The position numbers and the translations under genes were made by a program. Below are positions 1 to 36,944 of a stretch of DNA of 36,944 nt, piece by piece. Numbering within the stretch: position 1 is the stretch's first letter; each line of letters begins with the position of its first letter. A model generated the notes under the pieces. That model was not told where the DNA came from. It was given only the letters and a program-made list of their open reading frames with translations, and searched no databases. This stretch comes from a virus: positions 1 through 36,944 of IMG/VR virus record IMGVR_UViG_3300044825_001658, one strand, 5' to 3'.

Positions 1-1506
1 ATCAACAGCAAAATCAGAGGTGGAGAAGTTCAACACACGGGTGTTGTACCATTTCTCAAGAAGTTTGAAGCAACTGTCAGATGTTGCACGCAAAATGGCA
101 TACGAGGTGGATCCGCGACGGTCCACTTCCCCATCTGGCACCAAGAAATAGAAGACATTCTAGTTCTTAAGAATAATAAAGGAACTGAAGATAATCGAGT
201 TCGCAAACTTGACTACTCTATTCAAATTTCAAAATTGTTCTATGAAAGGTTTATCAAAGATGAGGAGATTACTCTCTTCAGTCCCCATGACGTACCTGGA
301 CTTTATAATTCTTTCGGACTCCCTGAGTTTGATGATCTCTATGTACAATATGAAAAGGATTCGTCCATTCCGAAAAAAGTTGTTAAGGCACAAGATCTTA
401 TTCTCAACTTACTTAAAGAAAGAGCTGAAACGGGACGTATTTACATCATGAATATTGATCATTGCAATTCTCACTCATCCTTTAAGGATAAGGTTGAGAT
501 GAGCAATCTTTGTCAAGAAATTACTCTTCCAACTTATCCTCTACAACATATTGATGATACAAATGGTGAGATTGCACTTTGCATTCTTTCTGCTATCAAT
601 GTGGGTAAGGTAAAGTCCGATGAAGAACTTGAGGAACTTTGCGACCTTTCAGTTCGTGGATTGGATGAATTGATTGATTATCAACATTACCCAGTAAAAG
701 CAGCAGAAATCGCCACCAAGGCACGTCGTTCTCTTGGTATTGGGTTTATTGGGCTTGCTCACTATTTGGCAAAACTTGGATTTAATTATGATTCTCAAGA
801 GGCGTGGGATGCTGTTCATGGACTTACAGAAGCATTCCAGTATTATCTACTGAAAGCTTCTAATCAACTTGCCAAAGAAAAGGGTCACTGTGAATACTTT
901 GGACGCACCAAGTATGCTGATGGAATTCTTCCGATTGACACTTACAAAAAGGATGTAGATGAAATCACTTCTATTGGACTTGAGCATGATTGGGAAACTC
1001 TTAGAGCATCTATCTTGGAACACGGTCTCAGGCACTCAACACTGTCCGCACAGATGCCATCGGAGAGTAGTTCCGTTGTGTCAAACGCAACCAATGGAAT
1101 CGAACCACCTAGAGATTACTTGTCCGTTAAGAAATCAAAGAAAGGACCTCTTAAGCAGATTGTTCCTCAGTATCAAACTCTTAAAAACAACTATACGCTT
1201 CTTTGGGAGATGACTAGCAATACTGGATATATTAATATTGTTGCTGTTATGCAAAAGTTCTTTGACCAAGCGATTTCTGGAAACTGGTCCTATAATCCAG
1301 AAAATTATGACAATAATGAAGTTCCTACTTCTGTAATGGCAAATGACTTTTTGACTACATACAAGTACGGGTGGAAAACTTCCTACTACCAAAACACTTA
1401 TGATATTAAAACTGATGAGGTAGTAGAAGAAAAACCCAATCTTCAAGATTTGTTAAGTGAGTTAAGTTCAGTAGAGGAGGGAGAGTGTGAATCCTGTGCA
1501 GTTTAA
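1..1506 (+). CDS. nrdA: Ribonucleoside-diphosphate reductase alpha subunit, class Ia (5' end outside window)
   Basis: This is the C-terminal 501 residues of the large subunit of aerobic ribonucleotide reductase, which makes dNTPs for phage replication. The frame is open from base 1, so the N-terminus lies upstream of the window. Visible hallmarks are RGGSATVHFPIWH and LVLKNN near the start, the active-site loop SNLCQEI with the catalytic cysteine at base 511, a second active-site cysteine in IALCILSA, the radical-transfer tyrosine pair in KTSYYQNT, and a C-terminal redox tail ending CESCAV. The 3' end overlaps nrdB by 20 bases. The match to E. coli and T4 NrdA is strong throughout, with no frameshift. 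Confidence 0.97.
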   Translation: MNSKIRGGEVQHTGVVPFLKKFEATVRCCTQNGIRGGSATVHFPIWHQEIEDILVLKNNKGTEDNRVRKLDYSIQISKLFYERFIKDEEITLFSPHDVPGLYNSFGLPEFDDLYVQYEKDSSIPKKVVKAQDLILNLLKERAETGRIYIMNIDHCNSHSSFKDKVEMSNLCQEITLPTYPLQHIDDTNGEIALCILSAINVGKVKSDEELEELCDLSVRGLDELIDYQHYPVKAAEIATKARRSLGIGFIGLAHYLAKLGFNYDSQEAWDAVHGLTEAFQYYLLKASNQLAKEKGHCEYFGRTKYADGILPIDTYKKDVDEITSIGLEHDWETLRASILEHGLRHSTLSAQMPSESSSVVSNATNGIEPPRDYLSVKKSKKGPLKQIVPQYQTLKNNYTLLWEMTSNTGYINIVAVMQKFFDQAISGNWSYNPENYDNNEVPTSVMANDFLTTYKYGWKTSYYQNTYDIKTDEVVEEKPNLQDLLSELSSVEEGECESCAV

Positions 1507-2677
1507 AATTTCTTCCACAGAAGAACCACAAACAAATATTAAAGGTATGACAGTTTTTAATACTGAACAAGTGAATACCAAAAAACAACCGATGTTCTTT
1601 GGTAAACCTTTGGGAGTTCAAAGATATGATTCATACAAATATCCTGTATTCGACAAACTGACCACCCAACAATTAGGATACTTTTGGAGACCCGAAGAGG
1701 TTTCTCTCCAGAAGGACCGTGGAGATTATCAAACACTTCGCCCAGAGCAAAAGCATATCTATACTTCTAATCTAAAGTATCAGATCATGCTTGATTCTAT
1801 TCAGGGTCGTGGTCCTGGTATGGCATTTATTCCATACTGTTCACTACCTGAACTGGAAGCGTGTATGGAAGTATGGGGATTTATGGAGATGATCCATAGT
1901 CGTTCTTATACTTACATCATTAAAAACGTTTATTCAGATCCTAGTGAGGTGTTTGATAAGATTGTTACTGATGAGCGTATTCTGGAACGTGCTAAGAGCG
2001 TTACAGAGTCATATGATGACTTCATTCAATCGTCTCAACAGTATGGTGTATCTGATACTTGGTTGCACAATCTTGAAGGAGTATCATACGCAAAGGAAAC
2101 ACTCAATGACGTTAAAAGAAAACTCTATAGAGCAATCGCAAACGTTAATATTCTTGAAGGTATTCGCTTCTACGTTAGTTTTGCTTGTAGTTTCGCCTTT
2201 GGTGAACTTAAGCTTATGGAAGGATCCGCTAAAATCATTAGTCTCATTGCAAGAGACGAAAATCAACACCTAGCAATCACTCAAAATATTCTGAATAAGT
2301 GGCGTGATGGTGATGATCCAGAAATGAAACAGATCATGAAAGAAGAAGAAGAGTGGACATATGCAATGTTTGATCGTGCTGTAAATGAAGAAAAGCGTTG
2401 GGCAGATTATCTGTTCAAAGATGGTAGCATGATCGGACTTAATGATAAGTTGTTACAGCAGTATGTTGAATGGATTGCTAACCGTAGACTTAAATCAATC
2501 GGTCTTAAACCACAATATGATATTTCGGCAAACAATAATCCACTTCCTTGGACACAACACTGGATTTCTTCTAAAGGTCTCCAAGTAGCTCCACAAGAAA
2601 CAGAAGTCGAAAGTTATGTTGTAGGAGGCATTAAACAAGATGTTACCAAAAATACTTTCGCAGGATTCCAATTATGA
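1487..2677 (+). CDS. nrdB: Ribonucleoside-diphosphate reductase beta subunit, class Ia
   Basis: This is the small, diiron-tyrosyl-radical subunit that partners NrdA. Metal ligands and the radical tyrosine are visible in EMIHSRSY, in NILEGIRFY and in ARDENQHL; the C-terminal AGFQL tail that docks into NrdA is present. I chose the GTG start at 1487 (396 aa) because a strong Shine-Dalgarno, GAGGAGG at 1474-1480, sits 6 bases upstream inside nrdA. The ATG at 1547 would give 376 aa but has no well-spaced ribosome site. The gene overlaps nrdA by 20 bases, so the two are translationally coupled. The sequence is of the NrdB type with the radical tyrosine retained. Confidence 0.96.
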   Translation: MNPVQFKISSTEEPQTNIKGMTVFNTEQVNTKKQPMFFGKPLGVQRYDSYKYPVFDKLTTQQLGYFWRPEEVSLQKDRGDYQTLRPEQKHIYTSNLKYQIMLDSIQGRGPGMAFIPYCSLPELEACMEVWGFMEMIHSRSYTYIIKNVYSDPSEVFDKIVTDERILERAKSVTESYDDFIQSSQQYGVSDTWLHNLEGVSYAKETLNDVKRKLYRAIANVNILEGIRFYVSFACSFAFGELKLMEGSAKIISLIARDENQHLAITQNILNKWRDGDDPEMKQIMKEEEEWTYAMFDRAVNEEKRWADYLFKDGSMIGLNDKLLQQYVEWIANRRLKSIGLKPQYDISANNNPLPWTQHWISSKGLQVAPQETEVESYVVGGIKQDVTKNTFAGFQL

Positions 2678-2789
2678 TGAATGGTGTGAACAAGCGATTT
2701 TGAACGCTTATCAAGAAGCGGCAGAATGTGATGAGTTTATGTTTGGAGATTATGATTATTGTAAAGAATGGTTAGATGAAACAAATTAA
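2640..2789 (+). CDS. Small acidic protein, 49 aa, overlapping the end of nrdB
   Basis: A short reading frame starts at an ATG inside nrdB, 38 bases before the nrdB stop, in another frame. AGGAGG at 2623-2628 lies 11 bases upstream. The product is acidic and rich in Tyr, Glu and Asp, with three cysteines, and has no membrane segment. I do not recognise a family. It fills the space between nrdB and the terminator at 2802, which supports it being a real, coupled last gene of the nrd unit. Confidence 0.55.
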   Translation: MLPKILSQDSNYDEWCEQAILNAYQEAAECDEFMFGDYDYCKEWLDETN

Positions 2790-2801
2790 ATTCGTATAGA
2801 T

Positions 2802-2827
2802 AGAGGAGGTCACACTCCTCTTTTTTT
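2802..2827 (+). terminator. Rho-independent terminator after the nrd genes
   Basis: AGAGGAG (2802-2808) pairs with CTCCTCT (2815-2821) around a short loop, and the stem runs into a stretch of T to 2827. An ATG follows immediately at 2828. The left arm also looks like a Shine-Dalgarno, so the hairpin could affect translation of the next gene as well as end transcription. Confidence 0.8.
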
Positions 2828-2983
2828 ATGGTACTCATTTCAGATATTTTCGAATTAAAAGCAAGATTAGATGGACTTAAGCATCAATTAGACAAAGAAA
2901 TTCTTCCTTGGCACGAGAAGGAACTTGCCCATAAATATCTTAACAAAGCGATTGATTATGTGAATGAGTTGCAGTTATATTAA
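2828..2983 (+). CDS. Small alpha-helical protein, 51 aa
   Basis: This short frame starts directly after the T-run of the preceding terminator. The product begins MVLISDIFELKARL and is mostly charged heptad-like helix, probably a small coiled coil. No catalytic motif is visible. The nearest Shine-Dalgarno-like sequence is the left arm of the upstream hairpin, about 18 bases away, so initiation is unclear. The next gene overlaps its last 20 bases, a common arrangement here. Function unknown. Confidence 0.55.
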   Translation: MVLISDIFELKARLDGLKHQLDKEILPWHEKELAHKYLNKAIDYVNELQLY

Positions 2984-3401
2984 TCCGTGGTATTATAATG
3001 GTAAACCTTTTGAGTCTGAAGACATAAGTGACCATTATGGATTTGTTTATTTGATTGAAAATAAACTTAATGGAAAGAGATATATTGGTAGAAAATATCT
3101 GTGGCAGTTTCGTACTCCAAAAGGCAAAAAAAGAAAAGTAAAATCAGAATCTAATTGGAAAGAATATTATGGGTCTTGTCCGGAACTTAAAGAAGACATT
3201 GACAAATTTGGCAGAGAGAATTTTAGTAGAATTATCTTATCATTACATAAAACAAAGGGCAAAACAAACTTTGAGGAGACCAGACAATTATTTGTCAATG
3301 GAGTGCTCACAGAAGCACTTGACAACGGAGAACCAGCATTCTACAATAGCAATATCCTCAACAGGTACTTCCGAAAAGATTACTATGGAAACTCAGATTG
3401 A
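2964..3401 (+). CDS. GIY-YIG nuclease-domain protein
   Basis: A 145-aa protein with a variant GIY-YIG nuclease core: GFVYLIENKLNGKRYIGRK at about residues 26-44 carries the two tyrosine motifs and the catalytic arginine, YYGSCPELK follows, and a conserved glutamate lies in NFEETRQLF. This fold is shared by phage homing endonucleases such as I-TevI and the Seg proteins and by repair nucleases. There is no obvious C-terminal DNA-binding module, so it is a minimal domain. It could be a free-standing homing nuclease or a small phage recombination nuclease. It sits between two tiny genes and overlaps both. Confidence 0.8.
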   Translation: MSCSYINPWYYNGKPFESEDISDHYGFVYLIENKLNGKRYIGRKYLWQFRTPKGKKRKVKSESNWKEYYGSCPELKEDIDKFGRENFSRIILSLHKTKGKTNFEETRQLFVNGVLTEALDNGEPAFYNSNILNRYFRKDYYGNSD

Positions 3402-3603
3402 AAGCGAACCTGTAGCGTTTGTTCGTGATTGGGCAATCAATAAGATTGAACTTCTTCATGATGCAGATCGGCATAAAAATGCTCAGGCACTTCTTGCAGA
3501 GTTTGATGAATGGATTAACATTCCAGAGGGAACTCAAGAACTCGATTACCTTTGTTTAGAAGATGAAGATTGGACTGATGAACAGGAGATTGATGTTCGG
3601 TAA
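3385..3603 (+). CDS. Small acidic protein, 72 aa
   Basis: Starts at an ATG 17 bases before the end of the GIY-YIG gene, in another frame. Starts further upstream in this frame would overlap that gene deeply and are less likely. The protein begins METQIESEPV, is helical, and is very acidic at its C-terminus (LCLEDEDWTDEQEID). No known domain was recognised. The promoter at 3613 begins just after its stop. Confidence 0.7.
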   Translation: METQIESEPVAFVRDWAINKIELLHDADRHKNAQALLAEFDEWINIPEGTQELDYLCLEDEDWTDEQEIDVR

Positions 3604-3612
3604 ACCAAACTC

Positions 3613-3641
3613 TTGACAAAATCTAAATAAAAACTTATAAT
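3613..3641 (+). promoter_or_regulatory. Sigma-70 type early promoter
   Basis: TTGACA (3613-3618) and TATAAT (3636-3641) are both perfect consensus with a 17-base spacer. TCTAAATA (3622-3629) inside the spacer resembles the T4-like late promoter box. A terminator-like hairpin begins only about 9 bases after the -10 box, so the first transcribed bases would lie in that hairpin. Confidence 0.8.
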
Positions 3642-3649
3642 GTTTAAAT

Positions 3650-3672
3650 CCCTGTTATGAGCAGGGTTTTTT
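3650..3672 (+). terminator. Terminator hairpin just downstream of an early promoter
   Basis: CCCTG (3650-3654) pairs with CAGGG (3662-3666), followed by six T. The stem is short. It may end transcription from the genes before it, because the promoter at 3613 starts so close that its own RNA would only include the stem. Confidence 0.6.
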
Positions 3673-3700
3673 ATTATGAGTCTTTGAGTTTGATTTAGAG

Positions 3701-3748
3701 CCGTGGAAAGTGCCCTTTGAGAAAAGGGTGGACCCCCTTTCTATACGG
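3701..3748 (+). promoter_or_regulatory. Compact structured RNA leader, possible pseudoknot or switch
   Basis: A dense fold precedes the gene at 3771. CCGT (3701-3704) can pair with ACGG (3745-3748), and GAAAG (3706-3710) with CTTTC (3737-3741). Inside that, CCCTTT (3713-3718) pairs with AAAGGG (3723-3728). The second CCCTTT (3735-3740) can instead pair with the same AAAGGG. Mutually exclusive pairings of this kind are typical of riboswitches or pseudoknots. I could not match it to a named RNA class. Confidence 0.4.
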
Positions 3749-3770
3749 ATGTAGAGTTCTATTAATTTTA

Positions 3771-4421
3771 ATGCAAAATTTCTTTACAGTAGCCTTGCCT
3801 CTTCTGGCAACGGTTACAACCAATGCGGCAACACTGCCATTCTCTAGTTATAAACTGCAAGGTCCTCCTCTACCAATGGAGAAACCTTATTCAATCATTA
3901 AAGAGTTTGAACCAGAGACGACAGCAATCCGAGAGGTTGCAATCCCAAAGCCAAAAGAGAAAAGGTTAATTTGTAAAGGGTGTAATGAATATGAGAATGC
4001 TACCCTGGCATTTTTCCAGGATCGTGGTATTAAAGACAGAAACGCCCTTGCTACCATCATGGGTAATATTCGTCAGGAATCAACTTTTATTCCTAACATT
4101 TGTGAAGGTGGTAGTAGAACCAGTTGGAGTAACTGCGGTGGCGGTTACGGACTGATTCAATGGACATCTGCCAACCGTTATTATGGATTGGGTGATTTTG
4201 CTAAGAAGTATGGTGGTTCTCCATCATCACTTCACACGCAACTTCGTTATCTGACAAATGAAGTCCAGTGGAAAGAGATTGAGGAGCGTATGAAGACTCC
4301 TGGCAAATCAATTAACCGCTACATGGACTATGCGTATAGTTGGATTGGTTGGGGGCATCATGGTGCTCGCACTTCGTATGCTCATGATTATGCTTCCAAA
4401 CTGATCACGGTAGAGGTTTGA
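3771..4421 (+). CDS. Exported tail-lysozyme-like protein
   Basis: A 216-aa protein. The ATG at 3771 gives an N-terminal signal-like hydrophobic stretch, MQNFFTVALPLLATVTTNA, followed by a low-complexity Pro/Glu/Lys linker. The C-terminal half matches the phage tail lysozyme family (Phage_lysozyme2 type): IMGNIRQESTFIPNICEGG contains the likely catalytic glutamate, followed by GGGYGLIQWTSANRY. It would cut peptidoglycan, either from the virion during entry or at lysis. Starting at 3717 instead would run through the structured leader, which I consider unlikely. Confidence 0.82.
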   Translation: MQNFFTVALPLLATVTTNAATLPFSSYKLQGPPLPMEKPYSIIKEFEPETTAIREVAIPKPKEKRLICKGCNEYENATLAFFQDRGIKDRNALATIMGNIRQESTFIPNICEGGSRTSWSNCGGGYGLIQWTSANRYYGLGDFAKKYGGSPSSLHTQLRYLTNEVQWKEIEERMKTPGKSINRYMDYAYSWIGWGHHGARTSYAHDYASKLITVEV

Positions 4422-4443
4422 TAAAATAGAATATAAAACTGAA

Positions 4444-4481
4444 TAATAAATAGAGGAGAGCGATTGCTACTCCTCTTTTTT
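4444..4481 (+). terminator. Hairpin with T-run after the lysozyme-like gene, with late-promoter-like box
   Basis: AGAGGAG plus AGC (4452-4461) pairs with GCT (4466-4468) and CTCCTCT (4470-4476) around a GATT loop with one bulged A, followed by six T. TAATAAATA at 4444-4452 resembles a T4-like late promoter. The next ATG follows the T-run at once, the same arrangement as at 2802-2828. Confidence 0.75.
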
Positions 4482-4892
4482 ATGTTCAATTTTAACTTCG
4501 GAAAGAAGAAACCAGATAAGAAGCAAATAGTCCTTATAAGCGTCATACTCAGTGGTATTGTAGCAACCTTCTCACAATGCACAGGAGTGCCCTCAGAGCG
4601 CCTCTGGGACCTCTTAGACGAGGTGCAGAGGACTCTATTCCCCCAGACCATAATCAACGATGTTTTACTCCAAGATCCTGGTGTGGTGGATAGAAGAGTT
4701 AAGAGAGATGTAGACAAAGCAATTCGTGATTATGAACGCTTGACAAGGGACTCAGATCCACCTAGAGTACCTTTGCCACGGTTGATAGAGAAGGCTCCAG
4801 ATGAAGCTTTATGTTACTCTGAAGACTGTAAAAAACTTGGAGGTGAAATGAGACTCTGTGCTCCATGGGTTGACACCTGTAGAGAAGAGTGA
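4482..4892 (+). CDS. Membrane-anchored protein, 136 aa
   Basis: The ATG at 4482, just after the T-run, gives MFNFNFGKKK, then a single hydrophobic segment of about 20 residues (IVLISVILSGIVATF) near residues 15-33. A charged helical region and a Cys-containing tail (CYSEDCKK ... CAPWVDTC) follow. The topology suggests an inner-membrane anchor with a periplasmic domain that could form disulfides. I recall similar small proteins from T4-like cyanophages but cannot assign a function. Its position near lysozyme genes could hint at an envelope role. Confidence 0.72.
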   Translation: MFNFNFGKKKPDKKQIVLISVILSGIVATFSQCTGVPSERLWDLLDEVQRTLFPQTIINDVLLQDPGVVDRRVKRDVDKAIRDYERLTRDSDPPRVPLPRLIEKAPDEALCYSEDCKKLGGEMRLCAPWVDTCREE

Positions 4893-4909
4893 TATACTTA
4901 AAACATAAT

Positions 4910-4983
4910 GACTCAATAGCTCAGATGGATAGAGCAACTGCCTTCTAAGCAGTCGGTCGTAGGTTCGAGTCCTACTTGAGTCG
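4910..4983 (+). tRNA. tRNA-Arg (anticodon TCT)
   Basis: Acceptor GACTCAA pairs with TTGAGTC. The anticodon arm ACTGC-CTTCTAA-GCAGT and T-arm with GTTCGAGTC are intact, and the discriminator is G. CCA is not encoded. It reads AGA. Confidence 0.96.
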
Positions 4984-5098
4984 TTGGAGTTTATCTCCAT
5001 ATATAAAAGTGATAGAGGGTAAGTCACTGTTATATCCTTATGAGGTATATTACACTTACTCCATCAAACACACAAACACAATTCATAGGAGAATACTT

Positions 5099-5296
5099 AT
5101 GACACCGTATCAACTTAGATTTGAAGTTTTTAAGCAAGCTTATGCGATGCTTTCGGACAATTATCATGTGGAGTTTGCAAAAGCAGAATGCCGCAACGGT
5201 GGTAAATTGCCAGAAGGATTTGATTCAAAATATCCAACTCTTTCTGATGTCCTTAAGCAAGCAGAAACGATTAATGATTTTGTAAGTTCTAAGTAA
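5099..5296 (+). CDS. Small conserved-looking protein, 65 aa
   Basis: ATG at 5099 is preceded by a good ribosome site, AGGAGA, at the right distance. The product begins MTPYQLRFEVFKQAYAML and is a helical, soluble protein with one cysteine. Proteins with this N-terminal pattern are familiar from T4-like cyanophages, but no function is known to me. It sits between the first two tRNAs. The 125 bases after it contain only small hairpins (for example GTGG/CCAC and TTCCT/AGGAA) and no gene. Confidence 0.75.
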   Translation: MTPYQLRFEVFKQAYAMLSDNYHVEFAKAECRNGGKLPEGFDSKYPTLSDVLKQAETINDFVSSK

Positions 5297-5421
5297 TTTT
5301 GTGTGGTCAAAACGCCACTTGTTAGTATTCCTTCGTAGGAAGTGCAATCCCTCTCGCTGGTTACTGCTAGATGAAGGAAAAGGTGATTCTGTCCGCACAT
5401 AGAGATCCCTCCTACCACCAA

Positions 5422-5503
5422 GTCGTTGTGGCGGAATTGGTATACGCGCTGGGTTTAGGTTCCAGTGGAGCAATCCATGAAGGTTCAAGTCCTTTCAACG
5501 ACA
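5422..5503 (+). tRNA. tRNA-Leu (anticodon TAG)
   Basis: Acceptor GTCGTTG pairs with CAACGAC, and the anticodon loop is TTTAGGT. There is a class II-like variable region and a T-arm with GTTCAAGTC. It reads CUA. A frame running through this gene from 5371 was rejected. Confidence 0.93.
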
Positions 5504-5504
5504 C

Positions 5505-5533
5505 TTGACAATCAAACTAAAATAGTTTATGAT
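5505..5533 (+). promoter_or_regulatory. Sigma-70 type promoter within the tRNA cluster
   Basis: TTGACA (5505-5510) and TATGAT (5528-5533) with a 17-base spacer, between tRNA-Leu and tRNA-Gly. It probably drives tRNA-Gly and what follows. Confidence 0.75.
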
Positions 5534-5543
5534 TGTCTTATAA

Positions 5544-5615
5544 GCGGAGTTAGTTCAGCGGTAGAACGCTATCCTTCCAAGTTAGATGTCGTCGGTTCGA
5601 TTCCGATACTCCGCT
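5544..5615 (+). tRNA. tRNA-Gly (anticodon TCC)
   Basis: Acceptor GCGGAGT/ACTCCGC, anticodon loop CTTCCAA, and T-arm with GTTCGATTC. The anticodon stem has one T-T mismatch. It reads GGA. Confidence 0.94.
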
Positions 5616-5635
5616 CTGAACCTTCGGGTTCTTAT

Positions 5636-5707
5636 TCCACAATAGCTCAGCGGTAGAGTCGGTGACTGTTAATCACTTGGTCCCTGGTTCGAATCCAGGT
5701 TGTGGAG
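5636..5707 (+). tRNA. tRNA-Asn (anticodon GTT)
   Basis: Acceptor TCCACAA/TTGTGGA, anticodon loop CTGTTAA, T-arm GTTCGAATC, discriminator G. It reads AAC/AAU. Confidence 0.95.
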
Positions 5708-5709
5708 TA

Positions 5710-5781
5710 CCTCTGGTAGTCTATTGGTAAGGACGGGTGGACAACACACATGGAAACTAGGTTCGATTCCTAGACAGAGGA
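5710..5781 (+). tRNA. tRNA-like element with non-canonical anticodon arm (possible tRNA pseudogene)
   Basis: The acceptor CCTCTGG/ACAGAGG has 6 of 7 pairs. The D-arm (GTCT/GGAC) and T-arm CTAGG-TTCGATT-CCTAG are complete, and the spacing to the neighbouring tRNAs is 2-3 bases. The middle does not form a normal anticodon arm. The best fold is a 3-bp GTG/CAC core with loop GACAACA, and it has A instead of the universal T at position 33. It is either a decayed tRNA or a tRNA-shaped RNA with another role. Confidence 0.55.
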
Positions 5782-5784
5782 AAC

Positions 5785-5856
5785 GGGAGATTGGCGCAGT
5801 GGTAGCGCAGCTGCTTTACACGCAGACGGTCATTGGTTCGAATCCGATATCTCCCA
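5785..5856 (+). tRNA. tRNA-Val (anticodon TAC)
   Basis: Acceptor GGGAGAT/ATCTCCC, anticodon arm CTGC-TTTACAC-GCAG, T-arm GTTCGAATC, discriminator A. It reads GUA. Confidence 0.95.
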
Positions 5857-5884
5857 TTTCATAAATACTTACAAAAAGAGTATA

Positions 5885-6319
5885 ATGGAAAAACTGTTTA
5901 AACTCTTAAGTGATGCTCAGTCATCACTTTTTGTTTTGTTTCATAAAACTTGGGCGTTTCATTGGAATGTTGTGGGGAGTGATTTTACTCAACTTCATCA
6001 ACTCTTTGGTGGACAATATGAGACTATGTTTGAAGAAATTGACAGACTCTCTGAGCATATGAGGTACTTGAATGTTAAACCTTTAAGTTCTCTTTCAAGA
6101 ATGCTTGAGGTAACTCAAATCAAAGAGGCAGCAAGTTCAACTGGAGCAGGAGAAATGCTTCAAGAACTTCTTGATAATAACACCAAGTTTTGTGAGTTAA
6201 TGGCAGAGATTTCGGAAGAAGCAGAAGAACAAAAGTCTTATGCAACTGCCAATCTAGTTCAAGACTTAATGGAATCACACGGCAAATTTATTTGGCAATT
6301 AAGATCGCATTTACAGTGA
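5885..6319 (+). CDS. dps: Dps-family ferritin-like protein
   Basis: A 144-aa four-helix protein of the Dps family, which forms 12-mers that oxidise and store iron and protect DNA from peroxide. The intersubunit ferroxidase ligands keep the family spacing: H26 (in FHWNVV), H38 (in LHQLF), then D53 and E57 (in IDRLSEH). The C-terminal helix TANLVQDLMESHGKFIWQLR is also typical. It lacks the long basic N-terminal tail some Dps proteins use for DNA binding, so it may act mainly on iron and peroxide. It sits within the tRNA cluster. A host-like oxidative stress role during infection fits with the peroxiredoxin at 31308. Confidence 0.9.
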   Translation: MEKLFKLLSDAQSSLFVLFHKTWAFHWNVVGSDFTQLHQLFGGQYETMFEEIDRLSEHMRYLNVKPLSSLSRMLEVTQIKEAASSTGAGEMLQELLDNNTKFCELMAEISEEAEEQKSYATANLVQDLMESHGKFIWQLRSHLQ

Positions 6320-6334
6320 CAAGGATGAGGAACA

Positions 6335-6586
6335 ATGTTATCAATAAGATGCAAAGATTGTAATAGAGAATTAGTAGGACATCCAACTAAAACAGTAACC
6401 TGCGGATGTTCAAATATGGCAACAATTCGTGGAGATAAGATTTCAGCACTTGACTTATCTCGCGTTGTTATGTTAAACTCATTAAAGGAAACACAAAAAT
6501 CAAATGTGCTTTCCAATCAAGATCTTGCTTTTCAAGAAGCAAGAAGACAACGTAAAGTTCGTAAACTGGACTTTGAAATTCGTTGA
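6335..6586 (+). CDS. Small zinc-ribbon-like protein, 83 aa
   Basis: A GA-rich sequence, AGGATGAGGAAC, precedes the ATG. The N-terminus carries CKDCNREL and, ten residues on, TCGCSN, a CxxC plus CxC arrangement consistent with a small zinc-binding knuckle. The rest is basic and helical (EARRQRKVRK). Nucleic-acid binding is plausible from this composition but unproven. It lies 15 bases after dps and just before tRNA-Ser. Confidence 0.78.
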   Translation: MLSIRCKDCNRELVGHPTKTVTCGCSNMATIRGDKISALDLSRVVMLNSLKETQKSNVLSNQDLAFQEARRQRKVRKLDFEIR

Positions 6587-6596
6587 ATTTCATATT

Positions 6597-6681
6597 GGAG
6601 AGGTGGTCGAGTGGTTGATGGCTCCGGTCTTGAAAACCGGCGAAGTGAAAGCTTCCGTGGGTTCGAATCCCACCCTCTCCG
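6597..6681 (+). tRNA. tRNA-Ser (anticodon TGA)
   Basis: Class II tRNA. Acceptor GGAGAGG/CCTCTCC, anticodon stem CCGGT/ACCGG with loop CTTGAAA, long variable arm, T-arm GTTCGAATC, discriminator G. It reads UCA. Confidence 0.96.
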
Positions 6682-6742
6682 CTATAATTGATACCAAAAT
6701 TTAATAATTTCTTTAACAGTGTTACATAATGAACACATTTCA

Positions 6743-6775
6743 TTGACACTGAAAGAATCGAAATTATTATATAAT
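6743..6775 (+). promoter_or_regulatory. Possible promoter with long spacer
   Basis: TTGACA (6743-6748) and TATAAT (6770-6775) are perfect boxes but 21 bases apart, longer than the 17 seen elsewhere in the window. It may be weak or use a different -10 hexamer within the AT-rich run. The gene at 6795 follows. Confidence 0.4.
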
Positions 6776-6794
6776 AGTACTACGCATAAAACCC

Positions 6795-6944
6795 ATGGAC
6801 AAACACACGTTTGATAACTGGGTAAAAATTAAAGAAACTTTTGAAAAATCTGGTAATACCAGTAATATGTTTTATCGCAGAGCTTGTGAGATTATTAAAA
6901 CAGGACGCGATCCTCTTGCAAAATTTCTTGGAGATGAAAAGTGA
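6795..6944 (+). CDS. Small basic protein, 49 aa
   Basis: Short frame beginning MDKHTFDNWVKIKETFEK, helical and charged, with RRACEIIKTGRDPL near the end. Its stop overlaps the start of the next gene (TGATG), so the two are coupled. No domain recognised. Confidence 0.65.
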   Translation: MDKHTFDNWVKIKETFEKSGNTSNMFYRRACEIIKTGRDPLAKFLGDEK

Positions 6945-7111
6945 TGGAACCCCATGATGAGTTCATCAGTCGTTCTGAAGTTCAGGAGATGATTGATGCT
7001 GCTATTGACAATCACAATAAAACTGCTACAATAATATCAGCATCAATCAGTTCGGTTTTGCTTTTCTTCTATGCTCACGGTGTTCTTGCTGTTATAGATA
7101 GAGTACGATGA
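6944..7111 (+). CDS. Small tail-anchored membrane protein, 55 aa
   Basis: Starts by overlap with the previous stop. An acidic cytoplasmic helix (EFISRSEVQEMIDAAIDNH) is followed by one hydrophobic segment (TIISASISSVLLFFYAHGVL) and a short basic tail. The plan is that of a C-terminally anchored membrane protein. The next gene overlaps its stop by ATGA. Function unknown. Confidence 0.65.
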   Translation: MEPHDEFISRSEVQEMIDAAIDNHNKTATIISASISSVLLFFYAHGVLAVIDRVR

Positions 7112-7227
7112 GACACCTTGTTCATTTAATCTTGGATAATCAGGTTTCGCTTTTTATCCTTTGTTACCTCTTGACAATGGTTCCAATCATGGGTATAATG
7201 GTTATACATCAAACAAAACAAAAATAA
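7108..7227 (+). CDS. Very small hydrophobic protein, 39 aa
   Basis: ATGA overlap with the previous gene. The product begins MRHLVHLILDN and is mostly one membrane segment (VSLFILCYLLTMVPIMGIMV) with a basic tail. The promoter at 7171-7199 lies inside it, and its stop directly abuts tRNA-Pro. It may be the third member of a coupled small-gene trio, but being so short it could also be chance. Confidence 0.45.
   Translation: MRHLVHLILDNQVSLFILCYLLTMVPIMGIMVIHQTKQK
7171..7199 (+). promoter_or_regulatory. Sigma-70 type promoter for tRNA-Pro
   Basis: TTGACA (7171-7176) and TATAAT (7194-7199), both perfect, 17-base spacer. tRNA-Pro starts 29 bases after the -10 box. Confidence 0.82.
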
Positions 7228-7299
7228 CGGGGTGTAAGTCAGCGGTAGACGGCTTGCTTTGGGAGCAAGAAGACACTGGTTCGATCCCAGTCACCCCGA
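7228..7299 (+). tRNA. tRNA-Pro (anticodon TGG)
   Basis: Acceptor CGGGGTG/CACCCCG, anticodon stem CTTGC/GCAAG with loop TTTGGGA, T-arm GTTCGATCC, discriminator A. It reads CCA. Confidence 0.95.
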
Positions 7300-7316
7300 C
7301 TCATAAAAATCACTTT

Positions 7317-7544
7317 ATGAAAATGCAAGAACTAAACGAACTTCAATCCTTTACAGTCGAAGAGTTTCAATCTGATTTTGATAATCTAATGGAAAGAGTA
7401 GAAAATGGCGAATCGTTTATTATCAGAGATGGAAATAATAGTGCTGTGATAGTTCCTTACAACGAAACCATAAAGTACGCAATAGAATCAACAGTGGATG
7501 ACGAACTGATACGTCTCCACACAGATCACGAAGAAGGTTCGTGA
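7317..7544 (+). CDS. Phd/YefM-type antitoxin-like protein
   Basis: A 75-aa protein starting at ATG 7317. The stretch VEEFQSDFDNLMERVENGESF followed by IIRDGNNSAVIVPYNE follows the Phd/YefM N-terminal fold: helix, 'VENGE' turn, then a strand pair ending in a variant of the usual VLVS/Y motif. Such proteins dimerise, bind their own promoter and neutralise RelE/Doc toxins. No toxin gene is adjacent: the next features are tRNA-Ile and tRNA-Met. It may act as a free-standing regulator or neutralise a host toxin. The family call is by pattern. Confidence 0.72.
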   Translation: MKMQELNELQSFTVEEFQSDFDNLMERVENGESFIIRDGNNSAVIVPYNETIKYAIESTVDDELIRLHTDHEEGS

Positions 7545-7551
7545 CTTTAAT

Positions 7552-7623
7552 GGGACTGTCGCCTATGGGTTAAGGCCCACTGCTTATAACGGTGTGAACT
7601 GAGTTCAAGTCTCAGCAGTCCTA
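7552..7623 (+). tRNA. tRNA-Ile (anticodon TAT)
   Basis: Acceptor GGGACTG/CAGTCCT with a G-U first pair, anticodon stem CACTG/CGGTG with loop CTTATAA, T-arm GTTCAAGTC, discriminator A. It reads AUA directly, without needing a lysidine-modified CAT tRNA. Confidence 0.9.
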
Positions 7624-7626
7624 CCT

Positions 7627-7701
7627 TGCTCGTTTAGCAATCTGGTGAATGCACCGATCTCATAAATCGGCATAGGTGGGATCGTTCCCCACAACGAGCA
7701 T
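7627..7701 (+). tRNA. tRNA-Met or tRNA-Ile2 (anticodon CAT)
   Basis: Acceptor TGCTCGT/ACGAGCA, anticodon stem CCGAT/ATCGG with loop CTCATAA. The T-arm GTGGG/CCCAC has an unusual loop, ATCGTTC, in place of the standard TTCRANY. Elongator Met is most likely because a TAT tRNA already reads AUA. Confidence 0.85.
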
Positions 7702-7725
7702 AGGACACCCCTCTAAGTGTCCGTC

Positions 7726-7754
7726 TTGACTTCTCCAAGTCAAACCCTTATAAT
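7726..7754 (+). promoter_or_regulatory. Sigma-70 type promoter
   Basis: TTGACT (7726-7731) and TATAAT (7749-7754) with a 17-base spacer, after the last tRNA. Just upstream, GGACAC (7703-7708) can pair with GTGTCC (7717-7722) but has no T-run. The promoter serves the genes from 7777. Confidence 0.8.
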
Positions 7755-7776
7755 ACTAAGGTCAACATTCAAAACA

Positions 7777-7992
7777 ATGACTCTCACTTCTAAATTCAAG
7801 AAAGACGTTCAAACTCTTCGTGGTGCAGCAAACGGCGATTTCTACCTTGATGTAAAGAATCCGAAACTTTACAAAAAAGTTCGCCGCTTCTATGAAAACG
7901 AAGGTGTAGTGTTCTCTGGTGATCCTCTTGATGACTATGAAATGCTTATGGAATACGTTCTTGCTGATCTTGAATCCGTTGAAGTAGCATGA
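7777..7992 (+). CDS. Conserved-looking cyanophage protein, 71 aa
   Basis: ATG at 7777 lies 22 bases after the -10 box of a strong promoter, so this is probably an early gene. The product starts MTLTSKFKKDVQTLRGAANG and ends in an acidic helix (EMLMEYVLADLESVEVA). It is soluble with no cysteines. I recall similar short proteins from T4-like cyanophages but no function. The next gene overlaps its stop by ATGA. Confidence 0.82.
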   Translation: MTLTSKFKKDVQTLRGAANGDFYLDVKNPKLYKKVRRFYENEGVVFSGDPLDDYEMLMEYVLADLESVEVA

Positions 7993-8243
7993 TAAAAGTA
8001 GTTAGGAAACCAACTGTTCTTATGGAACGATTTCCTTATCGTTACATTCAAGTTGGCACTTTGGAAATTAATGGTAAACCAGACTGTCGTATTCAAAAAG
8101 TAGATTCTTATACGGGTCGTTATCGAGATATGTATCTCTGTGATAATGAAATGCAGTTAATGACTGCTATGGAAGATTTTGAATACACTAAATGGTTGGA
8201 TCCAGATCGAGTTCCTTGTTATGTGGAAGACGATGATGAGTAA
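7989..8243 (+). CDS. Hypothetical protein, 84 aa
   Basis: Coupled to the preceding gene by ATGA. Begins MIKVVRKPTVLMERFPYRYI; a beta-rich N-terminal half (IQVGTLEINGKPDCRIQKVD) and a helical acidic end (CYVEDDDE). No known motif. Likely the second gene of the early unit driven from 7726. Confidence 0.78.
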   Translation: MIKVVRKPTVLMERFPYRYIQVGTLEINGKPDCRIQKVDSYTGRYRDMYLCDNEMQLMTAMEDFEYTKWLDPDRVPCYVEDDDE

Positions 8244-8290
8244 ATAGTCACGGATGGACTTTAACAGCACTGGTCGGGAGCAAACCCCTA

Positions 8291-8524
8291 ATGTCAAAAT
8301 CTGATTTACTTCGGTGGATTGGAAACATTCTCCTTATAATAGGTTATCAAACTATGTTATGGGGAGAATTTAAATATGGTTTAATGATAAAAGTTATTGG
8401 AGGATTACTTACAATACCTTTTGCTATTAAACTTAAACTTTGGGATGTATTATTCTTATGTGCATTCTTTGGTATTACCGAGATATCAAAGTTAACCCAA
8501 CTTTTCTTAGTTTCTCAAAACTAA
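8291..8524 (+). CDS. Small integral membrane protein, 77 aa
   Basis: Begins MSKSDLLRWIGNILLIIGYQ. Three hydrophobic stretches, at about residues 8-22, 29-46 and 50-71, suggest two or three membrane passes, with Lys at the turns. The 47 bases before it hold no gene. No family recognised. Confidence 0.7.
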   Translation: MSKSDLLRWIGNILLIIGYQTMLWGEFKYGLMIKVIGGLLTIPFAIKLKLWDVLFLCAFFGITEISKLTQLFLVSQN

Positions 8525-8538
8525 GTGGTGGAGTCAAT

Positions 8539-8652
8539 ATGACCCCTTATGAGTTTCTTGCTTCTCTCAAGAGCAAGTGGTGCGGATGGGACTCTCTCCC
8601 GCCTGGTTTCCAATTTCCAGTCAAAGAATTGGTGGCGAGCCTGAATAGATAG
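8539..8652 (+). CDS. Small protein, 37 aa
   Basis: ATG at 8539 is preceded by GGTGGAG at 8527-8533. The product runs MTPYEFLASLKSKWCGW and then a Pro-rich middle (LPPGFQFPV) and ends LVASLNR. Its first residues resemble those of the gene at 5099 (MTPYQLR). It ends directly at the terminator at 8653, supporting it as the last gene of the unit. Confidence 0.5.
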   Translation: MTPYEFLASLKSKWCGWDSLPPGFQFPVKELVASLNR

Positions 8653-8679
8653 GGAGGTTGACAATAACCTCCTTTTTTT
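8653..8679 (+). terminator. Terminator containing the -35 box of the next promoter
   Basis: GGAGGTT (8653-8659) pairs with AACCTCC (8666-8672), followed by seven T. The loop region holds most of the TTGACA used by the promoter at 8658. Confidence 0.9.
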
Positions 8680-8686
8680 GTATAAT
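8658..8686 (+). promoter_or_regulatory. Sigma-70 type promoter of the glycan gene block
   Basis: TTGACA (8658-8663), 17-base spacer, TATAAT (8681-8686). The spacer contains the right arm and T-run of the terminator. gmd starts 21 bases after the -10 box, so the sugar genes are likely transcribed early by the host polymerase. Confidence 0.85.
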
Positions 8687-8706
8687 ATTTTAAAAAGCAT
8701 TCGTGT

Positions 8707-9714
8707 ATGAAAAGAGCACTTATTACAGGTATTACCGGTCAAGATGGTTCATATCTTTCAGAACTACTTTTAAGTAAGGGATATGAAGTTCATGGAACTA
8801 TTCGACGAAGTTCCTCTATTAACAATACCAGAATCAATCATCTATCAGATGACGTTGTTCTTCATCATGGAGATCTTACTGATTCGACTAATATTCTTCA
8901 CGTAATTCAAGAAGTTGAACCTACGGAAATTTATAACTTAGCAGCACAAAGTCACGTAAAAGTGTCATTCCAAATGCCAGCTTATACTGCAGAAGTTGAT
9001 GCCTTGGGAACAGTTCGTATTCTCCATAGTCTTTGTATTTTGGGGATGGAGAAAGACGTTCGTTTTTACCAAGCATCGACCTCTGAAATGTTTGGTATGG
9101 TTCAAGAAATACCTCAAAAAGAAACAACCCAATTTTATCCAAGGTCTCCATACGGAGTAGCAAAACTTTACGGTCATTGGATTACTAAGAACTATAGAGA
9201 ATCTATGGGTATTCACGCTAGTTCTGGTATTCTTTTTAATCATGAATCTCCCCGTAGAGGAGAAACTTTTGTAACTAGAAAGGTTGTTATTGGACTTTCT
9301 AAAGTAAAATCTGGTCTACTTGACTGCGTTCACTTAGGAAATATAAACGCAAAACGTGATTGGGGACATGCAAAAGATTTCGTCGATGCAATGTGGTTGA
9401 TGCTCCAACAAGATGAACCTGATGATTATGTAATTGCCACAGAAGAGCAACATTCTGTTCGTGAATTTGTTGAAAAATGTGCTCCTTATTTTGGCATGAA
9501 TATTCGTTGGGAAGGGGAAGGACTTGATGAGGTTGGTATTGATACTGTAAGTGATCGTGTAGTAATTAGAGTTTCTGAAAAATATTTCAGACCCTCTGAA
9601 GTTGATACCTTAATTGGAGATTCTACTAAGGCTAGAGAGAAACTTGGGTGGGAACCAAAAATTAGTTTTGACGAACTTGTTAGAGATATGTGTTTAAATG
9701 AACAGCGGTTTTGA
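8707..9714 (+). CDS. gmd: GDP-mannose 4,6-dehydratase
   Basis: A 335-aa extended SDR enzyme that converts GDP-D-mannose to GDP-4-keto-6-deoxy-D-mannose, the entry point to GDP-fucose, GDP-perosamine and GDP-colitose. The NADP-binding loop [10 protein letters not shown] is at residues 8-17. The active site is visible as STSEMFG and YxxxK in [27 protein letters not shown] is a family signature. Length is close to the family norm. It heads the operon right after its promoter and is followed by an enzyme that probably uses its product. It looks complete. Confidence 0.96.
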
Positions 9715-9730
9715 TGGGGGAATATAAAAT

Positions 9731-10894
9731 ATGTATTGGCCTTTAATGAAAGATACGATCACTTTTACTGATCGTCTAAAAATGGCAAAATTTGTCCTCT
9801 TTACGAGTCGTCTTACAAATGGACCAAAAGTAAGAGAGTTTGAAAACCAATGGTCCAATTGGTTGGGATGTGAATATTCATTGTATGTGTCGTCTGGAAG
9901 CACAGCAAATTCTCTTTTAATATCTTCTGTAAAAGAACTTTACGGATTGAGTGATGGTGATAAAGTCATTGTTCCTGCCTGCACTTGGGTTACAAATATT
10001 GCTCCAGTAATTCAATCTGGACTGACTCCTATTTTTTGTGATGTAAATCTCAAGAATTTTAGTTTTGATGAAGATAATTTGCAGTATATTGCAAAAGAAC
10101 ACCCAGATGTAAAAGCAATCTTTATTACGCACCTTCTAGGCATTTCTGCAAATGTTGAGAAGTATAAAGAGTTATTTCCCAACGCATTAATACTAGAGGA
10201 TATTTGCGAATCACATGGTGTAGAAAGCAACCAAGGCATTCGTAGAGGGAAAGATTCTCTAGGGTCTACTTTTAGTTTTTACTTCGGGCATCATATGACT
10301 ACCATTGAAGGTGGTATGGTTTGTACTAATAATAAAGATTTGTATGAACTAATGAGAATGAAACGTAGTCATGGAATGGCAAGAGAATCAAGTCCAGATC
10401 GATTCAAATATTATGTTGAAGAAAATCCTGATATTTCCAAACAGTTTCTTTTTATGACTGATGGTTATAACTTTAGAAATCATGAAATTTGTGCGGTTCT
10501 GGGTCTATCACAGTTAAAGAGACTGAATGAAATGATTGAAATTCGTAGGAGAAATTATAAAGATTTTTTCCTTTCGATCTCAAAAAATTCTCATAAATTT
10601 TATGTTCCAGAATATAAACCTGGAAACAGTAGTTTTTGTTTTCCAATCATTTGCAAGGATCCAAAAAACGTAAATAGACTCAAAGAAATTTTTGATTCTA
10701 AAGGAATAGAGCACCGTCCTATTGTTAGTGGAAATCTTTTAAGACATCCCGCCTTTAGGAAATATGAAGTTTTTAGTGAAAAAGAAAATCTAAACGTAGA
10801 AATTTTACATACAAGTGGTGTTTATGTTGGAAACAATCACTTTGTTACTCCAAACCAAATGAAAGTATTGTCCAGTATACTTGACAACATTTGA
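9731..10894 (+). CDS. ColD-like GDP-4-keto-6-deoxymannose 3-dehydratase (PLP enzyme with His for Lys)
   Basis: A 387-aa member of the DegT/DnrJ/EryC1 fold. The usual Schiff-base lysine is replaced by histidine in FSFYFGHHMTTIEGGM; by my count the second His is residue 188. ColD, the 3-dehydratase of GDP-colitose synthesis, also carries His at 188 and is about 388 aa long, so this is probably a dehydratase rather than an aminotransferase. VSSGSTANSL is the phosphate-binding loop. Placed after gmd, it would remove the 3-hydroxyl to give GDP-4-keto-3,6-dideoxymannose. A ribosome site (GGGGGAA) precedes the ATG. Confidence 0.85.
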   Translation: MYWPLMKDTITFTDRLKMAKFVLFTSRLTNGPKVREFENQWSNWLGCEYSLYVSSGSTANSLLISSVKELYGLSDGDKVIVPACTWVTNIAPVIQSGLTPIFCDVNLKNFSFDEDNLQYIAKEHPDVKAIFITHLLGISANVEKYKELFPNALILEDICESHGVESNQGIRRGKDSLGSTFSFYFGHHMTTIEGGMVCTNNKDLYELMRMKRSHGMARESSPDRFKYYVEENPDISKQFLFMTDGYNFRNHEICAVLGLSQLKRLNEMIEIRRRNYKDFFLSISKNSHKFYVPEYKPGNSSFCFPIICKDPKNVNRLKEIFDSKGIEHRPIVSGNLLRHPAFRKYEVFSEKENLNVEILHTSGVYVGNNHFVTPNQMKVLSSILDNI

Positions 10895-10932
10895 ATCATT
10901 AAATATACTTAAATTAAAGTGGAGGTTTATTA

Positions 10933-12000
10933 ATGTCTGAAAAACAAAAAACAGCTCTTGTGTGTGGTGCTGGTGGATTTATCGGCAGTTACATGGTAAG
11001 AAAATTGCGTGAAGAGGGATATTGGGTGCGTGGAGTTGATCTAAAGTTCCCCGAATTCTCTGAAACTGCGGCAAATGAATTCATTCGCGGCGATCTAACT
11101 GATCAAATTTTTACCGAAAAGGTAGTTCAATTTAAAGGTTATGCTGAGAATTACTATCACTTCGTCTCATCAAAATATATTGAAACTTTTGATGAGATCT
11201 ATCAGTTTGCCGCTGATATGGGTGGTGCTGGATATATTTTTAGTGGAGATCATGATGCAGACGTAATGCATAATTCCGCTCTTATTAATTTGAATATTTT
11301 GGATTCAGTAAGGAACCTAAATGACTTTACTGGCACTAATAAGACTAAAATTTTCTATTCATCTTCTGCTTGCATGTATCCAGAATACGCTCAAATGGAT
11401 GTGAATAATCCGGGACTTAGGGAATCTGATGCTTATCCTGCAGGACCTGACTCTGAATATGGTTGGGAAAAACTTTTTTCGGAACGTCTTTATCTTTCTT
11501 ATAGTCGCAATTATGGAATTCCTGTAAGGATTGCTCGTTACCATAACATTTTTGGACCTGAGGGAACATGGACTGGTGGTAAGGAAAAGTCTCCCGCCGC
11601 TATGTGCCGCAAAGTAGCAGAACTTCCTCTCACTGGAGGTACTATTGATATCTGGGGCGATGGGGAACAGACTCGTTCATTCCTCTACATCGATGAATGT
11701 ATTGAAGCAACTCGTCGCTTAATGAAATCTAATTTTGAAGGACCAGTAAACATTGGGTCTGAAGAAATGGTAACTATTAATCAACTTGCAGACACTGCTG
11801 CAAAAGTATCTGGTAAAAATGTAGAGAAGAATCATATTGATGGACCTCTCGGAGTTCGTGGTCGTAACTCAAATAACGATCTTATTCGTGAAAAACTTGG
11901 TTGGGATTATTCCCAAACTCTTGAAGAGGGGATTCGTAAAACATATGAGTGGATTAATAATCAAGTATGTAAAGATGTTATAATGCATCATCCTGTTTGA
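10933..12000 (+). CDS. GDP-mannose 3,5-epimerase-like SDR
   Basis: A 355-aa extended SDR. It closely follows the pattern of GDP-mannose 3,5-epimerases: NAD loop GAGGFIGSYM, then QFAADMGGAGYIFSG, SSSACMYPEY, the catalytic tyrosine and lysine in DSEYGWEKL, RYHNIFGPEGTWTGGKEKSPAA, and the C-terminal GVRGRNSNNDLI. Such enzymes make GDP-L-galactose and GDP-L-gulose from GDP-mannose. In this operon it could instead set the L-configuration of the dideoxy sugar made by the two genes before it, as ColC does. GTGGAGG at 10919 is a good ribosome site. Confidence 0.9.
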   Translation: MSEKQKTALVCGAGGFIGSYMVRKLREEGYWVRGVDLKFPEFSETAANEFIRGDLTDQIFTEKVVQFKGYAENYYHFVSSKYIETFDEIYQFAADMGGAGYIFSGDHDADVMHNSALINLNILDSVRNLNDFTGTNKTKIFYSSSACMYPEYAQMDVNNPGLRESDAYPAGPDSEYGWEKLFSERLYLSYSRNYGIPVRIARYHNIFGPEGTWTGGKEKSPAAMCRKVAELPLTGGTIDIWGDGEQTRSFLYIDECIEATRRLMKSNFEGPVNIGSEEMVTINQLADTAAKVSGKNVEKNHIDGPLGVRGRNSNNDLIREKLGWDYSQTLEEGIRKTYEWINNQVCKDVIMHHPV

Positions 12001-12002
12001 TT

Positions 12003-12896
12003 ATGAAAATTTGCTTTTATACTGAAGCGCATTTGGGGGACTTTTTATTTGCTGCCCCCTTTATTAAACTTCTTGTAGAAAAATATCCAGGAAATCAGTA
12101 CTATCAATACATCTATGGATCTGATGGTACAGTATTTCCTGATATTTTTATGAAAACTGTTCCTGGACTCATCCCCACAAAGGAAATGTGCGGAGATATT
12201 AATATTCCAACTTGGTTGTGTAATAAAGAATATTCCGAATTACTAATACCGTCAACTGAAACGGATCAAACTTTTCCCGGACTTGAGGATACTTTTTTTG
12301 TTCATCAAAGAGCTTGGAAATTTATCTTTAAAAAACATGGATTTGATATAAAAATTCCAGATGATCTTGGAATTAATTTTGATTATGATACTATTCTGGA
12401 TTCGGAATCTATTTCTAAAATAAAATCAGTTGGGAATAATTCTAGAAAAAAAATTCTTTTTTTAAATCATAAAGGAAAATCAGGTCAAACTGATAATCAA
12501 GATTGGATCAATATAATTTTCGATTTCGCTTCCAACTATAGTGATTGGGATTTTTACTATACCAATAAAGAAGAGCAAGAATTTTCTGCAGAAAATATAT
12601 TTTACACTCCAGATGTCTTTGGAAATTTTTCTTCGGACATACTTCACAATTCATATTTGAGTATTTTTTGTGATATAATTGTAGGTAGGTTTAGTGGAGC
12701 AGCAGTTGCATCTTCAATGCATGATGCAAACGTTAAGAATGTGAATAAAATTTTAATTACTCAAACACAAGACAACGTTCACAAAGCAGATCTGGAAGTT
12801 TATTTTAATAAAAAACTTTATAAAGCAACTAACATTCACAGTCATACTACTAAAGAGAGTTTTGATATTTTGGAGAAAATTCTATGTCAATTGTAA
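12003..12896 (+). CDS. Putative GT-B glycosyltransferase (GT9-like)
   Basis: A 297-aa protein. ATG at 12003 follows the previous stop by 2 bases; a TTG at 11997 is the only other choice. The N-terminus KICFYTEAHLGDFLFAAPFIKLL resembles the 'GD-L---P' start of heptosyltransferase-like (GT9) enzymes. A second Rossmann-like section starts at KKILFLNHKGKSGQ, and a candidate nucleotide-sugar region near IVGRFSGAAVASS follows. Overall similarity to named families is weak, so activity and sugar are unknown. It overlaps the next gene by 13 bases. Confidence 0.6.
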   Translation: MKICFYTEAHLGDFLFAAPFIKLLVEKYPGNQYYQYIYGSDGTVFPDIFMKTVPGLIPTKEMCGDINIPTWLCNKEYSELLIPSTETDQTFPGLEDTFFVHQRAWKFIFKKHGFDIKIPDDLGINFDYDTILDSESISKIKSVGNNSRKKILFLNHKGKSGQTDNQDWINIIFDFASNYSDWDFYYTNKEEQEFSAENIFYTPDVFGNFSSDILHNSYLSIFCDIIVGRFSGAAVASSMHDANVKNVNKILITQTQDNVHKADLEVYFNKKLYKATNIHSHTTKESFDILEKILCQL

Positions 12897-13813
12897 TAAG
12901 AGAAATAACACACGAAGAAACCATTAATTTTGATAAAACTCTTTTTCAAAAAGAAAACTGGTATTTGATGTGTTGGGGTATGGGAGATGCTACTGCGGCT
13001 TCTCTATTCTTGGAATCAAGATCTCCTGTTCCTTATAAAATACTTTGTCAAAAAAGAATATTTAATGGCATTAAATTTATTTTTGATAATTATGTACCAT
13101 CTCCGCATAAGTGTTTGGAGATTGTCGTTTATCCAGACGATTTTCAAAATTTTAAGGGATATCCTATAGACCAGGAAGAAGTATTAATGTCTTGCAATGG
13201 ATTTTATCCACAAGATCCTACCATAGTTCAAAACGCTCATACTTATGGTAGATTAAAGGTCGCGCACATGCCATTCAAGGATTGGGACTATTGTAATGAT
13301 ATTCATAGAACTGGAATTTTAGAAAAAATTTACAGTTACGATTTAAATTCTATAAAGGACATTGAAGAAAAAACCTGCATACTTTTTCCAGAAAGGGGTG
13401 ATAGTTATCAACTTAATGATTCTTTTTGGCAAAACATTGTTGATAAAATGCAGGAGAAGGGATATAAGGTTATTGTAAACATGACTAAAAAAACCAATGT
13501 CTTCAAAAACCAAAAAACCTTTTCTGGCACCGAACCATTAGATAAGTATGAATTGCAAGATCTATTAGATTATGTTGTGAGACATAAAAATCTTGTAATA
13601 GTAGGACAGTGTTCTGGTATTTTTGATCTTTTCAAATATTTAAGTTGTCTTAAATTAATGTTTTTTGTTGACTATGAAGATCCAAACATGCCCGATCCAA
13701 CAAGAGCTCTTTATGACTATTGTAAGTTGGGTGAAGGTCCCTTTACCAAAAACCTTATAGATATTAAGATATCAAAGTTTGATATTAAACAATTGGATTT
13801 GATCGTACCATGA
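12884..13813 (+). CDS. Putative glycosyltransferase of unknown family
   Basis: A 309-aa protein with a two-domain GT-B-like layout. The N-terminal section contains WYLMCWGMGDATAASLFLES; a second domain starts at CILFPERGDSYQ, followed by GYKVIVNM and later LVIVGQCSGIFDLFKYL, which resembles the C-terminal nucleotide-binding part of GT9-type enzymes. No DxD motif typical of GT-A enzymes stands out. Overlaps both neighbours (13 and 4 bases), so it is translated as part of the operon. Function assigned from context only. Confidence 0.5.
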   Translation: MSIVIREITHEETINFDKTLFQKENWYLMCWGMGDATAASLFLESRSPVPYKILCQKRIFNGIKFIFDNYVPSPHKCLEIVVYPDDFQNFKGYPIDQEEVLMSCNGFYPQDPTIVQNAHTYGRLKVAHMPFKDWDYCNDIHRTGILEKIYSYDLNSIKDIEEKTCILFPERGDSYQLNDSFWQNIVDKMQEKGYKVIVNMTKKTNVFKNQKTFSGTEPLDKYELQDLLDYVVRHKNLVIVGQCSGIFDLFKYLSCLKLMFFVDYEDPNMPDPTRALYDYCKLGEGPFTKNLIDIKISKFDIKQLDLIVP

Positions 13814-14613
13814 AAACAAAATTTAATCTTGTTGGCAATACTTTTACGCACCTTACAAACGGAAATAAAGGATACTCAGTTCACGGTAAAGAGTCTAAGT
13901 ATATCGAATGGGTAAAGGATGGAAGTGGAGAAGTAACTTTTTATATTGATAGTACTCTTGGTCAAGCAGAGTTTGATGAAGTTCAGGGTCCTAAGTATGG
14001 ATGGCTTTTGGAATCTAGATATATCACTCCTCAAATTGTAGATGCGGTCAAAATGTTTCCTGAAAAATATTTGGAAACATTTGATGCCATCTTTACTCAT
14101 AATCAAGAACTTTTAAAAATAGATCCAAAATTTAAGTGGTGCCCTGCTCAAGGATTTTGGATTAAAGAACCTAAGATTTATGAGAAAACTAAGATGATTT
14201 CTATGATTTCATCTAACAAGACTATGTGTGAGGGACACAAACTTCGCCTTGAATGGGTAGAAAGATTGTGGGGGCAGGTTGATATGTATGGTAGAGGATT
14301 CAAAGAAATTTCAAACAAAGAAGATGGTCTCTGTGATTACATGTTCTCTGTTGCAATCGAAAACGGTCAATACGAAACTTATTTCACAGAGAAACTTTTA
14401 GATTGTTTTGCAACTGGTACTATTCCAGTTTATCTTGGTGCTCCTGATATTGGTGATTACTTTAATAAAGATGGTATTATTGATCTTACTGATGAGTTTG
14501 AAGTATCAGATGAAATTTATTACAGTAAGATGGATGCTATAAAAGAAAATCTTGAGAAAGCGAAAGAAATGGAAATTTTGGAAGACTATATCTATATGAG
14601 GTACTTCTCATGA
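13810..14613 (+). CDS. GT10-family (alpha-1,3-fucosyltransferase-like) glycosyltransferase
   Basis: A 267-aa protein. The C-terminal half has the GT10 signature: MISSNKTMCEGHKLRLEW, then VDMYGRG, YMFSVAIENGQYETYFTEKL and TGTIPVYLGAPDIGDYF. GT10 enzymes take GDP-fucose or related GDP-6-deoxy sugars, which fits the GDP-sugar enzymes at the head of the operon. It would be a cytoplasmic enzyme acting on a lipid-linked or LPS-like acceptor. ATGA overlaps on both sides. Confidence 0.88.
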   Translation: MKTKFNLVGNTFTHLTNGNKGYSVHGKESKYIEWVKDGSGEVTFYIDSTLGQAEFDEVQGPKYGWLLESRYITPQIVDAVKMFPEKYLETFDAIFTHNQELLKIDPKFKWCPAQGFWIKEPKIYEKTKMISMISSNKTMCEGHKLRLEWVERLWGQVDMYGRGFKEISNKEDGLCDYMFSVAIENGQYETYFTEKLLDCFATGTIPVYLGAPDIGDYFNKDGIIDLTDEFEVSDEIYYSKMDAIKENLEKAKEMEILEDYIYMRYFS

Positions 14614-15386
14614 GTATGTTGGGGCCTTATGCCTCCTGGAACAAGGAGACTGGATATGCTGTTTGGGACAATCCGACTGCAGAGTATGTTGGTATTTTTG
14701 AACGAATTAATGTTCAACCAAAGGGAGTCATTCATGTTGGTCTTTGGGACTTTATTGAATATGGATGTTATACCAAACTCTTTGGTAATAAAGTTGTAGG
14801 TGTTGAGGCAAATCCAAACATTTATCAGAACATGGCAAAACCAGTTGCTGATAAGTGGGGATTTAAAATCTTCAATGAATTTATTTATCGTGAAGATAAT
14901 TGCGTTAAAAACTTTTACTTTGCCGAGCATGGGTCAAGTTTTTATCAAGGACTTCCTGAGTGGAATAAAGTAAACTCAATCAAAGTTAAAACTAAAACTC
15001 TTGCAACTGTGATTGAAGAAAACAACATTGATATGAATGAGCATGATTTTTTAAATATTGATGTTGAAGGTGCTGAACTTGATGTATTAATTGGATTTGA
15101 AAAGTATCTTGATTATATTAATGTAATTGATCTTGAGACGACACTTGATGATAGGCATAAGTCTGGAGTATCTCATGAAGAAATAGTTAAGTGGTTGAAT
15201 GAACGTGGATTTGAACTTAGAGAAATGTCTTCTTCATATGAAAGAGAAATGTGGGGAGATTCTCTGTTTGTAAGAAAAGGTAGAGAACTGCCGCCATTCA
15301 AGGATGGAAACGCTGGAACTAAACTTTTTGGTGAGGAATATCTAGCAAAGAATTGGGATACTTATCCCTTTAATAAATGGAAATGA
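14610..15386 (+). CDS. FkbM-family methyltransferase
   Basis: A 258-aa SAM-dependent methyltransferase. The SAM-binding part is VIHVGLWDFIEYGCYTKLF with VVGVEANPNIY, and the FkbM signature is DFLNIDVEGAELDVLIGFEKYL. FkbM enzymes make O-methyl groups on sugars, polyketides and glycolipids; here a methylated sugar is the natural guess. It directly follows the GT10 gene by ATGA overlap. The C-terminal stretch with FGEEYLAKNWDTYPF is typical of phage and cyanobacterial relatives. Confidence 0.88.
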   Translation: MSMLGPYASWNKETGYAVWDNPTAEYVGIFERINVQPKGVIHVGLWDFIEYGCYTKLFGNKVVGVEANPNIYQNMAKPVADKWGFKIFNEFIYREDNCVKNFYFAEHGSSFYQGLPEWNKVNSIKVKTKTLATVIEENNIDMNEHDFLNIDVEGAELDVLIGFEKYLDYINVIDLETTLDDRHKSGVSHEEIVKWLNERGFELREMSSSYEREMWGDSLFVRKGRELPPFKDGNAGTKLFGEEYLAKNWDTYPFNKWK

Positions 15387-15398
15387 TTAGGAGGAAAA

Positions 15399-15770
15399 AT
15401 GAAGATTGAAGTATCTGTTGGTGAAATCGTAGATAAAATGACGATTCTTGAAATCAAAAAGGAAAAGTGTGATAGTGATGAAAAACTTAAAAACATTGAG
15501 TATGAACTTAACTATCTCACTCCTATTGTTGAAGAACTAAACGTTCCTCAAAACTTGATTGATTCTCTTAGAGATGTGAATAAAACTATTTGGAATGTTG
15601 AGGATAACATTCGTAACTGCGAAAAGAATAAAGTCTTTGATGAAACTTTTATTCAACTTGCGAGAGATGTTTATCACAACAACGATCAAAGGTTTTATGT
15701 GAAGAATGAGATCAATCAACTTACTAACAGTCAAATCAAAGAGCAAAAGATCCTTCCAAAATATAACTGA
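15399..15770 (+). CDS. DUF6165-like protein
   Basis: A 123-aa helical protein beginning MKIEVSVGEIVDKMTILEIKKEK, a pattern I associate with DUF6165, a family often found among LPS and capsule genes. No catalytic residues are evident; long helices suggest a coiled coil. AGGAGG precedes the start. Role unknown; the context suggests a helper for a neighbouring glycosyltransferase. Confidence 0.72.
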   Translation: MKIEVSVGEIVDKMTILEIKKEKCDSDEKLKNIEYELNYLTPIVEELNVPQNLIDSLRDVNKTIWNVEDNIRNCEKNKVFDETFIQLARDVYHNNDQRFYVKNEINQLTNSQIKEQKILPKYN

Positions 15771-15772
15771 TT

Positions 15773-16624
15773 ATGTCTAAAAGAATTGCAGTCACTACTT
15801 GGTGTACTGATGATTATGTTGATTTAATTGGTGTTCAAGACTTGGTTAAATCATTTAAACATTTTCATCCAGACATTGATTTTTTTATCTTTGATTCAAA
15901 AATGACTGAAGAAGCTAAGGTGAAAGATCCTTGGCTTAAACCTGTCTGGATGATGGCAACAACTTGTATGCCATATATTAGTGATTATGATATGGTTGTT
16001 CATATTGATGGTGATTCCGTTGTTACTGGTCCACTGACTGAGTTATTTGAAAGTGATGAAGATATTATTGGAGTCAGAAATAACAACTCACTGGGAAAGG
16101 CAAGTTCTCATCAAGGAATTACAATTTCTCATCTTCCTCCTTTTGGAAATGGAAATCCTATTCCTGTGCAGCAATTCATAAACGCTGGTTTTATTGCATC
16201 AAATAATAAAGAGTTTTGGTATGATTGGCACAATTTGAATAAGGAAGCATATAGAATAAAGACCGAAGTTGACCCCTATTTTCATGGACTTGGAGACGAA
16301 CAAGATACATTAAATCAACTGTTTCATTGGGGTAAGTATTCAACCAAAATATTAGACTCAATCGGAACAGGTCTTTCTTATGGTGTTTGTAATACTTGGG
16401 GAACAAAAACACATTGGGACAGTTGGAGAGACTTATATGTTCAAGATGGACAATTATGTCTTGACGATCCTGTAAATGGTGATAGAATGATAGTTAAGGT
16501 ATTACATCAAGCTGGTGGTTCTCTGGCAGCAGAAGTAAACAAATCTAATGGAGGTCTTCGCAAGTGGTTTAGGACTGCTGTGAGTGAAGAAGCATTGGAC
16601 TACATTGATAAAATCACAAAATAA
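15773..16624 (+). CDS. GT-A-type glycosyltransferase (GT8-like)
   Basis: A 283-aa protein with a clear DxD metal site, VVHIDGDSVVTGPLTELF, at about residues 76-93, preceded by a Rossmann-like nucleotide-binding half. It resembles GT8-type retaining transferases in the DGDS/T-G-P-L layout. Later residues QFINAGFIASNNKEFW and HGLGDEQDTLNQL match the acceptor and catalytic loops of such enzymes. Sugar specificity cannot be read. It starts 2 bases after the preceding stop. Confidence 0.78.
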   Translation: MSKRIAVTTWCTDDYVDLIGVQDLVKSFKHFHPDIDFFIFDSKMTEEAKVKDPWLKPVWMMATTCMPYISDYDMVVHIDGDSVVTGPLTELFESDEDIIGVRNNNSLGKASSHQGITISHLPPFGNGNPIPVQQFINAGFIASNNKEFWYDWHNLNKEAYRIKTEVDPYFHGLGDEQDTLNQLFHWGKYSTKILDSIGTGLSYGVCNTWGTKTHWDSWRDLYVQDGQLCLDDPVNGDRMIVKVLHQAGGSLAAEVNKSNGGLRKWFRTAVSEEALDYIDKITK

Positions 16625-16635
16625 ACTTTTCATTT

Positions 16636-17943
16636 ATGAGCAACATTAACAGTTTAATTAAAGATTTTCTTGGAAATCTTTCTTCTACTGAAGAAAATCT
16701 TTTCCCATATCTTGCTAACAGTGGAGAATTTACTCCTGGAAAATCTCCTGTTTATTATTCTGGACCATATTGGACCAATGATGAGATTGAGGTTATTCTA
16801 AAATCTTTTCTTGCCGGAAAATGGCTTGCGTCTGGTGAAGAAGTTAATAAATTTGAGGTTAAATTTTCCAAGAAGTTTAATAAGAAGCATTCTTTGATGG
16901 TGAACTCTGGCAGTTCAGCAAACTTGATTATGTTTTCTGCACTCAAGCAAAGGTTTGGATGGCAAGATGGTGATGAAATCATTGTGTCTTGCGTTGGATT
17001 TCCTACAACTATTGCTCCTATTGTTCAGTGTGGACTGAAACCCGTTTTTGTTGATATTGATTTTAGTGATCTTAATTGGGATATTAGTGAGATTGAAGAT
17101 AAAATTACCACTCGTACTCGTGGTATTATTTCTTCTCCTGTTCTTGGTAATCCTTATGATTATGATCAGATAGTTGATATTTGCGAAAGGAATAGGATTT
17201 ATTTGATTGCTGATAATTGCGATTCTCTTGGAAGTAAGTGGGAGGAAAATTATCTCACAGATAAGGCAATTGCTGCATCTTGTTCTTTTTATCCTGCTCA
17301 CCATATTTGTACTGGTGAAGGTGGAATGGTATCTAGTGATGATGAAGAACTAATCGCTATTGCCCGAAGTCTCGCTTGGTGGGGGCGTGATTGTTATTGT
17401 GTTGGCGCACAAAATCTTCTTTCATGTGGAGTTTGTGGCAAGAGATTTGATAAATGGATTGAAAGGTATGATGGTATTATTGATCATAAGTATGTCTATA
17501 GTCAAATGGGATATAATCTAAAACCAATGGACTTTCAGGGTGCTATTGGTTCTGTTCAGATTGAAAAATTTGATGAGATTCACTACCATCGAAGAATGAA
17601 TAAGACTCTAATTCAGGAACACTTTGAAAAGATTCCTGGTGTTCGTAGCGTTAATGAACTTCCTAAAGCAGAAGCAAGTTGGTTTGGTGTTCCTATTATT
17701 TGTGATAGTAAAGAAACAAAGAATAAACTAACTCAACATTTAGAATCAAATAAAGTTCAAACAAGAAACTATTTTGCAGGAAATATTCTAATGCATCCTG
17801 GATATAGTCACTTGGATTACTATAAGAACTATCCAAACGCTTGTAAGGTTCTTGACCTTGTTTTCTTTGTTGGATGTTCTCCTACGATCACAGAGGAAAT
17901 GATTAACTATATTGGAACAGTAACGTCTTCTTTTGAAAAATGA
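16636..17943 (+). CDS. rfbH: RfbH/E1-like NDP-4-keto-6-deoxysugar 3-dehydratase (PMP and [2Fe-2S])
   Basis: A 435-aa enzyme matching the 3-dehydratase of 3,6-dideoxyhexose synthesis (about 437 aa). The Schiff-base lysine is replaced by His in SFYPAHHICTGEGG (H222-H223). The Fe-S cysteines are visible: C195, then C253 and C255 after exactly 57 intervening residues as in the family, then C264 and C267. It removes the C3 hydroxyl with electrons from a reductase. The 4,6-dehydratase and the E3 reductase that normally serve it are not in this window. Second deoxygenating PLP enzyme of this operon, alongside the ColD-like one. Confidence 0.93.
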   Translation: MSNINSLIKDFLGNLSSTEENLFPYLANSGEFTPGKSPVYYSGPYWTNDEIEVILKSFLAGKWLASGEEVNKFEVKFSKKFNKKHSLMVNSGSSANLIMFSALKQRFGWQDGDEIIVSCVGFPTTIAPIVQCGLKPVFVDIDFSDLNWDISEIEDKITTRTRGIISSPVLGNPYDYDQIVDICERNRIYLIADNCDSLGSKWEENYLTDKAIAASCSFYPAHHICTGEGGMVSSDDEELIAIARSLAWWGRDCYCVGAQNLLSCGVCGKRFDKWIERYDGIIDHKYVYSQMGYNLKPMDFQGAIGSVQIEKFDEIHYHRRMNKTLIQEHFEKIPGVRSVNELPKAEASWFGVPIICDSKETKNKLTQHLESNKVQTRNYFAGNILMHPGYSHLDYYKNYPNACKVLDLVFFVGCSPTITEEMINYIGTVTSSFEK

Positions 17944-19625
17944 GAGTAGCAGATTATATTATCGATCAAATTTATAAAACTGGGTGTGAGCATATCTTTC
18001 TCGTAACTGGTGGTGGTGCAATGTATTTAAATGATGCTATTGCTGCTCATGGAAAGATTAAACCAATCTGTAATCATCATGAACAAGCATCTGCTATGGG
18101 TGCAGTTGCCTATGCAAAATACAATAATAGTATAGGTGCTGTTTGTTTGACTACAGGATGTGGTGGAACAAATGCGATCACTGGACTTCTCGATGCTTGG
18201 CAAGATAGTGTTCCTGTAATTTTTGTTTCTGGTAATGTGAATCGGGCACATATGGCGTCCACTGGTGTTAGGAATCTTGGTGTTCAAGAAGCAAATATTA
18301 TTGATATCGTAAAACCAATTACGAAATATTCTGTGGTTGTGGAGAATCCGGAAGAAATTGATGGTATTCTCCAAAAGGCTATTTCTATTGCAACTTCTGG
18401 TCGTCCTGGTCCTGTTTGGATTGACGTTCCTATGGATGTGCAGGGTTCTCCTTGTTTTAGTATTGAAGAGCAAATTAGAACAGCGGAAAGACCATTAATA
18501 CTTGCTGGAAACGGTATTAATTGTGCGAATGCAAAACTTGCCTTTAGAGAATTTGTACGTAAAACAAATATTCCAGTTGTAACTTCTTACAATGGTGTTG
18601 ATTTAATTCAATCTGATAATTCGAATTTTGTAGGAAGAGTTGGTATCAAGGGAACCCGAGCAGGTAATTTTGCAATGCAGAATTGTGATTTACTACTTGT
18701 AATTGGTTGCCGTTTACCTGTTCCTGTTACTGGATATGACTATTCTACTTTTGCTAGAGAAGCAAAGGTGGTCGTTGTTGATATTGATGAAGAGGAACAT
18801 TCAAAGAATACTGTAAAAATTGATAAGGTCATTCATTCTGATGCAAAAGAATTTTTACAAAAAAATATCTTTAACAGAAGTAGAACCGAATGGAACGAAA
18901 CATGTCTTCGTTGGAGAAGTAAATGGCCTATTTGCCCAGAAAAAAATCCATCCGAAAATGTAGACCTATATTACTTTACACATTGCCTAAACAAACTTAA
19001 AAGATTTGATGATGTTGTAATTTCAGATGCTGGGTCTGCATACTATGTCTGCTCTCAAGCAACTGGAATTAAAGACAATCAAAGATATATTACTTCCAGT
19101 GCTCAAGCAGAAATGGGATTTACTATTCCTGCTTGTATTGGCGCTGCTTTTGCAAAAGATTCTGATGTAATTGGAGTCACTGGTGATGGTTCTTTCATGA
19201 TGAATCTTCAAGAACTTCAAACCATTGCTCATTATCAACTTCCTATCAAACTGTTTGTATGGAATAATGATGGGTATCTCTCTATTAGAACTACTCAGAA
19301 GAAATTCTTTGAAGGAAGAGAAATTGGTACTGATCCAGAAAGTGGTGTATCTATTCCAAATATCCGTAAAGTAGTTGAAAGTTTTGGAATTGAATATGCT
19401 TATGCTGATGCTGAAGGATTGGAAGATGCAATCAAATACACTTTAGATTATGATGGACCAATTGTATGTGAAGTTATTTGTGAGAAGTGGCAAGAAGTTG
19501 TACCAACTCTTATGGGCAAGAAAAATGATGATGGAACTATCAGTGCAAAACCTTTGGAAGATATGTATCCTTTCTTGTCTAGAGAAGAGTTTTATGGTAA
19601 TATGATAATTAACCCCCTAGATTAA
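17940..19625 (+). CDS. ThDP-dependent acetolactate-synthase-like enzyme
   Basis: A 561-aa thiamine-diphosphate enzyme. The proton-relay glutamate is E48 (CNHHEQASAMGAVAYAK), and the ThDP-binding motif GDGSFMMN ... FVWNNDGY lies near residue 420. The three-domain layout is that of acetolactate synthase. Directly after an RfbH-like gene (ATGA overlap), the closest functional precedent is YerE, which adds a two-carbon unit from pyruvate to CDP-3,6-dideoxy-4-ketoglucose in yersiniose synthesis. Acetolactate production for valine or pantothenate is the alternative, made interesting by the adjacent PanB. FAD use cannot be judged by eye. Confidence 0.87.
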   Translation: MRVADYIIDQIYKTGCEHIFLVTGGGAMYLNDAIAAHGKIKPICNHHEQASAMGAVAYAKYNNSIGAVCLTTGCGGTNAITGLLDAWQDSVPVIFVSGNVNRAHMASTGVRNLGVQEANIIDIVKPITKYSVVVENPEEIDGILQKAISIATSGRPGPVWIDVPMDVQGSPCFSIEEQIRTAERPLILAGNGINCANAKLAFREFVRKTNIPVVTSYNGVDLIQSDNSNFVGRVGIKGTRAGNFAMQNCDLLLVIGCRLPVPVTGYDYSTFAREAKVVVVDIDEEEHSKNTVKIDKVIHSDAKEFLQKNIFNRSRTEWNETCLRWRSKWPICPEKNPSENVDLYYFTHCLNKLKRFDDVVISDAGSAYYVCSQATGIKDNQRYITSSAQAEMGFTIPACIGAAFAKDSDVIGVTGDGSFMMNLQELQTIAHYQLPIKLFVWNNDGYLSIRTTQKKFFEGREIGTDPESGVSIPNIRKVVESFGIEYAYADAEGLEDAIKYTLDYDGPIVCEVICEKWQEVVPTLMGKKNDDGTISAKPLEDMYPFLSREEFYGNMIINPLD

Positions 19626-19626
19626 T

Positions 19627-20493
19627 ATGCCTGCTGATAATAAAGATAAGGTAACTATTTTAAAGTTGCAAAAGCAAAAACAGAATAAAGTAAAGACTGT
19701 AGGAGTTACAGCATACGATTATCCACAAGCACTTATGGCAGATAATGCTGGTGTTGATTGGATTCTTGTTGGTGACTCTCTCGGTATGACAACATTGGGA
19801 TATAAAACAACGATCCCAGTGACTATGGATGATATGTTACGTTCTGCTAAAGCAGTTTCGCGTGGTGTTAATCGCGCATTTACTGTTGGAGATCTTCCTT
19901 ATATGTCGTACCAAATCTCAAATGAGGATGCAGTAACTAACGCTGGTGCCTTCATTCAAGCAGGAATGGATGCAGTTAAGGTAGAAGGTTGCATGGTAGA
20001 AAGAATCAAAGCAATTTGTGATGCTGGTATTATGGTGATGAGTCATCTTGGTTTGACTCCACACACTCGTGCTAAATTAGGTGGTTATCGAGTTCAAGGA
20101 AAGACCGCAGATCAAGCAAAGGTCATTCTTGACCAAGCACTTCGTCTTCAGGATGCTGGATGTTCTTTTCTTCTTCTTGAAGCAATGCCAAGAGAGTCTG
20201 CTGCAATGATTGCAGAATCTCTTGAAATTCCAGTGTATGGAATTGGCGCTGGTGACAAAGTAGATGGTCAATTAGTTATTATGCACGACTTGATTGGATT
20301 GTTTTGGGAGTTCAAATCTAAATTTGTAAAACGTTATTGTGAGGCGGGGCAACTTATTCAGTCTGCTCTTACTGATTATGTAAATGAAGTTCGAGATCTT
20401 CAGTTTCCTGCACAAGAAAATTTTTATGAAATTAAAGATGACGAACTTGAAAAACTATTAAGTGATTCTAGTTGGAAGTATGAAAAAGGGTAA
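19627..20493 (+). CDS. panB: 3-methyl-2-oxobutanoate hydroxymethyltransferase (PanB)
   Basis: A 288-aa enzyme that matches E. coli PanB from end to end. Residues for metal and substrate are all kept: aspartates in VGDSLGMT and VGDLPYMSY, Lys and Glu in AVKVEG, and the catalytic Glu in LLEAMPRES; GIGAGDKVDGQ and MHDLIG are also family marks. PanB adds a hydroxymethyl group from methylene-tetrahydrofolate to a 2-keto acid, normally the first step to pantothenate. In a phage sugar operon between a ThDP enzyme and an SDR it more likely modifies a keto-acid used for a sugar branch, but that is inference. Confidence 0.95.
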   Translation: MPADNKDKVTILKLQKQKQNKVKTVGVTAYDYPQALMADNAGVDWILVGDSLGMTTLGYKTTIPVTMDDMLRSAKAVSRGVNRAFTVGDLPYMSYQISNEDAVTNAGAFIQAGMDAVKVEGCMVERIKAICDAGIMVMSHLGLTPHTRAKLGGYRVQGKTADQAKVILDQALRLQDAGCSFLLLEAMPRESAAMIAESLEIPVYGIGAGDKVDGQLVIMHDLIGLFWEFKSKFVKRYCEAGQLIQSALTDYVNEVRDLQFPAQENFYEIKDDELEKLLSDSSWKYEKG

Positions 20494-21316
20494 AATTTTA
20501 TTTACTGGTGGCAATGGATTTATTGGACGCCAGATTGTTCCTCTTTTGGAAAATGAAGGGTGGGATGTTGTAAGACCTAGATCTTATCAAGTTAGGTTAG
20601 AAGTCACTAGTGAAGTTGATTCATTATTCAATGGTGAAAAATATGATGCAATTATACACGGCGCTATTGTTGGTGGCCGTAGAGAAATTGAAGACGATCC
20701 AAGGGTCTTTTATAAAAATATGTCAATGTTTGAAAATATTTTCAGACATGTTGAAAATACCAAACTTTTTATCAATTTAGATAGTGGTGCTTCTTATGGT
20801 CGTCCAGCACCTGTAGAGCAACCATCTCCACAGCAATTTGGGTTAATTATTCCTGGAGATAATTATGGATTCTCAAAATATTGTATAGCAAAAAGAGTTT
20901 TAAATCACCCTAAGGGAATTAATCTTCGCGTGTTTGGATGCTTTGGTCCTTATGAGGAATCAAGTAGATTTTTTAATACAAACATTAATAACTATATCAA
21001 TAAAAGAAACATAGAAATTTTTAAAGACAGAAAAATGGATTTTATCTATGCTAATGATTTGTATAAAATTATTAGTTATTTCTTGTCTATAGGCAAAAAA
21101 TCAATTGTTAATGACATTAATTGTGTGTATAAAGAAAAATATTATCTAAGTGAAATTGCTGATATGATTAATAATCTTTCTGATCATAAAGTAGAAATTA
21201 TTAAACAAGGTAATTATGAAGAATATCCATATTGTGGATATCCTAATAGTATTGATTGTATAAAGTATGAGGGATTAGAAAAAGGAATCAGAGATTGTTA
21301 TGACTATTACAAATAA
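20480..21316 (+). CDS. NAD-dependent epimerase/dehydratase-family (SDR) protein
   Basis: A 278-aa extended SDR. I chose ATG 20480, giving MKKGKILFTGGNGFIGRQ with the dinucleotide-binding loop at the N-terminus; a GTG 18 bases upstream adds only six residues. Active site candidates are the serine in NLDSGASYG and YxxxK in NYGFSKYCIAKR. It overlaps panB by 14 bases. As the last enzyme of the RfbH-ThDP-PanB run, it could reduce the keto group of the final sugar, as the reductases of dideoxysugar pathways do. Confidence 0.82.
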   Translation: MKKGKILFTGGNGFIGRQIVPLLENEGWDVVRPRSYQVRLEVTSEVDSLFNGEKYDAIIHGAIVGGRREIEDDPRVFYKNMSMFENIFRHVENTKLFINLDSGASYGRPAPVEQPSPQQFGLIIPGDNYGFSKYCIAKRVLNHPKGINLRVFGCFGPYEESSRFFNTNINNYINKRNIEIFKDRKMDFIYANDLYKIISYFLSIGKKSIVNDINCVYKEKYYLSEIADMINNLSDHKVEIIKQGNYEEYPYCGYPNSIDCIKYEGLEKGIRDCYDYYK

Positions 21317-22040
21317 AACTTGTCTCATTTATCAACCAGTCGGACTGGGTGATATTTTGTGGCTTCAACGACTTGTTGATGTTATTATTAATGAGGGATA
21401 TCTTGTATACTATCCTGTAGGTGATGTATATTATGACCTAATTTCGACTTATCTTAAAAAAGAAAATTTAATTTGGGTTAGAGAGTCTGACAACTTTCCT
21501 CTAAAGCAATATTATGGAACGGTTAATATTCATCAGACTGAAAATGAACTTTACGTTCCTGCTAGTTTTGCTGATAGATATTTGCCCAAGTGTTCTGTAA
21601 TGGCAGCAAAATATTATTTTCTCTCTGTTCCAATTTCTGATTATCGAAAATCTTTTGAAATTATTAGAAATGAGAAAAGAGAAAATAGACTGATTGAAAC
21701 ATATGGTCTCACTGGAGAGTATGTAATCGTTAATCGTGCATTTGGTACTGATCCGGATGACTCAGATAACTTTACTGTCAAGACAAATAAAAAAATTCAT
21801 TATATGAATCTTAATCAAGATAAATCTAATGGATTTAACGTTTTTGATTGGATTAAGGCATTTGAAAATGCATCTGAGATTCATACTGTCGGTACATCCA
21901 TTTGCTATTTGATTGATAAGTATTGTCATAATAATGAGATTCATATGTATCAGAGAAGACATCCAAATCAGGAACAGACTCATCATAATGAAATAAATCT
22001 TGTATACAGAAACCCAAATTGGATATATGAAAATGAGTAA
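21300..22040 (+). CDS. Putative glycosyltransferase (GT9-like fold)
   Basis: A 246-aa protein. The N-terminus CLIYQPVGLGDILWLQRLVD has the 'GLGD' start found in heptosyltransferase-like enzymes and resembles the gene at 12003. A second nucleotide-binding half may begin at GEYVIVNRAFG; AFENASEIHTVGTSICYLID near the end matches the GT9-type sugar-nucleotide region. No acceptor can be inferred. Overlaps the preceding gene by 17 bases and the next by about 8. Confidence 0.6.
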   Translation: MTITNKTCLIYQPVGLGDILWLQRLVDVIINEGYLVYYPVGDVYYDLISTYLKKENLIWVRESDNFPLKQYYGTVNIHQTENELYVPASFADRYLPKCSVMAAKYYFLSVPISDYRKSFEIIRNEKRENRLIETYGLTGEYVIVNRAFGTDPDDSDNFTVKTNKKIHYMNLNQDKSNGFNVFDWIKAFENASEIHTVGTSICYLIDKYCHNNEIHMYQRRHPNQEQTHHNEINLVYRNPNWIYENE

Positions 22041-22374
22041 AGAAGAAAGACCTTGGGGTTGGTTTGAAACTATAGAAGAAAATACTGGATATAAACTTAA
22101 GAAAATTTATGTAAATCCGAATCAACAATTTTCTCTTCAATATCATAATCATAGAGAAGAGCATTGGATTGTTGTTGATGGTGATGGATTTATAACTTTA
22201 GATGAAACTATCTCTCCTGCTAAAGTTGGTGATTTTTTTAAAATTAACGTTAAACAAGTTCATCGAATGAAAGGAGGTTCTAATGGAATTCTTTTCTATG
22301 AAGTTCAAATGGGTGACCAATGTGAAGAGACTGATATTAAAAGACTTCAGGATGACTATGGTAGGACTAAGTAG
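22033..22374 (+). CDS. Mannose-6-phosphate isomerase type II cupin domain protein
   Basis: A 113-aa single cupin like the C-terminal domain of ManC/AlgA (PMI type II): ERPWGWFETIEE, GYKLKKIYVNPNQQFSLQYHNHREEHW with the metal-binding histidines and glutamate, and later QVHRMKG. It would isomerise fructose-6-P to mannose-6-P, feeding GDP-mannose to Gmd and the epimerase. The guanylyltransferase half is absent here. ATG 22033 is preferred because GGA lies 9 bases upstream; ATG 22027 is possible. Confidence 0.85.
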   Translation: MSKEERPWGWFETIEENTGYKLKKIYVNPNQQFSLQYHNHREEHWIVVDGDGFITLDETISPAKVGDFFKINVKQVHRMKGGSNGILFYEVQMGDQCEETDIKRLQDDYGRTK

Positions 22375-22378
22375 TTTG

Positions 22379-22387
22379 TGTTATAAT
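22379..22387 (+). promoter_or_regulatory. Extended -10 promoter before nadE
   Basis: TGTTATAAT has the TGn extension and a perfect TATAAT at 22382-22387. No good -35 box is visible 17 bases upstream. It could give an internal start for nadE and the genes behind it. Confidence 0.5.
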
Positions 22388-22409
22388 AGTTAAAAGATTA
22401 CTGATTAAA

Positions 22410-23150
22410 ATGAACCGAATTTCTGACTATAAAAATTTAGAAAATAGAATAGTAAAATGGTTAAAAAATTATGTTATTGAACATAATATTAAATCATTTG
22501 TAGTTGGCGTTTCTGGAGGTATTGATTCCGCAGTTTCTTCAACTCTTGCTGCTAAGACTGGACTTCCTGTTTATGCTCTCGGAATGCCAATTCTTCAGAA
22601 AGAAGAACAGGAATCTCTCTCTGACGCACACCTTAGTTGGTTACAATCAAACTTTAGTAATGTGATTGTACAAAAGTATGATCTCACTAAAGTGTTTGAG
22701 ACATTTAAGTTCACGATGAGAGAATTTGGTACTGATACTCACGCTCTTGCTAATACACGTTCTCGTATTCGTATGGTGACTCTTTATCAAGTTGCTACTT
22801 CAGTTGGTGGTATTGTTGTTGGTACTGGCAATAAGGTTGAAGATTATGGCGTAGGATTTTATACTAAATATGGTGACGGTGGAGTTGATATTGCTCCTAT
22901 CGCAGATCTCTATAAGACTGAAGTTTGGGAACTTGGTAGGCATTTTGGTGTAGATCAACGCATTATTGATGCCTCTCCTACTGATGGTCTTTGGGATGAT
23001 GGAAGAACTGATGAAGATCAACTCGGTGCTTCCTATGTTGAACTGGAAGAAGCTATGGAGACTGGATCTGGTCCAGGACTTGAAGCACTTATTAAGTTCA
23101 GTCAAATGAATCAACATAAAATGAATCCTATTCCTACATTCAAACTATGA
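22410..23150 (+). CDS. nadE: NH3-dependent NAD synthetase
   Basis: A 246-aa enzyme that makes NAD from nicotinate adenine dinucleotide, ATP and ammonia. The PP-loop SGGIDSAV is at about residues 35-42. GTGNKVEDYGVGFYTKYGDGG (two halves of the deamido-NAD site), IADLYKTEVW and PTDGLWDDGRTDEDQLG are family signatures. There is no glutaminase domain, so free ammonia is used. Placing it between sugar genes suggests either support for NAD-dependent enzymes of the block or general NAD supply in the infected cell. ATGA overlap with the next gene. Confidence 0.94.
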   Translation: MNRISDYKNLENRIVKWLKNYVIEHNIKSFVVGVSGGIDSAVSSTLAAKTGLPVYALGMPILQKEEQESLSDAHLSWLQSNFSNVIVQKYDLTKVFETFKFTMREFGTDTHALANTRSRIRMVTLYQVATSVGGIVVGTGNKVEDYGVGFYTKYGDGGVDIAPIADLYKTEVWELGRHFGVDQRIIDASPTDGLWDDGRTDEDQLGASYVELEEAMETGSGPGLEALIKFSQMNQHKMNPIPTFKL

Positions 23151-24301
23151 AAATTGGCGTAATTGGTGCTGGTAGACTTGGTATTTGTTTTGCTCTGTTA
23201 TGCGAAGCAGCAGGGTACGACGTTCTTGTTTCAGATATCCGAGAGGATTATGTAAATGATTTGAACCAAAGAAAGATCCAGACACATGAACCAGAGGTAG
23301 AAAATCTCCTCAAGGTTGCTAAAAACTTTAGAGCAACAACAAATAATAAAGAAGTTATTGATGAATGTGATTTAATTTACACTCTTGTAGCAACTCCTTC
23401 TCTTGAAGATGGATCTTATGATGTATCTGCTGTATGGAGAGTTGTTGATGATTTTCAAAACGTAATAAAGAAAAAATATTTTGTTGTCGGATGTACTACT
23501 AATCCAGGAGACTGTAATTCATTTAAAAAACAACTTCCTTCAAATGTGAAAGTTTTTTATAATCCCGAATTTATCGCACAAGGTTCGATTATTAATGATC
23601 TTCGTACTGCCGATATGGTTCTCCTTGGAGCAGATCCTTTTTCAAATAATGATAACGTTATTGCTGATATTAGGAAATTGTATGAAAAGATTCAAACGAC
23701 TCGTGCGATTGTTTGTTCAATGTCAACTACTGCAGCAGAAATTACTAAGATTGCTATAAATTGCTTTTTAACAACTAAAATTAGTTATGCAAATATGCTT
23801 GGCGATGTTCTTCATCATGCTGGATGTGGCGATGAAGTTAACTCTGTTTTAACTGCAGTAGGAACTGATAGTAGAATTGGTAGAAAATATCTTGGATATG
23901 GATTTGGATATGGCGGTCCGTGTCTTCCACGAGATAATCGATCTTTCGCTACGTTTGCTAAAAAAGTTGGATTGGAATATAATCTTGGAACAGTAACTGA
24001 TGAGATCAATAATCAACATGCCAAGTTTGTGTGTGAATATTTTGAAACGATGAATTCAAATAAAAAACCTTTTTACTTTGACTCTATTACTTACAAAAAG
24101 GGAACAGATATTCTTACAGAAAGTCAACAATATCGTTTATGTTTAGATCTTCTTGATAGAGGTTATACAGTTTATATCCATAATGATAAAAAAGTTACGG
24201 ATCAAATCTATGATTATATGATTACTTCATATGGAGATCGCGTTAAATTTGTAGATAAAGAAGAGAATATCACAGAACCATATTTTGTTGTAAACTTATG
24301 A
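23147..24301 (+). CDS. UDP-glucose/GDP-mannose dehydrogenase family protein
   Basis: A 384-aa dehydrogenase that would oxidise an NDP-hexose to the uronic acid. The N-terminal NAD loop is KIGVIGAGRLGICFALLCE, the central domain contains VGCTTNPGD and YNPEFIAQGS, and the catalytic cysteine is in FGYGGPCLPRD. The C-terminal UDP-binding domain (KPFYFDSITYKKGTDILTES) is present. UDP-glucose 6-dehydrogenase is the likeliest activity, but the family covers several sugars. Coupled to nadE and to the following GT11 gene by ATGA overlaps; it would use NAD that NadE makes. Confidence 0.9.
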   Translation: MKIGVIGAGRLGICFALLCEAAGYDVLVSDIREDYVNDLNQRKIQTHEPEVENLLKVAKNFRATTNNKEVIDECDLIYTLVATPSLEDGSYDVSAVWRVVDDFQNVIKKKYFVVGCTTNPGDCNSFKKQLPSNVKVFYNPEFIAQGSIINDLRTADMVLLGADPFSNNDNVIADIRKLYEKIQTTRAIVCSMSTTAAEITKIAINCFLTTKISYANMLGDVLHHAGCGDEVNSVLTAVGTDSRIGRKYLGYGFGYGGPCLPRDNRSFATFAKKVGLEYNLGTVTDEINNQHAKFVCEYFETMNSNKKPFYFDSITYKKGTDILTESQQYRLCLDLLDRGYTVYIHNDKKVTDQIYDYMITSYGDRVKFVDKEENITEPYFVVNL

Positions 24302-25167
24302 TTGGATATAATAGACTTGGTACAAACGGTCGTCTGGGAAATCAGATGTTCCAATATGCAGCATTGAGAGGTATTGCCTCAAATAATAACCTGGATTGGT
24401 GCATTCCTTCAGAGGATACTCCAACTTATGCCAACTATGGGATTTTTGATGCTTTTAAACTTAAAAATCTCAAGAATACTGGTCTTGTAAATGGACCAAC
24501 ACACGATGAACCTGGATTTGAGTTTGATGAAGAACTCTTTAATAATTGTCCAGATAATGTAAACATTGATGGATATCGTCAATCGGAAAAATACTTCAAA
24601 CATATTGAAGAATCGATTCGTGAAGACTATGAATTTAAAGATGATATTCATGAAACTTGTAACGAATTCATGAGTCAGTTCAATGGAAACATTGTTCTTC
24701 TTCATATTCGTAGAGGTGATAATGTAGGTCGTCCAGACTGGTATCCAATGCCAGTTGTGGATCACTATGAGTATCTACTCGAAAAACATTTTACTGATGA
24801 TCAACCAGTTTTAATCTGCTCTGATGATCTTGATTGGGTAAAAGAACAAAAACTATTTCAAAGTGATCGCTTTTATCTCTCTGAGACCAGAGTTTATTAT
24901 TCAAAAGAAGTACTAAATGGTGCGGGTAAAATGGAAAAATCTCTTGTTCCATTTTATGATCTATGTATGATGTCAATGTGCAGCGATGCTATCATTGCAA
25001 ATAGTTCTCTTTCTTGGTGGGGTGCTTGGTTACAGAAGAATCCAAACAAAAAAGTTATCACACAAAGTCCTTGGTTTGGAGAAAGACTTTCTTTTAACAA
25101 TACTAAAGATTTAATTCCAGAGTCTTGGATTGTTGAACCAATTCCTAATGAGAGGATTCAAAGATGA
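24298..25167 (+). CDS. GT11-family (alpha-1,2-fucosyltransferase-like) glycosyltransferase, copy 1
   Basis: A 289-aa protein with GT11 motifs: GRLGNQMFQYAALRGIA at the N-terminus, HIRRGD at about residue 140 for GDP-sugar binding, and IANSSLSWWGAWL near the C-terminus. It would transfer fucose or a related GDP-6-deoxy sugar, in line with the Gmd branch. Paralogous to the gene at 25967. ATGA overlaps on both sides. Confidence 0.9.
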   Translation: MIGYNRLGTNGRLGNQMFQYAALRGIASNNNLDWCIPSEDTPTYANYGIFDAFKLKNLKNTGLVNGPTHDEPGFEFDEELFNNCPDNVNIDGYRQSEKYFKHIEESIREDYEFKDDIHETCNEFMSQFNGNIVLLHIRRGDNVGRPDWYPMPVVDHYEYLLEKHFTDDQPVLICSDDLDWVKEQKLFQSDRFYLSETRVYYSKEVLNGAGKMEKSLVPFYDLCMMSMCSDAIIANSSLSWWGAWLQKNPNKKVITQSPWFGERLSFNNTKDLIPESWIVEPIPNERIQR

Positions 25168-25970
25168 TGGATCTAACATTTCTCATTCCAACTAGAATAG
25201 AGACAGAAGATAGATTAAGAAACATTATATCAACAGTCTCTTACCTTCTTAGGCATGTACCAGCAAAAGTGATTGTAAAGGAAGTTTCTCATCATCCAAC
25301 TTTTAAATTTAGAGCAATTCCTGAGATTAGGAAATATACAGATACTTCTAATCTGACTTATCTCTACGAAGAAACTCAAGAAACTTTGTTTTGTAAAAGT
25401 AAAGTTCTTAATGATTTGATCGTTGCTGCAGATACTAAAGTGGTTGCAAATTATGATGCAGATTGTATTCTTCCTTTAGAGTCTTATCATCAAGCATATG
25501 ATGCAATTAATTCTGATCAAGCAGATATAGTGTATCCTTATGGGTGTGGAGTTTATCAGTGGCGTGCTGAATACAATCAAAATATTTATGAAGAGTTTGT
25601 AAATCAACTTGATGTATCTGTTCTTGATAAGAAGAAAACACTTTCTAACTCAACTATTGGATGGACTCAATTTGTAAATCGACAAAAATATATTGATTCC
25701 TATATGATGAATGAAAACTTCATTTCTTGGGGATGTGAGGATGATGAGTTTTATTATCGTATGAGTGTTCTCGAAAATCGTATTGGTAGAATTGATAGTT
25801 ATGTCTATCATTTAGAACATTCAAGGACTCATAATTCTTGGTTTAGTAACCCTAATTTTAATAACAACTGGACTCTCTGGAATACTATTAAGACGTTTGA
25901 CAAAGAACAGTTGGTAGAGTATTATAAAAATCAAGACTATCTAAAAATACGCAAAGAACAAATGAAATGA
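25164..25970 (+). CDS. GT-A-type glycosyltransferase
   Basis: A 268-aa protein. LTFLIPTRIETEDRLRNI starts a GT2-like nucleotide-binding fold, NYDADCILPLESYHQAYD carries the DxD motif, and ISWGCEDDEFYYRMSVL matches the 'W-G-xEDDE' motif of galactosyltransferase-like (GT7 C-terminal) domains. It lies between two GT11 copies and is coupled to both. Sugar unknown. Confidence 0.8.
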   Translation: MMDLTFLIPTRIETEDRLRNIISTVSYLLRHVPAKVIVKEVSHHPTFKFRAIPEIRKYTDTSNLTYLYEETQETLFCKSKVLNDLIVAADTKVVANYDADCILPLESYHQAYDAINSDQADIVYPYGCGVYQWRAEYNQNIYEEFVNQLDVSVLDKKKTLSNSTIGWTQFVNRQKYIDSYMMNENFISWGCEDDEFYYRMSVLENRIGRIDSYVYHLEHSRTHNSWFSNPNFNNNWTLWNTIKTFDKEQLVEYYKNQDYLKIRKEQMK

Positions 25971-26791
25971 TAGGATTTAATGCACTTGGGCGAATGGGAA
26001 GATTTGCCAATCAGATGTTTCAATATGCATCACTAAAAGGTATTGCGAGAAATGTTGGAGTAGATATTTGTATTCCAAATCATACTCAAGTAGTTGATGA
26101 TGGAATTGGCAATAAACTCAGAACAGAACTCTTCGATTCTTTTGATTTGAGAGTAAATATTGGACTCTTAAACAACGGACATGCTCCAGTTGTAAATGAA
26201 AGATTTTTTCATTTTGACGAAGAACTTTTTAGTCTTTGTCCAGATCATGTAACTCTTCAAGGTTATTTTCAATCAGAAAAATATTTTAAGAACATTGAAC
26301 AAGAGATTCGTGAGGACTTCACTTTTAAAGACGAGGTTCTAAAACCTTGTAAAGAAATGATCTCTTCCGTAGAAAATCCAATCGCTCTTCATATTCGCAG
26401 AACAGATTATCTCACAAATAGTGAAAATCATTTCAATCTTCCTCTTGAATATTATAATGCAGCACTAAAACATTTTGACTCTGATAGAAATGTTATCGTT
26501 TTTTCTGATGATCCTGTTTGGTGCAAAGAGCAAGACTTATTTTCAGATGATCGTTTTATGATTTCTGAAAATACTGATAACAGAGTTGATCTTTGTTTGA
26601 TGTCTCTTTGTAGTGACTTTGTTATTGCAAACTCTTCTTTTTCTTGGTGGGGAGCATGGCTTTCTCAAAATAAAAACAAAAAAGTAATTGCACCTGTCCA
26701 GTGGTTTGGAAAAACTGGATATACAAAAGATCATGATACTAAAGATTTAATTCCCGATGACTGGATCAGAATTTGTGATGGACAAAAATAA
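25967..26791 (+). CDS. GT11-family glycosyltransferase, copy 2
   Basis: A 274-aa paralogue of the gene at 24298: GRFANQMFQYASLKGIA, GYFQSEKYFKNIE, HIRRTDY and IANSSFSWWGAWL. The motif variants (RFANQ for RLGNQ, RRTD for RRGD) suggest a different donor or acceptor preference. It may have arisen by duplication. Overlaps the GT25-like gene by 14 bases. Confidence 0.9.
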   Translation: MIGFNALGRMGRFANQMFQYASLKGIARNVGVDICIPNHTQVVDDGIGNKLRTELFDSFDLRVNIGLLNNGHAPVVNERFFHFDEELFSLCPDHVTLQGYFQSEKYFKNIEQEIREDFTFKDEVLKPCKEMISSVENPIALHIRRTDYLTNSENHFNLPLEYYNAALKHFDSDRNVIVFSDDPVWCKEQDLFSDDRFMISENTDNRVDLCLMSLCSDFVIANSSFSWWGAWLSQNKNKKVIAPVQWFGKTGYTKDHDTKDLIPDDWIRICDGQK

Positions 26792-27575
26792 GTCCTCTTA
26801 TAAACTTAAAGGAATTCCTCATATTTACTGGATTAATCTTGATTCAGATACTCATCGTCGTGAGTATATGGAACAACAATTTAAATATTGGGAAATTGAA
26901 GATCATACTCGTATTTCTGGATACGATGGCAGAGAAGATGATGTATCTAGTTACCTTAAAGGCAGAATTCCAGATAATGTGTCACAAGGTGAATTAGGTT
27001 GTTGTATGTCACATTTAAAAGCAATTAAGCATTTTTATGAAAATAGTGATGCTGATTATTGTTTAATTCTAGAAGATGATGTAAATTTTGATATTGTAAA
27101 ACATTGGAACTTCACTTGGAATGATTTCTTTGCAGAAGTTCCATATGATTATGACTGTGTTCAGTTAACTACAATTTGCACAGGAGATATTCATGTAAAA
27201 TTGCATCTTAAATTTATTAATGACTTTTCTGCTGCAATATATTTGATTACTAGGCATCATGCTGCAAAAATGATGAAGTATCATATTCGTGGAGATAAGT
27301 ACAAACTTGATAATGGAGTAAAACCAAGAGCAGTTTCTGAAGATACTATCTTAGAAACTGGTAAAACATATACAATTCCATTGTTTTTATATAACCTAGA
27401 AATGGGATCTGCAATCCATCCTGAACATCTTGGTATTTTTCATAAAGCACCTCACGACGCTTTGTTGAATTTCTGGGAGCAAAATGGAGTTGATATTAAT
27501 ATCAAAGAATATATGAATTATGATCCTTATTTGGGGCGAATAACTCAGAATTCTGCAGCACAACAAAGTGCTTGA
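26778..27575 (+). CDS. GT25-family LPS glycosyltransferase
   Basis: A 265-aa protein. ATG 26778 gives MDKNKSSYKLKGIPHIYWINLDSDTHRRE. GT25 signatures follow: ISGYDG, LGCCMSHLKAIKHF, and CLILEDDVNFD with the metal-binding EDD. GT25 enzymes add hexoses to LPS or capsule glycans in Gram-negative bacteria. This is the last gene of the block; the promoter at 27572 overlaps its stop. Confidence 0.88.
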   Translation: MDKNKSSYKLKGIPHIYWINLDSDTHRREYMEQQFKYWEIEDHTRISGYDGREDDVSSYLKGRIPDNVSQGELGCCMSHLKAIKHFYENSDADYCLILEDDVNFDIVKHWNFTWNDFFAEVPYDYDCVQLTTICTGDIHVKLHLKFINDFSAAIYLITRHHAAKMMKYHIRGDKYKLDNGVKPRAVSEDTILETGKTYTIPLFLYNLEMGSAIHPEHLGIFHKAPHDALLNFWEQNGVDINIKEYMNYDPYLGRITQNSAAQQSA

Positions 27576-27600
27576 CAAACTCAAAGTTACCCACTATACT
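27572..27600 (+). promoter_or_regulatory. Sigma-70 type promoter of the porin gene
   Basis: TTGACA (27572-27577), 17-base spacer, TATACT (27595-27600). CTAAATA at 27599-27605 could serve as a late promoter, so both early and late transcription are possible. Confidence 0.78.
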
Positions 27601-27610
27601 AAATAAGTAC

Positions 27611-27635
27611 TTAAGAATTCTGTCACAATTCTTAA
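27611..27635 (+). repeat. Perfect inverted repeat in the porin leader
   Basis: TTAAGAATT (27611-27619) and AATTCTTAA (27627-27635) are perfectly complementary around the loop CTGTCAC. It would lie at the very start of the porin mRNA, 35 bases before the ATG. It could be a 5' stabilising hairpin or a dimeric repressor site. Confidence 0.6.
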
Positions 27636-27669
27636 TAATCTAAATGTCGTTTAGTACTAAAACACTTTT

Positions 27670-29139
27670 ATGAAACTCAAACAACTGATGCTTGCACCTG
27701 TTGCTCTGGGAATGGTTGCTCCTGTTGCTGCAAATGCCGCAGATCTTAATATGGCAGCAGTCAACCAATACTCTTCAGAACAAGTTACAAGCGTTACTCA
27801 ATTCTCTGATGTCCAACCAACTGATTGGGCATATCAGGCACTCAGCAACCTAGTAGAGCGTTATGGTTGCGTTGCTGGTTATCCTAACGGAACCTTCCGT
27901 GGTGGTCGTGCAATGACTCGCTATGAGGCAGCAGCACTTCTTAATGCTTGCCTTGACCGTGTAACTGAAGTTACTGATGAACTCAAGCGTCTTACTGCTG
28001 AGTTTGCTCAAGAACTCGCAATTCTCAAGGGTCGTGTAGATGGTCTTGAAGCACAAGTTACTACGCTTGAAGCACAGCAGTTCTCCACTACCACCAAACT
28101 GCGTGGTGAAGCAAACTTCGTAATCGGTGGTGTTGATGATTACCAAACCAAAGATGGTGATATCACTCATACCGCATTCAACTACGATTTGCGTCTGAAC
28201 CTGGACACTTCGTTCACTGGTAAGGATCTGCTTCGCACTCGTCTGCGTTCTGCTAACTTCAGTAGCAATCCTTTCGGTTCCAGTTCTTCAATTTTCAAAC
28301 TGGATAAGGCAGACAACACCTCTGGTGAAAACGGTAATAATGTAGTTATTGATCGTCTGTATTATTCATTCCCTGCGTTCAATAACACCACCACTATTAC
28401 TGCTGGTGCTCTTGTTCGTAACACTGAGATTGCTTGGGTTCCTTCAGCATATGAATCCAAAATCCTTGACTTCTTCCAAGTAGCAGGTGCTCCTGGTGTT
28501 TATAACAAGGCAGTAGGTTCTGGTTTCGGTATCCAATATGGTAAGAAGACAGGTCTTGTTGCTGGTGTAAACTACGTTGCACAAAATGGTAATGATAGTT
28601 CCACTGGTGAGTTTGATCGCTCTGGTGCTCTCAACACTCTGGCACAGATCGGTTATCGTGGTCAAAACTGGGGTGCTGCTTTCGGTTATCGTTATGGTAC
28701 TGAAGGCACCCGTGTCCGTACCTACAACGGTCTGAACGGTGCTTCTGGCACTCTGGTTCCAGGTCAAACTTCTAATGGTTATGCTATCAACGCATATTGG
28801 GAACCCACCCAATCTGGTTGGGCACCTTCTATCTCAGCAGGTTATGGTTGGAACACTGTAAGTGGCACCCAAAGTGATGCTACCAACAGTCAGTCCTGGT
28901 TTGCTGGTCTTACTTGGGATGATGTGTTTGTTGATGGTAACTCCGCTGGTGTTGCTATCGGTCAGGCACCTACTGGAGAAAATCTTGAGAAGTCCACTCT
29001 TCTTGAAATCTTCTACAAGTATCAAGTGTCTGATAACATCAGCATCACTCCTGCTATCATCTATGGTAGCGACAATCAGCGTCTTGCTGGTAACTCCTCT
29101 AACTGGGGTGGTGTAATCCAGACGACATTCAAGTTCTGA
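27670..29139 (+). CDS. SLH-domain outer-membrane porin, cyanobacterial SomA/SomB type
   Basis: A 489-aa outer-membrane protein. It has a signal peptide (MKLKQLMLAPVALGMV ... AANA), an SLH domain at about residues 40-95 (FSDVQPTDWAYQAL, GYPNGTFRGGRAMTRYEAA), a coiled-coil linker (residues ~97-130, ELAILKGRVDGLEAQVTTLEAQQ region), and a beta-barrel of alternating residues ending in a terminal phenylalanine (TTFKF). This is the exact plan of major cyanobacterial porins. Carried by a phage, it could change nutrient or ion uptake, replace host porins, or mask phage receptors. It has its own promoter and terminator. Confidence 0.94.
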   Translation: MKLKQLMLAPVALGMVAPVAANAADLNMAAVNQYSSEQVTSVTQFSDVQPTDWAYQALSNLVERYGCVAGYPNGTFRGGRAMTRYEAAALLNACLDRVTEVTDELKRLTAEFAQELAILKGRVDGLEAQVTTLEAQQFSTTTKLRGEANFVIGGVDDYQTKDGDITHTAFNYDLRLNLDTSFTGKDLLRTRLRSANFSSNPFGSSSSIFKLDKADNTSGENGNNVVIDRLYYSFPAFNNTTTITAGALVRNTEIAWVPSAYESKILDFFQVAGAPGVYNKAVGSGFGIQYGKKTGLVAGVNYVAQNGNDSSTGEFDRSGALNTLAQIGYRGQNWGAAFGYRYGTEGTRVRTYNGLNGASGTLVPGQTSNGYAINAYWEPTQSGWAPSISAGYGWNTVSGTQSDATNSQSWFAGLTWDDVFVDGNSAGVAIGQAPTGENLEKSTLLEIFYKYQVSDNISITPAIIYGSDNQRLAGNSSNWGGVIQTTFKF

Positions 29140-29161
29140 TAAACTACTCATAACTTGAGTG

Positions 29162-29189
29162 AAGGCACTCCATTTTGGGGTGCCTTTTT
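29162..29189 (+). terminator. Terminator after the porin gene
   Basis: GGCACTCC (29164-29171) pairs with GGGGTGCC (29177-29184) including one G-U pair, followed by five T. Confidence 0.9.
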
Positions 29190-29205
29190 ATTGGTTAATC
29201 AAAAC

Positions 29206-29247
29206 CTTAACCAATTCTTAGTGGACTTTAAGGTTTTCTTCTAGTAT
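29206..29247 (+). promoter_or_regulatory. Candidate Pho box and -10 of pstS
   Basis: Three 8-base units spaced by 3 bases: CTTAACCA (29206-29213), CTTAGTGG (29217-29224), TTAAGGTT (29228-29235). The first matches the cyanobacterial Pho-box half site (C/T)TTAACC(T/A); the others are weaker. A -10-like TAGTAT (29242-29247) follows and no TTGACA is present, as expected for a PhoB-activated promoter. The outer bases AAAACCTTAA and TTAAGGTTTT also form a 10-bp inverted repeat. Confidence 0.6.
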
Positions 29248-29285
29248 CATTACTTATGAAGTCAATTTACTTCTAACAATTTTTT

Positions 29286-30251
29286 ATGAAACTCAAACAA
29301 ATTTTTGCTGTTGGTCTAGTCGCTGCTCCTACTGCTGCTCTTGCTGGGCCTACTATTAATGGTGCAGGTGCTACTTTCCCTGCTCCAATTTATCAACGAT
29401 GGTTCCAAGATTATGCACGAACTTCTGGGAGTAGGGTTAATTATCAGTCCGTTGGTTCTGGTGCTGGTGTTCGTCAATTCATTGCGGGCACAGTTAACTT
29501 CGGAGCAAGTGACGAACCGATCAAAGCATCAGAAGCAGCAAAGGTGAAGCGTGGTGTCGTTCAAATTCCTATGGTAGGTGGAACTATTGCTGTTGCTTAT
29601 AACAAGAAGGGTTGTAGTCTGAAACTTTCTCAAAAGCAAACTGTGGATATTTTTGCTGGGCGTATCAAGGATTGGAATCAACTTCCTAACTGTGGTAATG
29701 GACCTATTCGTGTTGTCTATCGTTCTGATGGTTCTGGCACCACTTTTGCTTTTACTAACTCTTTGGAAGCATTTGGTGGTTGGACTGCTGGTGCAGCAAA
29801 GGCAGTGAAGTGGCCTACTGGTATTGGATCCAAAGGTAACGAAGGTGTTGCTGGAACTATTAAGAACACTCCTGGTTCTATTGGTTATGTAAACACTGGA
29901 TTTGTAAAAGCAAACAAACTCCAAGCAGCAGCAATTCAAAATAAGGCAGGTAAGTTTGTTCTTCCTACCGCTGCTTCTGGTTCTGCTGCACTGAATAATA
30001 TCAAACTGGATGCAAACCTTGCTGGTGAAAATCCCAATCCTGCTGGTGTAACTGCATACCCAATTTCTACTCTGACTTGGATTCTTGCATATAAGACTGG
30101 TAATGGTGCTAATACTGATGCTATTCGTAAAGCACTCAACTATGCTCTGAGTTCAAAGGCACAATCACTTGCCGATGATCTTGGATATGTACCTTTGAGT
30201 GGTTCTATCCTCAACCGAGCACGACTTGCTGTAAACCGAATTGGTCAGTAA
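29286..30251 (+). CDS. pstS: Periplasmic phosphate-binding protein PstS
   Basis: A 321-aa ABC-transporter binding protein for phosphate. The signal peptide MKLKQIFAVGLVAAPTAALA is followed by the mature start GPTINGAGATFPAPIYQRW, a PstS hallmark, then SVGSGAGVRQF and ASDEP, and YRSDGSGTTFAFT in the phosphate site. PstS is a well-known cyanophage auxiliary gene that raises phosphate uptake in starved hosts. The upstream Pho-box-like repeats suggest host PhoB control. The leader resembles that of the porin before it. Confidence 0.96.
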   Translation: MKLKQIFAVGLVAAPTAALAGPTINGAGATFPAPIYQRWFQDYARTSGSRVNYQSVGSGAGVRQFIAGTVNFGASDEPIKASEAAKVKRGVVQIPMVGGTIAVAYNKKGCSLKLSQKQTVDIFAGRIKDWNQLPNCGNGPIRVVYRSDGSGTTFAFTNSLEAFGGWTAGAAKAVKWPTGIGSKGNEGVAGTIKNTPGSIGYVNTGFVKANKLQAAAIQNKAGKFVLPTAASGSAALNNIKLDANLAGENPNPAGVTAYPISTLTWILAYKTGNGANTDAIRKALNYALSSKAQSLADDLGYVPLSGSILNRARLAVNRIGQ

Positions 30252-30283
30252 ATCCTAACCAAATTAGGTATAAATTACTACGA

Positions 30284-30309
30284 GGGGTGCTTGACACCCC
30301 TTTCTTTTT
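30284..30309 (+). terminator. Terminator after pstS containing the next -35 box
   Basis: GGGGTG (30284-30289) and CACCCC (30295-30300) enclose the loop CTTGA, followed by TTTCTTTTT. TTGACA of the next promoter lies across the loop and right arm. Confidence 0.88.
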
Positions 30310-30319
30310 GCTATATAAT
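30291..30319 (+). promoter_or_regulatory. Sigma-70 type promoter of the hli-petF unit
   Basis: TTGACA (30291-30296), 17-base spacer, TATAAT (30314-30319). Same overlap of terminator and promoter as at 8653-8686. The first hli starts 27 bases after the -10 box. Confidence 0.86.
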
Positions 30320-30346
30320 TGTGTAACAATTCTTAATGAATGTACA

Positions 30347-30556
30347 ATGACTGTAACAAAAAACGAATTTGGACAAATGAATATGTTTGCCAAAGAACCT
30401 ACAATGTGGATGTCTAAAGAAGATATCGAACGTTATGGTTTTGAACCCTATGCAGAAAAAGCGGAGAAAATGAATGGACGTTGGGCAATGGTCGGCATTG
30501 TTGCTGGTTTCATTTCTTATGCTATCACTGGCAACTTCTTCTTCGGAATCTTCTGA
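30347..30556 (+). CDS. hli: High-light-inducible protein (Hli), 69 aa
   Basis: Thylakoid chlorophyll-binding-like single-helix protein. The helix holds the family motif EKMNGRWAMVGIVAGFISYAI, with the chlorophyll-ligand Glu, Asn and Arg, and ends NFFFGIF. ATG 30347 fits the promoter; starts further upstream in frame fall within the promoter. Hli proteins protect photosystems from excess light and are typical of cyanophages. Confidence 0.95.
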   Translation: MTVTKNEFGQMNMFAKEPTMWMSKEDIERYGFEPYAEKAEKMNGRWAMVGIVAGFISYAITGNFFFGIF

Positions 30557-30563
30557 CAATTGA

Positions 30564-30592
30564 TTGACAATGACTTCAATTATCTTTACAAT
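30564..30592 (+). promoter_or_regulatory. Sigma-70 type promoter before petF
   Basis: TTGACA (30564-30569), 17-base spacer, TACAAT (30587-30592). It overlaps the start of the 28-aa frame at 30570, so either this promoter serves petF or that frame is read from the upstream promoter. Confidence 0.65.
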
Positions 30593-30656
30593 TACTAGTG
30601 TCGCCTTCTTCGTTTTGTTGGCACACTCAGTAAATCAACTTTCAAAAACTTATTAA
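30570..30656 (+). CDS. Tiny single-helix membrane peptide, 28 aa
   Basis: MTSIIFTITSVAFFVLLAHS followed by VNQLSKTY: one membrane helix with a polar C-terminus. It lies between hli and petF, spaced 13 and 3 bases from them. Size and layout recall small photosystem or cytochrome b6f subunits, but the sequence matches none that I know. There is no clear ribosome site, so it could be chance. Confidence 0.42.
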   Translation: MTSIIFTITSVAFFVLLAHSVNQLSKTY

Positions 30657-30659
30657 TTT

Positions 30660-30953
30660 ATGGCAACCTACAATGTTACTCTCCGTTCTCCCGACGGCTC
30701 CGAAACAACTATCCAGTGTGATGATGATACTTACATTCTTGATGCGGCAGAGGAGGCAGAAGTTGACCTCCCATACTCCTGCCGCGCTGGTGCTTGTTCC
30801 TCTTGTGCTGGTAAGGTGATTGAAGGAACCGTTGATAATGAAGATCAGACATTTTTGGACGATGATCAACTTGCAGATGGTTTCATTCTTACCTGCACTG
30901 CATATCCTACCAGCGATTGTGTAATCCTCACTGAACAGGAAGAAAACCTGTGA
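30660..30953 (+). CDS. petF: [2Fe-2S] plant-type ferredoxin
   Basis: A 97-aa soluble photosynthetic ferredoxin. The cluster ligands are in [11 protein letters not shown] (C-x4-C-x2-C) and the fourth cysteine is in FILTCTAYP. It takes electrons from photosystem I and passes them to reductases. Phage ferredoxins are thought to support bilin synthesis, nucleotide reduction or other reactions. The following gene overlaps its stop by GTGA. Confidence 0.96.
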
Positions 30954-31180
30954 GGGCAATTGAACCATCGTCTGTTGCTATGTTGGGGCAATTTAGTATT
31001 GCTCTTCACGAACTGATTGATAGTGGTGCTTGGGATCGAGATGTAGAACTAGAAGTCAAGATCGCTGGCACTCTTAAGAATGACAAGTTTATTGTTATTA
31101 AACCTGTGAAAGAAAAACTGGTTTGTAATCCAAATCCAGATCTCAAACAAAAACACCCTTATCGAGGAGAAACAAAATGA
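30950..31180 (+). CDS. Hypothetical protein, 76 aa, coupled to petF
   Basis: GTG start overlapping the petF stop, with AGGAAGA 7-8 bases upstream; ATG 30980 is an alternative. Begins with [18 protein letters not shown] and has a beta-rich middle ([21 protein letters not shown]) and a basic tail. No domain recognised. It sits between petF and the second hli, so a photosynthesis-linked role is possible. Confidence 0.7.
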
Positions 31181-31296
31181 AATTCGGTTTTACCACTGAG
31201 GCAGAAATCCTCAACGGCCGCCTAGCAATGATCGGTTTTGTCATTGCTGTTGGCACTTATTTCACTACTGGCCAAATCATTCCTGGTGTATTCTGA
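31177..31296 (+). CDS. hli: Short high-light-inducible protein, 39 aa
   Basis: A minimal Hli with just the helix: AEILNGRLAMIGFVIAVGTY then FTTGQIIPGVF. The chlorophyll-binding ExxNGRxAMxG motif is intact. Coupled to the preceding gene by ATGA. Second Hli in this unit, much shorter than the first. Confidence 0.94.
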   Translation: MKFGFTTEAEILNGRLAMIGFVIAVGTYFTTGQIIPGVF

Positions 31297-31307
31297 TGGA
31301 GGTCACT

Positions 31308-31835
31308 ATGCGTAAAGAAGGTTATCAAGTTCCTCAAGTACAATTCACCTTTCGTGAGTCTGGTGAATTTGTAAATCGTACATCTTCAGAACTTTTCGAT
31401 GGAAAGCGTGTGGTCATTTTTAGCCTGCCTGGTGCTTTCACTCCTACTTGCAGTGCCTATCAGCTTCCTGGATTCGAAGAGAAATACGACGACTTTCTGG
31501 GTCTCGGCATTGACGACATTTACTGCATCTCTGTTAATGATGGGTTTGTGATGAATGCTTGGGCACAAGACCAGAACATTGAGAAAGTAAAACTCATTCC
31601 AGACGGAAATGCATATTTCACACGTTCTATGGGTATGCTCGTCAATAAGTCTAACCTTGGTTTCGGTGATCGCTCTTGGCGTTATGCTATGGTCGTGGAT
31701 AACGGAATCATCGAAAAACTATTCGTTGAGGCGGGGCAACGGGACAATGCAGACACCGACCCTTATGAGGCGACTACTCCAGAAGTGGTTTTTGATTATG
31801 TGAAATCTACAGTTCGAGAAACTGCAACTGTCTGA
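31308..31835 (+). CDS. Prx5-type peroxiredoxin
   Basis: A 175-aa thiol peroxidase. The peroxidatic cysteine is in LPGAFTPTCSAYQLPGFEEKY (two pieces of the Prx5 signature), followed by CISVNDGFVMNAW. It reduces hydrogen peroxide and alkyl peroxides with thioredoxin or glutaredoxin. ATG 31308 is chosen over ATG 31296 because GGAGG lies at the right distance. With Dps it would give the infected cell extra protection from oxidative stress caused by light. Confidence 0.93.
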   Translation: MRKEGYQVPQVQFTFRESGEFVNRTSSELFDGKRVVIFSLPGAFTPTCSAYQLPGFEEKYDDFLGLGIDDIYCISVNDGFVMNAWAQDQNIEKVKLIPDGNAYFTRSMGMLVNKSNLGFGDRSWRYAMVVDNGIIEKLFVEAGQRDNADTDPYEATTPEVVFDYVKSTVRETATV

Positions 31836-31843
31836 AGAATACA

Positions 31844-31867
31844 AAGCGTCCGAAAGGGCGCTTTTTT
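31844..31867 (+). terminator. Terminator after the peroxiredoxin gene
   Basis: AAGCGTCC (31844-31851), loop GAAA, GGGCGCTT (31856-31863), then T to 31867. Confidence 0.9.
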
Positions 31868-31875
31868 AATAAATA
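31867..31875 (+). promoter_or_regulatory. T4-like late promoter before the lysis genes
   Basis: TAATAAATA matches the late box TATAAATA except for one base, and lies just after a terminator and 22 bases before the next ATG. Suggests late expression of the peptidase and lysozyme. Confidence 0.62.
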
Positions 31876-31897
31876 AAATATCAAATGAATAGGAACA

Positions 31898-32593
31898 ATG
31901 AGAGTAGATCTTCATAACTTTTTTCAATATTATGATCCAAAAAACCCAAAACACGTTGCTGCAGTAGAGCAACTGGAAGTTGATTTGAAAGATTCTCCAC
32001 TCTTGGATGATACTTCAAATTGGGTAAGAATTTTTAGAACTAAGAATGATCCAGTTATTCCTGGAGTTCTTGATGTTCCTTTCTATCCACAGACAGATAA
32101 CTACAGAGACGCTAACCGCACCTGTAACTCATCTGCCTGTGCTATGGTATTAGAATACTTTAAACCAGGCACACTCAAAGGACCAAAGGGCGATGACGCC
32201 TATGTTCAAAAAGTATTTGCAATCGGTGATTCGACTGATCACACCGTCCAGACAAAAGTTTTGGAAGGTTATGGAATTAAGTCACGCTTTAGTTACAATC
32301 TTGGGTTTGCTGATCTTGATCGTGAGCTTGCCGCTGGGAGACCTGTTGTTATCGGGATCTATCATCGCGGCACTTTATCTAATCCTACTGGCGGGCACAT
32401 GGTTACCGTGATTGGTAAGAGAGGTGAAGACTATGTTGTAAATGATCCTTATGGTTCTCTGAATGATGGATACACTGGACCAGTAACTAATGGTAGAGGT
32501 GCAGTATACAAGAAATCAGATCTTACTCATCGTTGGTTAGAAAGAGGAAAAGATAAAACTGGATGGGGTCGTATTTTTGAAGCAAAAAAGTAG
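31898..32593 (+). CDS. C39-type cysteine peptidase domain protein (0-frame product of the endolysin)
   Basis: A 231-aa protein with a papain-like C39_2 fold. The likely catalytic Cys76 is in RTCNSSACAMVLEYF, His167 in GGHMVTVIG, and the Asp/Asn in NDPYG (about 182-183). It would cut peptide bonds, plausibly in peptidoglycan stems or bridges. The stop TAG comes right after the slippery sequence A AAA AAG. In the -1 frame reading continues through a short Thr/Asn linker into the lysozyme. Ribosome site AGGAAC precedes the ATG. Confidence 0.83.
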   Translation: MRVDLHNFFQYYDPKNPKHVAAVEQLEVDLKDSPLLDDTSNWVRIFRTKNDPVIPGVLDVPFYPQTDNYRDANRTCNSSACAMVLEYFKPGTLKGPKGDDAYVQKVFAIGDSTDHTVQTKVLEGYGIKSRFSYNLGFADLDRELAAGRPVVIGIYHRGTLSNPTGGHMVTVIGKRGEDYVVNDPYGSLNDGYTGPVTNGRGAVYKKSDLTHRWLERGKDKTGWGRIFEAKK

Positions 32594-32643
32594 AAACACC
32601 AACCAATACAAATAATACCAATGAAGTGCCTTTGGTTGGTGTT
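32584..32643 (+). promoter_or_regulatory. Programmed -1 frameshift signal (slippery heptamer plus stem-loop)
   Basis: A AAA AAG (32584-32590) is in the frame required for -1 slippage and is followed directly by TAG. After four bases a perfect 10-bp stem, AACACCAACC (32595-32604) with GGTTGGTGTT (32634-32643), encloses a 29-base loop. The -1 frame reads KVETPTNTNNTNEVPLVGV into the lysozyme with no stop. The heptamer is the one used in E. coli dnaX. Confidence 0.75.
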
Positions 32644-33084
32644 AATTTAATCAAACAGTTTGAAGGATGTCATTTAAATGCATATCCAGATCCTCTGACC
32701 AAAGGACCACCAATCACGATAGGTTGGGGAAGCACTAGAGACTTTGATGGTACTCCTTTTAGAATTGGAAGAGTAATCACTCAAAAGTATGCGGACACTT
32801 TACTTGAGTTTGATATAAAGAATAGATTTCTTCCCGCACTTCAAAGAATACCTTATTGGAATGAGATGAATGAAAATCAAAAAGGAGCTCTTCTATCTTT
32901 TGCTTATAATCTTGGTGCTGGTTTCTACGGGTCTTCCAATTTTAATACTATAACTAGAGTTCTTAAAAGCAAGGAATGGTCTAAAGTTCCTGATGCACTT
33001 TATCTTTATCATAATCCAGGAACAAACGTTGCTGCAGGACTTCAGCGAAGACGTATTGCGGAAGGTAAACTTTGGAGATCCTAA
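32626..33084 (+). CDS. GH24 (T4-type) lysozyme domain, probably made as a -1 frameshift fusion
   Basis: GTG 32626 would give a 152-aa muramidase. QFEGCHLNAYPDPL keeps the catalytic Glu and, nine residues on, the Asp, followed by PITIGWGS, and QKGALLSFAYNLGAG is the other family motif. However, no Shine-Dalgarno precedes this GTG, which lies within the loop of a 10-bp hairpin. The frame is open upstream to the slippery site at 32584, so a fused C39-linker-lysozyme of about 395 aa is more likely. Both cut the cell wall, at different bonds. Confidence 0.9.
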   Translation: MPLVGVNLIKQFEGCHLNAYPDPLTKGPPITIGWGSTRDFDGTPFRIGRVITQKYADTLLEFDIKNRFLPALQRIPYWNEMNENQKGALLSFAYNLGAGFYGSSNFNTITRVLKSKEWSKVPDALYLYHNPGTNVAAGLQRRRIAEGKLWRS

Positions 33085-33407
33085 TCTTCTAACTTAGTTC
33101 TTAAAGCAATTACAGTAGTTAAGATTGTTAATAAAGTTTCAAATCCTCTTCTTTCAGATTCTTTGCAATCTGTTGGAGGCGGATTTTTTAATCCACCTAA
33201 AAGATTTGCATAGTTTGTTGTACCTGGAATCATAAAATTACAGGCAACAAAATTCAAACCAACAAATCCAATAATAGAACAACAAACAGCAAAGATTAAC
33301 TTATTCAGAATAGAACTTTGTTTTTTTCCTACCTCTTTTTGCTGGTCTTCTGATGAACCTGATGATTTCTGTGAATTGTCTCTTTGGTTGTGGTCTCCTA
33401 TTCTCAT
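33081..33407 (-). CDS. Small membrane protein with two hydrophobic segments, 108 aa
   Basis: Minus strand, with a textbook ribosome site AAGGAG (33414-33419) six bases before the ATG. A charged Gln/Ser/Lys-rich N-terminus is followed by a membrane segment (LIFAVCCSIIGFVGLNFVAC), a loop with PPPTDC, and a weaker hydrophobic helix at the end (TLLTILTTVIALRT). Placement back-to-back with the endolysin genes hints at a holin or antiholin-like role, unproven. Its stop overlaps the lysozyme stop on the other strand. Confidence 0.8.
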   Translation of the reverse strand: MRIGDHNQRDNSQKSSGSSEDQQKEVGKKQSSILNKLIFAVCCSIIGFVGLNFVACNFMIPGTTNYANLLGGLKNPPPTDCKESERRGFETLLTILTTVIALRTKLED

Positions 33408-33471
33408 TGAATACTCCTTCGTTGGTGATTAATCTTATAACCATCAGTCCAATGAGAATTATTTTTTTCAT
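33301..33471 (-). CDS. Possible small overlapping protein, 56 aa
   Basis: Starts by ATGA overlap with the gene at 33468-33659 and reads MKKIILIGLMVIRLITNEG, a hydrophobic N-terminus, then a strongly basic tail (RRPAKRGRKKTKFYSE). It overlaps the start of the 108-aa gene in another frame. GGAAGGGAG precedes the ATG very closely. Coding status is doubtful, but the layout would couple the two neighbouring genes. Confidence 0.3.
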   Translation of the reverse strand: MKKIILIGLMVIRLITNEGVFNENRRPQPKRQFTEIIRFIRRPAKRGRKKTKFYSE

Positions 33472-33659
33472 CTCCCTTCCTGTTTATGGATCCAGGTCTT
33501 AAGTTCGGTCAGATATAATCTAAGTTGTTCTGCTTTTTGTAGATGCCATTTATCACCACTCTTGAAATATTCTTGAGTGTGATTGTCTATTGCTTTTAGT
33601 ATATTATGTATCGGTGCGTTCCAAGGTTCACGCTTGGGGGTATTCCATTCGCGTGGCAT
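33468..33659 (-). CDS. Hypothetical protein, 63 aa
   Basis: Begins MPREWNTPKREPWNAP and continues as a charged helix (HNILKAIDNHTQEYFKSG, AEQLRLYLTELKTWIHKQEG). TGAGG lies just upstream on the minus strand. Six bases separate it from the gene before it. Soluble, no motif recognised. Confidence 0.72.
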   Translation of the reverse strand: MPREWNTPKREPWNAPIHNILKAIDNHTQEYFKSGDKWHLQKAEQLRLYLTELKTWIHKQEGR

Positions 33660-33665
33660 ATAACC

Positions 33666-33779
33666 TCACTTTTTCTTGCCACCGTTTTTTGCTTTTTTCG
33701 CAGTCGCATTACCTTGGTTTTGTTTAGATTGCTTACCACCAGCAGATCCTTTTTTACCTTTGTTTGCAGATTTTGCCAC
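33666..33779 (-). CDS. Lysine-rich small protein, 37 aa
   Basis: GTG start with GGAG seven bases upstream. The sequence MAKSANKGKKGSAGGKQSKQ then NQGNATAKKAKNGGKKK is almost entirely Lys, Gly, Asn, Gln, Ser and Ala, so it is highly basic and disordered. It could bind nucleic acid or be packaged. It is the first gene of the minus-strand unit, 25 bases from a late-promoter-like box. Confidence 0.65.
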   Translation of the reverse strand: MAKSANKGKKGSAGGKQSKQNQGNATAKKAKNGGKKK

Positions 33780-33804
33780 TGCATTACTCCGAATGGTATA
33801 ATAA

Positions 33805-33811
33805 TATTTAT
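33805..33811 (-). promoter_or_regulatory. Late-promoter-like box for the minus-strand genes
   Basis: On the minus strand this reads ATAAATA, 25 bases before the GTG of the lysine-rich gene. A further ATAAATA-like stretch lies slightly upstream. Confidence 0.5.
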
Positions 33812-33859
33812 GGAAAATGGTTCTTATTTATCTTTGTGCCATCTGGGCAATTGGACCTA

Positions 33860-33893
33860 TTGACAGCATTTGATAACAGTGTTATGATAAATA
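33860..33893 (+). promoter_or_regulatory. Dual early/late promoter of psbA
   Basis: TTGACA (33860-33865), 17-base spacer, TATGAT (33883-33888). ATAAATA at 33887-33893 overlaps the -10 box and resembles the T4-like late box. psbA may therefore be expressed throughout infection. Confidence 0.75.
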
Positions 33894-33935
33894 CATCAAC
33901 AGGTTAAGGAATGTAACAGATTCTTAATCTTTGTA

Positions 33936-34032
33936 ACTCCCGTTAACCGAGACCTATGGGAGTATAAAAACGTCTCTCATATCTCCGCTGAGGGTGCGGA
34001 GAGCATAGTAACTCCACCATTTCCCTGATGGT
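33936..34032 (+). promoter_or_regulatory. Structured 5' leader of psbA
   Basis: About 155 bases separate the promoter from psbA. Three hairpins are visible: ACTCCC/GGGAGT (33936-33941 with 33958-33963), TCTCCGC/GCGGAGA (33982-33988 with 33996-34002), and ACCAT/ATGGT (34016-34020 with 34028-34032). GAGAC/GTCTC can also pair across the first. These may govern mRNA stability or light-linked translation, as leaders of host psbA genes do. Confidence 0.5.
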
Positions 34033-34053
34033 CTTACTAACTGTTTTAAAAAA

Positions 34054-35343
34054 ATGACCGCTACACTTTCACGTCAACAATCACAATCAAATACTTGGGA
34101 ACAATTCTGCAACTGGGTAACTTCAACCGATAATCGTCTTTATGTCGGTTGGTTCGGAGTCCTCATGATTCCTTGCCTACTTGCTGCAACCATCTGCTTC
34201 ATCGTTGCCTTCATTGCTGCACCTCCTGTAGACATTGATGGTATCCGTGAACCAGTTGCTGGTTCTCTAATGTATGGAAACAACATCATCTCTGGTGCTG
34301 TTATTCCTTCGTCCAATGCTATTGGACTGCACTTCTACCCCATCTGGGAAGCTGCTTCTCTGGATGAGTGGCTCTACAATGGTGGTCCTTTCCAACTTGT
34401 AGTCTTCCACTTCCTGATCGGCATCTATGCCTATATGGGACGTGAGTGGGAACTTTCTTACCGCCTAGGTATGCGTCCTTGGATCTGTGTTGCTTACAGC
34501 GCACCTGTTGCTGCTGCTTCTGCTGTATTCCTGGTCTATCCTTTCGGTCAAGGTTCTTTCTCTGATGCGATGCCTCTGGGTATCTCTGGTACGTTCAACT
34601 ATATGCTTGTGTTCCAGGCAGAGCACAACATCCTGATGCACCCCTTCCACATGCTTGGAGTTGCTGGTGTCTTCGGTGGTTCACTGTTCAGTGCTATGCA
34701 CGGTTCTCTGGTTACTTCCTCGCTGGTTCGTGAAACCACTGAGAACGAGTCACAGAACTACGGTTACAAGTTTGGTCAAGAAGAAGAGACTTATAACATC
34801 GTTGCTGCACACGGTTATTTTGGTCGCCTTATTTTCCAATATGCTTCCTTCAATAACTCACGTTCGCTGCACTTCTTCCTTGCTGCCTGGCCTGTTGTAG
34901 GCATCTGGTTCACTGCTCTTGGTGTTTCCACGATGGCTTTTAATCTCAACGGTTTCAACTTCAACCAGTCCATCATTGACTCTCAGGGTCGTGTGCTCAA
35001 TACTTGGGCAGATGTACTTAATCGTGCTGGTCTCGGGATGGAGGTAATGCACGAGCGTTTTGTGAACGCATGGCGCTCGTTAAATCGGATGAATTGCTGG
35101 AACTCTCTTGTAGACAATCAGCAGCCAAGCCTTGCAAGCGTGTAAGGAAGGTTCAGAGACTAGGCGGTGGATGACGCTTCATCCGTAATACGCCACTAGC
35201 GTCCGACACTCTTATGAGTGATGATATAGTCCGCTCCCTCTGGCGACAGAGGTTAAAACAAAAGGAATGCTCACAACTTCCCCCTAGACCTTGCATCAGT
35301 TGAAGCAACGCCTGTTGCCTTGACTGCTCCAACTATCGGGTGA
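34054..35343 (+). CDS. psbA: Photosystem II D1 protein, join(34054..35058,35266..35343), split by a group I intron
   Basis: D1 is the PSII reaction-centre protein that turns over fast in light; phage copies keep photosynthesis running during infection. Exon 1 encodes 335 residues ending in MHER, and exon 2 encodes [10 protein letters not shown] plus a 15-residue C-terminal extension, giving a 360-aa protein of normal length. Residue 131 (the position usually numbered 130) is Glu, as in high-light D1 forms; Asp in [10 protein letters not shown] and the C-terminal His, Glu and Asp are Mn-cluster ligands. Unspliced reading runs 28 codons into the intron and loses His337, Asp342 and the C-terminus, so splicing is needed for function. 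Confidence 0.97.
35059..35265 (+). ncRNA. Self-splicing group I intron in psbA, 207 nt, no internal ORF
   Basis: P1 is exact: exon CGAGCGT (35052-35058) pairs with the guide GCGCTCG (35073-35079), giving the required U-G pair at the 5' splice site. P10 can form between GCAT (35068-35071) and ATGC (35267-35270). Core elements are AATCAGCAGCCAAGCC (35116-35131), GTTCAGAGACTA (35151-35162) and GATATAGTCC (35223-35232), and the last intron base is G. A 212-nt intron in psbA is known from cyanophage S-PM2. Confidence 0.94.
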
Positions 35344-35352
35344 TATAATGTT

Positions 35353-35378
35353 AAGGAACTCTTCGGAGTTCCTTTTTT
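35353..35378 (+). terminator. Terminator after psbA
   Basis: AAGGAACTC (35353-35361), loop TTCG, GAGTTCCTT (35366-35374), then T to 35378. A very stable UUCG-capped stem. Confidence 0.93.
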
Positions 35379-35379
35379 G

Positions 35380-35387
35380 TATAAATA
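35380..35387 (+). promoter_or_regulatory. T4-type late promoter
   Basis: TATAAATA, a perfect match to the T4 late consensus, 25 bases before the endonuclease ATG. Confidence 0.8.
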
Positions 35388-35412
35388 GGTATAGAAAATA
35401 CGCATTACAAAT

Positions 35413-35787
35413 ATGAAAACTTGCAATGATTGTAAAATTTCTTTACCAGATAGTTCATTTCACAAAAGAACTTTTAGTTCTGGTAATGTTGGATTGCAAC
35501 CAAGATGTAAAAAGTGTGCGACAAAAAATAGAAGACAGTATTATAAACCGCACGAATTTATGCGTAGAAAGTTCAAACTAACTGAACAACAGTACGCAGA
35601 ACTTATGAAAAATGAGAACTGTCAGATATGTGATAAGGTTTTGGATAAAAAGTGTATAGACCACTGCCATTCTTCAAATAAAGTTCGTGGTATTCTTTGC
35701 AATAACTGCAACACTGCTCTTGGACTTGTAGGAGATAATGTTTCAGTACTAGAAGAAATGATTAAATATCTACAAAAGCACCAATAA
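35413..35787 (+). CDS. Endonuclease VII-like (His-Me finger) nuclease, probable intron-associated homing enzyme
   Basis: A 124-aa protein. A zinc knuckle MKTCNDCK ... CKKCATKNRR is followed by a second zinc pair and the catalytic core: CQICDK, then IDHCHSSNKVRGILCNNCN with the DH active site, ending ALGLVGDN. This is the recombination endonuclease VII fold used by many phage homing nucleases. Its place right after an intron-bearing psbA recalls S-PM2, where a nearby free-standing nuclease cuts intronless psbA. It could help spread the intron by cutting psbA of competing phages. It has its own late promoter. Confidence 0.88.
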   Translation: MKTCNDCKISLPDSSFHKRTFSSGNVGLQPRCKKCATKNRRQYYKPHEFMRRKFKLTEQQYAELMKNENCQICDKVLDKKCIDHCHSSNKVRGILCNNCNTALGLVGDNVSVLEEMIKYLQKHQ

Positions 35788-35788
35788 A

Positions 35789-35869
35789 ATGCTCCAAATC
35801 CTAATATTCTTCATAGCATTCGGTTTCTTTTTGTTCTTTCTATCACTCACAGACCATTATCATTATTAA
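35789..35869 (+). CDS. Tiny hydrophobic peptide, 26 aa
   Basis: MLQILIFFIAFGFFLFFLSL then TDHYHY: one membrane helix with a His/Tyr tail. It begins one base after the stop of the preceding gene. No ribosome site stands out, and a frame this short could be random. Confidence 0.35.
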   Translation: MLQILIFFIAFGFFLFFLSLTDHYHY

Positions 35870-35917
35870 CTATTTGTAGAAACCATAACAAAACTTTTTT
35901 CAATATCTGATACAATT

Positions 35918-35925
35918 TCTAAATA
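35918..35925 (+). promoter_or_regulatory. Late-promoter-like box
   Basis: TCTAAATA, 20 bases before ATG 35946; similar to TCTAAATA at 3622. Confidence 0.5.
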
Positions 35926-35945
35926 CAATTTTACAATACTTAACG

Positions 35946-36611
35946 ATGCTTCTAGACTTAGCACACACGATTGCTGACTATACTATCTGTGGTGAAGGTA
36001 ATGTATCAGAGAGACAAACAGAAGATACTTTTCTAATCAAAGCAAGTGGCACAAGTCTTCATACACTATCGGAAGATGATTTAGTTCTGGTGGATACTGA
36101 TGCTCAACAACTAAATCCAAATCAAAAGAAACCAAGTATTGAAGTGCTTTTTCATGCTTGGATTATGAAGCACTTCCCAGAAATCAATTATATCGCACAT
36201 ACTCATCCACCAAAGACTACACAGATACTCTGCTCTCCTGCGGTCAATGATTTTGCTTGTCAGAGATGGTTTCCAGACCAGATTGTAAGAAACGGTGTAG
36301 TGTCCTGCCTTGTCCCTTATGCTCCTCCTGGTGCTCGTTTACTTCAAAATGTGGAGAAGTATGTTGGTGAGTTTGTAGACCAACACGGATACTTTCCTAA
36401 GTTGATTCTTCTAGAGAATCATGGTATTATTACAGCATCACCTTATCAAAAGGATTGTGCTGCTGCTACTCTGATGTGTGAAAAGTCTGCTGATATTTTT
36501 ATTGGAGCAAAACTTCTTGGTGGTGTTAATTTTCTTCCAGATGAAGAAGTTGAACATTTAGAAAACTGCCCTGGTGAACAGTATCGTCGTCATATGTATT
36601 TCGTCAAATAA
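35946..36611 (+). CDS. Class II aldolase/adducin-family protein
   Basis: A 221-aa protein related to FucA, AraD and MtnB. GEGNVSERQ and IKASGTSLHTLSEDDLVLVD form the phosphate-binding region; SIEVLFHAWIMKHFP contains the usual acid residue; HTHPP provides the two zinc histidines and ENHGIIT the third. Members act as aldolases, epimerases or dehydratases on sugar phosphates. Possible roles are fuculose-phosphate metabolism linked to the sugar block, or methionine salvage. Substrate cannot be read. Confidence 0.88.
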   Translation: MLLDLAHTIADYTICGEGNVSERQTEDTFLIKASGTSLHTLSEDDLVLVDTDAQQLNPNQKKPSIEVLFHAWIMKHFPEINYIAHTHPPKTTQILCSPAVNDFACQRWFPDQIVRNGVVSCLVPYAPPGARLLQNVEKYVGEFVDQHGYFPKLILLENHGIITASPYQKDCAAATLMCEKSADIFIGAKLLGGVNFLPDEEVEHLENCPGEQYRRHMYFVK

Positions 36612-36637
36612 CTACATAAGAAATTTACAAAACTAAA

Positions 36638-36799
36638 ATGAAAACCTTAAAACTCACAGAAGATCAAGTAAAACTTCTTGCAGATGCGGTATGGATGCGT
36701 CAGAGATGTTTTATTGCTGGAGATAAAAGATTTAAAGAATATGGAGAGATGTTGGAAACAATTCTGGAAGACATCGACTATACTCCATCAAGACATTAA
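36638..36799 (+). CDS. Small protein, 53 aa
   Basis: MKTLKLTEDQVKLLADAVWM then a helix-rich remainder ending DYTPSRH. It resembles small helical phage proteins of unknown role. Located 26 bases after the aldolase-family gene. Confidence 0.62.
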   Translation: MKTLKLTEDQVKLLADAVWMRQRCFIAGDKRFKEYGEMLETILEDIDYTPSRH

Positions 36800-36800
36800 G

Positions 36801-36808
36801 TATAAATT
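36801..36808 (+). promoter_or_regulatory. Late-promoter-like box
   Basis: TATAAATT differs from the late consensus by its last base and lies 5 bases before the next ATG, which is rather close for a promoter. Confidence 0.3.
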
Positions 36809-36813
36809 ATAAC

Positions 36814-36944
36814 ATGATGAAAGAATATGAAATTAAATCAAAACACAATCAACCATCATTTATTGGTGGTTGGATTATGGATGAAAAAATATGTGATGGT
36901 TTAATAGATTTTTTTAATAATGATAAGACTATTAAAATAAACCG
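36814..36944 (+). CDS. Start of a gene, possibly a 2OG-Fe(II) oxygenase family protein (3' end outside window)
   Basis: The first 43 residues are visible: MMKEYEIKSKHNQPSFIGGW then IMDEKICDGLIDFFNNDKT. The 'FIGGW ... CDGLIDFF' pattern resembles N-termini of 2OG-Fe(II) oxygenase-like proteins of cyanophages, but the iron-binding motif would lie beyond the window, so this is tentative. Confidence 0.6.
   Translation, partial: MMKEYEIKSKHNQPSFIGGWIMDEKICDGLIDFFNNDKTIKIN

Follow-up and report, generated by a model that had tools for sequence, protein, structure and literature searches.

The window analyzed here is the whole 36,944-base stretch of IMG/VR virus record IMGVR_UViG_3300044825_001658, a cyanophage record that carries psbA together with phage endolysin and endonuclease VII families. 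It contains four intact, coupled genes running in one direction, an arrangement reported in the initial annotation and confirmed by ORF positions, strand and Pfam families. In order, all on the + strand, these encode a predicted RfbH/E1-like Fe-S, PMP-type NDP-4-keto-6-deoxyhexose 3-dehydratase (16636..17943; 435 aa), a predicted YerE-like ThDP carboligase of type A (17940..19625; 561 aa), a PanB-family hydroxymethyltransferase of a virus-only clade (19627..20493; 288 aa) and an extended SDR (20480..21316). The RfbH-like and ThDP ORFs share a 4-nt overlap, and PanB starts 1 nt past the ThDP stop. The SDR ORF is listed from a GTG at 20462, but the alternative ATG at 20480, which gives MKKGKILFTGGNG, is the likelier start. 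Pfam families across the cluster are DegT (257 bits), three ThDP domains, Pantoate_transf (325 bits) and Epimerase (82.5 bits, the SDR).

Further sugar genes lie on the same strand. A GDP-mannose 4,6-dehydratase (8707..9714; TIGR01472 523.9 bits, cut-off 415) is a possible source of a GDP-4-keto-6-deoxysugar. It is followed by a second dideoxysugar enzyme, a ColD-like 3-dehydratase (9731..10894) with His at the PLP-lysine site and the ColD family as best PDB match (2gms, 192 bits), by an NAD-dependent epimerase/reductase resembling GDP-fucose synthase (10933..12000; NCBIfam GDPFucSynFcl 99 bits, below cut-off), and by a GT10 fucosyltransferase-like glycosyltransferase (13810..14613; PF00852 42 bits). 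Downstream, four glycosyltransferase genes assigned by Pfam to GT11, GT7C, GT11 and GT25 (24298..27575) may attach the cluster's sugars to a glycan.

The RfbH-like protein has E1 dehydrase 3bcx as its best PDB match (236 bits, against 175 bits for ColD). His replaces the PLP lysine, and all four cysteines aligned with those of 3bcx, which we take to have an Fe-S role in that enzyme, are kept. We use only the name RfbH-like because the NCBIfam RfbH equivalog score (373.6 bits) lies under the cut-off of 423; the predicted product of the protein is the 3,6-dideoxy-4-ketosugar acceptor. We regard His at the PLP-lysine site as a feature of sugar 3-dehydratases within DegT. Every readable DegT site near the viral genes is His (66 sites from the PanB scan, 106 from the ThDP scan and 11 from the HpcH scan), as are 12 of 12 readable bacterial sites; these counts partly repeat the same records and exclude ORFs of up to 250 aa and those scoring below 100 bits, and the DegT HMM behind them also recovered a Lys-type DegT. 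A CDP carrier, assumed by analogy with yersiniose, did not find similar backing: no RfbF exceeded its cut-off on 26 viral records, which are mostly fragments and whose hosts could supply RfbF, so that a CDP-sugar route through RfbH stays hypothetical.

Among solved structures, the window ThDP enzyme scores highest against 8rph (377 bits), which is JanthE from Janthinobacterium sp. HH01 (PMC12188165), and at most 243 bits against acetolactate synthases. JanthE is also the top PDB match for one enzyme from each of three viral ThDP lineages. The window enzyme has GDG in place of the JanthE CDG motif and an identity to JanthE of about 34%. None of the AHAS equivalog cut-offs was reached among the 25 of 53 families listed, the best score being 357.5 against 738. 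By sequence the enzyme is JanthE- or YerE-like rather than AHAS-like. Its predicted reaction is the decarboxylation of a 4-hydroxy-2-oxo acid with transfer of the acyl group to a 4-ketosugar.

The PanB-family protein scores 316.4 with one curated NCBIfam PanB model (cut-off 272) and 285.3 with another (cut-off 207.6), and its sequence alone is therefore compatible with ketopantoate synthesis. Alignment to E. coli PanB bears out the earlier statement that all catalytic residues are kept (D45, S46, D84, K112, E114, H136 and E181); they are invariant in 82 aligned rows, two of which are the window itself (one under the name L081) and some of which are near-identical contigs. The E. coli pocket residues I202, I212 and V214 become I, L and I in all of these rows, changes that are conservative and do not in themselves prove a new substrate. 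Strong constraint is evident from a dN/dS of 0.038-0.061 between the window gene and five relatives. At H142, R144 and V213 (E. coli numbering), viral PanBs are distinguished from 27 bacterial PanBs. A bacterial source of this clade was sought in bacterial contigs, and the loci listed proved to be canonical PanBs: position 142 is Gln in 77 of 77 readable PanBs among at least 80 bacterial loci listed, and none of the 80 matches listed had a ThDP match nearby. Since the scan used a motif common to all PanBs, a bacterial cluster of PanB with a YerE-like enzyme may exist unseen. No relative with at least 60% identity was found in the isolate phages or plasmids searched. The panB of 'Microcystis phage MaAM05' was considered as a phage precedent and set aside, as its flanking panC, sufBCD and pxpA look bacterial-chromosomal.

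A ThDP gene adjoins PanB in all 80 viral PanB relatives kept from the PanB scan. When five scans are pooled, PanB is adjacent to 78 of 113 distinct viral ThDP genes, on the same strand in 78 of 78. Two gene orders and three ThDP lineages are represented among the pairs. On the PanB tree, the type of ThDP partner changes 11 times among viral rows if two loci with partial ThDP reads (L039 and L074) are counted as B2, or 12 times if they are counted as type A; two loci entered as PanB before type-A ThDP in the 113-gene count are presumed to be this pair, not relabeled there. The unbroken adjacency and the low dN/dS place the pairing beyond chance. The proposal that all four genes form one pathway unit stood only in part. 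The PanB-ThDP pair is constant, whereas the RfbH gene sometimes lies several genes off or is replaced by a ColD-like dehydratase, and an SDR lies within three genes of ThDP at 43 of 47 type-A and 11 of 13 type-B1 PanB loci but at 0 of 18 type-B2 loci. What is conserved as a unit is therefore the PanB-ThDP pair, not the whole four-gene set. A rival view, with PanB as a mere passenger or as an enzyme of folate salvage that hitch-hikes in a glycan cluster, could draw on the folate-cleaving side activity that the title of PMC4814558 ascribes to PanB; given an adjacency kept across both orders and all three lineages, and the purifying selection on the gene, we give this explanation hardly any credence.

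Viral type-A ThDP genes without PanB often have an HpcH/HpaI-family protein in the PanB slot. Among the 113 viral ThDP genes, for which only PanB and HpcH were tallied and NeuB matches below 200 aa were dropped, HpcH/HpaI is adjacent to 9 and within three genes of 5; 15 have neither a PanB nor an HpcH match, all of them away from contig ends. The NeuB label on small viral ORFs was discarded, as most of these matches came from the cupin region of a NeuB model made from bacterial sequences; of 72 such ORFs, 50 are below 200 aa. All five viral HpcH/HpaI members match PF03328 at E 0.01 or better (best 1e-12), and a model with a pLDDT of 85.8 has HpaI pyruvate aldolases as its top Foldseek matches (TM about 0.5-0.56). 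The HpcH/HpaI and DmpG families act on pyruvate. In bacteria, PanB was found in none of 20 flanks of YerE-like ThDP genes. Other 2-oxo-acid makers, namely HpcH/HpaI, 4-hydroxy-2-oxovalerate aldolase (DmpG) and NeuB, do accompany these genes. Such a maker lies within 1.5 kb at 12 of 18 YerE-like loci and at 0 of 12 lower-scoring ThDP loci (p = 3e-4), a post hoc contrast in which the contrasted loci themselves had supplied the sequences for the DmpG and NeuB models and two of the sequences in the HpcH model.

Gene neighborhood alone does not give the order of reactions, and PanB could act after the ThDP enzyme. A pyruvate-derived acetyl branch would then be attached as in yersiniose, and PanB would hydroxymethylate the alpha carbon of the resulting alpha-hydroxyketone, which on chemical reasoning is enolizable and metal-chelating. 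We consider this order improbable, since the substitutes for PanB (HpcH/HpaI, DmpG and NeuB families) yield free 2-oxo acids and PanB has kept unaltered the catalytic residues that serve a small 2-oxo acid.

The genes present, the families of their enzymes, the unfailing PanB-ThDP pairing, the His-type dehydratases and the swaps with other 2-oxo-acid makers are observed; from them we infer a pathway, including its every substrate, reaction order, nucleotide carrier and final sugar. PanB probably makes the donor 2-oxo acid from which a 3,6-dideoxy-4-ketosugar receives a hydroxyacyl branch, within a branched-sugar glycan pathway. The RfbH-like enzyme would take O-3 off an NDP-4-keto-6-deoxyhexose to give the 3,6-dideoxy-4-ketosugar. 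PanB would not feed CoA synthesis. It would hydroxymethylate a small 2-oxo acid with 5,10-methylene-THF as the one-carbon source; pyruvate is the likeliest substrate, and 4-hydroxy-2-oxobutanoate would be formed from it. The YerE/ErwE-like ThDP enzyme would decarboxylate this acid and place a 3-hydroxypropanoyl unit on C-4, which would then carry a tertiary alcohol. Reduction of either the branch ketone or the sugar is the predicted task of the SDR; acting on the branch ketone, it would give something like a 4-C-(1,3-dihydroxypropyl) branch. The product would be an NDP-activated 3,6-dideoxysugar, branched at C-4 and destined for a glycan of the host LPS or of the virion.

Donor making is the most likely role of PanB because ErwE favors 4-hydroxy-2-oxobutanoate, the product expected of PanB from pyruvate and methylene-THF; according to the cited passage of PMC12247030, the preferred donors of this characterized YerE-like enzyme are 4-hydroxy-2-oxobutanoate, -pentanoate and -hexanoate, and pyruvate is not accepted. 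The E. coli PanB has a promiscuous class II aldolase activity toward other 2-oxo acids, with a stereochemistry complementary to that of the aldolase RhmA/YfaU (PMC7610986). The suggestion that PanB supplies an unusual donor to a YerE-like enzyme gains in silico support from the adjacency in 80 of 80 relatives, the JanthE-like ThDP enzyme, the His-type DegT proteins, the donor-maker swaps in viruses and the different 2-oxo-acid makers that accompany YerE-like genes in bacteria. We put forward more tentatively the fuller reading, in which a PanB clade drawn from vitamin synthesis serves a dedicated viral one-carbon route through 4-hydroxy-2-oxobutanoate to an undescribed dideoxysugar with a C-4 dihydroxypropyl-type branch that coats host or virion. 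PanB might instead use 2-oxobutyrate in the branched-sugar pathway, or else 2-oxoisovalerate, in which case ketopantoate itself would be the donor, leading to a methyl- or dimethyl-substituted 3-hydroxyacyl branch. The PanB-family scores, a pocket still hydrophobic at 202, 212 and 214 (I/L/I in 82/82 rows) and the conversion of several longer 2-oxo acids by wild-type E. coli PanB with formaldehyde (PMC7611260) are in keeping with such substrates. We judge them unlikely, however, because the substitute aldolases (HpcH/HpaI, DmpG) belong to pyruvate-acting families and the ErwE-type donors reported in the PMC12247030 passage are the three acids named above.

Both family names are part of the valine/pantothenate route, and an acetolactate synthase with PanB could boost host pantothenate and CoA. 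Viral pantoate-transferase genes have been read in this way in oxygen-minimum-zone viruses, where the cited passage ranks them as the most abundant vitamin AMG (PMC8940887), and ilvB is filed under pantothenate, beside rfbG and rfbE, in the passage cited from PMC8226683. Viral PanB has its fold, catalytic residues and passing of the curated cut-offs in common with pantothenate PanB, but it forms a separate clade (H142, R144, V213) with a ThDP neighbor in 80/80 cases. We regard a vitamin role as very improbable, since the ThDP enzyme is JanthE-like and far under the listed AHAS equivalog cut-offs, the cluster neighbors are dehydratases, epimerases and glycosyltransferases, and HpcH/HpaI takes the place of PanB in other loci. 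PanC and KARI were each found on 0 of 26 viral records, and neither is in the window, in agreement with the initial view that a pantothenate role was the less likely. Because PanB constantly adjoins a sugar-branching enzyme, a sugar building-block role is the most likely one. Genome context favors surface-glycan chemistry over pantothenate/CoA, a matter of relevance to how phages adsorb, how superinfection is excluded and how receptors change; if the proposed one-carbon route exists, many of the panB and ilvB genes counted as 'vitamin' genes in viral metagenomes would belong to this glycan pathway.

Yersiniose synthesis in Yersinia pseudotuberculosis shares with the proposed pathway an E1/RfbH-type dehydratase, a YerE-type ThDP enzyme acting next, and a reductase. 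It differs in its pyruvate donor and two-carbon branch, and PanB is not required. In the erwiniose pathway of Pectobacterium atrosepticum, the YerE-like ErwE joins a hydroxylated 2-oxo acid to CDP-3,6-dideoxy-4-ketoglucose; the cited passage does not mention PanB (PMC12247030), whereas in the window, which is viral, PanB is the proposed donor maker. Bacterial YerE-like clusters (L352-L369) share with the viruses a 2-oxo-acid maker beside a high-scoring ThDP gene and often a His-type RfbH, but the donor maker there is HpcH/HpaI, DmpG with acetaldehyde dehydrogenase, or NeuB. One bacterial locus combines RfbF, RfbG, RfbH, HpcH/HpaI, ThDP, SDR, acetaldehyde dehydrogenase and 4-hydroxy-2-oxovalerate aldolase. 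These loci suggest that a YerE-like enzyme is often accompanied by the maker of its 2-oxo-acid donor, and the neighboring gene may therefore predict the branch. Viral PanB would add a one-carbon case and a route to predicting undescribed branched sugars.

Type-B2 ThDP loci without PanB often carry a B12 radical-SAM gene instead. By eye, such a gene is also present in at least one PanB locus (L042).

PanB and its partner, a ThDP enzyme, lie in the window among four co-directional genes on the plus strand, where the initial annotation had placed them; ORFs and Pfam families confirm the observation. The RfbH-like gene (16636-17943; Pfam DegT) overlaps the ThDP gene (17940-19625; TPP_enzyme N/M/C) by 4 nt, PanB (19627-20493; Pantoate_transf) follows after a gap of 1 nt, and the SDR gene (likely ATG start at 20480, end at 21316; Epimerase) may encode a yersiniose-type reductase. 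The surrounding sugar cluster holds a GDP-mannose 4,6-dehydratase (GMD; 523.9 bits, cut-off 415), a ColD-like dehydratase, an Fcl-like epimerase and glycosyltransferases of families GT8, GT10, GT11, GT7C and GT25. Since this 36,944-base IMG/VR virus fragment also carries psbA, ribonucleotide reductase, endolysin and endonuclease VII families, we regard it as a cyanophage.

In viruses, PanB and ThDP form one unit. Of the four coupled genes noted at first, the conserved part is narrowed to this pair. A PanB scan of viral contigs returned 102 relatives, and in all 80 loci kept for analysis a ThDP gene adjoins PanB, upstream in ThDP lineages A (the window's own) and B1 and downstream in B2. Scans with three ThDP alignments added 128 loci; PanB is present in 94 of them and missing from 34. 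Five scans, pooled and dereplicated at 98%, gave 113 distinct viral ThDP genes: PanB is adjacent to 78, always on the same strand and with gaps of -101 to +101 nt (mostly below 20), and within three genes of 2 more; an HpcH/HpaI-family gene is adjacent to 9 and within three genes of 5; 15 have neither, and 4 lie at contig ends, shares that are not unbiased frequencies because three kinds of bait were pooled. In a quick tree, 54 viral PanBs grouped together against 27 bacterial ones (SH-aLRT 100), and the ThDP partner type has to change 11 times across the viral rows (12 times until two labels were corrected). PanB is the more constrained partner (dN/dS 0.038-0.061, against 0.069-0.206 for ThDP, in five comparisons with the window).

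The RfbH-like protein has the E1 dehydrase 3bcx as its top solved-structure match (236 bits; ColD, 175), and in alignment it keeps the four cysteines of 3bcx and its His at the PLP-lysine site. Its score of 373.6 is below the NCBIfam RfbH cut-off of 423, so we name it RfbH-like rather than a certified member. The window ThDP best matches 8rph (377 bits; runner-up 5ahk, annotated as acetolactate synthase II, 243), identified in PMC12188165 as JanthE, a YerE-like enzyme; 8rph is also the top match for one viral enzyme from each of the two other lineages (328 versus 301 and 304 versus 272 bits). Window PanB exceeds both curated PanB cut-offs, and an alignment of viral rows bears out the claim that all catalytic residues are retained. 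Judged by its residues elsewhere, viral PanB is a changed PanB: position 142 is Gln in 27/27 bacterial rows and His in 82/82 viral rows, position 144 (Val in E. coli) varies among V, A, I, T and L in the bacterial rows and is Arg in 81 of 82 viral rows, and position 213 is Leu in 25/27 bacterial and Val in 82/82 viral rows. The pocket residues I202, I212 and V214 of E. coli PanB are I, L and I in the viral proteins.

A viral pantoate transferase has been read, in PMC8940887, as boosting pantothenate and CoA, and PanB and ThDP might likewise serve that supply. Arguing against this, PanC and ketol-acid reductoisomerase are absent from all 26 viral records (an absence weakened by their fragmentary state), the ThDP is JanthE-like and the neighbours are glycan genes, in keeping with the initial view that a pantothenate role is less likely. 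Among the open-licence papers listed by the literature searches, none ties PanB to branched sugars or YerE-like enzymes. The panB of 'Microcystis phage MaAM05' (MW495066.1, 257432-270160) was set aside, as its flanks (panC, sufBCD, pxpA) look bacterial-chromosomal, not phage.

The genes found in place of PanB point to a probable job for it as a maker of 2-oxo acids. Several type-A loci that lack PanB have, directly 3' of ThDP, a gene whose product matches HpcH/HpaI aldolase (26.5 bits, cut-off 25), as do 5/5 members of this viral replacement family (best 1e-12). An AlphaFold2 model (pLDDT 85.8) most resembles HpaI, a class II pyruvate aldolase (E 2.7e-8, TM about 0.5-0.56). A scan with this family found 31 viral loci, about half with type-A ThDP nearby and the rest in other contexts. 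Among 398 genomes of Pseudomonadota, the phylum of a Gilliamella genome, 18 had ThDP matches of 540-919 bits, the next score after a gap being 405. The flanks of these 18 and the next two contained 4-hydroxy-2-oxovalerate aldolase with acetaldehyde dehydrogenase, HpcH/HpaI aldolase and NeuB-family synthase, and PanB in 0/20. The aldolase, dehydrogenase and synthase families seen there form or process 2-oxo acids, with pyruvate or PEP as the starting point. Such a gene lies within 1.5 kb of 12/18 high-scoring and 0/12 lower-scoring bacterial ThDP loci (Fisher p = 3e-4), a post hoc contrast, since the DmpG and NeuB models were built from the same loci and the HpcH model includes two of their sequences. 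One bacterial cluster, L355, reads RfbF (474 bits, cut-off 300), RfbG (518, 278), RfbH-like, HpcH/HpaI, ThDP, SDR, acetaldehyde dehydrogenase and 4-hydroxy-2-oxovalerate aldolase (449, 229). Three others (L357, L358, L359) have a conserved protein of ~541 aa beside a high-scoring YerE-like ThDP, with no Pfam match in the one member scanned. Where type-B2 loci lack PanB, a B12-binding radical-SAM gene is present, mostly along with a GHMP kinase; this gene was assigned by similarity cluster in L270-L276 and L288 (Pfam on L275 only) and by eye in L042, where it occurs alongside PanB.

In the DegT family, Lys at the PLP site marks aminotransferases and His 3-dehydratases. A DegT gene is present in 70 of 78 dereplicated PanB-adjacent loci, some of the other 8 being short contigs. 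Of 68 DegT ORFs in the PanB-scan loci, 66 were readable and all 66 have His, as do both window proteins; over all loci the counts were 66/66, 106/106, 11/11 and 12/12, some records being counted in more than one scan. The same model also caught a Lys-type protein (bacterial locus L108, 194 bits). Because the readable sites near PanB and ThDP are all His, a sugar acceptor for the ThDP enzyme is implied by these sequences. The His-type proteins fall into three classes: RfbH-like, ColD-like (accompanying B2) and one more, marked by SFYASHVITAGG. This third class (SFYASH[VI]ITAGG; L031, L052, L072, L073, L078, L290) is without the E1 cysteine motif and carries the RfbH label from similarity only.

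Known chemistry of ThDP enzymes that add carbon branches fits PanB as a predicted donor maker. YerE takes pyruvate or 2-oxobutyrate. ErwE does not use pyruvate; its preferred donors are 4-hydroxy-2-oxobutanoate, -pentanoate or -hexanoate (PMC12247030); JanthE, with benzaldehyde, accepts 4-hydroxy-2-oxovalerate (PMC12188165). E. coli PanB is promiscuous: with cobalt it acts as a class II aldolase that adds formaldehyde to several different 2-oxo acids. Its scope shifts in variants at I202, I212 and V214, and the RhmA/YfaU aldolase catalyses this addition with the opposite stereochemical outcome (PMC7610986, PMC7611260, PMC10127515). Given the ErwE and JanthE donor range and this promiscuity, the simplest reading, with substrates and product predicted, is that PanB would convert pyruvate and methylene-THF to 4-hydroxy-2-oxobutanoate, ThDP would transfer its C3 hydroxyacyl unit to a 4-ketosugar, and the SDR would then reduce the product. 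Comparative evidence supports the central idea of the initial annotation, that PanB is a predicted donor maker for a YerE-like ThDP enzyme. RfbF exceeded its cut-off on 0/26 viral records, so CDP, if it is the nucleotide carrier, may come from the host; GDP (given the GMD and ColD-like genes in the window) and dTDP are the other candidates, an RmlB-like gene lying beside RfbH in locus L044 (301 bits versus 365).

Elsewhere in the window, the GMD, ColD-like and Fcl-like genes (8707-12000) resemble a second dideoxysugar route, of GDP-colitose type, and a NadE, NAD synthase-like gene (22410-23150; TIGR00552 177.8 bits, cut-off 63.7) lies within the sugar cluster. An SLH/OprB outer-membrane porin (27670-29139; iron uptake porin por_somb 305 bits, cut-off 100) stands beside PstS (29286-30251), a nutrient-uptake pair that looks uncommon for a cyanophage, and a class II aldolase/adducin-family gene (35946-36611; PF00596, 100 bits) follows psbA and endonuclease VII.

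Follow-up and report, generated by a model that had tools for sequence, protein, structure and literature searches.

A putative programmed −1 frameshift joining a C39-like peptidase to a GH24 lysozyme in T4-like cyanophages

Introduction

The stretch of DNA analyzed here (36,944 bases, hereafter the window) carries T4-like cyanophage genes and represents part of the genome of such a phage. Within it, an open reading frame for a C39-like cysteine peptidase overlaps, at its very end, a GH24 lysozyme lying in the −1 frame, and the arrangement raises the question of how the lysozyme is translated. A sequence-only reading of this locus had proposed that the two enzymes are joined by a programmed −1 ribosomal frameshift into a two-enzyme endolysin. 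The comparative tests presented below, which address the slippery heptamer, the downstream stem, the existence of one-frame fusions and the absence of lysozyme starts, support this joining, in the absence of any expression data.

Anatomy of the C39/lysozyme junction

The zero-frame ORF (31898–32593, + strand) encodes a 231 aa product with a match to Pfam Peptidase_C39_2 (PF13529, 6.9e-11), in which Cys76, His167 and Asp183 are invariant across 20 relatives. Searching the PDB by sequence returned nothing useful for this protein. Its structural model, of moderate quality (pLDDT 74), matched PDB C39 peptidase domains with E values down to 1.9e-5, among them the ComA and PCAT1 domains, and, more weakly, the pseudomurein endoisopeptidase PeiR. 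Taken together, profile match, invariant residues and model qualify the product as a C39-like peptidase of papain-like fold with a Cys-His-Asp site. That it cuts peptidoglycan is an inference for which there are no activity data.

The C39 frame closes with GCA AAA AAG TAG, in which AAAAAAG at 32584–32590 (+ strand) reads A AAA AAG in phase and is followed immediately by the TAG stop (32591–32593, + strand). Phase, stop and the four-base spacer (TAGA) between heptamer and stem are as the sequence-only reading had described them. The stem was rightly called perfect but is longer than the 10 bp claimed, which form its outer part: 12 pairs, all Watson-Crick, connect the 5' arm AACACCAACCAA (32595–32606, + strand) to the 3' arm TTGGTTGGTGTT (32632–32643, + strand) across a 25 nt loop. 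The structure has a folding energy of −16.4 kcal/mol, which gives z = −3.0 relative to dinucleotide shuffles, and its 3' arm also encodes the opening residues of the lysozyme domain, LVGV. As anticipated, the −1 frame (32590–33084, + strand, with base 32590 read twice) is open through the linker VETPTNTNNTNEVP into the GH24 lysozyme (Pfam Phage_lysozyme, PF00959, 6.3e-22) and on to a TAA at 33082–33084. It contributes 164 residues after the shift, which with the 231 of the peptidase make up the fusion of about 395 aa that had been predicted. Heptamers of the A AAA AAG type are common by themselves, the window having 10 on its + strand; the combination of heptamer, stop and stem is beyond chance, since it recurs in dozens of diverged relatives.

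Conservation of the slippery site and the downstream stem

The comparative set comprised 136 distinct C39/lysozyme junctions from IMG/VR and GenBank phages, one-frame fusions being left out. Named-phage relatives of the window's C39 peptidase and lysozyme are mostly Synechococcus phages classed in the Kyanoviridae.

A zero-frame A AAA AAG was found in 110 of the 136 junctions, among them that of S-PM2, the C39 stop following directly in 87 and one codon later in 23. The C39 genes of these 110 fell into 51 clusters at 90% identity, with a minimum pairwise amino-acid identity of 65%. The third base ahead of AAA AAG was A in all 110, in the codons GCA (54), GTA (51), ACA (3), ATA (1) and GAA (1), even though the encoded residue varies between Ala, Val, Thr, Ile and Glu. 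Within these C39 genes, AAA AAG encodes just 12 of the 136 internal Lys-Lys pairs. Because internal AAA AAG is rare and the preceding A is fixed ahead of a varying residue, conservation of the heptamer exceeds the needs of the protein, and slipping explains it; the first comparative check put forward for the locus, a heptamer conserved among homologues, is thereby met. As a separate observation, AAG AAA accounted for 53 of the internal pairs against the 12 of AAA AAG, as if slippery pairs were avoided.

The stem is likewise maintained in the relatives, with its 5' arm starting 2–8 nt past the heptamer in nearly all of them (about 4 nt in the window) and its 3' arm ending on codons of the motif with which the lysozyme begins, Gly-Val-x-Leu-Ile-Lys. 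Arm sequences fall into three main registers unrelated to one another, CCAAC/GTTGG, CAACACCAC/GTGGTGTTG and TTCTACTCC/GGAGTAGAA. In an arm-swap test on 72 distinct 5' arms, with no selection on stem length, the longest helix averaged 10.9 bp for native arms against 6.7 bp for arms exchanged between loci (best of 500 shuffles, 7.6). Compensatory cells, in which both sides have changed, numbered 19 against 7.5 expected and 14 against 4.9 expected in two registers, counts matched in none of 500 shuffles; the result was also examined for the core of the second register. Compensatory changes had been named in advance as evidence for the stem, and wholesale replacement of arm sequences is seen as well. 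The two covariation alignments (A1 and A2) were, however, picked for carrying the stem, which favours the pairing counts, and the shuffles keep kinship; the arm swap and the replacement of arm sequences therefore carry more weight here. Within register 0, the stem class of the window (n = 15), covariation was no better than in arm swaps (0.911 vs. 0.900, maximum 0.922), there being too little variation in that class. A few heptamer loci (L077, L082, L092 and L149) show no more than weak stems.

A related junction in S-CAM7 and L171 keeps the −1 offset with a different slippery sequence, U UUU UUU CCA CAG TAG, and a stem of its own, which in S-CAM7 folds at −13.5 kcal/mol. In two further loci, L148 and L169, one additional A (A7 instead of A6) fuses the frames, the reading being ATA or GTA AAA AAA GTA GAA, so that the natural fusion has the very junction predicted for the frameshift product.

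These A7 variants, in showing that one added A fuses the frames, also lend some support to slippage of RNA polymerase on the A run, by which a fraction of the mRNAs would carry an extra A (A7G) and the frames would be fused without any ribosomal shift. The T8 run of S-CAM7 could slip during transcription, and the hairpin does not exclude this explanation, as a hairpin can stimulate transcriptional slippage as well (Roseiflexus IS). Against it, 110 loci retain A6G without any lengthening of the run, the zero-frame register and final G of the run are those that ribosomes favour, and a structured stem is conserved 2–8 nt downstream. We regard polymerase slippage as very improbable, and ribosomal frameshifting as the better account of the junction.

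The lysozyme frame and its possible starts

Across the 110 heptamer loci, no stop interrupts the −1 frame up to and including the catalytic Glu of the lysozyme, nor in the direction back past the heptamer. Leaving aside loci truncated at a contig end, the −1 product is a lysozyme, mostly of 150–170 aa, in 107 of 107. The GH24 site is preserved throughout: all 110 loci have the catalytic Glu (E25), and none of the 106 −1 products that were aligned departs from Asp34 or Thr43.

If ribosomes instead terminated at the TAG and re-initiated at a nearby start, peptidase and lysozyme would be two separate proteins. Potential starts do exist in the window. A GTG at 32626–32628 (+ strand) lies in the lysozyme frame within the hairpin loop and, as had been noted from the sequence, has no Shine-Dalgarno-like sequence upstream, although it is not the only separate start as claimed, a TTG at 32632 being in frame too. 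The GTG is mostly absent from relatives and an unlikely start. Some relatives do have clearly separate lysozymes: L016, L024 and L248 show a clean ATGA stop-start overlap and a lysozyme with its own N-terminus. Elsewhere such starts are scarce, no ATG, GTG or TTG preceding the catalytic motif in 56 of the 87 direct-stop loci and no Met preceding the catalytic Glu in 95 of the 110 heptamer loci; most homologues have no usable separate lysozyme start. Re-initiation, moreover, requires neither A AAA AAG nor a stem, and does not call for a −1 frame open back past the heptamer. It is, in our assessment, extremely improbable for the junction in the window. That the locus is merely a decayed fusion, or that the A run was misread in sequencing, with recoding playing no part, can be practically dismissed: homopolymers are error-prone and A7 variants exist, but an identical A6 junction stands in the S-PM2 record and in over 100 loci, and the lysozyme is undamaged, its catalytic residues being conserved and no stop interrupting it.

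Existing annotations bear on the −1 frameshift as well. The 'putative lysin' of S-PM2 in GenBank begins at 116499 (116499–116717, corresponding to L001 2460–2678), about 70 residues past the catalytic Glu, and the 'lysin' of S-CAM7 (L005 2445–2717) is likewise about 70 aa short, with the catalytic Glu missing. Both were apparently annotated short because the frameshift was missed and the lysozyme has no start before the catalytic Glu.

Other arrangements of the two domains

Homologues fused in one frame, which had been proposed as a further check, do exist: besides L148 and L169, ACG-2014f and the L172–L180 group carry in-frame C39-lysozyme fusions. S-CREM1 has the reverse order, lysozyme followed by C39, again in one frame. 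In an S-SRM01-like clade the junction is one codon longer, frequently carries an ATGA restart and lacks a clear stem, and the heptamer has been lost twice (L137 and L158); this clade may use coupled re-initiation. In L016, L024, L049 and L255, the ATGA-started lysozyme 3' of C39 has an extra N-terminal segment of about 50 aa (M[ST]IKFIDA..NHK). Some phages have C39 without an adjoining lysozyme, which suggests that C39 alone is likely a useful product.

In a quick C39 tree, heptamer, ATGA and lysozyme-free types were intermixed with weak support, and independent origins were consequently not counted. Recombination at the C39/lysozyme junction is likely. L148 and L169 sit near frameshift-type relatives in this tree.

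Proposed mechanism and host background

The evidence makes it very likely, in the absence of protein, ribosome-profiling or reporter data, that a hairpin-stimulated programmed −1 ribosomal frameshift of the dnaX kind, with A AAA AAG as its site, yields both C39 alone and a C39-GH24 fusion. According to this model, ribosomes would slip by −1 at the heptamer, a shift that is inferred to occur in vivo, with the hairpin about 4 nt downstream (2–8 nt in relatives) stimulating the slip. Ribosomes that stay in frame would release a C39 peptidase on its own, of 231 aa with the C-terminus ...AKK, and shifted ribosomes would translate, from the same mRNA, a C39-linker-GH24 fusion of 395 aa with the junction AKK-VETPT. 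The inferred fusion endolysin would act on both the glycan and the peptide parts of peptidoglycan, its assignment as a phage endolysin with a role in lysis and peptidoglycan cleavage being inferred from its domains and from PHROG lysis annotations. Frameshift efficiency, the rate of which is unknown, would then set the dose of lysozyme relative to C39 peptidase. The likeliest outcome is abundant C39 peptidase with a smaller, set share of two-enzyme endolysin, the size of that share being unknown.

In E. coli, A_AAA_AAG is unusually prone to slipping because a single tRNA-Lys reads both AAA and AAG (review PMC5009743). Synechococcus sp. 1G10 has one tRNA-Lys, with anticodon UUU; across its family, 88 of 101 genomes yielded a match to a UUU-type arm and 3 a match to a CUU-type tRNA arm. 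A fourth CUU-type match in these genomes looked like chance and was set aside. Synechococcus hosts thus mostly have only tRNA-Lys(UUU), the condition for A AAA AAG slipping in E. coli, although it is not known which host this phage infects. The window itself codes for ten tRNAs, Lys tRNA not among them. Of the features that mark a dnaX-type element, the locus has a zero-frame heptamer, a covarying downstream structure, a conserved coding −1 frame and, judging from Synechococcus, a host with a single tRNA-Lys(UUU).

Comparison with known systems and implications

Like the junction described here, E. coli dnaX combines A AAA AAG with a single-stem stimulator a few nt downstream in a host with one tRNA-Lys(UUU). 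The two differ in outcome, the dnaX shift giving the short product and the C39-lysozyme shift, with the stop in the zero frame, the long one, and also in that no upstream Shine-Dalgarno is shown for the latter. A GGGG lies about 15 nt upstream of the heptamer in the commonest contexts, but it codes for a conserved Trp-Gly, and a dnaX-type Shine-Dalgarno is not shown. The lambda G/GT tail-assembly chaperone offers a second parallel, with a conserved −1 shift close to where a phage gene ends, a C-terminal extension and control of a ratio; it is a different gene without homology, and the C39 extension is a whole enzyme domain.

Among lytic enzymes, the Lys170, CD27L and CTP1L endolysins yield a long and a short product from one gene through an internal in-frame start (PMC6023083), and a frameshift at the GTGA junction between gp1 and lysA of Ms6 has only been suggested (PMC3111421). 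These systems, Ms6 LysA included, share with the C39-lysozyme locus the output of long and short lytic proteins from one gene. Lys170, CD27L and CTP1L do so by internal in-frame starts, whereas here a slippery heptamer and stem would join two catalytic domains. The same two domains also occur in one polypeptide in PHROG 3617 (cyanophages such as ACG-2014f), in frame, and in the lysozyme-C39 protein of S-CREM1, in swapped order, both without recoding. The phage frameshifts described in the open-access literature that we surveyed concern tail chaperones and structural proteins. No endolysin built through a slippery heptamer was found in that literature, in line with the initial claim that none had been described; the −1 frameshift mechanism is already known, and what has not been described, within those limits, is an endolysin built by it.

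It seems probable that a large group of cyanophages doses a lysis enzyme by programmed frameshifting, with the lysozyme existing only as an extension of C39, and that the several routes by which relatives reach the same enzyme pairing (in-frame fusion, order swap, U UUU UUU and stop-start coupling) reflect selection on enzyme ratio or lysis timing. To our knowledge, this would be the first phage lysis enzyme made via a conserved −1 frameshift. The element occurs in the model cyanophage S-PM2, whose annotated lysin is without its catalytic half, and the frameshift would explain mis-annotated or missing lysozymes in these phages. It also provides a testable case of lysis set by ribosomal slipping, in phages that kill abundant photosynthetic bacteria.

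Other features of the window

A convergent ORF on the − strand (33081–33407), whose stop overlaps that of the lysozyme, encodes 108 aa with one likely membrane segment and had no Pfam or PHROG match in profile scans; that it is a lysis partner is possible, as an untested idea. Farther downstream, a PhotoRC-II RNA motif (Rfam) at 33924–34016 lies ahead of psbA, which contains a group I intron (Rfam RF00028) near its 3' end at 35019–35253. A psbA intron is known in S-PM2. An endonuclease VII-like ORF (35413–35787) is located 3' of the intron, and a wcaG RNA motif (Rfam) is present at 8549–8646.
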